Source: Viridothelium virens
Taxonomy: Eukaryota; Ascomycota; Dothideomycetes; Trypetheliales; Trypetheliaceae
Assembly: GCA_010094025.1 (NCBI GenBank)
Contig: ML991851.1
Span: forward strand, 60,095 to 124,094
Direction: 5' to 3'
Length of the DNA: 64,000 nucleotides
The notes under the pieces are model-generated. The model was not told the origin of the DNA, searched no databases, and saw only the letters and a program-made list of their open reading frames with translations. The translations under genes and the position numbers were made by a program. Every line of letters starts with the position of its first letter. Position 1 is the first letter of the stretch. Positions 1 to 64,000 of this stretch are shown piece by piece.

Positions 1-1847
1 TCACTGATACCGAGCGTCTCATCGGTGACGCTGCAAAGAATCAAGTCGCCATGAACCCGGCCAACACAGTCTTCGACGCCAAGCGCCTCATTGGCAGAAA
101 GTTTGCCGACGGGGAGGTGCAAGCAGACATGAAGCACTTCCCCTTCAAGGTCGTCGATAAGAATGGCAAGCCTGTCGTCAACGTCGAATATAAGGGTGAG
201 ACCAAATCATTCACACCGGAGGAAATATCCTCCATGGTGCTCACGAAAATGAGGGAGACTGCTGAGTCCTATCTCGGTGGGACCGTCAACAATGCTGTCG
301 TCACTGTGCCGGCCTACTTCAACGACTCGCAACGCCAAGCTACCAAAGATGCCGGTCTTATCGCAGGCTTGAACGTCCTTCGTATCATCAACGAACCCAC
401 AGCCGCCGCCATTGCCTACGGTCTTGACAAGAAGACAGAAGGCGAACGCAACGTGCTTATCTTCGACTTGGGTGGTGGTACCTTCGATGTCTCGCTTCTT
501 ACCATCGAGGAAGGCATCTTTGAGGTTAAATCTACTGCCGGTGATACCCACTTGGGTGGCGAAGACTTTGACAACCGATTGGTCAACCACTTTGTGAACG
601 AATTCAAACGCAAGCACCGCAAAGATCTCACCAGCAACGCTCGTGCTCTCCGTCGTCTCCGAACTGCTTGCGAACGTGCCAAGCGCACACTCTCTTCGTC
701 GGCTCAGACTTCGATCGAGATTGACTCTCTGTATGAGGGTATCGACTTTTACACTTCCATCACTCGTGCTCGGTTCGAGGAGCTTTGCCAGGATCTCTTC
801 CGCTCTACCATGGAGCCCGTTGAGCGTGTGCTTCGCGACGCCAAGATTGACAAGTCATCTGTTCACGAAATCGTCCTCGTCGGTGGTTCGACTCGTATTC
901 CCAAGATTCAAAAGATGGTTTCCGACTTCTTCAACGGGAAAGAACCCAATAAATCAATCAACCCAGATGAAGCAGTTGCCTACGGTGCTGCCGTCCAGGC
1001 CGCTATCCTTTCTGGAGATCAAAGCTCGAAGTCTACAAACGAAATCCTCCTGCTCGATGTCACTGCCCTCTCCCTCGGTATCGAAACCGCTGGTGGTGTC
1101 ATGACCCCTCTCATCAAGCGTAATACTACCATTCCCACCAAGAAATCCGAGGTCTTTTCCACGTTCTCCGATAACCAGCCGGGTGTGCTCATTCAAGTCT
1201 TCGAGGGTGAGCGTGCCCGTACCAAGGACAATAACCTCCTGGGTAAATTCGAGCTTACTGGTATTCCACCTGCGCCTCGTGGTGTACCTCAAATCCAGGT
1301 TACTTTTGACGTGGATGCCAACAGTATCATGAACATCACCGCCGAAGAGAAGGGTACTGGCAAAAGCAACAAGATTGTCATCACCAACGACAAGGGACGC
1401 CTGTCCAAGGATGAGATCGAGCGCATGTTATCAGAGGCAGAGAAGTACCGCGAGGAAGATGAAGCCGAGAAGGACCGTGTTCAGGCGAAGAACGGTCTCG
1501 AATCCTACGCTTACTCTCTTCGCAACACTTTGGGTGACCCGAAGGTCGACGAGAAGCTTGAAGCTGGTGACAAGGAGAAGCTCAAGGCTGAGATTGACAA
1601 GACTGTTGCCTGGCTCGACGACAGCCAGACCGCTACCAAGGAAGAGTATGAGAGCCAGCAGAAGGAACTCGAGGCTGTTGCCAACCCCATAATGATGAAG
1701 TTCTACGGTGCTGGTGGCGAGGGTGGTATGCCCGGTGGAATGGGTGGCATGCCTGGCGGTGGACCAGGTGGTTTCCCTGGTGCTGGCGCTGCTCCCGGCG
1801 CTGGTGCCGGTGGTGATGAAGGTCCTACTGTGGAGGAAGTTGATTAA
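1..1847 (+). CDS. SSA1: Cytosolic HSP70 chaperone (SSA type), 5' truncated by window edge
   Basis: The frame opens at base 3 and reads [14 protein letters not shown], so by comparison with the family about 45 N-terminal residues, including the first phosphate loop, lie off the left edge. The visible part has the rest of the ATPase domain ([21 protein letters not shown]), the substrate-binding domain ([14 protein letters not shown]) and a helical lid. It ends in a Gly/Met/Pro-rich tail ([13 protein letters not shown]) and the terminal EEVD, which in this family binds TPR co-chaperones and marks the cytosolic/nuclear form. The visible part has no intron. ATP-driven folding of nascent and stressed proteins is known for the family. 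Which SSA paralogue this is cannot be decided here. It converges on the next gene. Confidence 0.97.
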
Positions 1848-2284
1848 ATGTCTAACTTTCCTGCTCATCACGACATCCATGCACCTGGGGTTAGGCGTTT
1901 CCTATAGACCAAGTAGCAGCAAGTTGGTTCCTCTGTTGCTCGCTTTTCTATGATCTTCATGACGGGTGGAAAAAAGGATTTCTCTTGCATTGGCAAATGT
2001 ACTTTAATTGAGCATCCACAACAGGTAGATGCAAATGGAATATTTCGATACAGACTATAATTGGGCTGTGACATGTCTGCTCTCTAGGTACCCAACCTAA
2101 CAAAATATCAAATCGCCTTCACATACGAAGCACAAGTCCGTCACATAGGAATCGCCTAAAGAATATCTATCGCCAGAACGCCATACTACTCTATCCTCTT
2201 CCAACCTTCCGCCTCATCACACACCTACAAAGCCATCATCCAATCCCAACCCCAATCCCACCACTCTCCCCACAACCCCCCTCT
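1848..2284. other. Intergenic, convergent 3' ends
   Basis: This 437 bp gap lies between the HSP70 stop and the EMI1-like stop. It should hold both 3' untranslated regions. I see no further gene; short frames here have no family features. Confidence 0.6.
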
Positions 2285-2992
2285 TCAGAACCCCCCTACC
2301 TCCCTCCACCCATCGGGGTCCCTCGCAAAAAACCCCTCCACCGACTCCCCCGGCGTCCTCGCCTCCCACACATCCTCACTATTCGGCCCCATGCGCCACC
2401 GCGCCTCCTTCTCACGATACCGCTCTCGCACCACCTCCGCCCTCTGCGCCGCCGGCAAGCCGCGCGTCCGCATGCAGAACCAGAAGTCGGACCACTGCTG
2501 CGAGCACGAGCGCCAGTGGCCGTAGCGGTAGAGAGACAGGAACTGGCCGCCCGGCGACTGGCACCAGTAGGCGGTGTCGAAGGCGGCGCGGCAGGACATT
2601 GTGGTGGGGTATTGCGAGTCGAATGGTGTTGAGGCTGGGTCTAGAGCTGAGTCTGAGTCTGGGGCAGTTGCCGAGGCTGAGGTCGAGGCTGATTTTGCTG
2701 CCGCGGGAGTGGAGGGTGGTGGAGTGAGTGAGGAGGACGTGCTGGTGGTAGGAGTGGTTGGGAGATGGGAGGCGCGGGTTTCGCGCTCGAGCTCGGCAAG
2801 GAAGGATTGTAGGTCTGGGTCGGCTTGGTCGTCGCGGGAGGAGGAGCCACGGCGGGGAGGCACGCGAGTGGGCTTGTCGGTGAGCTCGCGAGGGCTGGCG
2901 GGGGGTTCGGATGGGGTGGGAGTTGGGTCTGGGGTTGGGTCTGAGGGCTTGAGAACGGGGGTTTGGGGATCGGCGCGGTACCACCAGCCCAT
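2285..2992 (-). CDS. EMI1: EMI1-like protein (DUF3128 family)
   Basis: A single-exon gene of 235 residues if translation starts at MGWWYRADP (2992). An upstream in-frame ATG at 3109 would add 39 low-complexity residues and is less likely. The N-terminal two thirds is Pro/Ser/Thr-rich and disordered. The conserved DUF3128 core follows: SCRAAFDTAYWCQSPGG, then RYGHWRSCSQQWSDFWFC, with paired cysteines and aromatic residues typical of the family. Yeast EMI1 is needed for early meiotic gene induction and affects mitochondrial function; the biochemical activity is unknown. The C-terminal part (EKEARWRMGPNSEDVWEAR) also fits the family. It lies divergent to YME2 with 292 bp between the starts. Confidence 0.88.
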   Translation of the reverse strand: MGWWYRADPQTPVLKPSDPTPDPTPTPSEPPASPRELTDKPTRVPPRRGSSSRDDQADPDLQSFLAELERETRASHLPTTPTTSTSSSLTPPPSTPAAAKSASTSASATAPDSDSALDPASTPFDSQYPTTMSCRAAFDTAYWCQSPGGQFLSLYRYGHWRSCSQQWSDFWFCMRTRGLPAAQRAEVVRERYREKEARWRMGPNSEDVWEARTPGESVEGFFARDPDGWREVGGF

Positions 2993-3284
2993 TGTGAGTG
3001 GAGTCGAAGTTGAATGCGAGTGGAGTTGGTAGGGTTGGAAGGTGGGAGATTTGGCGATGAATAAATTCGAGTGCTGCTTGAGAATCGCGTCTGAAGGCAC
3101 GGACCACAATCGTCATCCCGTTTCTTGGTACCTTAGCATCCCAGGACCAGGGCCAGGGTATCCTCAATCATGATAACTTATATCTTCTTCGCTTCCAGTG
3201 ATGTTCTCTGTTGAAAAAACACTTGACCATATTTTGAAATCTTTGAAGAAGGATTTGAACAATGAATAGATACTGTTAGTCGCG

Positions 3285-6028
3285 ATGAATAGCTTTGCTA
3301 GGTTCGGGATAAATCGTGGACATGGACTATCGACCGCCTGCTATCAGAGATTAGTATGCCATAGGGGCCTTGCAGAATCGTAAGTACTACTCTCGATTGC
3401 TCTCAGGTCACAAAGGACGCCGTGATACTGATTCGGATGCTACAGAAACTCGTTTCTACGTACTTCTGGGTTTGCACAACAGTCTTCCCGTCATGCTTCT
3501 CTTGAAGCAGGAGAGCACAAGTCAGGACACATTGAAGCTGGTCCAAATCAGGGCATCTTCTATTTTGATAGTAAGCTTTAATGTGTTTCCGATGCGCGTA
3601 TTTTTCTTGCTTACATGGTCTCGAGGCATCTACCCTCAAAGGTTACAATGGCTCCTCCGCCTGCCTTGGCAAAGCGAAAACGCCGTGCCTGGGTTAATCG
3701 AACGATTGCAATCAAGGGAGCTCACCGCAAATCCGGGTAAGATCTTGGAAAATGCCCACAAAGAATCAGCCCCGTTTAAAGTCGAGGAAGTCCTTCCAAG
3801 ACTCAAAGAAGGTGGAGCGTTCGTTAAATTCTCGAAGCAAGAGGGTGTGCCGCTCTCGGACATTGAAGGCAGGGTCAAAGCTTATCTTAAAGAGAACCCA
3901 ATCAGGCCATTTTGGTGGCCGTTCCAGCATGTCCGGGCAAATCTTGTGAGGGGTCGACCGTGGGTCGAGGATTTGTTGTTTCGTATACCTGGATTTAGAC
4001 TAAAGGTCGAATTTTTAGCTGCCCAGCCCGGTTCCGAAGCTGCTGAGCTCTCTCAGGAACAGCTGTATAGTCTCTTCAGGCCGTATGGTCGTCTAGCAGA
4101 CGTTGTACCTCAGCCATCGGACTCCAAAGTCTTGCCCAAATTCTCCTTCCTAGACTTTGCAGCGTCAAGGCGGGCAGTCATGGCTAAAAACTGTATGCAT
4201 GGATACACTGTCCCAGAGACCATGGGAGGTGGTCCGGGTGGAACTCTCCTAAAATTGACTTACGAACGAAAGCCAAAAGATCATTGGATAAAGGACTGGT
4301 TATTTAGTCATCCTAGAATTGTGATACCTGCAGTTGCTGCTATTGTGGCTGGTATTACCGTGGCGATCTTTGATCCAATTCGCACATTTTTCATCAAGGC
4401 GCACATAACAAGGACATTCCATGTTGAGGACAATCGATTCTGGCGTTGGTTTAAGACTCAAGCGAACGACCTCTTCCGCCGCAACGTGGAAGATGATCCT
4501 GGAATGGAAGCTATCTGGGATGACAGAAAAGATAACATCGACCAAATCGGGGCATGGCTGATGGAAACGGCAGACACTTTCATTGTCGTTCAGGGGCCTC
4601 GTGGATCTGGAAAACGAGAGCTTGTTGTGGATCAGGCGCTTAAGCATCGAAAGCACAAGATAACAATCGATTGTAAACCGATTCAGGAGGCTCGTGGCGA
4701 TGCTGCTACGATCAATGCAGCTGCCCAAGAAGTTGGCTATCGGCCGATCTTCTCTTGGATGAATAGCATAAGCGGTCTTATTGACCTTGCAGCTCAAGGT
4801 ACGACAGGCGTCAAAACTGGATTCTCGGAAACATTGGACAGTCAACTTGCGAAGATCTGGAACAATACTGCCACTGCTCTGAAGAGCATAGCATTAGAAG
4901 GCCGGAGAAAGAACGATAAAGACGCCCATTTGAGCGATGACGAATACTTGGAAGCGCATCCCGAGCATAGACCAGTAGTTGTTGTCGACAATTTCTTACA
5001 CAAGAGTGCGGAGAATAGTGTGGTCTACGATAAGATTGCTGACTGGTAAGCTCCACGATGACTGTAGTCGAAGATCATTTAGCTATTCCTGACCCAAACT
5101 GACTCACATTAGGGCCGCTCTTTTAACGACATCAAATATCGCACATGTCATCTTTCTCACAAACGACGTCTCTTTCTCCAAGTCCCTTAGCAAGGCCCTA
5201 CCAGATCGTGTCTTTCGTCAGATATCACTCAGCGACTGCAGCCCCGAAGTCGCGAAGCGCTTCGTAATCACGCACCTTGACTCGGGGGTAGACGTGGAGG
5301 ATTCCGACGGAGAAGGCGGCAAGAAGCTGACGCCTTCGCAGCGACGCAAAGATCTCGTAGAACTTGATGAGTGCATTTCGTACCTCGGAGGCCGGCTCAC
5401 TGATCTCGAATTCCTTGCACGGCGCATCAAAACCGGAGAGAGCCCCAAGAAGGCCGTTCATGAAATTATTGATCAATCTGCATCCGAGATCCTAAAAATG
5501 TTCCTAATCGGGATGGAAGATTTTGGGGTTGGAGCTGGTCAAAACTCCTCGTCGCGAAAATGGAGCGCAGAACAGGCTTGGCTTCTCATCAAGCAACTGG
5601 CCGAGCAAGAGGTGCTACGATACAATGAGGTCCTCTTAAACGGTGCTTATAGTTCCGGTGGCGAGAAAGTGCTACAAGCGCTCGAGCAAGCTGAGCTTAT
5701 TACCATTCTTTCGTCCAATGGACGTCCACATTCGATCAAGCCTGGCAAACCTGTCTATCTGCCTGCTTTTAAACGACTCAGTCAGGATCAGGTCCTGAGC
5801 AGTAGACTCGATCTGTCCATGCTGACCGAAGCGATCAAGAGTGAAAATGCGAGCATCGATAAGTACGAAAACGAACTGAAATTACTGGCAGCGCTACCCA
5901 AGCAGCCTGCTGCATTGGCGCCGAGGATCAAGTGGCTCTTGGCGAAGGTAGCAGCGAGTCAGACGAAAGTGGAGAGCTTGGAGAAAGAAAGCAGTGTTCT
6001 CAAAAAGATCTTACAGGAAGAGTATTAG
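3285..6028 (+). CDS. YME2: Mitochondrial escape protein 2 (Yme2), inner-membrane protein
   Basis: I rebuilt four exons: 3285-3379, 3446-3570, 3626-5045 and 5113-6028, giving 851 residues, close to the family's usual length. Exon 1 (MNSFARFGINRGHG...) is Arg-rich and looks like a mitochondrial presequence. Introns are 66, 55 and 67 nt, all GT-AG. Order: conserved leader (GPNQGIFYFD, IYPQRLQWLLRLPW); an RRM-like domain around residues 190-286; a transmembrane helix around 300-328 (IVIPAVAAIVAGITVAIFD); then a large intermembrane-space domain with a P-loop (VVQGPRGSGKRE, about residue 395). The C-terminal end is helical. In yeast, Yme2 takes part in mitochondrial nucleoid maintenance and mtDNA escape. 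The first two exons are inferred from frame and family fit. Confidence 0.93.
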
Positions 6029-8173
6029 GATTCCGGAGGATCCGTGTATTTATCGACGAAAAGATACCCTGACTCTGTATGTAATGTACAAATCTGTCTC
6101 CTTCTCTGTTATTTTTACGAAACCCTAATGCTGGTTCTTCTTGGTGCCAAGGAACTCAGATTTTGCCAAGTGACAAAACTAGTCTAATGCTGAGATGAGT
6201 TCAGGGGAAAGTACCCCAGTTCAGTAACATATACTTCGTAGAGACGCGATATACGTATGCATCATATTTGCTTCTTCATAAACGGTGAACACAAACCCTG
6301 CTGAACAAGAAATTGCCTCCCTCGCATAATTCCGACAATTCCTCGTCTCACCAGATCGTAAGCGAAGCTATCCCCTAATCGGTGGAATCATGTGTCATAG
6401 AATTCAAGTGATTGACCCTTCAGGTAGATGAGGTTCTCCGCGGTTCTGCTGGTTCCGAGCAAGACACGGCGTGGGAGGTCGGCCGAAGCCGGAGTGGAGC
6501 GGTTCACCAGAAGGGAGAAAATTTTCCTGCATTAACGCTTGACCGGTTAATAACGACGGAGGGTGTCTAGAAGGATCTAACAGGAAAGCAGCAGGTCAGC
6601 GGCGAATGCCTCTGTGGAGAGTCGTCGTCGTCGTCAAAGCAGACGTTCACGGTGATTGATGATTGACGATTGATGCAAGATAAAGGCCGGTTTGCCATGA
6701 CGAGCTCTGATTACGGTAAAAGATTCCAAGAGGATGGAGAGGCGCGCCGAATCAGCCAGTCAGGTGCAAACCGGGCATCCGATGACGGCGGGAGGAGAGG
6801 CACGGCTACTAAGCGTGCAGCGGCTATCGTGCCTCTGACTGGAGCAACCAGCATCTGCATCGTTGTGCATCTTGACCAGCTTGCGACTTACCCAACCTCT
6901 ACTCAGCCGGCCAATCAGCAGCATCGTATTACTCTGTCCGTCCTTCCCACGCTTTGGGTCGAAACTCGGTTGTGGAACTAAAGCCGGCAGATCTAAGCTT
7001 CTTGCAGGCGTGGGGAGCTCTAGACAGGGTTTCTAGCAACTCTCCCACTCCAATCTCGTTCTCCGCCCCCATGGCTCCTGCACGTCAAGCGTCACTGGAG
7101 CGACTTTTTTTTAAAGCCCGAATGCGACCAATTCGAGCGTCTGCACGCTGCAACACCATGGCCAGGGTCCAGAAGTAGATAGAGATCTCGAGCTCGCCCG
7201 GCGGCTCCGAGTGACTGGCGATTTAGACTTTGCATTGAAGGTTGCATTGGCGAGCTCTGCTGGGGGATGGAGCGCTTGGCAATGTTGCTTTTGTAAAGGG
7301 TGAGCGGAGGTACAGGCGAATACGGAACGTCGCTCAGCGCTGTCCACGTATGATGTAGAGTTGAATCCAGCACTGGGGTGCCTTGACGATCGTCCCGACG
7401 ACAAGCTGCGACTGAACAACTGCCCTACGAGTCTTCCGACCTGGGCGAAATTGAGACAGAAAGTCTAGTGAGTTGTAGACCACGCTAGGCACTCCCCACT
7501 TCAGACACCTTCATAAAAACAACCTCGCCCACCCACCCTCAATACCATTTTCCCCTCTTCTTTCCTCCCTTCTGCAGCCTGAACTAGCATCATCATTGAA
7601 GCCGCGGAATCCGCCGCATTAGGTACCGGTATGTCCCTACAATTCTCCCTTCTTCTGCCATGCCTCCACGCCATGCCCACCCAGCCTTTGCTATCTGTCT
7701 ATTTGCCACAAGCGACCACACTGCGAGAAACTCCTCCCTTGCCTCCTTGGAGGATACTTTCTCCGTTCGCTTGCTTTTGGATAGCCTTCGCATCGCGAGC
7801 CGCTTTCAATCGTAAGAATATATCGCACATACGTGGCTAAAGGGTTGCCTGAGACCACCGTGGAGCTTTGAACTTCGATATTGGCCAATCGCGGAAACGA
7901 TGGAAGCTTGTCTTTACTTCCGGCCTTGTCTACCATGACTTATCTGAATGAACATGGACCCATGCCTATGATTGCCACCCGGACATTTCAGCCTCTTTGT
8001 TCTTCCTGAGCCGCACCTTATTGGCACTATACGTTTTCGCATGTACTGATTCGTCCAAGTGTCAACAGGCTTGTTCTTGGTCCGTCTGTGCTCAACTCCA
8101 GTCGATACCTTCTAGTCTCCCCACCTGCCTGCCTCTACATCTATCTTCCTCGTTTCGGCCGACCGCCGATAGA
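6029..8173. other. Long intergenic region / glutamate synthase leader and promoter
   Basis: This 2,145 bp stretch has no gene I can support. Short frames at 6670-6981 and 7092-7419 have no family features. Pyrimidine-rich sequence around 7540-7575 looks like a core promoter or transcription start zone. A leader intron is plausible: a GTATGT donor at 7629 and a CAACAG acceptor ending at 8068, preceded by TACTGAT. If so, the 5' leader is spliced and several upstream ATGs (for example 7631) are removed. A short ATTGATGATTGACGATTGAT repeat lies near 6655. Confidence 0.4.
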
Positions 8174-11100
8174 ATGGGTCGGGTCTCATTCATCGACGAA
8201 AAACCAGAATGTGATACCATTGAGGAAGAGACCACCCTCAGTGTCTTTCCTTACCAGGAGACGCCTGAAAATAAATCATGGGCTGGCACGTTGCCACTCA
8301 AGCAAGGTCTCTATGACCCTGACCTTGAGAAAGACGCATGCGGTGTCGGTTTCGCTGCGTAAGTGCAAGGCCGTGCCCCAGTACCACAGCATATAATCCG
8401 GGGGTCTGCCAGCATTGGTTACGAGAGATAGCGAGGTAGACTTAAGACACTCTGGGTTTCTGCGATCTGCAAGAGCACAGTCTCCTAAAGTCGAAAGATG
8501 TATTGTGAGCGTGCGGTAAAGTAGCGCCGCCACCAAAACTGTACCTCATCCTTTGACCATCACCTCTGCTGCCACCCCTAAACACTGTGAGAGGAATACT
8601 ATGCTGACATAATTATAGCCATATCAAGGGGCGAGCGAGCCATAAGATCATCAGCGATGGTATGTTCTTATTGGCTTCAGCTTCAAACAAGGCTAATCCC
8701 GAAAATAGCGCGCAATCTTCTCTGCAATATGACCCATCGCGGGGCGGTGGGATCAGATGCTCGCGATGGCGATGGCGCCGGGGTGATGACTTCCATACCA
8801 CACAAGTTCTTTGTTAAGAACTTCGAACGCGAGCAAGGTTTTAAGTTGCCCCCACAGGGCCAGTACGCCGCTGGAAACCTCTTCTTCAAGCCGGACACCG
8901 AAATCTTGAAAGATACTATTGCCGCTTTTGAGGATGTCGCAGATTCTCTCGATCTGAGAGTGCTAGGGTGGCGGGAGGTTCCACGCGACTCTAGTCTACT
9001 CGGACCAGCCGCACTTTCTCGCGAACCTATCATTCTGCAGCCGTTCGTTGTCCTCAAGTCTGCCTATGGGAATGGGAGGGAGCCGATTACTACTGATGCC
9101 GACCAATTTGATGAGCCATATTTTGAGAGACAGCTATACGTACTGCGAAAGCGGGCTACACACGTCATTGGACTATCGAATTGGTTCTATTTGTGCTCTC
9201 TCAGTAACAAGAATATTGTGTACAAGGGTCAACTTGCCCCTGTCCAAGTCTATGAGTACTACCACGACCTAGTCTCCGTAGACTACGAAGGCCATTTCGC
9301 CCTGGTCCACTCCAGATTTTCCACAAACACCTTTCCCAGCTGGGATCGGGCGCAGCCCTTAAGATGGGCCGCTCACAATGGTGAGATCAATACCCTGCGC
9401 GGCAACAAGAATTGGATGAAAGCAAGAGAAGGTGTGCTCAAGTCTGAGCTATTCGGAGACGAACTCGACCTTTTGTATCCAATTATTGAGGATGGAGGCT
9501 CTGATTCTGCTGCATTTGACAACGTTCTTGAACTGCTTGTCATCAATGGTGTCTTGTCCCTTCCTGAAGCTGTCATGCTTATGGTCCCCGAAGCGTGGCA
9601 GGGAAACAGAGCTATTGATGCCTCAAAGCAGGCGTACTACGAATGGGCTGCATGTATGATGGAGCCCTGGGACGGACCTGCGTTGTTCACATTTTCAGAC
9701 GGCCGATATTGCGGCGCCAATCTGGACCGAAACGGGTTACGGCCATGCCGATACTATGTCACTGACGACGACCGTATCATCTGCGCATCAGAAGTTGGTA
9801 CCATCTCGATCGAGCCAGAGCGAATCGTGCAAAAAGGCAGACTGCAACCTGGACGAATGCTTCTTGTGGATACTGTTGCTGGTAGAATTGTTGACGATGG
9901 CGAACTTAAGAACATGGTCGCAAACCGTCAAGACTTCCAGAGCTGGATCCAAAAGCAGCTCATTACCATGCCTGGCATCTACCAGCGTCTTGTAAACCAG
10001 GGCACCGATGTCTCGCACACATTGACTCCTACCAGAGTTCAGGAGGACCCTCGACTGAAAGCCTTCGGATATTCGTTGGAGCAGGTCACTTTGCTTCTAG
10101 GACCAATGGCCGCTGACTCGAAAGAGGCCCTTGGATCCATGGGTAACGATGCGCCGCTGGCTTGCATGGCCTCTCAACCTCGTCTCTTATATGAGTATTT
10201 CCGACAGCTGTTCGCTCAGGTTACAAATCCCCCCATCGATCCCATCCGGGAGGCCATTGTCATGTCGTTGGAAGCCTATGTGGGACCCCAAGGCAATCTC
10301 TTGGAGATGAACGAGAACCAATGCCGCCGACTACTCCTTCCATCCCCGGTCCTTTCCATCGAGGAATTCAATGCTCTCACGAATGTCACAAGCGTGTATT
10401 CTGACTGGACTGTTCAGGTCATTGACATTACATTCCCGAAGAGGGAGGGCGTTCAGGGTTACATGGATGCTCTAGACAGAATAAGTGAAGCTGCCAGCAC
10501 TGCAGTTACCACCGGCTACAACATACTTATCCTGTCGGATCGGGCGACATCGGCAGATCGCATCTCTGTCTCCACTCTACTCGCCACTGGTTTAGTCCAT
10601 CACCACCTGGTGCGAACCCGGTTGCGGTCACAAGCTGCTCTGATTGTAGAGACGGGAGAAGCTCGAGAGGTACATCACATGTGTGTTCTCGTAGGATACG
10701 GCGCAGACGCAATCTGCCCATATTTGGCCATGGAGTGCATTCTCAAGATGGAGCGTGAAGGTCTGATTCGCAAGAAGCTCAGCCCGCAGCAACTCATTGA
10801 GAACTATAAGCACTCATGCGACGGTGGCATCCTCAAAGTAATGAGTAAGATGGGCATCTCCACGCTTCAGAGCTACAAAGGTGCCCAGATCTTCGAAGCC
10901 CTCGGCATCGATGACTATGTCGTTGATCGCTGTTTCCATGGAACTGCAACTCGGATAAGGGGTATGACTTTTGAGCTTATTGCTCAAGATGCTTTCGCTC
11001 TACACGAGAAAGGGTATCCATCCCGCAACATCCTGGAGATCCCCGGCCTCGCCGAGACAGGTGAATATCACTGGCGGGACGGCGGCGAAGCTCACGTCAA

Positions 11101-14100
11101 CGACCCCACAAGCATCGCAAATATCCAAGATGCAGTTCGAACGAAGAACGACAAGTCCTACGAAGCCTACTCAAGATCCGAGTATGAACAAATCAAAAAC
11201 TGCACTCTACGAGGCATGCTTGACTTTGATTTCGGAGTGCGCAACCCTGTACCGATCGACCAGGTCGAACCTTGGACAGAGATTGTCCGGCGATTTGTGA
11301 CCGGCGCCATGTCGTACGGCTCTATATCAATGGAATCACACTCGACTCTAGCCGTAGCAATGAATAGGCTTGGAGGCAAGTCCAACACTGGCGAGGGCGG
11401 TGAAGACCCCGAAAGAAGCTTGAGAATGGATAATGGAGATACCATGCGCTCCGCTATCAAACAGGTTGCCTCTGGAAGATTCGGCGTGACAAGCAACTAC
11501 CTTGCGGATGCCGACGAGCTCCAGATCAAAATGGCACAAGGTGCCAAGCCTGGTGAAGGTGGTGAGCTGCCTGGCCACAAGGTTTCGGGTCCCATTGCAC
11601 GAACCCGGCATTCGACACCGGGTGTGGGTCTTATCTCGCCACCTCCACACCACGATATCTACTCGATCGAAGACTTGAAGCAGCTCATCTACGATCTGAA
11701 ATGTTCCAACCCTCGCTCGCGAGTGTCTGTCAAGCTTGTCTCAGAGACTGGAGTTGGTATTGTCGCTTCGGGTGTCGCGAAGGCTAAGGCTGACCACATA
11801 CTTATCTCTGGTCATGATGGTGGTACTGGAGCTTCCAGGTGGACAGGCATCAAATATGCTGGTTTGCCGTGGGAGCTGGGTCTTGCTGAAAGCCATCAGA
11901 CCCTTGTCCTCAATGATCTCAGAGGTCGTGTTATTGTGCAGACGGATGGTCAACTTAGGACCGGCAGAGATGTGGCTATTGCCTGTCTGCTTGGCGCTGA
12001 GGAATGGGGTTTCGCCACCACGCCTCTGATCGCCATGGGATGCATTATGATGAGGAAGTGTCATTTGGTAAGGATTCTGTTCCCCTTGGAATCTACGAAA
12101 CCATGCTAACTGCGACAAGAATACCTGCCCAGTAGGCATTGCCACCCAGGACCCAAAACTCCGAGCAAAATTCAAGGGTACTCCCGAACACGTCATCAAC
12201 TTCTTCTATTACGTCTCGAACGAGCTGCGAGCTATCATGGCGAAGCTCGGCTTCCGCACTGTCAATGAGATGGTCGGGCACTCAGAGGTCCTCCAAGTAC
12301 GCGAGGATCTGGATGTTAAGACCAAGAATATTGACCTGTCGCTCATTCTCACACCAGCTCATACGCTTCGGCCCGGCGTCGCAACTTACAACGTACGGAA
12401 ACAAGATCATAAGCTGCATACTCGATTGGACAACAAATTGATTGCCGAATCGGAACTGGCGCTTGAGAAAGGCTTGCCGACGAGAATTGAGTGTGATATT
12501 GTCAACACCGATCGGGCTCTTGGTGCTACGCTTTCTTATCAAATCAGCAGACGCCATGGAGAAGCTGGCCTCCCTCAGGATACAATCCATGCGAACATCA
12601 GAGGCTCGGCTGGACAGTCTTTCGGTGCCTACCTTGCTCCTGGAGTCACTCTGGAGCTTGAAGGTGATGCTAATGACTACGTTGGTAAAGGTCTATCGGG
12701 AGGTCGCCTGATCGTCTATCCTCCTCGAACGGCTGTCTTCAAGGCCGAAGAGAACATGTTGATCGGCAATGTGTGTCTTTACGGTGCGACCAGTGGAACT
12801 TGCTTCTTCCGAGGCATGGCAGCGGAGCGATTTGCTGTACGAAACTCCGGTGTCACTGCCGTTATTGAGGGCATTGGCGACCATGGTTGCGAGTACATGA
12901 CTGGAGGTCGGGTGCTCGTCCTTGGTGGTACCGGTCGTAACTTTGCGGCTGGTATGTCGGGTGGTATTGCCTACGTCCTTGACATGAATCGTGACTTCGA
13001 AGGCAAGGTCAACCAGGAAATGGTTGAGCTTTCAGGAATTGAAGACCCCATGGAGATTTCTTTCGTTCGAGGCCTTATTGAGGACCATCACCACTATACA
13101 GGCTCGGAGCTTGCTGCAAGGATCCTCTTGGACTTTAATCGTGCTCTCCCGCGTTTTGTCAAAGTCTTGCCGACAGATTATAAGCGAGTTATGGAGGAAG
13201 AGGCTGCCAAGGCGGCGGAGGCCAAGAAGGCCGAATATCCTCTTCCCATTCTTCCCGGCAATCCTATCAGATCACTGCACGAAGAGTCAAATAAGAAAAC
13301 GCAGGAGAATGAAGAGAAAGAGAAGAAGAAGAATGACTTGCTCGACATTGAAGAAAGCATTGGGGATGCCAAAGCAGAGGAAAAACGCTCGGCTCTTGTG
13401 CTTGACAAGACACGCGGATTCATGAAATACCAACGACGAGCCGAGAAGTACCGCAATGCCAAGACGAGAACCCGCGACTGGCAGGAATTGTCTTCCCGTC
13501 TTGATGAGGACGAGCTCAAGTATCAGACCGCACGTTGTATGGACTGTGGCGTACCGTTCTGCCAGTCAGACACGGGCTGCCCAATCAGCAACATCATTCC
13601 TAAGTGGAATGAGTTGGTCTTCCAGAACCAGTGGCGTGACGCTCTTAATCGTTTGCTGATGACAAACAACTTCCCTGAGTTCACTGGTCGCGTTTGCCCA
13701 GCACCTTGTGAAGGAGCATGTGTCCTTGGTATCAATGAGGATCCTGTCGGTATCAAGTCCATCGAGTGCGCCATTATCGACCGAGGATTCGAGATGGGCT
13801 GGATGGTCCCGTCAGTTCCCAAATTCCGCAGTGGAAAGAAGGTCGCCATTATCGGATCCGGTCCTTCCGGTCTCGCAGCAGCCGACCAACTCAACAAGGC
13901 TGGCCACAGCGTCACCATCTACGAGCGATCCGACCGTATCGGAGGACTCCTCATGTACGGCATTCCCAACATGAAGCTTGACAAGAAAGTCGTCCAACGC
14001 CGTGTCGACTTCATGGCCTCCGAGGGCGTGCAGTTCGTCACCAATTGCCACGTCGGCGAGGGCGACATCACCCTCGACTCCCTCCGCGCAACGAATGACG

Positions 14101-15013
14101 CTGTGGTCATCGCCACGGGTGCCACCGTAGCCCGCGACCTACCCATCCCCAACCGCGATATCGACGGCATCCACTTCGCCATGCAGTTCCTCCACCGCAA
14201 CACCAAGTCCCTGCTCGACTCCGGGCTCGCGGATGGCGAATATCTCTCGGCCAAGGATAAGCACGTTGTCGTTATCGGTGGAGGCGACACGGGCAATGAC
14301 TGCATCGGCACCTCGGTCCGGCACGGCGCCAAGTCCGTTACCAACTTCGAGCTGCTGCCTCAGCCTCCGCCTGAGCGTGCGCGCGATAATCCATGGCCCC
14401 AGTGGCCGCGTATCTATAGAGTGGACTACGGACACTCAGAGGTGAAGACACACTTTGGAAAGGACCCGCGTGAGTATTGCATCATGTCCAAGGATTTCGT
14501 GGACGATGGCGAAGGGAAGGTCAAGGGCATCAATACCGTGCGGGTCGAGTGGACGAAGAGCGCGTCTGGTGGATGGGACATGAAGCAGGTAGAGGGCAGT
14601 GAGACATTCTTCCCGGCTGATCTGGTGCTGTTATCCATGGGCTTCCTCGGCCCCGAGCAACGGGTTCTCGGCGATGAAATTGAGAAGGATGCCCGGAAGA
14701 ATATCAAGACGCCGCCGGGTCACTACAGCACGAATGTGCCGGGTGTGTTCGCTGCGGGCGATTGTCGTCGTGGACAATCCTTGATTGTCTGGTAAGTCGA
14801 CGAATAATCAGCCCATTTGAATGAGGTCCGGCTAACTAACGGGAATTTAGGGGCATCAATGAAGGCCGTCAGGCTGCTCGAGACGTGGACTCATACCTCA
14901 CTGGTATGGGCACCCAGCTTCCAGTCACTGGAGGCATCGTGAAGCGTCCTCCGTATGAGCTCCTCGAGAAAGCTAATGGCGCACCCGTCGAGCTCATCAC
15001 TGCTGCAGCATAA
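8174..15013 (+). CDS. GLT1: Glutamate synthase, NADH-type (GOGAT)
   Basis: Five exons (8174-8358, 8619-8659, 8709-12067, 12120-14791, 14851-15013) give 2,139 residues, the usual size of fused fungal GOGAT. It makes two glutamates from glutamine and 2-oxoglutarate with NADH. A 55-residue propeptide precedes Cys56 in KDACGVGF, the N-terminal nucleophile of the glutaminase domain, with the motif [17 protein letters not shown] downstream. Exon 3 holds the central and FMN synthase domains. The intron-4 junction restores CHLNTCPVG of the 3Fe-4S site. The GXGXG glutamate-synthase C domain follows, then a linker rich in Lys/Glu. The beta-subunit-like part has Cys clusters ([23 protein letters not shown]) and nucleotide-binding [13 protein letters not shown] and [11 protein letters not shown]. 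Exon 2 is only 41 nt. Confidence 0.97.
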
Positions 15014-15712
15014 TGAGTTTGTTTCATTTGACTTGACATTACGTGTGTTCAACAGCATTTTTCTTCTCAACGAATGAAATCATTGACGACGATGGTTAAG
15101 AAGATCATGACCTTGCAGTAGATATGCAGCAACGGACAAATTCAAGCGACGACCGAAACACGCTGCAGTTAGCATTCTCTTGCAAGGTTTGCGAGACGTT
15201 GGCGGGAATCTGTGTTAAATAGCGTGGATTTCTCCGCTTGCTTTGGCTTTGAATGCCCATTTGCTTCGCTCGTTGTTTTTGATAGCACTCGACATACCCT
15301 TTTTGTTTCAGCAAATTGCGGTCGTTATATAAGGCTTAAGCATGCACCATCTGTATTGAAATTATGATCAATCTCGCCTCGACTTTAAGTATCTACTCAG
15401 AACGTGAAGGTGGGGATGTCCTGAGACACGATCACTAGAGTAGTGAATAGTAGAGATCATTTGTGAAGTAGACTGATAATATAATGTTGTTTCGGCCTCC
15501 ATGGTCTCGACTAATGCTGATAAAGATTGAAATGGGACCTGCCGAAGACGGAAATCGCACATGGCGGGGTCTTGCCGCTGATGTTGACAAACGCAAACAT
15601 CACGTCCCTTCAATTTTCCGACCAACTTCACTCCCCGTGTCTCCCTCTCGATGACCTTCATATCGATCAGAATAGCCACCACCTGACGAAGCAGCACCGT
15701 ACTCATCCAAAC
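15014..15712. other. Intergenic between GLT1 and APC15
   Basis: This 699 bp gap has the GLT1 3' untranslated region and the APC15 promoter. Nothing else is supported. Confidence 0.5.
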
Positions 15713-16862
15713 ATGCTTTCTTTCCCACTAATACCACCCCGCGACGTACGTATCCCGCCCTCCAACCCATCTCCCCTCCATCCACCCAACTAACTCCCCA
15801 TCCCAGCAATCCATCTGGCCCACACCGACGCACCTCTCCTCCCCGCCCTCGCCCCCATCCACCCACCAACCAGGCCACCACTCCCACCACCCAAACTCTC
15901 ACCACCCTCACCACCCTCACCACCCCTCCTCCCGGCGCAACCCCACCGCCGCCGACGGCGCCTACCCCCACCACAGCCACCACCTTCTCCACGCGCAACA
16001 CGCGCGCCCCTCCCCGCTCGCCCTCCTCCGCGCCGACGAACGCGCCCTCGCGCACCGCAAACAGAACATCCGCCGCTTTGGCGCGGGATGGATCCGTCCC
16101 CCGGGCGTGCAGAAGACGTACCAGGCGGCGATGGAGGAGGCGGCGGAGAAGGAGGAGCAGGAGGTTTTGGCGAGGAGGGAGAGAGAGATGTTGGATTTGG
16201 CGGCGGCGACGGAGGCGGGGGATGGTGCTGGAGAAGGAGGGCTTGAGGCGCATCCTGGGGAGATGGGGGATGGGATGGGGGGTGGGATGGATGGGCAGGG
16301 GGATACTGGGTTGGGGGAGAGGGATTTGGATGCTGAGGTGCCAGATGCGGATGTGGATGTGGATGCGGATGAGGAGGGGGATTCGTCGCTGTTGGAGGAG
16401 ATTGGGGTGAGAGGGGGGGATGCTGTGGTGGGGATGGAGGAGGAAGAGATGGAGCATGGGAGTATGGTAGAGGAGATGGAGAGGATGCGGGAGGTGGAGC
16501 TGGAGGTGGAGCTAGAGGAGGGAGAGATGGGGGTTGCGCTGGAGGAGCGGGATTTGGACGAGGAGGTGCCGGAGGCGGGGAGCTATGAGCACACGGAGAC
16601 GGAGGATGAGGATGGGGAGGACGAAGATGAAGAGGCGCAGGAAGAAGAGGATGAGGAAGAGCTAGGACAGGCGAGTGTGGTGAGAATGAGGGCGGCAAGG
16701 ATGGGATTGGATGGGAGGAGGAGCTTAGTGAGTGAGTCGGGGAGTCCGTTGCTGGAGAGCTCGTTTGTGAGTACTGGCAGTAGTCCAGGTGCTGCGAGGG
16801 GGCGGGCAAGAGGGCACCTATTGGGAAGATCGAGGCCGCAGGGCAGATCGCCACCAGATTGA
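15713..16862 (+). CDS. APC15: Anaphase-promoting complex subunit 15 (Apc15/Mnd2-like)
   Basis: Two exons, 15713-15745 and 15807-16862, encode 362 residues. The short first exon gives MLSFPLIPPRD, the usual fungal Apc15 start. The 61 nt intron ends in CCCAG, with TAAC just upstream. The diagnostic block is LRADERALAHRKQNIRRFG followed by GWIRPPGV and KTYQAAMEEAAEKEEQEVLA. Before it is a His/Pro/Ser-rich segment. After it is a long acidic tail (Glu/Asp-rich, about residues 150-300). Apc15 sits in the mitotic checkpoint interface of the APC/C ubiquitin ligase and promotes checkpoint-complex turnover. Coding-strand purine bias leaves long open frames on the other strand, which I reject as artefacts. 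Confidence 0.85.
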
Positions 16863-17019
16863 ACCTCTCAGACCCCCCAGAGAAGAGACGCGAAGTCAAA
16901 GGCAGGAGTTACGCTTCCCTGGTCATTGATGTACTTGTGTTTTCATTCTTAGAGCAGGCAGCCGACACAGCGGCGGACATTTCTATCTATGTTGCACGGC
17001 TTCTGCCAGGCAGAGATTT

Positions 17020-18514
17020 TTATTCCTCGTCCTCCATGAGCTCTGCCAATTCTCGTTCCTCTTCCTCTGTCAACATGGATGCCTTGGGCTTCTCATCCTG
17101 AATTTGCGACTCCTGTTGCTCCTTTTTCGCATCTTCCTTGGCCTGCTGTAGCTCCTCCTTTCCAAGCCCCCATCGCCTTATTGTTCCGTCAATACTCACA
17201 CTAACGATCTCGCCCGCTTGACCCACGCCCCGTCCCAGAACAACTAATGCTGTGACTTCTTCGAAATGACCATCGAAGCAGTGCACCAAGTCTCCACTCG
17301 TGGGATCCCAGACACGAACACCCTCGTCTCTACATGCTGTCACGATGTACCCGCTAGCTTCATCATAGCAGACATCGCGCACAAAATCTGGGTGATCCAG
17401 CACAGTATCGGCCTCCCAGCCACGAGACCGAACGATATGCTTCGCGGTCTTGTCAGAAGACGCGGTCCAAAAATCTCCAGAAGCATCGGAAAGAGGGAAG
17501 AAGAGTCGGTTCACACTCGTCTCGTGAGCCAGAAGGGCAGCCCCCGTATCGTCCAGGGCGCCAGATGATGAACCTGACTCAGACAAGAGACTGTTCATGC
17601 CAATCTCACGGGGACTTTGAGCATCTATCTGCCAAGCCCGGATCTCGCGTTCGCTACCTGCACTGAACACCTTCACGTTTTCCACTCCTCGACCAAACTC
17701 GTCTACAGACAGAGGATCGACAGCGAGGTCGAGCACTCCCCGCGCATGGCCTTTCAAGGTATGTAATTTGGCTCCAGATATGACGTCCCAGACAATTATT
17801 TGGGCATCTGCGCCGCCTGAGACGAGTAAGACCCGTTCGGCAATTTGGACGCAGATGACGGCCTTGACGAAGTCATTGTGACCAATGAAGCGCTTTCCTT
17901 GAGCGCGGCTTGTGGTTGACCACGACCAGATGGTCTTATCCCAGCAGCCAGCGAAAAGAGTGCGCTCAGACGAGGAGGATGCTGCTCTAGGTGACAACGC
18001 GAGACCAGCTAAGGGTGCTGCTGGACCAGTGTAGACTTGTGCCTTGTTCTGGCTCTGTAGAATTGAAAATTAATAGATGTTTGTCATCTATAGAGGAAAT
18101 GCGGACTGAGACAATTTCAAGGTCTTAAACTTAGTTCAGCAAGAAAATAAAGCACAACTTTCAAGAACAAATTTGCCAATGTTTTGGTAGTTTAGCCGAA
18201 CAATTATCACGCATTTTCTGATGACCACAAAAAGTAAATGGCAGTCCTACACACTTGCAAAGAAATTCTCCGGGCAGTCCCTGCACTCTCTGCTACATAG
18301 ACGCCTCTACCATCATCCGGGTCGGCGATGATGGTGAGAATTTTCGACTTCAGACGGATAGGATCGCCAGCATTATTTTTAGATTTCTTGGCTTTACGTG
18401 CCGCATCCGTGAGTGAAGATCTATGTGGCAGTCAAGTTTTGGCTTCCAAAGAGAAAGAGGAAAGTGAAAATACTCTGTTTGGAAGAAGTGGCCCGGATCT
18501 GTAGATCGTGACAT
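17020..18514 (-). CDS. WD40 repeat protein
   Basis: Three exons (18474-18514, 18255-18420, 17020-18054) join in frame to 413 residues; introns are 53 nt and 200 nt. Exon 1 starts MSRSTDPGHFFQTE; exon 2 is basic (AARKAKKSKNNAGDP) and leads into VYVAESAG. WD-type blades follow, for example TLFAGCWDKTIWSW, LLVSGGADAQIIVWD, FWTASSDKTAKHIV, YIVTACRDEGVRVWD and IVSVSIDGTIRRWG. The tail is a charged helix ending in EEERELAELMEDEE. The beta-propeller suggests a scaffold or assembly role. I do not recognise a named orthologue, so no function is assigned. The donor of the second intron (GTGTGT) is weak, so that junction is the least certain. Confidence 0.82.
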
Positions 18515-19271
18515 TAAGGGCGCGACAAGCAGGGTTTACGAAGTTCAAAGGTGCAGTTGATTTGAAGGCGCTGCCTACGGTAAGGAGTCAGGTAATTAAA
18601 GGTACCTCCGTGCCCGTAGACTTCATGTCGGGCACGTGATCAAGGGGGATTTCTATCACGCTTCCAGCCGTACCAACTTATGCCCATCTAGGACTCGTAC
18701 CATCATATCATATAACATACGGCATCCAATCAGTTGTTCATATCTTGGCGCGCCGGCCATTTGAAGACTAGATCCAGGAGATTTGCTTCAACAAGAAGGT
18801 ACAGCGAATGACGTTCGTGCCCTGCCGTGGTCTTAGAGGTTCATGCCGACTCGCTGATGCTAGGCGGCCCACCGTGCCACTCGGCTCCTTTTCATGGAAC
18901 ATCCAACATTTGGTTTCCATCTAACTGCTTTTCCACGCAGCCAAGCCTGCCATGATGGGCCGACAGTGTTGGCTGCTGATTGATCAAGGTGACAGGAGTC
19001 AGGAACGAGTCCATCGCCATAATCCCCAGTAAATGAACGGAGACACCTCCGTGTTGGAGAGTTGAAAACTGGCTTTAGAGCAGAAGCTGTATGTATATGA
19101 AGCTGGTTCGCATCGCTCCTATTTGATTTTGATCTTGATTACTGCTTCTTCCGGACAGTGCAATCTACACCACGGTTCCTTCTATTATGTGACATCGATC
19201 CGTCTATCCAACTTTTCCTGCCCTTCTACTTTGGGTAGCCCCTTGGATATTTCCATCTAGCCTAATCGGCA
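18515..19271. other. Divergent promoter region
   Basis: This 757 bp gap separates the starts of the WD40 gene (minus) and the small membrane-protein gene (plus). I see no gene inside. It presumably holds both promoters. Confidence 0.5.
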
Positions 19272-19913
19272 ATGCCGACGCCTGCAGGAGCTGAACGATG
19301 GAGATTGTCTACCACGCCCCGATATATGCCTATAGATGACACGACTGCTCCTCGTTCTTCTGCTTCTTCCATTTCATCTTTTCTTGCTCCGGATATATCC
19401 ACAACAGCTCGCGGGCCGCCATCAACCAATTCACAACCCCTCCCCCGCCTACTGCCAGTCTTCAAATCTTCAAGTCCATATACAACACTCAAGCCACTTG
19501 ATCCATTATCTGAATTCATGATGGTACTACTCATCGCTTTTCTCCTCTTTTCCATCTGTATCCTCCTCATTTTCGCCTTCCACCTTTGGCGACGTTCTGC
19601 GATACTTGAAGAAGCTCTCCGCAGTGTTTCACCTGCCACTTATACCTCTCTAAAAACCAAGTCCGCCAGAAGCTCGCCTCCTTTATATGCGCTGGACGTG
19701 GAATACACAGCAGCTACCCCGCCTCCTCCCTACTCCCTGGATCCGGGTATTCAAACGACCGAGTCCAAGCCGCAACGACGGTCGACGGTAGCTACTCACG
19801 AGACCAGCAACTACGACTATCTGGATTGCGATTGCTACGATGGAGATAGCTGGGCGAGCTTGCCGGCAGAGGAGTGTCGATGTTTGCGTGCTCAAAAAAC
19901 TATGTCTCTTTGA
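19272..19913 (+). CDS. Hypothetical single-pass membrane protein
   Basis: An uninterrupted frame of 213 residues. The N-terminal 80 residues are Ser/Thr/Pro-rich. One strong hydrophobic helix follows at about residues 83-107 (MMVLLIAFLLFSICILLIFA), then a basic stop-transfer (HLWRR). The cytosol-facing tail has a PPPPYS motif, the sort of site bound by WW-domain ubiquitin ligases of the Rsp5 class, and a Cys/Asp-rich end (YDYLDCDCYDGDSW). There is no signal peptide, so the N-out/C-in topology is inferred from the positive-inside rule. I do not recognise a family. An adaptor for Rsp5-type ligases is one possibility, based only on the PPPPY element. Confidence 0.6.
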   Translation: MPTPAGAERWRLSTTPRYMPIDDTTAPRSSASSISSFLAPDISTTARGPPSTNSQPLPRLLPVFKSSSPYTTLKPLDPLSEFMMVLLIAFLLFSICILLIFAFHLWRRSAILEEALRSVSPATYTSLKTKSARSSPPLYALDVEYTAATPPPPYSLDPGIQTTESKPQRRSTVATHETSNYDYLDCDCYDGDSWASLPAEECRCLRAQKTMSL

Positions 19914-20550
19914 GAGAGAGGCCTGGGTTAAGCCTGGAGTTGGGAGGTTATCGCCCTTTTTTGAAGTTCGGTATCAGCGTGGCGTTACGATGGTCTGTTT
20001 TCTCTTGCGTGTAAATATATCCGCTTGGAGGAATGCCCTGCGAAGTTAAGCATTCACGAATTACCAGATCATCACGCGAGAAGTGCAAAGGCCGGGTACA
20101 TGATCCCTAGGATATTAATACCAGCGTTGAACACGAACTACACAGCATACATGCTAGATCTAATCACGCACAAAATTCGTCAACAAAGAACCCCAGTCGC
20201 CTGCATTCCAACCGTGTCAAACTTCGCAGACAAGGCACATGAATCTCCTTGAGGCTTGCTGCCATGAGAGAACGGCGAAGCAAGTATACAACCCAAGTCT
20301 CACGGTCTTATGTCAAAATCCGGATGTGAGTCGATGAAAACTGTTGTCAAAGGTCGGCGCTCGCTGTCTACATAATATCATGTATGTGTTCAACGAGGCA
20401 ACCGCACCGCGAGAACCGTTATGCAGGAGTGAACCCAAAGCCCCCGTCTTCACGCTGCGCCCTTCCGAACCCGGTTATTGGTGAATATGAAGCATCAGTT
20501 CCCTCCCCCTCCCTGTCTCCGCCCTGCCTCTTTTCTTCCACCGTCACCCT
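19914..20550. other. Intergenic, convergent 3' ends
   Basis: This 637 bp gap lies between the membrane-protein stop and the YPT1 stop. No gene is supported. It should contain both 3' untranslated regions. Confidence 0.5.
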
Positions 20551-21548
20551 CTAACAGCAGCCTCCTGCAGAGCCAGACTGCACGCCCTGACCTTGTCCGA
20601 CTTGCACGGTGGGCTTGTTGTTGACAGTGGTGGTGCCCATGCGCTCCTTGATCTGGCGGGCCATGGTAAGGAAGGCCTGCTCGACATTGGATGCGTTCTT
20701 GGCCGAAGTCTCGAGGAACGGAATGCCAAGGCTGTCTGCGAATTCCTATAGCAAAGAGTCAGCATGAGTGCTAGAACATGAAATGAAGAAGCACTGGAAT
20801 GATGATACCTTTGCGACTGTGTATTCGACGACCTTCTTGTCGGACATATCGGACTTGTTGCCCACGAGTAGTTTGTTCACTCCTTCTGTGGCGTACCGGT
20901 CAATCTCCTGCAGCCACTGCTTGACGTTGTTGAATGAGTCCATGTCCGTCACATCGTAGACAACACAGATGCCGTGAGCGCCGCGGTAGTAGGAAGAAGT
21001 GATCGTTCGGAAGCGTTCTTGACCAGCGGTGTCCCACTGCGGTTCTCAATTAGTCTATCCATCCTTTGCAAATAACTCTATCTCAGATCTTAAGATAACG
21101 TACAATCTGCAGCTTGACAGTCTTGCCATCAAGTTCGATGGTTCGGATTTTCTGTAAAGCGGTCAGATCATATCAGCATCGAGGCGCAGGGACCGGGGAA
21201 GGCATACGAAGTCTACACCGATTGTCGAGATGTAAGATTCCGTGTATGTATCATCTGCGAACCGCAACAGAAGACAGGACTTTCCGACACCCGAGTCACC
21301 AATAAGCAGGAGCTTAAAGAGGTAGTCGTACCTGCATGAGTTACAGCGTCAGTGTTTGCCACGAGTTGTGGAATAATCTCCTGGTGAGAACAGCCGTCGA
21401 AGCGATGGTGAAGATGTATGAGCTGGACGGGAAAAATACTCTAGCAAGTCTGGCGTTAGCTATTGTAATCCTCACGTTTGCCCGAGGCTTTATCAAGACC
21501 TGAAGCAAGTTGGAGGTTCTTTTGAGCGACTTACCACTCTGGATTCAT
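20551..21548 (-). CDS. YPT1: Rab GTPase Ypt1 (Rab1)
   Basis: Five exons (21535-21548, 21208-21331, 21104-21151, 20809-21036, 20551-20745) give 202 residues, the normal length. The first exon is only 14 nt (MNPE plus two bases). All Ras-fold motifs are intact: P-loop GDSGVGKS, effector loop [14 protein letters not shown], switch [11 protein letters not shown], base-binding GNKSD and ETSAKN. The C-terminus ends in GGCC for double geranylgeranylation. Ypt1/Rab1 controls ER-to-Golgi vesicle tethering and autophagy at the Golgi/ER interface. The SNARE Bet1, which acts in the same step, is encoded 11 kb away; I regard that as chance. The dense intron pattern is typical of fungal Rab genes. Confidence 0.97.
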
Positions 21549-22400
21549 TATGACGGAATGCAAAGATACACAGGGTCTGAGTAGAGAGCGATATTGATCG
21601 AGACCCAAGCAGTGATGGAAAGAGCAAGCAGAAGGTGAGTTTCGCAAAATGAACTGAGAAAGATGATGAGCACCTGGGGCTGTTGTAGAAGACCACGCGC
21701 ACTAGCCTTGTTCGGGCCACGTCGTCTCCGGGGCAGAAAAGCCTCCGCCCACCACCTGCACCTCGTGTACCTTACCGAGTACTTGATAAGGTACCTACCT
21801 ATCCTATCTCTTTAGAAATTAACGAACTGTATCAATGTCTGACCTGAGAGTGCAGTTTAGTAAAATGAAATCTGTCGTGATCATCACGATGGTCATGCTG
21901 GTCGCAGTCGCAAGGCTACCTGAGAATAATGACCATTCTCTGTGCCACACCTGGATCATCTGTACACCGCAGCCGCCGTCTCACATGACGGAGGCGTGGG
22001 AGGTCGTCACAAAAAGAAAACAACATCCGGTCTTTGCCTATGATCCCTGGTTCCAAATCCTCGCAGTCAAGGAAGTGGGATGCTTTAGATACTACATTCA
22101 AAAAGTTTCAACAACTGTGGCCTCATTAATATTGCTACAAAAATTCGATGATTTCCACTAGAAATCATTGGTCTTAACAGCTGCCAACATAGCTGGGATG
22201 TTGAAGCTTTCCAACACATCTATCCATAGAGAGGAGATTCGCAATCAATTCTTAGAGCATAAATGCTGCTCTGTTCAATGGTACTAAACATACGTACCGA
22301 GAGGATGCGCCCGCTACTGGTGACTTTCACTTGTCTGACTCACGAAAGCCACGCTTGTTTTATCAACTCCAAACGCCTGGGACGATGGATATATTTCCCA
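21549..22400. other. YPT1 promoter and GGC1 3' region
   Basis: This 852 bp gap separates YPT1 and GGC1, both on the minus strand. An open frame of 108 codons at 21835-22161 (plus) has a hydrophobic N-terminus but no other support, and is not called. Confidence 0.5.
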
Positions 22401-23654
22401 TCACATAACCTTGCTGAATGCAGGTATGAGTGTCTGCGCTAGCCAGAAGGAGAACACCAGTTTGGGGCCGGTCATGAGGAGTTTAGGCACCAGCCCCTTA
22501 AAGAATGATGAGACTCCCTCGTGCCTAATCATGTTCGAGACGATCCGGAATCCACTTTCTGGATTTTCGAAGTTGCGATTCTGTATTCGGGTTTTGATGA
22601 CGTCGAGAGGAGCGGATACAATGAGAGAAGCGCTGGCACCAGCGATGGACGCGACGAAGTTTTGCGTCCAGCTTGCCTTGTTGTAGTCCGTAAGTTTGTA
22701 GAGATACTCCTTAGCTGCAGCAGATCCACCGAAAAGCTAATGATGGTCAGCTTTACCTTGCTTCAAGTTGTTCTCGCAGGAGTAGCTTACAGCAAAAGAT
22801 CCCGGTGCATTTCGTGCAGCTGTCCAGCCCCATCCTCGATAGAGTCCGAAACCCTCGTCTGCAATTATTCTGAAAACCCCTCGTCCTCGAAAAGCTTCTG
22901 GATTGGTTTGTCTTTTGATCTTCAGGACGTCTAACGGAAGAAGGATGATCTCGCCTATTCCTATTAAGCTAGGTCGAGTCAGTAGAGAGTTTGAGCTTCC
23001 AGCGGCTTTTCATCCTACCTTCCGGCCGTCGCATGCATTATTGCCTTTCCATTGCCCTTGCCGAAGCTTCGATCAAATGAGTCTCCATAATTCTTTGCGA
23101 GGAAATCCCGAGCAAAAGGCTGCCCTCCGTATTTATAAACTCTTTGCAGCACCTTCGCTACGGTCAGTTCCAACTTGGTCCAAGGTTCTGAATGTCGCAC
23201 CTTGTATGCTGCCGCGTATCCTAGCCCAGGAAATAATGAGATCATTCGACTGGGTATTGATGCCCCAGCTTTATCTTTGAACACGATCGAATTGAGCTGT
23301 GAGGCAGAGGTGACCTAGCAATTCGACTGACATTAGCAGGTGCCAATTATTGTGTCAACTATCAGACCGCCATTCGTACCTTGCCATAATTGCTCATCAA
23401 TCGTTTTGCGGTGGTATCAACCTAAGCGCAGAGTATGAACTTATGCAGTGGCGCTCTTGGAGCTCTCGGATCTTACAGGGTGGAAAACGAGTAATTCAGC
23501 AATACCGGCAGTCCCTGGAAATGTCAGATAGTATCTATAGTATTGGGAAAGTATGCTGACCAGCTCCAACCACTCGCGCAACCGGAGTTTCCCTCTCTAA
23601 GGACTTCGCGGCCGAACCTGCCACAGCCGTGGGAGCTCCAGTGGTAGGGGCCAT
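22401..23654 (-). CDS. GGC1: Mitochondrial GTP/GDP carrier
   Basis: Seven exons (23561-23654, 23477-23514, 23380-23421, 23201-23314, 23019-23152, 22791-22968, 22401-22736) give 311 residues. The three carrier repeats each show the PX[DE]XX[KR] signature: HPVDTTAKR, LPLDVLKIKR and APLDVIKTR. Segments such as LFPGLGYAAAYK, LQRVYKYGGQPFA and TGPKLVFSFWLAQ match the Ggc1/Yhm1 type rather than other carriers. The protein exchanges mitochondrial GDP for cytosolic GTP across the inner membrane and affects iron homeostasis and mtDNA stability in yeast. The intron at 23153-23200 is 48 nt, has no in-frame stop and would add 16 residues if retained. Intron 1 uses a GTCAGC donor. Exons of 38 and 42 nt make this one of the most fragmented genes here. 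Confidence 0.93.
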
Positions 23655-24250
23655 GATGTGGATGTACTGCTTCGCGTTCTCTATCTAACGCCACGAAATC
23701 GATAAAAATATTTACAAGAAGAATGATCTCGGTTGTAGAGGCGAAAATGTGCTGGTCGCGATATCGATAGAAGCGATTGAAAGAGTTCCACGGCGACACA
23801 AAGCAGCGAATGAAGCTTAGCAGTAGTTCAGTCCCGTAATATTGGATGCTTAGAAAAAAGTTAGGATCGAAGCAGGGATCACCGCATCCCGACCCGGTGC
23901 TTCTGGACCAACCACCGACTGTCTAATTACACTTCCTCCCATTTCTCTGGGAGTCAACTCGTTCGATTCACGGATCCTACAGTCCGTACTTTTATCCGTT
24001 TCTCTATCTCGTACTAATCACATGATCCAGCTGCGCCAACGAAATTTTTTACTGGCTTGTATCTGCTATGTTGCGTGCTATTTACACCGACCTTCTAGAG
24101 CTTCTTTCATCAGCATCCCAAGTCGGGCGCATCAATTCATCTAAAAGGCTTCTGAGTCCCCGCTGCATACGTTCTAATTACTGAAGTGCTCAGTAGAACT
24201 ACAGAAATCCAGATTCGCGAGATTGACCTCTCCTCATATGGCAGCCCCTC
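23655..24250. other. GGC1 promoter region
   Basis: This 596 bp gap lies upstream of GGC1 and downstream of the epimerase gene, both on the minus strand. I see no gene. Confidence 0.5.
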
Positions 24251-25220
24251 TTAGGGCTTGTAGTATTTTCGCCAATCGTGTTCTTCCTTAAATTCAAGAA
24301 CCTCCCTCGCCTTCCTGTTCGACAATGGTGCCTCCCATTCTCCCATTTTTCTCTTTATCGGCGTATTCGGACATGCATTTTTCAGGAACTCTTCTGTTGG
24401 CTCCTTCGTCGTTATGGTGTCGTTGGTTGCATTGAAGACCTGGAACCCAAGTCCGCTCTTCTGGATGGCCAAGTCGCATAGCTGACCGAGGTCTCGAGCG
24501 TCGATATACGACCAAGCATTCCGTTTTCTTGTCATCGGCTTGTTCACGTAGGCAGGAAAGTCGCGTTCGTATTCGTGTGGTTCGATTACGTTGCCGATCC
24601 TAAAGGCATAAATGTCTGCACCAAACCTCTGGGCAAAGGTCCTCGCGGTTCTCTCTCCACAAAGCTTTGAGAGGGCATAGGTGTCCATGGGATTCACATC
24701 GTAATCTTCCTCGAGGGGGAAATGGTCGTAGTCGGAATCACCTTGGGCGAAGCAGACTCCGTAGGTCGTCTCACTGCTTGCAATGACGATTTTCTTCACT
24801 CCAAGCTTGCATGCTGCTTCAATGACGTTGTATGTTGCTGTAACATTTCCTTTGAAACATTCGTTGTCAGGCACGAGCATGTTTCGAGCATAAGCAGCGA
24901 AATGGATGACAACATCTGGGGCCCGGGGAATATCCAGTCCCTCGTATCCGGCGTAATTAAAGTGGGTTGTCATGGCATTGAAGACTTGGCCGCTGTCTGT
25001 GAGATCTGTCTTGAGAGTAAATACATCTGGATTGTCTAGCGGAACGAGATCAAGGTTTAGAACCTTGTGAACACGTTAGAATGACTGCCATTGAAAATCA
25101 TCTGCGATGCCTGATTATATATACCTTGTGGCCCCTCTTGACAAGCTCTGGAATTACATGACGCCCGGCTTTCCCACTTCCTCCAGTAAAGACAATATGC
25201 TTGCCTGTAGACGCAGACAT
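24251..25220 (-). CDS. NAD-dependent epimerase/dehydratase (extended SDR)
   Basis: Two exons, 25125-25220 and 24251-25063, encode 302 residues; the 61 nt intron is GT-AG. Start chosen at MSASTGKHIV because the glycine motif TGGSGKAGRHV follows at once; an upstream in-frame ATG (25295) would add 25 residues. Other Rossmann SDR features are HFAAYA (NAD-binding), ASSETTYG (catalytic Ser/Thr region) and the YxxxK pair in TYALSKLCGER. It fits sugar-nucleotide epimerases or uronate dehydrogenase-like enzymes, but the substrate cannot be told from sequence. It is probably cytosolic, as no targeting signal is seen. It shares a 295 bp divergent promoter with the next gene. Confidence 0.88.
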
Positions 25221-25515
25221 AGTATATCTCAATGGAAGCACAACTTTTGGACCAACAAAAAACTTTGATCTGATTAAATTGAGATTTGAAAACATCTGAA
25301 ATTCCCTGGGTAACTATCTAGAATAAATACCTAAGTCGATCTGCAAATTTAGAGCATTTCATGACGTCGCTGCAAGACTTCGGCAATCCCTGCAAACAGC
25401 GGCGAACTTCCTCCGCATGTGCCTTTTTTCTCCGCCTCTAGACCCATAGTCCAGCCGGCAGTTCCTCCGTTCCTCCAATATTACTACCTCTACACATGTC
25501 TCCTCGAGCGTATAG

Positions 25516-26507
25516 ATGACCGCCGGCTTAATGCGGAGGCTGTCGACACACCGTCTCTTCCGCCTCCAAGATCCGCTTCCATCGAACAAAATTTACGCCG
25601 CTCCAGCTGCACCGTCAAAATTCTTCATCGCGAGAACCATCAAGCAACCTTCCAGAGCGCTAGCCAATGTTCGCGACTTCGATTTAGACTCTCCAGAACT
25701 ATGGTTCAGCGGTTCGATACCCACAAGATTTCCGGACCCTAAAGCTGTGGAAGGAGGCAAGCCACCAGATGGGCGGACAGTCAAGCTTGGGAAAAGTGAG
25801 TTGATTATTTGACTTGGACTATTGATACATCAAACGCTGACTTGTCTCTCTCAGCTGTCCGCATGCTACAGGAGCGGCTCCCAACCCTTCTAGCACACCC
25901 TTTACCGCAGGAAATACTCTCTCCACAAATAACCTTGCACCTGTTTCCCTCTACACATCCTCATCTTCCAAAGGTATCAGGCCGCATCGCATATGTTGCC
26001 GCATTATGGACAGCTCCGGTAGCATGGGGTCGGGTTCCGGTGGTTGGAAATGTCAATCTGATTATTCTTTCGGAACGAATGGTCAAGAACGGTTGCGCCA
26101 ATAAGCACGGTCCGGGTAACGAGAAGCTCATCGTTCGATGGAAAACTTGTGGCAAATCCAAAGGCAATAGCGACGAATCGATGCACGAGCCCGGCAGGAG
26201 TACCAGACAGGTTGACAAGATCCGGGAGGTCCTAGCTAGCGATGCGAAAGATGACAAGGAATTTTGCGGTCTCTTCATATTTGAGTTCGACGAGGAAGGC
26301 CGAATCTCTTCTCACATCATTGAGCATGCGGAGGAAGGGCGCAATTTCGACAAGATGACACGGGTGGTCAGCGTCACGGATTGGTTACTCGGAAAAGCTA
26401 AGGGAAGACAGCATGAGGAAGTTCCTGGGCTAGCACTGTGTGAGCAGGAGGAGCGAAGAGATGCATTACGGAGGCATCGCGAACGACGCAGAGAGGATCG
26501 ATTTTAA
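25516..26507 (+). CDS. Conserved protein of unknown function, probably mitochondrial
   Basis: Two exons, 25516-25795 and 25855-26507, encode 310 residues; the 59 nt intron starts GTGAGT and ends CTCTCAG. The N-terminus (MTAGLMRRLSTHRLFRLQD) is basic, lacks acidic residues early and reads like a mitochondrial presequence. The conserved-looking core is LPKVSGRIAYVAALWTAPVA, then GRVPVVGNVNLIILSERMV and a region ending in FIFEFDEEGRISSHIIEHAE. The latter resembles a DUF-type NTF2-like fold in general feel, but I cannot name the family. The C-terminus is very basic (RRHRERRREDRF). It looks like a real, constrained gene with a clean intron; function is unknown. Confidence 0.75.
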
Positions 26508-27260
26508 GCGCCAAATGTATATTTGTCTCCCCACTTTTTACCTGTACAGAGCATTGTGGTCCACACGGATGGCGTTCGTAATGGGACTACGGGATACCTT
26601 TAGGAATTGGGACCACCACGCTCATGGAGTTTTAAGCGATTATATTATTATATTATTAGTATATAAGCGAAGAGCAGTCCGTATTGCTACGCATTGTGCG
26701 ATAATGATGTGATGGTACCAAGAATAGGCTTCCGTTGTTGAGGTTGAAAGCAAAGCTGTCATGACTTGATGCGGCTCAACAGTAGACCCGAGCTGCAAAT
26801 TCGGCATCGGCAGTGGACGAAGACGGTTGGTTGCGTGCGCCTTGCAGAAGTATGAAAAGGTCAGGCGTCGAGTGGGCAGTCGAGGTGGGATGGGGAATGG
26901 GATGGCGGCGGGCGCTTCTTTGCTGGCACTGCATGGCTGGCACACGCTGCAGACAGCAAGCGGAGAAGGCCATCTCCCCTGCCAATCAGCATTTCATCCT
27001 TTTGACTAACCGGCCCGGTTTTCAACTCTCGTTCTTCTACCATTTCTTCTCGGCCTCCCAACTTCTCCTTCAATTCCAGAGCCAGGAGGGTGTGTTCTGT
27101 CATTGTGGGACAGCTCTTGAGAGCTCCATCTCTAGCCGTTGCTGCGTCCGCCGCATCCCGCGCTTAGCTTGCAGCTAGCTCGGGAGACAGCATCAACCAG
27201 AGAACGTCAGCATATGCGGCCAACTCGTTCAGTCTTTAATTCCATAACACGTCGTCAGCT
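26508..27260. other. Intergenic, EDE1 promoter
   Basis: This 753 bp gap includes an A/T-only stretch near 26640-26665 and GC-rich sequence near 26870-26950. No gene is supported; the open frames on both strands lack family features. Confidence 0.5.
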
Positions 27261-30200
27261 ATGGCGGATTTGAACGGAGGTACTGATCCAAGTATGTTAC
27301 CATCCTCTCGACCTTCGCGTCGATTCTACAGCAGCTAATATGAACGTCTCCCCCTACAGGTCTACCCCAACTGAACCTCACGCCAGACGAGAAACGAGTC
27401 TTCGGCCAGCTGTTTCAGCAAGCAGATACAGATGGCATAGGCGTTGTTACGGGCGAAGTTGCTGTCAAGTTCTTCGAGCGAACAAAATTGGCACCATCCG
27501 TTTTGGGAGAGGTATGCTAAGAGTACCGACAGAGCTGTTGATGCCAAATGGTTTAACGAGACCTTCTAGATATGGCAGATTGCAGATACAGAAAACAGAG
27601 GGCTACTCACGAAAGCGGGCTTCTGCGTAGTACTGCGTCTTATAGGACATTATCAAGCAAATCGGGATCCTACTCCGGAACTTGCCTATCGACGTAAGCC
27701 AATCCATTTGATTGAAATGAAGTGTACTGATCATCTTATCGACAGCCGGTCCACTTCCTAAATTTGAAGGCCTCGCACTGCCGTCAGCTGCTCCGCCACC
27801 GGCTGGTCCTGCACCCACACTGCAACCTCAATCGAGTGGTGGTCCTATACGAGTGCCTCCTTTGACACCTGATAAAGTCAATGAATACTCGTCCTTATTC
27901 GAAAAGTCAGGAGCTCAAAATGGAGTTCTTTCCGGTGAGGAGAACACATTCGAACACACATTATTGTGGCATAAATTGACGGGCGACAGGCGAGAGTGCT
28001 AAACAGATATTCGAAAAGGCCCGGCTACCGAACGATGTGCTCGGGCGAATATGGAATCTCGCTGATACAGAGCAACGAGGCGCTCTCAATGTGACCGATT
28101 TCATCATTGCAATGCATTTGCTGGCATCGTACAAGAGCGGCGCTATGCGGGCATTGCCCCAGTTCCTGCCTCCTGGCCTCTACGAGGCGGCGTCGCGACG
28201 AACACCTACTACCGCGATACCCAGGCAATTCAGTGGCACCAACAGCGCGCAACGCGGCCAGAGCCCTGTCCTTCGACCACCTTTCGGAGCTTCACCCCAA
28301 GCTACGCAGCAACCTAAGAGTGATTGGCTGGTCAATCAAGAAGAGAAGTCAAAGTACGATAGTTTCTTCGCAAAGCTAGACACTGAACGCAAAGGATACA
28401 TCACTGGAGAACAGGCCGTACGTTTCTTTAGTGATTCCGCCTTACCCGAAGAAATCCTGGCTTCAATCTGGGACTTGGCCGACATCAACTCTGAGGGTCA
28501 ACTCAACCAAGACGAATTCGCTGTTGCCATGTACCTAATCCGCCAGCAACGAGGTGCTGATAAACCGCCATTACCTTCCAGCCTGCCTTCAGCTTTGGTT
28601 CCACCCAGCATGAGAGCTCAATCTCGACCGGCACCGCAACCCACTGCCCCTGCCTTCAACAATGCAGCCTATTCGTCACAACTGCCGAAGTCTGCATCTG
28701 AAGATCTCTTCGGTCTTGATGCCTTCTCTAGTTCTGCCCCTGAGCAAGTTCATCAGTCGACAGGTGGATCTGGTTCAGTCAACAAACCTTTTGATTCAGA
28801 TCCTTTCGCTGGAAGCAAAGCTACTTCGCCCACCTCACCGCAATCTGGGGGCTTTCAATCGCAGGCGCCATCAAGTTTTCAACAACCCCAGGCTCGAAAT
28901 CCTGCAAACGTCTTCAAACCGTTTCAACCGACATCGGCCTTTGGTCAAGGTTTAACTAGCCAGGGCACCGGTTCAAGCGACCGAACACCGCAGCGCGCTC
29001 AAACATCAGTAATGGATGATGATTTGCTTGGTGACAATGATCCAGAAGTTAGCAAGAAGCTGACCTCAGAGACTACGGAGCTGGCAAACATGTCGAACCA
29101 AATCAGTACCTTGCGTAATCAAATGCAAGATGTCCAAAAGAAGAAGACTGCCACCGAATCGGACATATCATCCACAAGCACGCAGAAGAGAGATCTTGAA
29201 CTCCGCTTGTCCCAGTTTCGCTCACAATACGAGCAAGAAGTTCAGCAGGTCAAGTCATTAGAGGAGCGACTTAACACCTCCCGTAATGAAACGAAAAAAT
29301 TGCAGCAGGAGCTTGCGATGATACAAGGAACATATCAAGACCTCCAGAGTCAGCACCGTCAAGTGGCCACCGCCTTCGAAGCCGATCAGCGCGAGAATGC
29401 CAATCTAAAAGATCGCCTCAGGCAGATGAATACCGAGATCAGCCAACTCCGCCCGCAACTCGATAAGATGCGATCTGATGCACGCCAGCAAAAAGGAATG
29501 GTAGCTATCAACAAGAAGCAAGTCTCCACTACTGAAGGCGAACGTGATAAGATCAAAGGCGAAATGGATGATTTAAACAAGGCAAGCCAAGAACGTGCGC
29601 GTAATGCCCAGCCGTCTGGAACTGAGGCTGCTTCGTCAGTTGTCAGCCCAGCCCCTTCGACTGCAAGCCAAAGCACAAATCCCTTTTTCCGAAAACAGTC
29701 ATCCACGTCGGTTTCTGAGAGAACCCTGTCACCATCTGTGGCGACTCGCGAAGCACCCACTGCCCAAGCCCAAAATAATTTTGACAGTGTGTTCGGGCCG
29801 TCATATACCTCTGCGCGAACGAACACACCACCACAAACATCCTTTCGTGCAGAGCCAAGCGTTCCCTCATTCACTGGGGCCTCCGGACCATCAGTGAACT
29901 CTTCTGATGGGCCTTCCTATCCTACGCCTTCAACCTCTCCTCCCTCGTCCTCTTACCGCGATTCGCCACATACTAATGAACCTCCAGCACCTCCAGAATC
30001 TCGTCAGATCACCTCAACTAACCTACCATTGAGGACCACATCCCGTACTGACTCAATGAGCTCATCCGTAAAGGTTTCTGCTCCTGCCAGTCGTCATGAG
30101 CCGGCAGGGTCAGATACACCTACGACTTACGGCGCCTCTCCAGCACCAACGCCAAGTCAGGAAGGGGGATCCAATCGTGGGTTGGACAGAGCAGATACGT

Positions 30201-31925
30201 CAAGGACCGACACGAGCAACTTTGGCTTCTCATCATTCGATAGAAATAGCACCAGTTCCCCAGCTGCAAGTACAGCTAGCGATGTAGCTCGGTCTGGATT
30301 AAAGCCAGAAGAATCGCGGGAGACATCAAGAATCTTCGGCCCATCAACTGCAACTATGAATGAAATCCCTGGCGCTTTTCCGGCTACACCTGCAGATCAG
30401 ATCACACCAACAGGGGAAAGTACCAACCGCGACAGGAACAAGGCGACTCACGAGCCGTTGCGTCCTCAAGCAGACCCGAAGGTCGATTTCGATGCGGCTT
30501 TTGCAGACTTTGGACCTCCACAGCAAGCACAGGAGCGGCCGCAGTCCAGCGGTAGCGGAACACAGCATCACGGTTCGTCGAAGTTCAATCAGGAGTTCCC
30601 ACCCATCGAAGAACTTCATCGACAGGAAGATAGTGATTCAGAAGAGGAACGGGGCTTTCATGATAACTTCACTTCCGCATCGCCAAAGACAAAGAAAAGC
30701 AAGGATCTTCAGCACTCCCGAAATATCAGTGGCATCAGCTCGAACACTGGTGCAGGTGTTGACGGATCCCAAGAACAGCGTCCTACAATCAGCCAAATGA
30801 CGTCGAGTGCCAGTGTTCAACTCCCTACTCCGAATGCGCAGAAATCACCACCAAGCTACGACCAGGCTGTAACTACCCAATCCAATGGACGAAGCGGTTC
30901 CAACCAATTTCCCCCCGAATTTGGCGGCCTTCTTCCCTCTCGCGAGGATCCAACATCAAGCCCAGAACCTCGCTCGCCCGAGCGGACCTTCAGCGGCAGC
31001 TTGGCAAGCAGTGGCATGACGAGCGGCCAAGCGCTATTTGGGGGGTCGGCTCCAAGCAAAACTACACCATTCGATGCGCCACAGGGATTCTCAAGTTCAC
31101 CTCCACCTGCGGATACTCCCGCCTCTACATCCAATTCTGAGGCCTATCATTCGGCTACCTCGCATCCTAGCGGGGGCGACAAGAGCGGCGCTCCTTCCGG
31201 TCAGCTTGGCCAACCTAATAAGTCAGCCTTTCCTGATGATTTCGACTCTGGCTTCGACGATCTTGCGGAGGCGAAAGAAGATGACAAGGGTGGGGACGAC
31301 GATCTCATGTTTGGGTCTCAACATCGCGAGGGTCTCGACGAATTCAACCCTGTTTTCGATTCGCCTGCGGCATCCAAGTCGAATACGGTCGCCTCACAGC
31401 CTACACCCACTGGCACCCAAGGCCGCACAGAAGACTCGTTCCATGATTTCGAGCACAGCCTTGGTGGAGCGCCGCAGTCGTTTGGCTCCGGCAAAGCGCC
31501 TCAGCAACCTCAGCCATCTTCATCGCATGACTGGGATGCGATCTTTTCTGGCCTCGATGCTCCTCAGAACGAGAAGTTCTCTGACCTTGGAGCTTCCGTA
31601 TCTGCAAAGCCGTCTGCCTTTGACGATGACAAGACTCCTACGGCGAGCCTTGGTCCTTCTGGGACTGGGTCGGCGAACTTGTCTCCGCCTACTCAGACAC
31701 AGATGCCGCAGTTGGGACGTGCGATCAGCTCTGGAACTGAACACGATGATCCGATCCTGAAGAAGCTGACTGGGATGGGATATGCGAGAGCGGACGCACT
31801 GCATGCGTTGGAGAAGTACGATTATGATATCAACGCGGTAAGTCCTGGCAACTTGAAAGAACTGAGATGGAGATGATTGATGATTCTTACAGGCAGCCGA
31901 TTATCTCACAGCCGATCAACGTTGA
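27261..31925 (+). CDS. EDE1: EH-domain endocytic scaffold (Ede1/Eps15-like)
   Basis: Six exons (27261-27291, 27360-27511, 27570-27693, 27746-27934, 27990-31837, 31893-31925) give 1,458 residues. Three EH domains occur at about residues 12-105, 145-235 and 277-370; each has an EF-hand-like pair and the IW..AD signature (IWQIADTENRG, IWNLADTEQRG, IWDLADINSEG). A long coiled coil follows at about 518-695. A Ser/Pro/Gln-rich disordered region with an NPF tripeptide (STNPFF) comes next. The last 40 residues form a UBA domain (LTGMGYARADALHALEKYDY) completed only by the 33 nt terminal exon. Ede1 arrives early at clathrin sites, binds NPF-motif adaptors and ubiquitin, and phase-separates in yeast. 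Missing the last intron would truncate the UBA. Confidence 0.95.
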
Positions 31926-32381
31926 GTCCGATCCTTCTTTACGGGATCATCTTGGTTGAAAAACCAGCCCCCAATTCCTTTCAGTAATTAATTTCTCACT
32001 GTGAATTGTACATTTCCGGAGCTACCATTTGGGAAAATGCCGACTTTCACTTCATTGCAGTCAAAGCAAATCTACCAACGACAGTGTGTATGTATGCGAG
32101 GTTTCACTCTGTATAGCGACCTTGTTCCTTTGTGGCCCTATTTCGCCTTCCGTATTTAGTCGTATAATAATACATTTCACTCGCTATTGGTCGCAGACCC
32201 ATGATAGCCGCCTTCAGAGGTATGCGATACCGAACAGAAATGTAGGTCTTGTGAACTCCCTGAATGACGCCTTGCCAAATATACAGAACCTTCATGTATG
32301 CTCCATCATCTTCCTCATGTAATAATTCCCTGCGATGGCTCTTTTTCTGAAGACCCAACGTACGAGCACGGAAGCCGATGT
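31926..32381. other. Intergenic, convergent 3' ends
   Basis: This 456 bp gap lies between the EDE1 and BET1 stops. I see no gene. Confidence 0.5.
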
Positions 32382-33250
32382 TCAAAACAACCACACATAC
32401 CAGAACAGCAATATCACAGCCCCGAAAAACGCGAGCCAAATCTTCCAGCTTACCCCTGACCGCTCCGCCATCCGCAACATCCGGTTCATAGTACCCCGCA
32501 GCCGTACACGAGTGCTATCGAAGGAATCGTTCATCTTCTCCGCCAAAGCCGTCGAATCGCGGATCTCGTCGCCGATTGAAACCGTAAGCTGTTCATCCAT
32601 CCTCACATTAGCATCTGTCACTTCCTTCCCCATAGAACCCCAAGACGCCTCCCATGCATAATCCCCCACCACCTCCACATTACTCGACCCCGCCAGAAAA
32701 TAGCGACCAAGCACAGACAGGAAAGAAACACTCACATCCTTCAACATCCTCACCTTCGCACTAATCCCCTCCACCTGCGCATCATTCTGGCTCTCCAGCT
32801 CATTCAACACCGCATCGCTATACTGGCCCCGCTTATTCGGTGTCGCGCTCCGAAACCCACCATTCGCCGCCATTGCGTCCCCCCCACCATTCATCCCTCC
32901 TCCCCCCCCGCTCATCGTGCCGCCATTACTGCTGCTGCCACCGGGGTACGCACCGAACGCAGGGCCGCTGGCTCCGGAGTCGCTGGCAGGAGGAGGGAAG
33001 CCGTAGCCGGGATTCGCGGAGCGGGAGGAGGAAGGGCGCGAGGACGGCGAGGTGCGCGCGGAGTCGTAGGAGGAGAAGAGGGCGGAGCGGGCGTCGCGTT
33101 GGTGGAGGTGCGAGTTGAATCTGCGAGGCGGGCACGTTAGCCGTGTGGGGATTAGAGGGGTGGTGCGGATGGGAGAGCATGTTGTTGCTGTTGTTAGGGG
33201 GAGATGGTGGATTGGGCGCTGGGCTTCGACTTTGCTTGCCTTGAAGACAT
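32382..33250 (-). CDS. BET1: SNARE protein Bet1-like
   Basis: Three exons, 33240-33250, 32736-33120 and 32382-32588, encode 200 residues. Exon 1 is 11 nt (MSS plus two bases) and the junction restores MSSRFNSHLHQRDARSALF, a Bet1-type start. Its intron (33121-33239) would use a GC donor (AG|GCAAGC). The middle is Ser/Gly/Pro-rich. The SNARE motif (LNELESQNDAQVEGISAKV ... IGDEIRDSTALAEKMNDSF) precedes a C-terminal anchor (WLAFFGAVILLFWYVWLF). Bet1 is a t-SNARE of ER-Golgi fusion. The second intron (32589-32735, 147 nt) is open in frame, so an unspliced reading would add 49 residues inside the SNARE motif; splicing restores the heptad pattern. Yeast Bet1 is shorter; the extra length is the disordered linker. 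Confidence 0.9.
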
Positions 33251-33691
33251 GGTGGAGAATTGTGGTTGTGTGTGGGATGTTGTGGGTGTTGGTGCTCGTC
33301 AACTCATATTTGCTGGTGGATTTGAATAAGAAGGTAAAGTTGTGTGGCTATTGCGCCCCTAATGGAAGCCTGATGAGTTGGGTAAAGTTTTGGGGTGTCC
33401 AGGGTTCATGGACAAGGGTACGTCACCGGTGAAGAGGACTTGGTAGATTCAGCTGCAGGAACAAAGAACACCACATTATTCACACTTCAGTCGTACTATT
33501 GGAGAAAACCACCGGTGAGACAATTACGAAGATAAATGTGGTATTTAGTTTAGACACTAGAAAGCCGTACGCTGCGGTAATAAGGTTATCCGGACTCGCG
33601 AACACCGTGAAGTGTCATGTCTACTCTTTTCGAACAATTTCATCTCAACAGCACATACGCGTGCTACACTTCTCATCGCCTCTGCTATGCT
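33251..33691. other. Intergenic, BET1 promoter and tubulin 3' region
   Basis: This 441 bp gap separates the BET1 start from the alpha-tubulin stop, both on the minus strand. No gene is seen. Confidence 0.5.
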
Positions 33692-35460
33692 CTAATACTC
33701 TGCTTCTACCTCATCACTCTCCACTGATTCTGCAGCAACCTCTTCGTAGTCGCGTTCGAGAGCAGCAAGGTCTTCACGAGCCTCGGAGAACTCGCCTTCC
33801 TCCATACCCTCACCGACATACCAGTGAACGAATGCACGCTTCGAATACATGAGGTCGAATTTGTGGGACAATGCAGACCATGCTTCTGCAATGGCAGTCG
33901 TGTTGGAAAGCATGCAACTAAATAAGATGAGTTTCTTTGGATGCAGCTAGTTGGGGCCCGAGCAACTTACACAGCACGATTAACCTTTGCTAGATCCCCG
34001 TTCGGAACCATCTGAGGCGGTTGATAGCAGATGCCGATCTTGAAACCGGTCGGGCACCAGTCGACGAATTGGATGGTTCGTTTGGTCTTGAGCGCTGCAA
34101 CGGCCACATGTACATCCTTTGGAACGACATCGCCGCGGTAGAGCAGGCACGTTGCCATGTATTTGCCATTCCGTGGATCGCACTTTACCATCTGATTATT
34201 GGGTTCAAAGCAGGACATTGAGATCTCTTGAACTGAATTGGCTTCGTGGGAGGCTTTGGCTGCGGAAACGACCGGGGCGTAAGCAGCGAGAGGGAAGTGA
34301 ATTCGTGGGTAGGGAACCAGGTTAGTTTGGAACTCTGCCAGGTCCACGTTCAGGGATCCGTCAAATCGAAGCGAGGCAGTGATCGAGGAGACGACTAGGA
34401 CTGGTCAGTCTTGATCATATCAGAAGCGTGCTAATAACGACCTACCCTGGGCAATGAGACGGTTGAGATTCTCATAGTTCGGTCGCTCGATTCCAAGGTT
34501 CCTCCGACAGATATCATAAATCGCTTCATTATCTACCATGAAGCTGCAATCTGAGTGCTCCAGAGTCGTGTGAGTTGTCAGGATGGAGTTGTAAGGCTCG
34601 ACCACCGAAGTTGCGACCTGTGGTGCCGGGTAGACGCAGAATTCCAACTTGCACTTCTTCCCATAGTCTATAGACAGTCGTTCCATGAGCAGAGCACCGA
34701 AACCGGAACCTGTCCCTCCACCGAATGAATGGAAGACGAGGAAACCCTGGAGGCCACCACAGTTGTCTGCCACACGACGAACCTTGTCCAAGACTTGATC
34801 GATAAGCTCCTTACCAACGGTATAGTGGCCACGTGCGTAGTTGTTGGAGGCATCTTCCTTCCCAGTAATCATTTGTTCGGGGTGGAAAAGGGAACGATAG
34901 GTGCCGGTCCTGACTTCGTCGACGACATTGGGTTCGAGATCGCAGTAGATGGTGCGTGGGACATACTTGCCCTGGCCTGAAGAAAATTGGTCAATATATT
35001 GCTATGTAGGAAGCGCCGTGCTCAGGGTACATCCAAACACGTACCGGTCTCAGAAAAAAAAGTGCTGAAGCCGTGGTCATCGTTGGCAGCTTTGGCCTCC
35101 TCAGTAAGGAAACCGTCAGGCTAAGCAATTTCAAATTAGAAGAAGGGTATTTTTGCATCAATGCTAGGACATGCCTGGATACCATGCTCGAGACAATAAA
35201 GCTTTAACTCATGTCGTTAGCGGTGCCGGGCCTCGATTAAGCGTGTCGTCGACATGGCATCTTGATCATGCTGCAAGATGGGAGACGAACCTCCCAACAG
35301 GAGTTGGCAATTTGACAGCCAGCCTGGCCCACTGTGGAAAATCAGTCACCAAGAAATCTTCTGACAATCAAAAGATTTCGAGATTCTGTCCAATCGTGTA
35401 AAGAGGGGATCGAGGCAAGAAGGAAATAAACATACCATTCAAGCTAACGACTTCGCGCAT
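33692..35460 (-). CDS. TUB1: Alpha-tubulin
   Basis: Seven exons (35436-35460, 35291-35331, 35175-35201, 35045-35120, 34446-34976, 33971-34394, 33692-33917) give 449 residues, exactly the family length. Exon 3 is only 27 nt (LYCLEHGIQ) and its downstream intron starts with GC (CAG|GCATGT). No GT donor would keep the conserved sequence, so this is a well-supported GC-AG intron. Motifs: [20 protein letters not shown] at the start, the GTP-binding GGGTGSGFG, and an acidic tail ending in EAEY with a terminal tyrosine. The protein forms microtubules with beta-tubulin. The exon-2 donor (GTTCGT) is also unusual. It lies divergent to the next gene across 381 bp. Confidence 0.97.
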
Positions 35461-35841
35461 GTTGATCAAAAACTTGCCAAGAATCGATGGGTGAGGAAAC
35501 AAGCAGGGTGAAAATGAGGTAAAGGAGGACGGGCAAGTAGTGCTCGGCGGGGGTAGGGATAAGGAAGGAAAGAGTGGCGTGGTGGGCGTATTGGGTAGAC
35601 TGTTGTTTTTTCTCAACATGGGGCTAAGCGCGTTCGCGTCGCTGGCGTCAAGCTTGCAGCAAAGCTTAAAAAAGCACGGGACAGTTCATGTGTTCCACTT
35701 CCACTTCAGTGCGCTTTGTTCTCACCCAACACAGCTTCAAATTATGTCAACCACGATCCAGACGTAGCCCGCGGCGCTTTGCTGCCACAGTCGAGCCTTA
35801 CTAGGCGGCATGATTGCTGCTGCTTCGGCTCCGGGCTGAAG
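35461..35841. promoter_or_regulatory. Divergent promoter region of TUB1 and the next gene
   Basis: This 381 bp separates two divergent start codons, so both promoters must lie here. It has CT/GA-rich tracts and no gene. I cannot place the elements more exactly. Confidence 0.45.
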
Positions 35842-36624
35842 ATGCACGTCATCTTTGCCCTTGGCACACTTTTCCTCTCATTCTCCGGCTACGTGCGTGC
35901 AAACACTGAGAAGACTATATTCATCGCTCCGTCTGGACCCAACCTCCTCAGCAGCTCTCCAAGCTTAGACAACCTATATCTAACAACCATCACTCCCGAA
36001 AGGTCGTCTTTGAGGACAACGCTCCCCGTTTCCTTTCCCACTTCGCAGGAGCCTGGTGGAAACACATCCGTATATCTCCTGCGAGACCTGACACCCGGTC
36101 AAAGATACGAGGTTCGCATCTGCTGGCTCGCAACAGTTTGTGTGCTCCTTTGTACCCGTTGTATTGCCTTTTCTAATAATAGTCTGAAATAGCAACCCAC
36201 GGACTTTACACTGATTACCTATACCCTTATTGAGGGTCTCGAAACGTCGCAACTCTCACAAGCGTTAGCTTCTTATGCTAAACAACAGCAAGACCTATCC
36301 ATCTCCAACTCTCCGCTCTATACAGGTGAAATTGAAAGAGTAGGACTGATAAGCGAAGGGAGCAATTCGGAGGAGGTCACCGCACTTTTCCTTTATGTTC
36401 TTTCTGCCGCAGCATTCTACACCACAAACCAGACGCTTATGCTGGACCCGCCACCGGTTCTGGTAGATATCATTCTTGATCCTTACCTGCTGAACGTCTT
36501 CCCACGCTCGCTGGTACCTACGGCTGGCTACATACTCGGGCTAGCTATCTTAGGGTGGTATTTGTCTGGTCTCATCTGGAACTGGCTGATTTCGGTGACC
36601 CAAGCCAAATCACATACCGATTGA
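35842..36624 (+). CDS. Predicted ER/secretory membrane protein, unknown function
   Basis: Two exons, 35842-36135 and 36193-36624, encode 241 residues; the 57 nt intron ends in GAAATAG. The start at MHVIFALGTLFLSFSGYVRA gives a clear signal peptide; an upstream in-frame opening would bury it. The luminal part has a fibronectin-like stretch (LTPGQRYEVRICWLATQ, formed across the junction) and N-glycosylation sequons. A single C-terminal transmembrane helix (AGYILGLAILGWYLSGLIW) leaves a short polar tail. This type I topology, with ER or Golgi residence, is an inference. The segment resembles conserved ascomycete proteins I recall without a name, so I give no function. Confidence 0.75.
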
Positions 36625-36714
36625 GACATCTTCCCGTTACAAGAACTGGATGCATTCAAAACTCTCTCACGCAAGCGCATAGCTTCTTAGCTTCTGTCAC
36701 CGTTGTCTCCGGCA

Positions 36715-37152
36715 ATGAGCGAGTCATCCAGCTCTCAAACTCTCTCTGGACCGATAGCGTCCACGGAACCTCGTATCTTCACATTACCTCCGGAGCTTCT
36801 CGATCATATTCTGCAGTCACTGGATCCAGAGTCGTACATCAACTTCGTGTTTGCCGACTATCCCACTGCCTTTGTCAGCGGACTGGTACCGCGAATAACC
36901 CAGCGGACGTTGTTGCAACTTCGATATCCTCCCTCTTCCTCAACCCCAGGGCTCTTTCGATCTCGGGCCGTTCCGAACGAGCTCATGTTGATGATCATTC
37001 GCAGACTCTCCCGGCATGACATGATGAATTTTGTACTGGCAAATTATCATGATCTTCGTGCGAGGAGTATGGTGCCATCCCTGACACCTATAGAATTAGG
37101 TCGCATCTGGAATGCTATAGCTCCAAGCCACATTAATGATGCAAGAGTATAG
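36715..37152 (+). CDS. Small F-box-like protein
   Basis: A single-exon frame of 145 residues starting at MSESSSSQTLSG. Residues 22-50 (FTLPPELLDHILQSLDPESY) fit the start of an F-box (LPxELLxxIL). A second, weaker copy follows (RAVPNELMLMIIRRLSRHDM), about 65 residues later. F-box proteins recruit substrates to SCF ubiquitin ligases, but no substrate domain is present here. It begins 90 bp after the upstream gene on the same strand. It could be a remnant of a larger F-box gene or a short lineage-specific member; I favour a real but divergent gene. Confidence 0.55.
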   Translation: MSESSSSQTLSGPIASTEPRIFTLPPELLDHILQSLDPESYINFVFADYPTAFVSGLVPRITQRTLLQLRYPPSSSTPGLFRSRAVPNELMLMIIRRLSRHDMMNFVLANYHDLRARSMVPSLTPIELGRIWNAIAPSHINDARV

Positions 37153-37920
37153 AGAATGTCACGCATAGGTGACTACTCCTGGATGGGAATCAAGAAGACA
37201 TTGTTTATGTACGATAATACCCCGTGGATACGAAGACGGTATAGAACACTGCAACTGAGCAGATACGCTATTGAGCAAAGCAATATTTAGAACACGCAAA
37301 ATAGTGACCTGACGTCGGCCAAGAATCTGGAAGCAGCAGCAGTGACCCACTGAGTGCCCCACCTCCCCACACTACTACGCCGTGCCCATTGGTGCTACTG
37401 TCTGTTTCAAGAAACGGCGGCAGGGTTTCCCACGCCAAGCGGATCGGGCATACCGAGTCGAGTTAGCACGAGCTGCTAGATCAGGATGCAAGCTTGGCCT
37501 CATACTTTCCTCACGTCACACTCCATTTACCCCGACCACCCTGACCATGCACTCTTCCCAAGTTCGCTTTACCATTGCAGATCCTGTAACCTCGCAGCCG
37601 ATGGAGAGGTACATCGTCCGCAAATGGCTCGTAAACATGCTCGCGCAGACCAATGATCGCTCCTGTGTTCCCGGCGGATGTGTCTGATTAAGGCAATACC
37701 GGCCCTTCCTAGAAATTCTCTGCGTTTTTCGCTACAAACTCAATTGGAGACTACTTCATGGTAACTTCCGGCGGAGAAACTTCACATCTCTTCACCTTTT
37801 CACACTTCTCTTCCCTTCAAATACATATACAAATATAAAAGGACCGTGTGGATCTCAGTCAAACTCCCATTCAAACCACAACTTCCATCTTACGACCTAT
37901 CGATCATCTTAATACTCATC
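37153..37920. other. Intergenic with candidate TATA element
   Basis: This 768 bp gap holds the promoter of the next gene. A TATAAAA at 37834-37840 lies about 80 bp before its ATG. The 101-codon frame at 37382-37687 is not supported. Confidence 0.45.
37834..37840 (+). promoter_or_regulatory. Candidate TATA box
   Basis: TATAAAA lies 81 bp upstream of the start codon of the secreted-protein gene at 37921, a normal distance for a fungal TATA element. Support is position and sequence only. Confidence 0.4.
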
Positions 37921-38557
37921 ATGCCTTCCCTCGCTCTTAACACTCTTCTTGCTCTCCTCCCAACCATCGCGTTCTCTCTCCCCCAAGTATCTCCAAAGTC
38001 CAATGCGTTGAACACCAGCCAATCCTACTATCTCCGCACCGAATCCACCTCGAGCAACACCCTTTTCGAGAACCTCTACGTCCAATCCTACCACACCGGC
38101 GCCGGTCTCAGCGATGTCACTCTTGCCCCGGGGCCCCCTTCCTCCGATTATGCCGTTGCCGGCTTCCTGAATGGCAGCACCAACGGGACTGATGGCGGTC
38201 AGTTCCAGGAGTTTGACTTGGGCGATGACTTCCCCTGGGGCATGGACATGACCATTCAAGTAGCATATGCGGGATGGAGTAACGTAGAAATCAACGGTGG
38301 GCAAGGGAGTGCCGGTTTTTTGATCGATCCAACGAATGGTTTGGTGTATAACAACACCGCGTTTGGAGGATGGCTGGGTAAGAAACCTCAAACTGCCGAA
38401 TGGCTCGGCCTTCCAGGTAGATCACTAATCTCGTTCCCGCGTAGTTTGCCCATGGTGGCACTCTGGAGATCCGCAACTTTTTTGGTACATCGATTACTAC
38501 AACGATACCATTCCGAACAGCTGCAACTTCGTGAACTTGATTCCCGAATACTTTTGA
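37921..38557 (+). CDS. Small secreted protein, DUF7907-like
   Basis: Two exons, 37921-38377 and 38445-38557, encode 189 residues; the 67 nt intron is GTAAGA...GCGTAG. The protein starts with a signal peptide (MPSLALNTLLALLPTIAFS). The mature part carries several N-glycosylation sequons (NGSTNGT, NNTA, NDT), and the junction restores GWLVCPWWHSGDPQLFWYID. This end, with a Cys in a Trp-rich context and a partner Cys in PNSCNFV, is the mark of the fungal DUF7907 family as I recall it. The domain is found in small secreted proteins of plant-associated and saprobic ascomycetes; the molecular function is unknown. It could be an effector-like or cell-surface protein. I do not claim virulence. Confidence 0.8.
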
Positions 38558-39085
38558 GCTGGGAAGATGAGATGGGAAAGCGTTGTATAACGGCCTTCGA
38601 GATAAGGATGCGAGCGGGAGTAACCTATCCTAATACTTAATGTAGTGACTAAAACTAGTATCTACCTAATTGACTTACTGATCGAAGAAAGAGGGAAACT
38701 AGTTTTTGGCGGTTGAGATTGTCCTCTTTGCAGTTTACCGAATGTAGGTATCCCCCGGCCGCTGAAGTTTCGCTCCCCGTGCAAGCACAACCTTGGAAGC
38801 GTAAAGAAGAAAGCTCATTCATTATTGATGTATCTACTTCTCGCTATCGTGATCTCAGGTAAATTATCCTATAGGACACGCAGCAGGATTATCATTGGAG
38901 AAGGACGCCGACAAAATGCATCGATGTAGCACTAAACCTACACGCTCTCTCCGTGCACGTCCTTGACGGTCGGGACTGGATATAACAAGAGAGGAAGCAA
39001 CCAAGCCAATGTCATTAGTCGACGATACTGTCACATCGGCAACAAATCCGTCCGTGTCCACAATACCGTTCGATTGCAAGCATGA
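38558..39085. other. Intergenic, convergent 3' ends
   Basis: This 528 bp gap lies between the secreted-protein stop and the Suz12-like stop. No gene is seen. Confidence 0.5.
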
Positions 39086-41931
39086 TCACTTGATGCAAAG
39101 AGTGCACATCCAGCTGGGCTGTCTTCGATTAAGACCAACACATGCAAGATGATAGTCCATGCGGGGGCAACCCTACAGTCCCTTATTAGCAAACACTGCT
39201 TCTAGATAAGAGGGCAATCCAAACGAGAAGAGCCTACCGAGTTCGAGCAGCTGATTGCGTGACGAAGGACCGTTACTGGCTGACCGCACGTGCAGCAGCC
39301 CATGGAGGGCTTCTTTTCCGCTCCACCTTTCGTCTCCTCCAACGGTTTGACCACTACCGTATCCTCGAGCGTAGAGTCATCCACCATCTCGACATCACCG
39401 TCTCGATCAGGAGGTGTGTCTTTCCTCACATCAATCTCCATCTCATCATCCGATTCTATGAGAATCCGACGACGATAGATCGCCCTCGTGCGCGGCGTCG
39501 TACCAGCACTCGCCTTTCCTCCACCAACCCCATTCACCTTCCTCCGTGGCGTCGCCGACACAACATCCTCCTCCCCTTTCTCCTTCTCCTTCTCCTTCCC
39601 CTTCCCATTGGTCCTCCCCTCTCCCCTCTCCCTCTCCTTCTCCTCCTCCCCACTCTCCCTCACAAACCCCTCACAAAACCTCCGCACCTCCTCCCCTACA
39701 ATCCCATCCTCACACAACTCCCCCACCTTCTTCCTCAACTCCCCGCCCAACCCCTTCCGCCTCAACTCCGCCCCCTTCCCCCTCACAAACCGCACCAGCG
39801 CATCCCCCAGATGCACATCGCCATTCACATTCTCCCCCGCCAAATACCCATCAAACACCGCCATAAACTCCACCGCCGCCCTCGGCCACTGCTGTCCCTG
39901 CTGCGTTACTGCCCCCGGCTGCCATTGCTGCAGATGCCGCTGCAGCCCCGCCGTCAGCGCCCTACCCCCGCCGCCGACGCTGCCATCATCATCTTCCACC
40001 CCGTCGTCGTCCGACTCGCTGACTAGTTCCCCTGCTGCAAGCGGCTGCTTCGTCACCGTGCGGAAGAAGCTGAGCCCGTGCGGCGCCTGCGGCACGCGGA
40101 AGCGTTTGCGCTTGGGGACCGGAATCGGGGGCACGGCGCTGGGGTCCTTGCGCCTGACGCCGATGGCGTTGCGGGCTGCGACGGCGGAGTTCGTGGGGGC
40201 AGTAGTAGTGGCGGCGCCGATGCGTCCACCTCGTCGCGTGCCGAGGCCAACGGGGCGGGCGCTGTCGGAGAGATCGCTGCCGCTGGAGTTGGGGTTGTGG
40301 ACGCTGGGGGTGCTGCGGCTGGAGCTCGGGGGCTGGCGGAGGATTGGAAGGCGGGGCCCGTCGTCGGGGCTGGTGCTGCGGCTGCTCGAGATGTCGGGGA
40401 GGATGGGAAGGCGGCCGGTGTGGATCCGGGCGCGGGCGGACGGCCTCATCTCGTGGCCTTCGTCGAACCAAGAGGCGTCGCCGGATTGGTAGCGTTCGGG
40501 GTTGAAGGGGCGCGAGGGCGTGAGCCAGGAGAGGTCGTCGGAGGGGGACCAGCGCCAGCGTTCGGGGAAGAGGCCGGGAGGGGAGGCGGGTTCGGGGTCT
40601 CCGTGGTGGGCGGTGGTGGGAAGGTCGTTGCGGGTGACTTCGATGCCGATGCGGACGGTGATGAGGTGGTTGCCGTCGCGGTGGACTTTGTGGCGGTCGA
40701 CTTCGAAGTTGAAGAGTGTGTGATTATGGTATAGGTGTAGGTGGAAGACGTCGAAGGTGTGGAGGTTGGTGTTGTTACAGAGGGGGCAGATATATTCGTC
40801 GAACTTGATCTCGTGTTCTTGGCTGCTCGATTTGAGAATGTAGATGATCTTCACTATCTCACGCGGCTCCCTTGATGAGGGAGTGGCAGTCGTCGTAAAG
40901 GACGAGCTCTGTGAGAGCTGGCGTTGAAAAGAGTTGTGGTTCTGTAAGACCGACTTTGAGCGAGGTGAATTCAAGCGCATCGTCACCTCGAGTCCAGACC
41001 CCAGCTTGGCCATTTGCGTATTCTTGAAGTGCGACAATTCTAGCAAATGGTTCTGCGAAGGGAGTTCGGCCAGATCCCCCTTCCAGCGGACATAGAAGCA
41101 ATTCGAGTTGGAGGGTGAAAGGTTTGATGCAGTTGATTCACCTACCCGCTGGTACCGAGGCATTGTTTGGCCGCAGATTTCTTCGAGTAGTATTTTCGAA
41201 CGGACACGGTCTTCGAACCATACAAAAACCTCGATCAAGAATTTTGGCTGGGCCGACGATCTTGCCACCAAAGGGCCAGTATTAACTTTCAGAGGCTCAT
41301 CCATGTCGATCTTTAGGCGAGTACTACCATTCTTGGAATTCGTAACAAAGCCTCTTGCCATTGCTTCATGGACCTCTTTCCGCACGAAGAGCGCCTTGTC
41401 TTTCTGTCCACGATCCGTGATTCCATCGCCGACGAAGCTTCTGCCTGTAGGTTCATCCCCTTCCCACATTCGAAGATCAATCTTGCATGGAATTTCCCAC
41501 GCGGGTAAGTCATGCCGTAGGTTACTGGTTTTAACTCGACTTGCACGTTTTTCTTCCTGAGAGCTCTCTTCAAGAGGTCGTATCGAGCCGAGCTCTAGCT
41601 CAAATACATCTGCCTGCGCTGCCATCAGAACGTTGAGTGTATTTCCTGAAGCAGGGAAGTCCCAGATTTTGTCGTCCGAAGACTTGGTTTTGGACCTAGT
41701 CTTCCAATTGGATACCAAGCCATTTGTGCCGTTGGTCTTGGGCTTCGCCTTTGAAGATGCAGGTGGAGCCGGATTCCTAATATTCTCACGCATGGCTTGC
41801 AGCGCGTGCTTATGTGAATCAACGACAACCCTTAGATTGCGCTGAAGAAGAAGTCGAGGTCTCCGCCGATGAGTCCTCTTATAGAAGGAGAAAGGTCCAT
41901 GAAATTCCCTCAGTGACGTGTCAGCAACCAT
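39086..41931 (-). CDS. SUZ12: Suz12-like Polycomb (PRC2) subunit with VEFS box and C-terminal PHD-type finger
   Basis: A long exon 39238-41931 joins a short terminal exon 39086-39172 across a 65 nt intron; total 926 residues. The N-terminal part (LLLQRNLRVVVDSHKHALQ) resembles fungal Suz12 proteins. A C2H2 finger lies at about residues 380-402 (CPLCNNTNLHTFDVFHLHLY). The VEFS box starts near residue 615 (HGLSFFRTVTKQPLAAGEL) and ends in helical sequence (VRRFCEGFV). The end forms a C4HC3-type PHD finger: CCTCGQ in exon 1 and GCPRMDYHLACVGLN plus WMCTLC in exon 2. Without splicing the frame would end in 10 unrelated residues. PRC2 deposits H3K27 methylation; Suz12 is its core scaffold. A further 5' exon cannot be excluded. 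Confidence 0.88.
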
Positions 41932-43396
41932 TACCGCCGTTTCTGGGTTCCGTAATTTGCAGATCTATGTGCAGCTCCGAGTGAGGAAAGTTCGTGAGGT
42001 CGCTCGACGGACAAGTGTTGATACTGATATTGGCATGACGAGTGAGAGTAATCGAATAGGCAAGCCCCAGGTGGGGTCTTCGTATCAGGCGCGACTGTTC
42101 AGTGGGTCTATCACCAAGAGGTGTGAATAGGCAACTGACGTGTGTCTGGTACCTTTGTTTTGCCGAGATAGAGCGTCTTTGTAGTCCAATTATAGACGAA
42201 GAACCTTGAATTTGAAATTTTTCCCTCCCCGTGCCGATTACAGTAGATAGAATTTGGACGCAGATCCAGCTACGAATGATGACTTGGCGCAACTGTGAGA
42301 GACGAAAGCTGAAACTATGAAATAAATGTAAGGATGATCGAAAGCGTCACTTGCTTTTACCAATCACACCGTGTGAGAAGGGATACAAGAACTCGTATGC
42401 AGGGGTGACGGGTGTGAAATCGTATGAGGACAGACAAATGGTGCAGAACACTACTCGAAATCACAAAAGGCAATAAGTCGAGGCAGGGAGAGTGAGGTAA
42501 GACAAGTAAGTTCAAGAGGATTTCAACTAGGAACCCGTGAATAGTCAGTCCTACAGACGCGACTTTGAGTGTAGACAACACGCGTGGGCAAGACGGTAAG
42601 GATGGAGTAACGGGAGTGTGGCGTAGTGTGGCGTAGTGTGGCATAGACAGGCTTGATGTGGCTTTACATCCTATCTGTGGCGTCCCCGTCATCGGAGAGG
42701 GTTCAGCAGCAGAAGACTAAAGGCTCCCGTTGCCGGTCAAAAGAAGAGCTAGCTGGACGCCCACTGATTACAAATGAATGACTTAACCTACGCAGGTTTA
42801 GTATCAAGCCCACTTGCAGGGTGTCAAGATAAACGGCTACATGCTCCCAATTGGGTAATGCCAGGGCGTATACCTGTGAGTCTTACGTTGATTCTACTTT
42901 TGCTTGGGTCATGCGAGCACTTCAATCCTCTTTTTTGAAACACTCTCTCGTCCTCAATTCAACGGTTTCTGGTTATATACTCTCGTGGGACAGTAATCTC
43001 ATCGCGCCCTATGTCATTTACTTGATCCATTCTAGGCTTCCCGACTTTCCCCTCCTGCTGATGCAGGAAGGTGGTCACCGAAAAGGCGTGAGACAAAACC
43101 GCGCCCTACAGCTTGACAGGCCTGCCAGTGGTAAAATACTGTCTTAGGACGTAGTTCCCAGGCATGACAACCATCAGAGAAGGCGAGATCCTCCAGTCGG
43201 AGCCCGATCTGAGTCAATTGCTTAATTTGGGCGAGGATGATGCCCTGGAGACTGCATCCACGGCTCAAATTGTAGATCCTTGCGAGCTATCCAGGCCAAT
43301 ATGCCCGTCGCACCCCGATGGAAATAGGTTCGTCATTGCCTCCCATTTCTATGACGGCCCACTGATTTTAGCTGAAGTTGCCTTTGTCATGGCTTT
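41932..43396. other. Long intergenic region between SUZ12-like and the homeodomain gene
   Basis: This 1,465 bp stretch has no supported gene. It holds the divergent promoters and a short tandem repeat (three near-copies of TGTGGCGTAG around 42615-42645). An open frame starting at 43164 overlaps the next gene in another frame and is rejected. Confidence 0.5.
42615..42645 (+). repeat. Short tandem repeat, about 10 bp x3
   Basis: Three near-identical copies of a 10 bp unit, TGTGGCGTAG, follow each other, the last with one change (TGTGGCATAG). It lies in intergenic DNA and is too short to suggest a function. Confidence 0.6.
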
Positions 43397-45789
43397 ATGG
43401 GCGATTGGGATGTCCCAGTCGTATCACAAGAGCAAGACCGGTGCCTTCCAACGACTGAATTGGGATGCTATGACGACTTTGCGAATTGGATGTAGGTAGC
43501 CAGCGATGATGCATCTGATGATGACCTGCCCTACTCACGTTTATTAGTCCGAGGTACTCTAAACCTCAGTTTCCTTGCAACTACTGCAAGTCAAGAAAGC
43601 TGGAATGCTTCATGTTCGTGACATCAGAGGGACAGACGACCTGCTCACCGTGCGACGCCTTGCGCAGAGAATGTAGTTTTACCCACGAGGTGTATGGCAT
43701 TCCACATACTCCTCTTGGGGCCATTGACACTCTGCACAAGGTAAGGCAGGATATATATCGTGACTTAGGAGCATTGGCTGGCCCAAAATCACTTGAATCC
43801 CCACAGGCCTTGAACATGGATACCAGTGAAGAAAATGACCGAGGCCGGAAAAGTGGAATTAGATTCTCTAAAGCTGCAGTTAAAATTCTCAGAGATTGGC
43901 TAGAGCTTAATTCTCATCATCCTTACCCAACAGATGAAGAGAAAGAAGATTTAAAAACAAGGACCGGACTGTCTGCCGGACAAATCTCAAATTGGCTAGC
44001 AAACGCCCGCAGGCGTGGAAAGCTTCGACAAAAACGAACAGTCTCACCAGGTTCTCACGCATCCTCTCGCGCAATCAACATACCCCAAAACATTGACCGT
44101 ACGACATGGGAGAGTCTCAACCCACTTGAGAGATGGAAGCATTCGCCACCTGAAAACGAACCTGCTGCTGTCGATGATATCGCTTACGCCGTATCCTCGA
44201 AGAAGTACGACCCGGTCTTTATTAATAGTACGCCCGCAAGCTTTGAAGAGCCCAAGCAGAACTCCAAACAAACTTCGAGTGGATCGAGTTATTCGGCGTT
44301 CCTTGCACCTTCAATAACAAGTCATCGGACGACAAAATCAAGTGGACCATCACTCTCGGATTCTGCTTGGTCTGGCTCCAAGTCCCGTACATCTTTTGGT
44401 TCGTTCGGGTCATTCAACAGCGGAGTCAAGAAGGGACGTCATCGACGAAGGAAAGTTACCCAATCTGCGCAACAGTAAGTTGTCTCAAGCCAATTTCTAT
44501 ACGGCTGTACATCTAGGAGTCGTCCCTTGCAACACATCTGCGTGAAAAGTGCAGGACTGTACTGACCAGAATGTTCCAGGACTAAGAACGAAGGTAATTC
44601 TAAGCCACGCCTTTTCCAGTGCACGTTTTGCACAGATCGCTTCCATAATAAATATGACTGGACACGACATGAAAAGTCGCTGCATCTTCCCTTAGATAAG
44701 TGGACTTGTGCTCCGCTAGGTCCGGTCGTCACTTCGCAATCAGGAGAAAAGAGATGCGCGTATTGCGATGCTCTGAACCCCACCTCCCAACACCTGGAAA
44801 CCCATAATCACGAAACTTGCGAAAATCGAGACATTGAGACACGCACCTTCTATCGCAAAGACCATCTGCGACAACACCTGCGGCTGATGCACAACTGTGA
44901 ACTCATCCCTAGCATGGATTCCTGGAAATCCGCAATCACGCACATAAATTCACGATGCGGATTCTGCTCTCAAACTTTCACGGTTTGGCAGGAACGAGTG
45001 GACCACCTAGCAAAGCATTTTCGTAACGGAGCGACGATGAAGGACTGGAAAGGATGTCGAGGCCTTGATCCTGCAGTTGCCACACAGGTAACTAAAGCCA
45101 TGCCACCATACTTAATCGGACAAGAGGCTGTGTCTCCAATCCCTTTCAGTGCGACGAACCAAACGAGCTTAAGACATTGCATGAACTTTCAGCCAGAACA
45201 TATTTCAGAGCATTTTGAGGCCTTCCCAGACTGCCCATCACCGCGCAATACGCAAAAGATGACCTGTTGGGAAATCTTGACCGTTCGATTGGGTCGGTTT
45301 GCACTAGAAAAGATGGCACAAGGTATCACACCGTCGGATGAAGCGCTCCAAGATCAGGCTAGACGGATATTCTACGACAATGACGATCCATGGAATCAGA
45401 CAGCAGCAGATAATCCTGATTGGCTAACCCTGTTCAAAAAAGCTCATGGGCTGTTAGATGCTTCTCATGATCATAAAATAATTGAGGAAGACCGCAGCCA
45501 GTTGCCTGCGTGCTGGACTCCTCAGGACCTGGAAAAATGGGGGGATCTGGGCCTTTGTGTGCCGTTCTCGTTTGCAGGGAACTTCCCGGTCATTCCGGCT
45601 ACGGCTTCTGATGAGCTTTGCCATCCAATGGAACTGGATCAGGAACACATTCCTGGATTGTTAAGTGACGCTCAAGGACAGGAGGAGTTCGATTTTAACC
45701 AAATGTTTACAACTTTGCCCGAGTTGGAAACTCTGCCAGATGCGGACCTTGCACGTGATTTGTCCCTGATGCATGGCCTTGACGCGTAA
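43397..45789 (+). CDS. Transcription factor with Zn2Cys6, TALE-type homeodomain and C2H2 fingers
   Basis: Three exons, 43397-43491, 43548-44474 and 44580-45789, encode 743 residues. Exon 1 (MGDWDVPVVSQEQDRCL ... YDDFANW) was chosen because its frame joins cleanly; the overlapping frame from 43164 does not. Residues 42-74 have the exact Zn2Cys6 spacing C-x2-C-x6-C-x11-C-x2-C-x6-C. A homeodomain at about 133-195 has the atypical extra loop and recognition helix ISNWLANARRR. A C2H2 finger follows (FQCTFCTDRFHNKYDWTRH), with a second Cys/His region (RCAYCDALNPTSQHLETH). The C-terminal part (FYRKDHLRQHLRLMHN onward) matches the fungal homeobox/C2H2 family I recall. Targets are unknown. It should be nuclear. 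Confidence 0.88.
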
Positions 45790-46680
45790 TGCTTGACGCT
45801 TGATGTCTGATGGTTCATTAGATCATTGTCATTATCTTCTGTTAGTCTTTGATTCGTTAGTGCAAGATATAAGTGACAACCGACGCTGGTGGATTATCTA
45901 ATCATCCAGGCTTTGCTCAGGAAACATAGCGAAACAGACTGACAATCGTGATAGACAGGCGTTCAACAAGAGTTTCATGGATTAGCGTAGGATTGCAAGC
46001 CTTGCGGAAAATATTTTCAGGTCGTAGTACCACGTTGAGCTCTAGAGTAAAGCAGCGCATGGATTGAAGAATATGAAGCAAGACATTGGCGGTATTTTTC
46101 CCCTCACGACCCCTTCTTTGATCTTAGACCAAGTGTACTCCACTCCCTCATCTCGTCTACTCATTACCTCCATGCCATATTGAGATGTTGTCGTCAGATA
46201 TAGGTAGGCTTTATCCAAATTCCGGAGATTACCCCTCCGGCTCCGGAGATCACATGATAGCGGTGAGCCGGGCTCGTTCGTGGATCGCAGCCGATTTTGC
46301 AGGATAATTGTGGCGGATGCATACAAATCCACTAAGGCAGGCCAATTAGCTTTTGACCGAGCACAATGCCAACGAATCCGGCATGCTCTGGATTTTCTGG
46401 ACGCTGTGAGGTCTGACATGGCATCCTCAGATTGTGCCTTGGGCCGCTCATCCACGGATGGTAAGGTTTGTTCTTCATCACTAATCGTCTCACTCCATCT
46501 CGTCGTTCATACTCATCTCTACAAACCCGCGTTGATTTCATCACTGTGTTGAACGCGACTGTTATGGAAAAGAGAGCGGCCCGGATCAATGTGCTCGTCC
46601 AATCGATGAGGTAGCTGGACTTCGGTGTTGTCACGCGGCCAAACACCACTCGGACTCAGTCAAGCCTTGTGTAAAACCAC
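45790..46680. other. Intergenic
   Basis: This 891 bp gap has short frames on both strands (for example 46280-46552 plus) without family features or splice support. I see no gene. Confidence 0.5.
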
Positions 46681-47360
46681 ATGGAGTCCAACCCCAACTG
46701 CGCCATTTGTAACGCCCCTGCGTTGCCGGAATGTCAGTCTCCTCTACATAGAGTGAGGAGAAAGATGACTGATTAGAGATCCAGGTCCCTGCGAAAGCGA
46801 ACGACTTACCATTGCGGTCCGTCAAGCAGAAAAGCGAGCCATGGACGACCGATTACATCATATAAGGTATTTTAATGTGGAAAACAATCGTTCACGTTTT
46901 CATTAACAACATACCTAGAGAGTGGGTCATTGCCCATGCTCGCGCCCAGATTCTTCAATCCTTCAATACTGTGACCTCTCATCGTAAGATTGCGCATAAG
47001 AAGTACCTTGCCTCTTTACCATTCTACGACTTATATGTTCAATATGCTGGACACCCACCGCTCCATCCACGACAGCTCCAAGCCCTCAAAACCCAAATCC
47101 ACGAGGCAGAGCTTCATTTCAAACGCGGCATCGACGCCGACTGGAAGGACAGTGTTGTCAAGTATCCGGAGGTCCTCAATTATTACTACTCCCTCGTTGA
47201 GATTCGATTGCCAAACGACAGGAGTAGTTCAGTTCTGGAACCGCAACTAGGTATTGGAAAAGATCGGAGGAGAATTAGAGAGAGAAGACCGGGAGTGGGA
47301 GGTCTTGCTCCTCCTGTTGCTCCCGCAGCTCCTCCGGGACCAGGTTGGACGTACATCTAA
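46681..47360 (+). CDS. Conserved small protein of unknown function (N-terminal CxxC pairs)
   Basis: Three exons, 46681-46732, 46785-46866 and 46919-47360, encode 191 residues; both introns are 52 nt. The first donor is GTCAGT and the junction gives CAICNAPALPECPCESERL, with C-x2-C and C-x-C pairs that may bind a metal. A basic helix follows (VRQAEKRAMDDRLHHIREWV), then HKKYLASLPFYDLYVQYAGH, PLHPRQLQALKTQI and RGIDADWKDSVVKYPEVLNY. The tail is Pro/Gly-rich. I recall similar small proteins in many filamentous ascomycetes but no name or function. The short exons would easily be missed by a gene finder, which would report only the last part (from 46875). Confidence 0.75.
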
Positions 47361-48086
47361 TTGCAACGCGCGGAAGTCTTCGAAAAATTGCTCTTCGTCT
47401 GAGAAATTGCGCTTTTATACCCCGGACTATGAGAATGCTCCGCAAAGGAAAGAAGGGCGAGACAGCATACCTGTTCCGCAGTTTGACCCAACGTTTGGTC
47501 CACCCATCAATCTATTGCTTCTGATGGACTCGAATATCATAATGTTCTCAAGAAACAAGACCAAAAAAAAAGCGAAGGACAACTTCTATCTAACGAGATG
47601 AATGGCCTACCTGTTCGATGTTTTGAAATTGCATTCAGCGAGGCGTTGGTCTAATGCATTTAGCGCTGGGTTTAAGGTGTTTTCTCCTGGAGGTTTTTCA
47701 TTTTTTGCAGGTCATGATCATCTACCAGCTTAGAATAGTTCATCATAGCCACGGAAGAAAACACCCACGTTCCACTCTCGTCAGTTCCGGATAGACATTG
47801 GTTTCTCGCGCAATCTGGAACCGCTAGTATCTATGTAGTCGCTACGGACTAGCCGTTGACACAAACTCATTTGGAGATTCGAATAGAGGGTATCGAAAAC
47901 AATTCTACAGACTCGTCTATAGGTCTATACCCAGAAATGCCAGCAGCCGCGCGACTTTCCCAAGCTAACTCTGACGCCACATGCCTTCTCAGAAACCCAC
48001 GTGCTCTTGCAACTCATCCCGTCCCATTCATCCGATCCCATCCCAATCCAACTCCTGCCTCCCAAGAAACCCGTCCACTTTCCCCA
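47361..48086. other. Intergenic, convergent 3' ends
   Basis: This 726 bp gap lies between the small conserved gene and the CCDC124-like stop. No gene is supported. Confidence 0.5.
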
Positions 48087-48814
48087 TCACGCCGGCCCCG
48101 CCAACCTCGCCTCCGTCTTCGCCCTCTCCCCCTGCTGTAACTCCCGCACCTCCTCGCGCGTACTATCAAACCGCGCCGTCACCTGATTAAACGGGTTCTC
48201 GGGACTCTTCTCAAACTCCTTCCTTATCCGCTCGACCTTCTGATTCCGCCGCAGCGCCTTCTCGTCCTTCATCTCCTCCAGCCGGCGCGCCTCAAACACC
48301 GCGTACGCCGCCTTGAACCGCCGCTCTGGGTGCCGCTCTACTTGCTCGTTGCTGCCGCCTCCGCCGCGGTCGAGCGTCAGGGCGTCAAGCGCGTCGTCGA
48401 TGTTGGACGCGGACACCGAGCGTAGTTGGTTGGAGGAGGGGGCGTCGAGGCCTGAGAGGTCGAGCCCTCGCGATTTTTTGGCTGGCGCGTTCTTGCCTTT
48501 CGAGGGCTTGCTGGGGAGCGAGGCTTCTTCTTCGGCGAGGAGGGCGTCCTTTTCGGCTTTTTTGCGGGCGGCGTCGGCGGTCTTGGCGGCGGCGGCGTCT
48601 CTGTAGAAGGCGTTTATGAGTATGTTTCCTGGAGACACATGTGTAGGGTTGGGTTGGCATACTGTTTGGCGGTAGATTTGGCGCCTTTACCCCATTCGAC
48701 GTCTTCTGCTACTGCCTTCTTGCGATCGACTTCGGCTTGCTTGGCCGCAGCCGCTTCGGCCTTTTTGGCGTTGCCCGCCGCCTTCTTTGTGTTGACTTCT
48801 CCACGTGGGGCCAT
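48087..48814 (-). CDS. CCDC124/Lso2-like ribosome-associated protein
   Basis: Two exons, 48663-48814 and 48087-48600, encode 221 residues; the intron is 62 nt. The N-terminus (MAPRGEVNTKKAAGNAKKAE) is a Lys/Ala-rich basic helix, which continues across the junction (DAAAAKTADAARKKAEKDAL) as coiled coil. A short linker precedes the CCDC124 core (ERHPERRFKAAYAVFEARR, then GLRKNQ-like KALRRNQKVERIRKEFEKS and NPFNQVTARFDSTREEV). In yeast and human, this family binds hibernating or recovering 80S ribosomes at the P site and intersubunit bridges. It is a cytosolic or nuclear ribosome-recovery factor by homology. It is longer than yeast Lso2, as usual for Pezizomycotina and animals. Confidence 0.88.
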
Positions 48815-49158
48815 GATTGATATAGTGAAAGACTAGGCCGGGCGAGGCTTCCAGGGACGAGGTAAGCGGATTTTTAGGATGTAGAGGCGTAGAACGAGTG
48901 GGATGGTGGGGCTGAGTGGAAGTGGCGCCTGTCGAGTCATAAAGCCTTTCCTTTCCGGTTGTGACGTACATTGCAGGAGCAATAAGTCAGCATGGCACTC
49001 AATAAATACTAAGTCAAGTAGGCACGCTGAGATATCGACTTTCCGGTCTTCAAAATCTCTTTCTTTTGGCTCTCTCCTACATTTGACGATTTCGCAGAAT
49101 CGAATCCTGCCCAATATGCCGCATGCTGTATCATACACATGAACAGAACTGTAGATAT
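48815..49158. other. Intergenic
   Basis: This 344 bp gap separates two minus-strand genes and should hold the CCDC124-like promoter. No gene is seen. Confidence 0.5.
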
Positions 49159-50587
49159 TTACAAATCACTCGAGTCCAGTCTCTGCACAACCATTCCGGA
49201 GCTCGCACCACCGCCATTGCATATGGCCGCGCAACCGTACTCTCCTGGCTGTAGTTGGTGAAGCAAAGTCACGAGTATCCTTGCCCCTGAACTGCCAATG
49301 GCGTGACCCAAGGCAATGGCTCCGCCTAGTGGATTCACATTGTCAGTGCCCAATTCTAAGATCTATACGCAGTATTAGCGATCTGATGCCGGAGATCTTA
49401 GCAAGAGCCATACCTTTGCGTTCGCCTTGATCACCGCCGCGAAGGCCTCATTGAACTCCCAAACTTTCACATCCTCTTTTCTAATACCGGCCCTTTCTAA
49501 GACGAGTGGGACGACTTTCGCCGGCGCGATTGGGAAATCGATAGGAGCGACAGCAGCATCGCCGTAGGATACTACTCGTGCCAGTACTCGACTATTCTTC
49601 CCGTACTCCTTGGCAAAGTCTTTTCCACCAAGCACGAGGGCGCTAGCGCCATCATTGAAACTGGAGCTGTTCGCAGCAGTTACGGTCCCGCTTCCATCTC
49701 TCACGAATGCTGGCTTCAAAGTTGGGACTTTCTCCAGCTTCAGTCTGTTGTATCCTTCGTCTTCGACCACTTCAACGTCTTCCTTCTTGCCCTTTACCGT
49801 GACTGGCGTAACCTCCTCCTTGAACTTTCCCGACGCCCATGCTTCTTGCGCTCGCTTGTAACTCAGGATCGCAAATTCATCCTGCTCTTCTCTGGAGATC
49901 TTGTACTTCTTGGCCGTCTCCTCTGCACATACACCCATGTGGACCTGATTGTAGACATCCCACAGTCCATCACTGATCATGCCATCGCTAACCTTGAATT
50001 CTCCAAATGACGGCTGCTGGCCCGCTCGCGGTAAGTAGTAGGGTACGCGCGACATATTCTCCATGCCCCCAGCAACTTGTGCACCTCCTAGACCTAATTG
50101 AATGTTCTGTGCAGCGATGGACACGGCCTTCATGCCAGATGCGCAGACTTTGTTGATAGTTGTTGCCTCAACAGTGTTCGAGAGGCCAGAATGGATTGTG
50201 GCCTGCCGCGCTGGTGCTTGACCCGACCCAGCTTGGAGCACTTGGCCCATGTAGACGTCGGTGACTCGGTCATGAGGAACTTTGGATCTCTCAAGGGCAG
50301 ATTTAATCGCTGTTGCGCCGAGGGAGGTGGCAGGTACGATCGTAAATGCGCCATTGAACTGTCAGAAACTTCAGTCAGGTTCCTATCACCACAAGCAGGT
50401 ACTCAAGACATACGACGCCGACTGGTGTTCTCGTGGCACTTATTATGTACGCGTCTTGTATCTGTTGGTATGAAGCTCTTGAGGTATGGAAGCTTCTACG
50501 AGCCGAAGCTAACCGCCTAACACAGGACCGGGACTGTGTTGCTGTTCGAACAGTATGGGGAGCTGTCCTCCCAATTGACAAGTGCAT
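49159..50587 (-). CDS. Acetyl-CoA acetyltransferase (thiolase), mitochondrial
   Basis: Three exons, 50414-50587, 49414-50358 and 49159-49362, encode 440 residues. The start at [20 protein letters not shown] begins an Arg-rich presequence of about 40 residues ending near [10 protein letters not shown], so mitochondrial import is likely. Thiolase motifs are complete: nucleophile Cys130 in [20 protein letters not shown], His393 in [12 protein letters not shown] and Cys421 in CNGGGASSG. It condenses two acetyl-CoA to acetoacetyl-CoA, or runs in reverse in ketone-body and isoleucine breakdown. The presequence argues for the catabolic mitochondrial form rather than the cytosolic ERG10 form. Its start lies 507 bp from the divergent nitrilase gene. 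Confidence 0.95.
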
Positions 50588-51094
50588 GGTGCTGAATGTT
50601 GACAATTAGGAGCAATTGCAGCTAGGAAGGAGTACTTGATGCCCTACGTGCTCCCTCCATGACTCGATTTAAGGAGTTCATAGCAGCATTGAGAGCAGAA
50701 TAAAGCCGAGTGGTGGCACCGCGGGGTATCCTAGCTCCTCCGACGGCCTCGGATGCTGAATGAAGAGACCACGCAGTTGGGCCACCTCCAAGACCTGATC
50801 GTGGCCACATTTCATAGGCGTCTGCTTTCCAACGGTCGAACTCGCGTGACTCGGTGAAATAGAGATTTACGGCAGGGGCAAAATCTCCGGCAGCATCCTA
50901 TATCCACCTTAGCTCATCGAGATTGACATCATACCACCTTGCTACTAATTGCGGAGGCATCAGGTAAGTTTTGAGACCATTTCACAGCATCACGATAGGA
51001 TTTTGTATATGCGTTTGTCAGCCGAATTAGTTCTGCCTACTGTGCGTGCAATAAGGTACTCAGTCGTACGGGACGGAAGCTGCGGCTGTTGAAC
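50588..51094. promoter_or_regulatory. Divergent promoter region of thiolase and nitrilase genes
   Basis: This 507 bp lies between two divergent start codons. A 62-codon minus-strand frame (50622-50810) is not supported by any family. Both promoters must be here; individual elements cannot be placed. Confidence 0.45.
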
Positions 51095-52348
51095 ATGCCT
51101 CAAACATTGAAGCTTGCGGCTTCACAATCTCGGACCTTAGATACTACTGCTGAAACGCTACGTTCGCTCGAGGACACAACACGTACTGCTGCTTCACAAG
51201 GCATTGACCTCATCCTCTTTCCCGAGGCTTTCCTAGGTGGCTATCCGAGGACGTGTACTTTTGGTGCCGCTGTTGGAGCTCGTGACCCGTTTGGCCGCGA
51301 ACAGTTCCTCCAGTATTTTCACTCTGCGGTAGATCTTGGCGATACACCAACTGGATCTGGGGACGACTGGATCGAGCGCCGACTACCTGTCGCCAAAGGC
51401 ACGAGCCACAGAGGCGATGGCACGAGAGAAGAACTCGAGCAAATTGCAAGAGAGACCAAAGTCTTTATTGTCACTGGCCTCGTGGAGAAGAGCGGCGGAA
51501 CCTTGTATTGCGCCGTTGTCTATGTTTGCCCGCAAAATGGAGTTCTTGGCAAAAGACGAAAGGTCATGCCAACCGGTAGTGAAAGGCTTATATGGGGTCA
51601 AGGCCAGCCCAGCTCACTTCGTGCGGTGACAACAACTATTCGAGGTGTGAAACTTACGCTAGCAGCCGCAATCTGTTGGGAGAACTATATGCCCTTGCTG
51701 AGGCATTCTCTCTATTCACAGAACGTCAATGTATACCTTGCACCTACTGCAGATGCCCGGGACACCTGGCTACCACTGATGCGCACGATTGGAGCTGAGG
51801 GGAGAGCTTTTGTTCTCAGTGCAAATCAGTGCGTTACAAGGCAGCATCTGCCGGCATGGGTCCGTGGCGACACACCTGAGAAGTCAGATCACAGGACGCA
51901 GGAGATCAATTCACCTGCAGCAGGTCAAGACTCAAACGTGGTGCAAGACACTGCCTTGAATGGCTCGACTGTCGCAGATGATGAGAGCCGGCCAAGCAGG
52001 CGAAGGGCGTCGGTCGTGACGCAAACTCCAGAGAGACACGAGATTTGTTGGCCTGCAGCTGATTCAGCAGGGAAACCAGGACAGGAACCCGTCAGTACTG
52101 CAGCCAAGTCATCAAATGGAGCAGAATCGGACTTCGTCAGTCGTGGCGGCTCATGCATCGTGTCTCCACTGGGCGAAGTTCTGGCTGGGCCACTGTGGGA
52201 AGTTGAGGACGGTGGCCTGCTGACTGTCGAAGTTGATTTTGAAGACTGTGAACGAGGAAGATTGGACCTGGATGTTGCAGGATCCTATTCACGAAACGAC
52301 GCGTTCAAATTGACGGTTGAAGGTCTGGAGCTGGATCCTCCACCCTGA
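51095..52348 (+). CDS. Nitrilase
   Basis: A single exon of 417 residues starting at MPQTLKLAASQSRTLD. The catalytic triad is complete: Glu44 (ILFPEAFLGGYP), Lys156 (RRKVMPTGSERL) and Cys194 (AAICWENYMPL). The CWEN motif and the GGYPR signature place it with true nitrilases, which turn nitriles into carboxylic acids and ammonia, rather than amidases or Nit2-type enzymes. A Ser/Asp-rich insert of about 85 residues (around 262-347) sits between ANQCVTR and the conserved GGSCIVSPLGEVL; family members I know are shorter here. The substrate is unknown. Plant-associated fungi use such enzymes on cyanogenic or indole nitriles, but nothing here shows that. Confidence 0.92.
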   Translation: MPQTLKLAASQSRTLDTTAETLRSLEDTTRTAASQGIDLILFPEAFLGGYPRTCTFGAAVGARDPFGREQFLQYFHSAVDLGDTPTGSGDDWIERRLPVAKGTSHRGDGTREELEQIARETKVFIVTGLVEKSGGTLYCAVVYVCPQNGVLGKRRKVMPTGSERLIWGQGQPSSLRAVTTTIRGVKLTLAAAICWENYMPLLRHSLYSQNVNVYLAPTADARDTWLPLMRTIGAEGRAFVLSANQCVTRQHLPAWVRGDTPEKSDHRTQEINSPAAGQDSNVVQDTALNGSTVADDESRPSRRRASVVTQTPERHEICWPAADSAGKPGQEPVSTAAKSSNGAESDFVSRGGSCIVSPLGEVLAGPLWEVEDGGLLTVEVDFEDCERGRLDLDVAGSYSRNDAFKLTVEGLELDPPP

Positions 52349-52577
52349 ACGTTAGGAGTGAAGACTTGGGCGCCTACTGGAAGCTGTCACAGTATATTAC
52401 GGGTATGTCAATCGATTTCTGTCTCCTGATAGCCTTGATATGTACTTGAAGGCGTTCTGAAAAGATAACCGTTACAATGATAATGTCGAAAGGTTATAGC
52501 ATGAACTTACCTATTGCAGTCGTCGACGGTACGACTGACTCCTATACATGTGAAAAAACAAAACCAAAGCGTAGGTA

Positions 52578-53141
52578 CTAATTACGAAAACATGATACAT
52601 ATCCTGAAAGCCTCTCTTCAAAGAAGCTTTTCACAGCCAGCACGCCGTTCGTCTTCTTCAGGACTGATTGCTCTTGAAATGTCAGGCCTCGATAAGGATC
52701 ATCGATCTTGAGTGCGTGCAGTGCCCTTATTGTCCTTCGATGGAGGCATGTGAGCTTGTCCTTTGCAGCGCCTGACGGTTTCTCCTTCCTCTCTAGGTCG
52801 TCCAGCTCTGCAAGATACAACTGTCGTTCACGTCTCCATCTTCGGATGATTGTCACTTGCTGTCTTTCTCTGCATGCCTCACAAGGAAACTCGATCTCGG
52901 CCACTATCCTCGTCACTTTGTCGCAATATCCATCGTGTCGATTTGAGGCCTTATCGTCGCTATGCCCGCACGAGTCATTCCAGATCTCAATTTTACACAT
53001 CTCGACGCTTTTGAGTAGATCTCCGGTTGGGAAGTTACTGTGAAAACTTTCTGGACCTAAATCTTGCTTGCATTCTCGATTTAAGTCAGCATGCTCTTTG
53101 TCCACATTGCACGTGCGGAAACAAGAGCCTTTGCGTATCAT
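52578..53141 (-). CDS. Hypothetical protein, CGH/CxxC type (tandem gene A)
   Basis: A single-exon frame of 187 residues; translation could also begin at MCKIEIWNDSC (53000). It shows C58-G-H60, C73 and C87-x2-C90 (SCGHSDDKAS, DGYC, FPCEACRER). A charged helix follows (RRWRRERQLYLAELDDLERK). The arrangement CGH...C...CxxC followed by a charged helix also occurs in the next two genes on the same strand, so I see it as the shortest and most divergent of a tandem trio. The motif could bind a zinc ion, but it is not a full RING. No family is recognised. It lies 351 bp from gene B. Confidence 0.6.
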   Translation of the reverse strand: MIRKGSCFRTCNVDKEHADLNRECKQDLGPESFHSNFPTGDLLKSVEMCKIEIWNDSCGHSDDKASNRHDGYCDKVTRIVAEIEFPCEACRERQQVTIIRRWRRERQLYLAELDDLERKEKPSGAAKDKLTCLHRRTIRALHALKIDDPYRGLTFQEQSVLKKTNGVLAVKSFFEERLSGYVSCFRN

Positions 53142-53492
53142 TCTTTCACATTTCGACTAGCCTCAAAGGATACGGATTCCAATCCTTTCAGAAGCATTTC
53201 GCAATGGGAAGGCGACGAAATCAGCACAATACCGACGGCGTGACCGTGGTTAAGACTCGTGCACGTTCACACTCCCGGAGTCTTTGGTGACTGAGGTTTC
53301 TAATTTTAACATAGCAAGCTAAATTTAGGAAGGTACAGTGAAATCCCTCTCGCTAGGGAGCTAATCAGATGCTTCTGCGACCGAAGAAATGCGGGCATTC
53401 CCGAGCAACCGTCCCCGGACATACTACATGAAAGAAAAGCAAGAAGTGAAGCGCACGAAGCTTCTTCTGCCAAAGACTACCTAATATCAGCC
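53142..53492. other. Intergenic between tandem genes A and B
   Basis: This 351 bp gap holds the presumed promoter of gene A. No gene is seen. Confidence 0.5.
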
Positions 53493-54872
53493 CTAATCCT
53501 CGTATGCTTCGTCAGGATCCTCCCAGTCCTCGTATGCTTCGTCAGGGTCCTCCCAGTTCTCGTATGCTTCGTCATGATCCTTCCAGTCCTCAGCATCTTC
53601 CGAGTCTGGATAATCTTCGTTCTCTTGGAGGGACTCATCATCGTCCGACCTTTCGTCCGCAGAAAGTTCCTCGAATTGGTCGCTCATTTCCTGCATGGAT
53701 GGATTGAAGAAGTATACTTGTCGACGTTGGGGTCTCTCCCCCACTTCTTCTTCGCCTCTCGTGGGTGACTCGGGCGACGATCCTCGTGAGGAAGGTTCCT
53801 GAGAACGCTCCCCTAGTCTCTGCATTAGCATGGTGCCTCTGGCTGATACCGGTGGCTTTGACCGAACGTACGGTGATTTGGCTGAACCCGAAATTTTGCC
53901 CACTGATTGGGCATTCGGAAATTTGGCCTTTCCATCCATATGTCTGTTCTTCCTAGACTCACTTGTTGAGGGCTGCTGAGCTGCCCTCTCCGCTCCCTCT
54001 CTCACAGCTTCCCATGTTTCTCTGAAGTCGCGCTCTGTCTTGTCTTTCGAGCTTTGGCGCGACGATTCGGCTCGTCGGTCATGCTCCTTCAGCTGTCGCT
54101 CCTGTTGGGCCTCCGCCTGGGTATCCTCCTCGAGCCTCAGATCGCAGAGCTTGGCTGCGAGATGATCGGCGGCTTCGTATCCGATATCAAGCGCTCGCAT
54201 CTTGCCGATGAGATCATACTCGATCTGTATGGGCGTCACCTTGCGTGATGCCTCGAGCAATGTTGCTCCGCGGGGCGATAGGTCACGCCGCGATCGAAAG
54301 TCTCGAGGAGATTCCCCCTCGGTGTCCCTCGCTGGGGATCTGCTACGGTCTTGTCGCACGTGAGCAGTATCTTCTCTTCTGCCTCGGATGCTGCCTCGAA
54401 ACTCGGCTAGCATCTGCTCACGTCGACTCAGGGCTTGCTCACCGCATTCCCCCTGGAGGGGCACCTCGCGACAACGTCGACCCGCCTGGAGGGCTTCTTC
54501 ACGGAGCTCCTTCATTTGTTTCTCGACCTCATCCATGTATATGAGATAGATGTAGCGGGCTCGAGGATCGTCCATGTACTCCACCTCCTGGTATTGTTGT
54601 CTTTTTTCCAGGAACATCGACATGGTGGTTCTATCAAGGCATGTCGGGCACACGAATGCTTCCGTGGTCACATCTTCCTCTGCCTCTTCGGCGTTGTCGG
54701 CGAGATCCAATGCCGTGCTGGTCTTCGGTTTGGCGCAATTTTGTGCGCACCTCTCGATCCAGGTTGCGATCATAAAATGCCCACATTGGAGCTGGTGGTG
54801 ACTGGAGTATCCTTCGAGGACCTCCTTGCAGCGAGTGCGATTGTCTGTGAGTGGGTCGTTCGTTCGGCCCAT
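53493..54872 (-). CDS. Hypothetical protein, CGH/CxxC type (tandem gene B) with acidic repeats
   Basis: A single-exon frame of 459 residues starting MGRTNDPLTDNRTRCK. The N-terminal 80 residues carry C30-G-H32, C42-x3-C46 and C75-P-x-C78 (LQCGHFMIATWIERCAQNC, AFVCPTCLDR). A helix rich in Tyr and Glu follows (MDDPRARYIYLIYMDEVEKQ). The middle is Arg/Asp/Glu-rich and low-complexity, probably coiled coil and disordered. The extreme C-terminus has three tandem 10-residue repeats (consensus DWEDPDEAYE). The six Cys/His positions suggest one zinc site. Cys spacing is nearly the same as in gene C, so the two are likely paralogues. Function is unknown. Confidence 0.7.
   Translation of the reverse strand: MGRTNDPLTDNRTRCKEVLEGYSSHHQLQCGHFMIATWIERCAQNCAKPKTSTALDLADNAEEAEEDVTTEAFVCPTCLDRTTMSMFLEKRQQYQEVEYMDDPRARYIYLIYMDEVEKQMKELREEALQAGRRCREVPLQGECGEQALSRREQMLAEFRGSIRGRREDTAHVRQDRSRSPARDTEGESPRDFRSRRDLSPRGATLLEASRKVTPIQIEYDLIGKMRALDIGYEAADHLAAKLCDLRLEEDTQAEAQQERQLKEHDRRAESSRQSSKDKTERDFRETWEAVREGAERAAQQPSTSESRKNRHMDGKAKFPNAQSVGKISGSAKSPYVRSKPPVSARGTMLMQRLGERSQEPSSRGSSPESPTRGEEEVGERPQRRQVYFFNPSMQEMSDQFEELSADERSDDDESLQENEDYPDSEDAEDWKDHDEAYENWEDPDEAYEDWEDPDEAYED
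53496..53590 (-). repeat. 30 bp tandem repeat x3 inside gene B
   Basis: Three near-identical 30 bp units encode the acidic decapeptide repeats at the C-terminus of gene B, with only a few base differences between copies. Recent tandem duplication is likely, and copy number may vary between strains. Confidence 0.8.
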
Positions 54873-55285
54873 TTTCGAAAATTATTTCGGGGAGACCCCC
54901 AGTGCCAAGGATGTTGTTTAAAAAAGGGGGGGGTTGCGAAGCTTGGGGAATTGAAAAAGGATTCGAGGAGCGCGGAGGTTACGGTTACAGGAGAGAGCAC
55001 AGAGCTGGGGGGTGCCTGGGTTAAATAGTGCGGAAATGAAGTGACTCAGAGGCCTATTACTGAAATATGGCACATGACAGACGGTTACTACTGCAGACAA
55101 TGATTCCTCTTAATCACATCTTGTCGAAGCTAGCCTTATTCAGGAGATTCAGGGGTGCATATCGTTTCACCTCCAATCACGCCTGGAGATGGCCCGGGTG
55201 AGGGGCCGCCATCTGCAAAGAGCTACAGGTACCAAAAGTGAAGAGAGAAAATCTTCTATTCTTAGACTGCTGGAGAGATTTTCCA
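54873..55285. other. Intergenic between tandem genes B and C
   Basis: This 413 bp gap holds the presumed promoter of gene B and a short A7/G8-type homopolymer run near 54920. No gene is seen. Confidence 0.5.
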
Positions 55286-56515
55286 TCACTTTCTTCCAAA
55301 GTGGAGAGTCTTTGACCGAGGACTAGTGGACTTCTTCAACTCAGCCTGTCTACTCTTGTCAATCTGGGCTGTCAACTTCAAGATATTTGCACTTACCTCT
55401 TTTACGCGCTGGTCCATCGAGATCCACAAAAAGTCTTCTTCGTCAATCAGGTCAAGTGGTTTCACCGTATTCTCTGTCACTCCATTGTGGGCGCGTCGGA
55501 TGGGCGTCAATCTGTTGAGAAGCTGTTCATACGTCAGCTGAACACCTTCGTCAAAACTGGAGCCCTCGACAATCGAAATCGGACGTTTCGTGTCGTACTC
55601 GTTGATTGAAAACGTCGAGCCTTGGTCGAAAGAGGGGCTCTCATCTGATGGCTCGATTCTACCATCAATTGCATGACATGGCCGTCCGATCCCTGTCAAG
55701 TTTGCCTCATCCTGCTTACGCTCCCCCGACCACACCCTCTGCAAGGCCTGCCGTCGCTGCTCAACGGCTCGCTCAGGAAAGTAGCCCAAGAGCACCCTGA
55801 TACCTTCCATTTCGTTGACAAAGGTCATGTACTTCTTGGTATACTTCTTGTCCAGCAGCTCAGAAATACACCTCGGGCAGCAGAAGGTGTCTGCAGTCCG
55901 ACGCATCATTTCCCCAGAGCTCCTATTGACATGCTGAAGCTTCTCATCGTCTACCTTGCAGTTCTTGGAACAGGACTGCGGCCCTTCAGGTGTGACGACC
56001 TTGTGGCCACACTCGAGAACATGAGTCAATCCACCGAACCTGCATGGCTCGAGGTGGGGATTGGGATACAGTGGGTAGAATGCAGGTAGTGGTGGAATCG
56101 ACGGGGACTCGGAGGACAGACTGGATGGCTTTTGCTTTGTGACAGGCAGGTCAGCAGGCGTCTCCTCGATAGTGGGCAGCCCTACGCTTTGTCCATGATT
56201 TTTGGAGAGTGCCTTTCGGTTTATGCGATGCACTTTCTTTGGCTCGGGCCAGTCGCCTGGAGATGGGTTTAACTTGTGGTAAATTGGACCCCTAGATGCA
56301 GGGGCTGGACTACCGCGTTTTGTTAGTTTCGGTGTTTGCGACAATGGTATCGAATTGTAGGGCGTCGGAATGTTGGACGTCACGACAGCGCAACCCGTGC
56401 GCTTTGGCATTGGTATGGAACTGGTCGACATCCTCGATTTCGTCGATGAGAAAGAAGACTGTCGAGCGTGCCTCCCCGGGTATATAGCTGCGATTTTGCT
56501 GCTCTTCGTTGCCAT
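55286..56515 (-). CDS. Hypothetical protein, CGH/CxxC type (tandem gene C)
   Basis: A single-exon frame of 409 residues starting MATKSSKIAAIYPGRH. The first 150 residues are Ser/Pro/Lys-rich and disordered. The Cys/His module lies at residues 169-216: C169-G-H171, C182-x3-C186 and C213-P-x-C216 (LECGHKVVTPEGPQSCSKNC, CCPRCISEL). A Tyr/Lys-rich helix follows (DKKYTKKYMTFVNEMEGI). The C-terminal half is mostly helical and charged. The spacing between cysteines differs from gene B by only one or two residues, and both have C-P-x-C. This points to common descent although the flanks do not align by eye. No function is assigned. It precedes the flavin monooxygenase gene by 460 bp. Confidence 0.7.
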   Translation of the reverse strand: MATKSSKIAAIYPGRHARQSSFSSTKSRMSTSSIPMPKRTGCAVVTSNIPTPYNSIPLSQTPKLTKRGSPAPASRGPIYHKLNPSPGDWPEPKKVHRINRKALSKNHGQSVGLPTIEETPADLPVTKQKPSSLSSESPSIPPLPAFYPLYPNPHLEPCRFGGLTHVLECGHKVVTPEGPQSCSKNCKVDDEKLQHVNRSSGEMMRRTADTFCCPRCISELLDKKYTKKYMTFVNEMEGIRVLLGYFPERAVEQRRQALQRVWSGERKQDEANLTGIGRPCHAIDGRIEPSDESPSFDQGSTFSINEYDTKRPISIVEGSSFDEGVQLTYEQLLNRLTPIRRAHNGVTENTVKPLDLIDEEDFLWISMDQRVKEVSANILKLTAQIDKSRQAELKKSTSPRSKTLHFGRK

Positions 56516-56975
56516 TGCAGACCGTCTTCCAATATTTCTTTCAAGATTGCCGAAAACCAGTCTTCAGGCTACAGGAAAAGTTCAAGAAGGCAGATCAATG
56601 AATGACGGAACGGTGAAGCAAAATCTAGGCAATCGGAATAGCACACGGAAAAGAACGTGAATATGGCTCTCTTGACTATCCAGTATATGAACCTGTTGAT
56701 AAAGACGTCATCTAACAAGGTCATTGTCAACATTTTGGTAATGCGGCTTTGTGCGCCTAGTGACACAAAGCTTTTTCTACATGACTTCCGTTGAAGGTCA
56801 TCTTTGAGCATCACGAGCGTGTGGTGAATGTTTACCTTGGTCAAAGCTTATTCATCCAAATAGGTTAGAGTTGAACTGGAATGAATCAAGCAATGTGAGT
56901 CGCCGGCTCAACTTCGTATCAGCCTCCAATCAAGAGAACACGCGTTTAAAGATCACTCAAGCGTTATGGTTCCCT
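56516..56975. other. Intergenic between gene C and the monooxygenase
   Basis: This 460 bp gap holds the presumed promoter of gene C and the 3' end of the monooxygenase transcript. No gene is seen. Confidence 0.5.
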
Positions 56976-58312
56976 TCAAGATTGCAGCTCCCTCTCCATC
57001 ATCTCAACCGCCTCATCACGGTGCTTCTCGTTGTCAAAGTCAATAATGAAGTCCCATCTCGGCAATAGGTTCGCCCTCAATTTCTCAAAGTCCAGCTTCG
57101 TATCTTCGCCCAAGCCGTTTACGATCAGACCCGTGCCCCGGCTCGACTCAACGATGCGCTGTGTCCGTGGGCGGCGGACGTGGTCGTACACCTTGAGAGC
57201 GGTCAGCGCCTCAGCTGGGGTCTTAGCACGGCCGAGTAAAGTGGAAAGAATCAGGCTGTCCTCAATAGACATGCCACCGCCAGAGCCCTGCCAAGGTGTT
57301 GTAGCATGTGCAGCATCGCCCGCAATGCAGACAGGACCGGACACGTAGGTACGCGCCGGGGGATGCTCCCAGAAATACATGGCATTTTGTTCCGGCGCAT
57401 TGCAAAGTAGCTACACAAATGGTGTCAGCTTGTTATCATTTTGTTCCTAGTAGAGACAGAAGATCGTTATACCTGATCCACGGCTTTATACAAATGTGGT
57501 GGCCAGGCCTGATAGAGTTTCTTAATCTCATCGGCGCTCACGGTACGTGTCCAGTGATCCGAATCCACCGCGTCCTTCTCATGAGAAGCGATAACAAACT
57601 GCACAAGTCGACCATGGTCCAAAACGTTATGCAGTATGTACGATCTGTCGCCAATCCAACTATACTCACGTGCGTCCTCAATGTCCACAACTCCCTTACC
57701 AATATTCGCTTGAGCTTCTGCGTATGGCTGGAGGGTCATAACGCACCATGAACCGGTATTCCTAGGGGAGGCGGCGGGATCATCCGCGCCCAGGATAAGC
57801 CTACGGACAGTGCTACGGATTCCGTCAGCACCGATAAGAATATCACACTCATGGGTGGTGCCGTCAGTAAAGCGAAGTTTCATAGATCCATCGCTATTAT
57901 AGTCAATCTTGTCAAGCTTCTTGCCAGCGTGCATACGTTCTTGAGGGACATCAGCCAGTAATTCTCGAAGAAAAGCAGCACGGTGAACAATGCTGGTAAC
58001 GCGTTTCCCCGTGGTCTCGTCTTTTGTTTCATCGATCATATTGCCAGAGTTGTTACCTTGGGCGAGCATAAATCGGACCCCTACCATAGGAACAGCACCA
58101 GCTCGTTTGAGGCATTGCGCTGCCGCAGGGCCGATGAGGTCCAGAGCAGCGAGAGCATTACGAGCTATGCCAATAGCCATGCCGGACTCTTTAAATGCCG
58201 CTGCCGACTCAAAGATGTGCACGTCCAGGTTGGGATAGGGTAGAAGCGCATAGCAGAGGGACGCACCAGCCAGTCCGCCGCCAGTAATTGCGATTCTTAT
58301 TAATCGAGACAT
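56976..58312 (-). CDS. FAD-dependent monooxygenase (salicylate hydroxylase-like)
   Basis: Two exons, 57473-58312 and 56976-57410, encode 424 residues; the intron is 62 nt. The start MSRLIRIAITGGG places the dinucleotide motif GGGLAGASLCYAL at the N-terminus; an upstream in-frame ATG (58372) would displace it by 20 residues. Other group A flavoprotein marks are GADGIRSTVRR (DG motif) and CIAGDAAHATTPWQGSGGG (GD motif). Such enzymes hydroxylate aromatic or other substrates with NAD(P)H and O2. There is no membrane anchor or signal peptide. It lies 1.2 kb from the repeat-peptide precursor on the same strand. Fungal RiPP clusters often have flavin monooxygenases, so it may be part of the pathway, but the class here differs from the FMO-type known from ustiloxin. 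Confidence 0.92.
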
Positions 58313-59547
58313 GATGCTGAGTGAAGACTTCCGATCCTTCTGAAACGAGGCGCTCTGTGTTTTCGTGAGCAAAGAGGCAGTCGCGACAATTTATCATGCC
58401 TACGTGGGCTGCTACGCGCTACTCATCCCTGCCTATCCTGAAGAGAGGATAACATGCGAGCAAGGCGATTTTTCAGGTCCCAATTGCTCGGCCAGCTATA
58501 CGTAATGAGGCACCGCAGGGATGGAAACCCACCGGTTGATGCTAGAGGCTGAGCAGCTGTACAAAGTAGAGAGTGCATTGCTGTCCAACGAGGACGCTAA
58601 ACCGCACTTGGAAGAAATGCCTCAGAAAAGTCGAATACTAGTAGGTACCTTAGCTAGACGTGCTAGGCTCCAGCGATATACCAAGGCGGAGAGGCAGCCC
58701 GACCAAGAAAAAGCAGCATTCATCTGACCCATGCATGACAGCTGAGGCAAGACAGAGGTTTCGTCACGTACAGGACACTGTCAATAGGAAGGCTCCTGCT
58801 CTCGCTGACTGCTGCTCTGTCTGGGTCCTGTAGCGCAGCGCTCTGCCCCTGTTGAACGGATATCCTCCAAACATGCATTCGACGCGGGGCGTAAGAGTAT
58901 TACGCACTTTCATGTCATTATCTCGCCTCATAACAAGGCAATCGATTTCAGCATTCGGCGCAGGGTTACTGTGCGGGATCGAGTAATATTGCCTGACTCT
59001 CTGGCCCACTGCTGGATGCGTCGGTGCACGGCACACTTCCTAGCCTTCCTGTGCCCCCATGACTAGAGTACCCGGTCGTGCCGGTTTCGCCGTGGTGGAT
59101 CATATGCGTGTTGGTGATTTACGTGCAGCAGAATGTCCACGGTGCCACTATCGTAACTGTTTCGAGCAATAATGTCGAACCTGATCAAATATCTCGATCG
59201 GTCATCCATTGCTTGGTGTTTCCTTACATCTATTGGCTCACCATTGGTGGAGTAGCTACCTAGGTAGTTATCCAATCGGGTATAGACGACTTCAGAGATT
59301 TCACCTCCTTAATTCCGAGGTCATCAAACGAATTTCAGTGGCTATTCTAAAACATCAAAGCTTTTGATCCGATGTAGTCAGCACTGCAATTCAATAAATG
59401 AATGTCCGTGATTTTGTCTCAGGGATAGGTACAGGGGATGGGATTCGTGTACGCTAGTCTACCACCAACGGTCTTCGGCTCATCCCGGCAGCCCTACTGG
59501 CAACCCCCAAATCAGACTCCACTTCACCACAGACGTCGCTATCAGAC
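58313..59547. other. Intergenic between the monooxygenase and the precursor gene
   Basis: This 1,235 bp gap has only short open frames (for example 58521-58727 plus, 59078-59263 plus) with no family features. It holds the monooxygenase promoter. Confidence 0.5.
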
Positions 59548-59888
59548 TCAATCATGCTTCTCCTTGAGCCTCAAATCGGAATCGGACTGAGTAGTCCCAT
59601 CACGCTTTTCCTTTGGTCCAAAGTCCATGTCGAATTCAGTAGTTCCATCGCGCTTGGATTTGAGCGCAAAATCAGGGTCAAACTCGGTCGTCCCATCGCG
59701 CTTGAGTTTGAGCCCATAATCAGGATCAAACTCGGTTGTCCCATCGCGACGAGTGACTATCCTCAGTGAGTCTTCTCGTGATTGTATTGTAGATGGAGTG
59801 GGTGGTGTCGAGTGGACGATTTACCTGGAGCAATTGGGGCAGCTGCAGTGAGAGCTGCGAGCAAGGCAATAATGAAGGACTTCTTCAT
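59548..59888 (-). CDS. Candidate RiPP precursor: secreted Kex2-processed repeat peptide
   Basis: Two exons, 59825-59888 and 59548-59756, encode 90 residues; the 68 nt intron starts GTAAAT and ends GATAG. An acceptor four bases upstream would give an immediate stop, so this one is favoured. A signal peptide (MKKSFIIALLAALTAAA) is followed by RR at 24-25. Four repeats follow: three of 16 residues and a last of 17, each starting DGTT. They are separated by KR at 40-41, 56-57 and 72-73, always in the form K-x-K-R, a typical Kex2 site. The first three cores share DGTTEFD plus an aromatic residue; the fourth is diverged and lacks aromatics. This is the layout of dikaritin/ustiloxin-type RiPP precursors and other Kex2-processed peptides. 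Neighbouring UstY-like genes favour RiPP. The product is unknown; I make no toxicity claim. Confidence 0.85.
59551..59745 (-). repeat. 48 bp tandem repeat x4 encoding peptide cores and Kex2 sites
   Basis: Units lie at 59698-59745, 59650-59697, 59602-59649 and 59551-59601 (the last is 51 bp with a changed end). Changes between units fall mostly in the middle of the core and often leave the DGTTEFD start and K-x-K-R end unchanged, as expected if the ends are needed for processing. Confidence 0.88.
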
Positions 59889-60678
59889 ATTAAATTTGGT
59901 CGACTTGAATGGCTGGGGTTTTGGGGCAGAAAGAACTTGTTTTCTTCTCGTGAAGCAAAGGACAAGGAAGCTTCGACCAGACTTGCTGACTCAATCTTGG
60001 AGGCTTTGAATGGTCTCTGGAATGATGCCCCTTAAATATGGTATTCTGAGGACTGTCATGATAATGACTTGGGAAGATTCCTAGTCTATCTCCGACTGCC
60101 ACTTGCGCTTGACAGCCGCCTGCAGATACCGTGGGCTGCTGAGACGGGCAGAAACACCGGACTCATCAAGCAGGGTTCTGAGACTACCACAAGTCCTTCA
60201 GCCGCGATCGTCTTCATGTACGTTGGCGTTGCTTCTGCTTTGTCTTGGCACTCGGATGCAACATACCGGGCGTCTGCAGGGAAGGCCTGTCGAAATCACG
60301 ATTCCAATTTCAATTTCTTAGATTGATATGGATAATGGTCGTTGAATATGACACTAAGCACAGGAGCCAATCTGTTGGCAGCTGAAACTTGACCGAGTTA
60401 CATCAAGCTGTATCTACCCATGGCGCCATCACTCACGATCGGCTCCCGGGCATGGTATGGAACGTCTGATCCGCAGGCTTTTAGCTCGGCTTCTTTCGTG
60501 AATCGGTGTGACTGACTGGAAGAATCTGCATTTTCCCATAGCGTTGTACATCTTTGGGAATGTAGGAGTGATCCGCTCGAACCTGGTCAGAGCTTCTCTC
60601 ATGGTGACGATACATCCATTGCCTTCGTTGTTTTCACAGTCCCGAGTCTTCCCAGTCACACATCCGCAAGACTGAGCT
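59889..60678. promoter_or_regulatory. Divergent promoter region of the precursor and UstYa-like genes
   Basis: This 790 bp separates the divergent starts of the two core genes, so both promoters lie here, as often seen in co-regulated clusters. On the minus strand, TATTTAAG at about 60033-60040 lies some 150 bp before the precursor ATG and could be a core promoter element. CGGCTCCCG at 60440-60448 is an inverted CGG triplet pair of the kind bound by Zn2Cys6 regulators; this is weak evidence alone. No gene is seen. Confidence 0.4.
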
Positions 60679-61674
60679 ATGTCTCTCGAAGAGAAGAGGC
60701 CGTTTATAGGCGACGATGAAGAATCTGAGAAATTGAAAATTGCCCACTCAGCATGCTCACACACAAGTAGCAGACGAGTCTTGGTCGTATCTATTGTTAC
60801 GAATGTGGTGCTGTTCATCTTTTGCCTCCTCCTGAGTGTGACGGTGCTATTCCTTTCGAGTCTCAATACATGGAGGACCAGATACGAGCGAATCTCGGAC
60901 CCATACTGTAATGTAGTGGTTCTTTACGAAGGTTGAGACCAGATCACTTATACTATTTCTCAGCGCCTGCCAACGACATCATTGAGTATGAGTATCGATC
61001 AATAATACCCAATGATACTCGGTTCACCGGTCATCCCGGGCCACAGTGGGAGCAATCAATGCATGAATTGATGGAAGGCAAGCTGTCCTACGGTTAGCTG
61101 TCTTGCTTGACTTCTTGTAACTCTCATATCCAGGAACCCTTATACGAATATCTGAGGATGATCTAAAGCTGTACGGTTCCGATTCCATACCACTGAAGGA
61201 TGGCGGGTACGCAGCAGGTCTGGGGATTGGCCATAATCTTCATTGTGTGGTACGTCTAAAGCTGTTCTCTCTATTAGGGATAAAGCATAGATTTTAATGA
61301 CGGTATGTAAAATAGAAATGGATCAAGAAGTTTCTGTACTGTGAACACTTTTTCCCAGACTTGGATCCATCGAGTGGAGACTTCAACTATCTTCAAGAAC
61401 ATTCAGGTCAGTTGCTTATCCTTGAAAGCTCTAACTTTCCTTTTCGTTTGGGCTTCTTGGGCTAAAGGATGTTCCAGATCATTGTCTTGACTTCCTGCGG
61501 CAAAGTAGTATGTGTCACTTGGACTACTCCATGTACACGGTGTACTGGGGAGAGCGCAGGCAGGATATCCCAACACATAACTTGCCAGGCCTGCAGAAAT
61601 GCGTAAATTGGGATAAGTTGCATAAATGGATGCTGGACCGGTCGGCGAATACAGATATGCTGGTGGGACCTTGA
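60679..61674 (+). CDS. UstYa-like DUF3328 protein (putative RiPP oxidative cyclase)
   Basis: Five exons, 60679-60907, 60964-61077, 61134-61249, 61316-61406 and 61478-61674, encode 248 residues, typical for UstY proteins. An acidic N-terminus is followed by one transmembrane helix (about residues 34-61, VLVVSIVTNVVLFIFCLLLS). The family start PYSPAND and the two HxxHC motifs are present: HNLHC at 148-152 and HSDHC at 182-186, the second formed across intron 4. The end has WMLDR. In ustiloxin, phomopsin and asperipin clusters, such proteins are required for oxidative macrocyclisation of the precursor core. Intron 2 would use a GC donor (G|GCAAGC, 56 nt); a GT alternative at 61093 would make a 41 nt intron and add four to five residues, so that junction is uncertain. 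It lies 790 bp from the precursor gene. Confidence 0.9.
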
Positions 61675-61998
61675 TGAAGATGTTCCGCTCTGGTGCCAAG
61701 ACGTCTGCACCTTGAATAATAATGAAGTTTCTCCATCTTATTTTAGAAAAACGTGGAAACAAACACGCTGACACAGTGTATCTTTTGTGAACTTCAGCAA
61801 TTTGTCTATGTATCCACCTTTAAAATCCTGTTGACTCTTGCCTTTCAGACAAGTTCTGTAGACTTTCTGTTCTAGCTTCTATTCTTTACAGCGAGAAGTT
61901 AGTCTCTCTAAAAGCTGTTATAGATAATGTCTCGATACACAGCTAGACACGGAAACTGGATATCTACAACCGTTTACATTCAATTTAGAGCTTTGCAA
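61675..61998. other. Intergenic, convergent 3' ends of the UstY-like genes
   Basis: This 324 bp gap lies between the stops of the two UstY-like genes. No gene is seen. Confidence 0.5.
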
Positions 61999-63063
61999 TC
62001 AACTCAACTGCTCGAGACCTACCTGATCAGTGCTGCCAGCCGTATTGTCTCTGACCAGAGTATCATAGAAATTGTCAGCGCCCTCGAACTTGACCGGTCG
62101 CTTCTCAGCCCACTCTTGAAGACGGTGCCAATCAGTGCATCTTCGTGACCCAGTTCGATTCCCTTGGATTGCGTCAGGACCTTTCCAATAGTATGTGTTG
62201 ACTGTCAGGTCAGCGTTGCACATAATCCCTTGGCGGAGAACCTCAAAACAGTGGTCTGTCAATACCGTTAGTAGAAATAGCAAAGAACGAAGGATCAATC
62301 TTATCACAGTTCTTACCCCAGTGGTCAGGTGTGAACTCATGGGTGCCCTTGAATTTGGTATAGTACTCCGGGTGCTGAGCTTGGTATAGGCGTTTCTATT
62401 ACATTATAAGCGAGCTCTTTCTAGAAGGGGCAGCGAACGACCATTTACGCACCACGCAATGCAGCATATGATTCGACTCCAAGTAGCCAATGTACCCGCT
62501 GCCATCTCGCAGGGCAATGGAAGTTCTGTTCATTCTGTTCAGCTCCTCTTTAGAGATCTTGACCATAGTCGCTGAGATACAATCAGCCAATCCTCATCAT
62601 AGTACAATATCATAACTACTCAATCATACATTTGAGCAGTCTCGACCAGGCTTGATCTACTTCTGGGCGAGGCTCTCCTGTGTACGGACTAGCGACGCGT
62701 CCCCAATTGAGGTCTTTGACTGTGTACTGAACTGCCGTTTGAGCGGGTGCTGGTAAACACCTTGACATTAGTGGAGTGAGAGACAATCTTGCACGGATTA
62801 TTTCAAAACTTACAGTACGCCATCTTAAGTGCATCAGCGTTGACATCGCTGTCTTTGCCATGGCGCGCAGGTGTGACATTCCAGACAAGGAAAATGACAT
62901 TCAAAGACAGGAAAGCGATGTGGAGGCAGAAAAGAACGCCATGCGTCTTGACAATGCGGAACCTTAAAGAGCATCTTTTGTTTTCGGGAGTTTCGTTGTA
63001 ATTAAAATCGCCTTCTTCATTTGTCAGAAAGGGCTTTTCTTCGCCGTCATCGTTCGAAGGCAT
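61999..63063 (-). CDS. UstYb-like DUF3328 protein (putative RiPP oxidative cyclase)
   Basis: Five exons, 62814-63063, 62630-62749, 62453-62571, 62317-62395 and 61999-62255, encode 274 residues. Layout matches the family: acidic start (MPSNDDGEEKPFLTNEEGD), a transmembrane helix around 42-63 (GVLFCLHIAFLSLNVIFLVW), then MAYSPAQTAV across intron 1, QAWSRLLK, and two HxxHC motifs, HMLHC at 158-162 and HWDHC at 188-192. The latter is formed across intron 4 and leads into FEVLRQGIMCNADLT. The C-terminus has a Trp-rich DWHRLQEWAEKR. The two UstY genes differ strongly in sequence, so they are distinct family members rather than a recent duplication. A pair of UstYa/UstYb types acting on one precursor is known in several dikaritin clusters. 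All introns are GT-AG. Confidence 0.92.
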
Positions 63064-64000
63064 CTCGCGGTATTCTAGGACAAAACTAGCAGTATTGGCA
63101 AAGTTGCTGTGGTGGTGGCAACCTTAATTGAGCAGATATTCGGCATAAGATTCGACTACAGAGCTGACAGAACCCATAGCATCATCTAGTTTGTGCTTGC
63201 TGTAGCTCTGAGAGCACCAATTGCAACCCAGCCTTGTTTGTGACATGAAATCTTGGCAATCTTGAACCCTTGAAGGTGGACCATGGCCTCAACCGCGCAA
63301 CATGTACATTGTTAGTGGGGCAGCTGAATTCTGCATGGAAGCTATCAGACTGTAATATTCTCCTAAAGTCAATCCTCTCCTTTCCGAAAGATTACTGCAG
63401 CAGGGATACTGCAGGGCAGATCGTATGACTCTCGAAAAAGCGAGACATATCGTAGATGAAGGGCGACGGTTTAACCTGCAGTCAGCTCCAGCGGGCTGTA
63501 TACCATGCCATGCTAATTAGATCACTATACATTTGCTGCTAAGCTGTTCAAGGATCTAAGCGCAGTAGACTTTGGGCAATTGTTTCCGTTCTCACGACAG
63601 CGTGCGCTGAACTGTAGCATTGCCATCTCTCGTCAATTGCTCTCAAGTATCAACAAATGTCTCCTACATTGTGATAATGTTTCCAGCTGCTTCAACGAAC
63701 ACCCTATCGATCTTATTAAAGGCCAAGCTTTGTATCTCGAATACCTAGGACTCAACAACTACCGAAATTACTGACTTTGCGTATTCGCGGCACGTTGGGT
63801 AGTGCTATTTCTGGCTTCACATGTGTATGGCCCAGTAATTAGGCATCAGGTCTCGACAATGGTCCCTACAGCCCGGTGCGCGCATGGCACAGCGGATTGT
63901 GGGTAACAGACTGGGCAACGATAGGCGCGATACGTATCGTACGATAAGCCCTATCGTACGATAAATTACCGCGATATCGCCGATATCGTCAGCGCCGACA
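63064..64000. other. Right-end region with UstYb promoter and palindromes
   Basis: This 937 bp end holds the UstYb-like promoter. The short frame at 63580-63774 has no support. The last 80 bp are full of perfect short palindromes (see repeat entry). Any further cluster genes would lie to the right of the window. Confidence 0.5.
63935..63988. repeat. Clustered perfect palindromes at the right end
   Basis: TATCGTACGATA occurs twice (63935-63946 and 63952-63963); each copy is a perfect 12 bp palindrome. CGATATCG follows twice (63972-63979 and 63981-63988). Just before is CGATACGTATCG (63928-63939), also a palindrome. This could be the edge of a repeat or transposon family, a protein-binding array or a simple-sequence expansion. 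The window ends too soon to tell. Confidence 0.7.

Follow-up and report, generated by a model that had tools for sequence, protein, structure and literature searches.

A predicted dikaritin-type RiPP precursor with a conserved DGTTEFD core beside two UstYa genes in Viridothelium virens

The stretch of DNA analysed here (64,000 nucleotides, hereafter the window) comes from the lichen-forming fungus Viridothelium virens and carries close to its right end a small gene on the minus strand (59548-59888), whose structure rests on the reading frame, the splice sites and 30 relatives. Its two exons comprise 273 coding bases, from the ATG at 59888 to the TGA at 59550-59548. Exon 1 (59825-59888, minus strand) encodes the signal-peptide-like MKKSFIIALLAALTAAAPIAP, whereas exon 2 (59548-59756, minus strand, stop included) follows an intron of 68 bases (59757-59824) with a GTAAAT donor after 59825 and a GATAG acceptor ending at 59757. 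Two further in-frame acceptors, at 59775 and 59772, keep the frame open and would add six or five residues, respectively, ahead of VTRR, so that the end of the intron is inferred; the acceptor ending at 59757 is preferred because its TAG comes after a CTCAC-like stretch, as in the acceptor consensus. The signal peptide was judged by hydropathy (a peak of 2.7 across 11 residues) and by the N-terminal consensus MK..LL.ALA.AAP, common to the relatives of the precursor. The encoded protein is ordered as MKKSFIIALLAALTAAAPIAP-VTRR-DGTTEFDPDYGLKLKR-DGTTEFDPDFALKSKR-DGTTEFDMDFGPKEKR-DGTTQSDSDLRLKEKHD.

A preliminary description of this DNA had proposed a two-exon minus-strand gene of 273 coding bases, which frame and splice sites confirm at 59548-59888, as well as a signal peptide and four dibasic-bounded repeats, which were found as a hydrophobic start and repeats preceded by RR or KR. 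It had also mentioned a plus-strand frame of 71 codons overlapping the gene; such a frame is present and spans 103 residues from stop to stop (59458-59769). Pfam searches matched no family for the precursor protein and none for this overlapping frame. The remark that the gene is hidden holds equally: the UstYa-B protein encoded nearby is deposited (P0032, 100% identity), but no full-identity match to the precursor is among those listed from the protein collection, and for want of one it appears to be unannotated in V. virens. A gene of 273 coding bases was apparently overlooked by annotation next to an enzyme gene that was annotated.

Repeats 1 to 3, each of 16 residues on the minus strand, are DGTTEFDPDYGLKLKR (59698-59745), DGTTEFDPDFALKSKR (59650-59697) and DGTTEFDMDFGPKEKR (59602-59649), and repeat 4, DGTTQSDSDLRLKEKHD (59551-59601, minus strand), is a variant of 17 residues that ends in KEKHD and the stop instead of the terminal KR. 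A repeat-length peptide from this precursor would be, for example, DGTTEFDPDLAFK. The core is DGTTEFD in three repeats and DGTTQSD in one, Tyr occurs in repeat 1 only, and Trp, looked for in the four repeats as in the WxW of the MF_alpha pheromone repeat, was found in none. Within the DGTTEFD of repeats 1-3 all nucleotide differences lie at codon position 3 (2, 6 and 5 in the three pairs), and the whole 48-base units of these repeats show 5, 11 and 27 pairwise differences at codon positions 1, 2 and 3, respectively. A six-frame scan of the window for dibasic-bounded segments occurring in three or more similar copies returned one match, the precursor. Among the 87 family cores described below, repeat 4 is one of 2 in which positions 10-12 are all non-aromatic; the second is in P0015, a protein of a 1141-base contig. 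The frame of repeat 4 is open, and Phe6 is also absent from nine other cores in four relatives; the repeat may be a decayed or unmodified copy.

Two complete UstYa/DUF3328 genes are located within 3.2 kb of the precursor start. UstYa-A (60679-61674, plus strand) is transcribed in the opposite direction to the precursor, and the divergent intergenic stretch of 790 bp between their start codons (59889-60678) could possibly act as a shared promoter. Its splice model of five exons (60679-60907, 60964-61092, 61134-61249, 61316-61406 and 61478-61674) encodes 253 amino acids with the motifs HNLHC and HSDHC and aligns with relatives over its whole length. UstYa-B (61999-63063, minus strand) is arranged tail-to-tail with UstYa-A and also has five exons (62814-63063, 62630-62749, 62453-62571, 62317-62395 and 61999-62255), encoding 274 amino acids with HMLHC and HWDHC. 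The spliced UstYa-B model is 100% identical over its full length to the deposited V. virens protein P0032, by which its splicing is checked. Another deposited V. virens protein, P0101 (140 amino acids), covers just 57% of UstYa-A. The scores against PF11807 are 126 bits for UstYa-A and 157 bits for UstYa-B, compared to a curated cut-off of 25 bits. Both proteins carry HxxHC(x)nHxxHC; in alignments made of 23 of the 42 A matches and 39 of the 60 B matches, with the window proteins added, both halves of the motif are found in 24/24 A rows, the first half in 40/40 B rows and the second in 38/40. Hydropathy over 19 residues predicts an N-terminal transmembrane helix in both, peaking in UstYa-A at residue 34 (2.96) and in UstYa-B at residue 42 (2.39). 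No relative of UstYa-B with a solved structure was found at E <= 1.

To the left of the precursor, a FAD monooxygenase gene (PF01494; 56976-58312, minus strand; exons 57473-58312 and 56976-57410; 424 amino acids) is a possible, unproven member of the cluster, and a scan of 13 other ORFs, located from 43525 to 59769, matched no tyrosinase, methyltransferase or peptidase family. Two adjacent ORFs at 43525-45786 gave a match to a homeobox KN domain, a weak match to the DNA-binding domain of a Tc5 transposase and, below the cut-off of that family, one to a C2H2 finger. On the other side the cluster may be cut, because the contig ends at 64000, 0.9 kb past UstYa-B. Repeated GATATCG and TACGATA words occupy this contig end (63900-64000), and they are perhaps the cause of the assembly stop beside the cluster.

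Relatives of the precursor were sought among 5.8 billion proteins with E up to 1, and 30 were retrieved, 28 of them at E <= 1.6e-4; even the weakest (E 0.88) carries the same repeat type. Named fungi account for 25 of the 30 (16 named genera and one host without genus name) and environmental data for the other five. The hosts with looked-up taxonomy are Eurotiomycetes, Sordariomycetes and Dothideomycetes, and the classes of the remaining host genera are presumed. When 25 relatives were aligned, their N-termini and repeats matched those of the precursor. Viral contigs searched for the DNA context of the precursor gave 59 pattern matches and no relative.

Counting each complete 12-residue core with at least five of nine matches to DGTTEFDPD, a rule that favours the motif, yielded 87 cores in 31 proteins (window included), with D1 in 86, G2 in 85, T4 in 86, E5 in 78, F6 in 77, D7 in 84, P8 in 65 and D9 in 83. 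At position 12, 83 of them have Phe, Leu or Tyr. A stricter pattern, with D fixed at position 1 and position 7 restricted to D or F, retained 81 cores. Independently of the counting rule, R, D1, G2, T4 and D7 are invariant in the first repeat of an alignment of 26 sequences. Of the 87 cores, 76 follow KR or RR and 10 others follow a single R, with linkers of varying length. Tyr is present in 19 cores and missing from 68.

Protein searches at E <= 1e-20 returned 60 matches for UstYa-B and 42 for UstYa-A. A species or source label shared with an A or B match was observed for 21 of the 30 precursors and for none of the other nine. As a proxy of co-localisation we used equal length of the longest contig listed per match, leaving out two V. 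virens records. By this proxy, of the 16 precursors from named fungi that also gave an A or B match, 11 had contigs of equal length and five had unequal ones (Triangularia verruculosa, Poronia punctata, Hypoxylon texense, Xylariaceae FL0255 and Cytospora mali, the latter mismatch comparing differently tagged records). Among environmental sources, one of five precursors was on a contig of length equal to that of an A/B match, and where a named label had A as well as B, the contigs were equally long in 17 of 21 cases. All three genes have contigs of one length in Xylaria curta (94895 bp), X. flabelliformis (265646 bp), Astrocystis sublimbata (296260 bp) and Aspergillus ellipticus (353065 bp). 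Locus tags are consecutive in A. melleus (N8T08_005560 for the precursor, N8T08_005561 for UstYa-A) and close in two Podospora species (QC761_404500, QC762_404496 and QC762_404494), in agreement with adjacency; JGI-style numbers are not strictly positional. Precursor and enzymes recur jointly in Xylaria and Aspergillus and, judged by tags or by the length of the contigs, in Paecilomyces and Podospora.

Trees were built from 29 of the 42 UstYa-A and 47 of the 60 UstYa-B matches, the two window proteins and nine UstYa pieces of the V. virens genome, leaving out short UstYa matches and V. virens records. The A relatives (30 rows) fall on one side of a branch with support 99/100, apart from B, and 43 of the 48 B rows form another set (support 99/99). 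None of the nine own-genome pieces falls in the A clade; their branches are long, which makes their placement unsure. Distances among A and among B proteins were correlated (r 0.61, 0 of 5000 permutations) over 15 pairs close to full length, a set obtained from 19 pairs by removing five fragmentary ones and adding P. variotii, whose A and B are on contigs of unequal length; with the fragments included, the correlation over 19 pairs was weak (r 0.23, 244 of 5000 permutations). It may reflect species history only. In a comparison of the window cluster with P0033, P0034, P0092 and P0007, both window enzymes are nearest to Paecilomyces/Aspergillus proteins of Eurotiomycetes, although their host is a dothideomycete, and the core variant DGTTEFDMDFG is common to the V. 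virens precursor and that of Paecilomyces variotii. Horizontal transfer or patchy loss could possibly account for this affinity; because Dothideomycetes are few among the matches, we draw no conclusion on horizontal transfer.

We consider it very probable that the gene at 59548-59888 encodes a dikaritin-type RiPP precursor, which would be processed by Kex2 and oxidised by the UstYa pair. This assignment, already made in the preliminary description, is supported chiefly by the two intact adjoining UstYa/DUF3328 genes and by other fungi in which all three genes recur. Judged on sequence, a Kex2-type repeat precursor and UstYa/DUF3328 genes, both part of the published definition of dikaritins (PMC10512285), are present, and cyclisation is predicted. 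Dikaritins in general share with this locus a signal-like start, Kex2-type repeats and adjoining UstYa genes (PMC10512285). Unlike those reported, the present core shows strong conservation from class to class and is mostly devoid of Tyr, the cross-linked residue in four of the five reported dikaritins.

The ustiloxin system (UstA, UstYa/UstYb, UstQ) similarly combines one precursor with two UstYa homologs. It has a YAIG core, 16 repeats and a tyrosinase (PMC6514808, PMC10512285), as opposed to the four repeats, the DGTTEFD core and the absence of any tyrosinase match in the ORFs scanned in V. virens, and its first intermediate is described as needing two UstYa homologs plus the tyrosinase (PMC6514808). 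A Tyr core of the ustiloxin/phomopsin type, as for a Tyr-Ile ether, was not recovered, Tyr being found in one of four repeats and 19 of 87 family cores. Asperipin-2a (AprA, AprY, AprT, AprR) resembles the present case by its small cluster with no tyrosinase among its four genes; its own features are a FYYTGY core, one UstYa homolog, a transporter and an isoflavone reductase (PMC6514808), the latter two being matched by none of the ORFs scanned at the V. virens locus.

The core of victorin differs from the DGTTEFD core. Victorin is a precedent for non-Tyr cyclisation, the side chain of its C-terminal Phe being linked to an internal Leu, and is a chlorinated toxin from an oat pathogen (PMC9233826). 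Gene inactivation attributed the dehydro-Ile, dehydro-Asp and dehydro-Pro of phomopsin to three DUF3328 proteins (PMC10880069). UstYa-A and UstYa-B also resemble the DUF3328 copper enzyme CctR in having HxxHC(x)nHxxHC and, ahead of the catalytic domain, a hydrophobic helix at the N-terminus. In CctR this motif is the copper site, with two coppers per monomer, and is required for activity (PMC12435403). CctR acts as a homodimer on a non-ribosomal cyclic peptide (PMC12435403), in contrast to the paired paralogous clades to which the V. virens enzymes belong.

Given its hydrophobic start, the preprotein would enter the secretory pathway and be cleaved by Kex2 behind the dibasic sites, presumably in the Golgi. 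As is usual after Kex2 cleavage, a carboxypeptidase would then trim the basic residues. Oxidation of the resulting pieces, DGTTEFDPD-[Y/F]-[G/A]-L-K and variants, would fall to UstYa-A and UstYa-B, two membrane-anchored enzymes of the UstYa copper type, and would take place in the Golgi or a compartment next to it. The two enzymes probably work as a pair, as their co-occurrence suggests. The oxidation is likely to produce either a desaturation or a link that joins the conserved DGTTEFDPD half to the aromatic/Leu end, an outcome favoured over a ustiloxin-like Tyr-O ether because most family cores are without Tyr. With no tyrosinase among the ORFs scanned and Tyr in one repeat only, such an ether is unlikely as the general chemistry. 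Candidate residues for modification are the nearly invariant Asp, the Pro that many cores have at position 8, and those of the aromatic end.

Some features of the family would also suit an unmodified, Kex2-processed linear peptide secreted as a pheromone- or hormone-like signal, the UstYa pair then serving another substrate. A core conserved across three classes would fit a signal, 68 of 87 cores have no Tyr, and most Kex2-processed repeat proteins (KEPs) have no DUF3328 neighbours, these being present for 22% of 7878 (PMC7329392). On the other hand, several genera show the precursor co-localised with UstYa genes of these two clades, and no second KEP for A and B to act on was seen in the window, which stops on the right where the contig ends. 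Of the KEPs that the survey annotated as mating factors, almost all are reported without DUF3328 neighbours, and the alpha pheromone MF_alpha has a Trp-containing repeat, WxW (PMC7329392). The present repeats contain no Trp and the protein matches no Pfam family. A linear product seems improbable to us.

We give still less credit to an effector-like or surface secreted repeat protein, acting whole or in pieces, whose dibasic sites would be incidental. Dikaritin precursors were earlier mistaken for effectors, making the reverse error possible (PMC9632046), but KR/RR ahead of 76 cores and a single R ahead of 10 others, between variable linkers, the lack of a Pfam family and the linkage to UstYa genes all speak against such a protein. 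That the frame is no gene but a chance opening across a DNA tandem repeat was rejected, its probability being close to nil. No full-identity record exists among the protein matches and a plus-strand frame does overlap; yet the 30 relatives, of which 25 align with matching N-termini and repeats, the concentration of differences at third codon positions, the single match in the six-frame scan and the adjoining UstYa pair all argue for a gene.

The preferred reading, a dikaritin-type precursor, raises the question of novelty. The four core substrings had no match in the main texts searched, supplementary KEP tables being outside this search, and within that scope the earlier statement that the core is undescribed stands. 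The 2020 KEP survey distinguished 838 types (PMC7329392), and the DGTTEFD family may already sit unnamed in its tables. We regard the DGTTEFD precursors as a new family inside a known kind, with a core absent from the main texts searched and distinguished by the conservation of the core across classes and by its mostly Tyr-free make-up; only five dikaritins are counted as reported by 2022 (PMC10512285). More tentatively, and with less than even confidence, we propose an unnamed RiPP family whose core would be near-unchanged from Eurotiomycetes to Sordariomycetes and Dothideomycetes, with a minimal set of precursor, UstYa-A and UstYa-B and a Tyr-free cross-link or desaturation. If true, the conservation of the core would point to a common target or a part in signalling, and away from a toxin engaged in an arms race. 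The locus makes it possible to test what bond is formed by a UstYa pair when the core is mostly without Tyr, and for what reason the core of a fungal RiPP stays constant over such distances. A 2025 survey of lichens describes the biosynthetic gene clusters of its two RiPP clans as having no conserved repeated regions, and its main text names neither Viridothelium nor Trypetheliaceae (PMC12048977); V. virens, by contrast, is a lichen fungus with a clear repeat precursor and enzyme pair.

In the V. virens genome (30.7 Mb), PF11807 gave 49 exon matches, and no second copy of the DGTTEFD precursor was found. A scan for repeat precursors, with the single match in the 64-kb window as its background rate, covered 41 overlapping UstYa loci (L010-L050; 195,771 bases), four of which (L030, L039, L040 and L050) correspond to the region of the window itself. 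It revealed two further repeat precursors, a number that is a lower bound because most loci reach about 1.5 kb past the UstYa match. One of them, on the minus strand near position 276 of locus L036 (G000 C36:18736-21981), has five Tyr-containing repeats like EASEDAIAYPDSYKR beside UstYa matches. The other, on the minus strand near position 3323 of locus L044 (G000 C16:263800-273799), has seven repeats like DQAEAHEWTGNPAKR, which contain His and Trp but lack Tyr, and lies near a UstYa match. With two further precursors near UstYa genes, V. virens seems to keep several such pathways.
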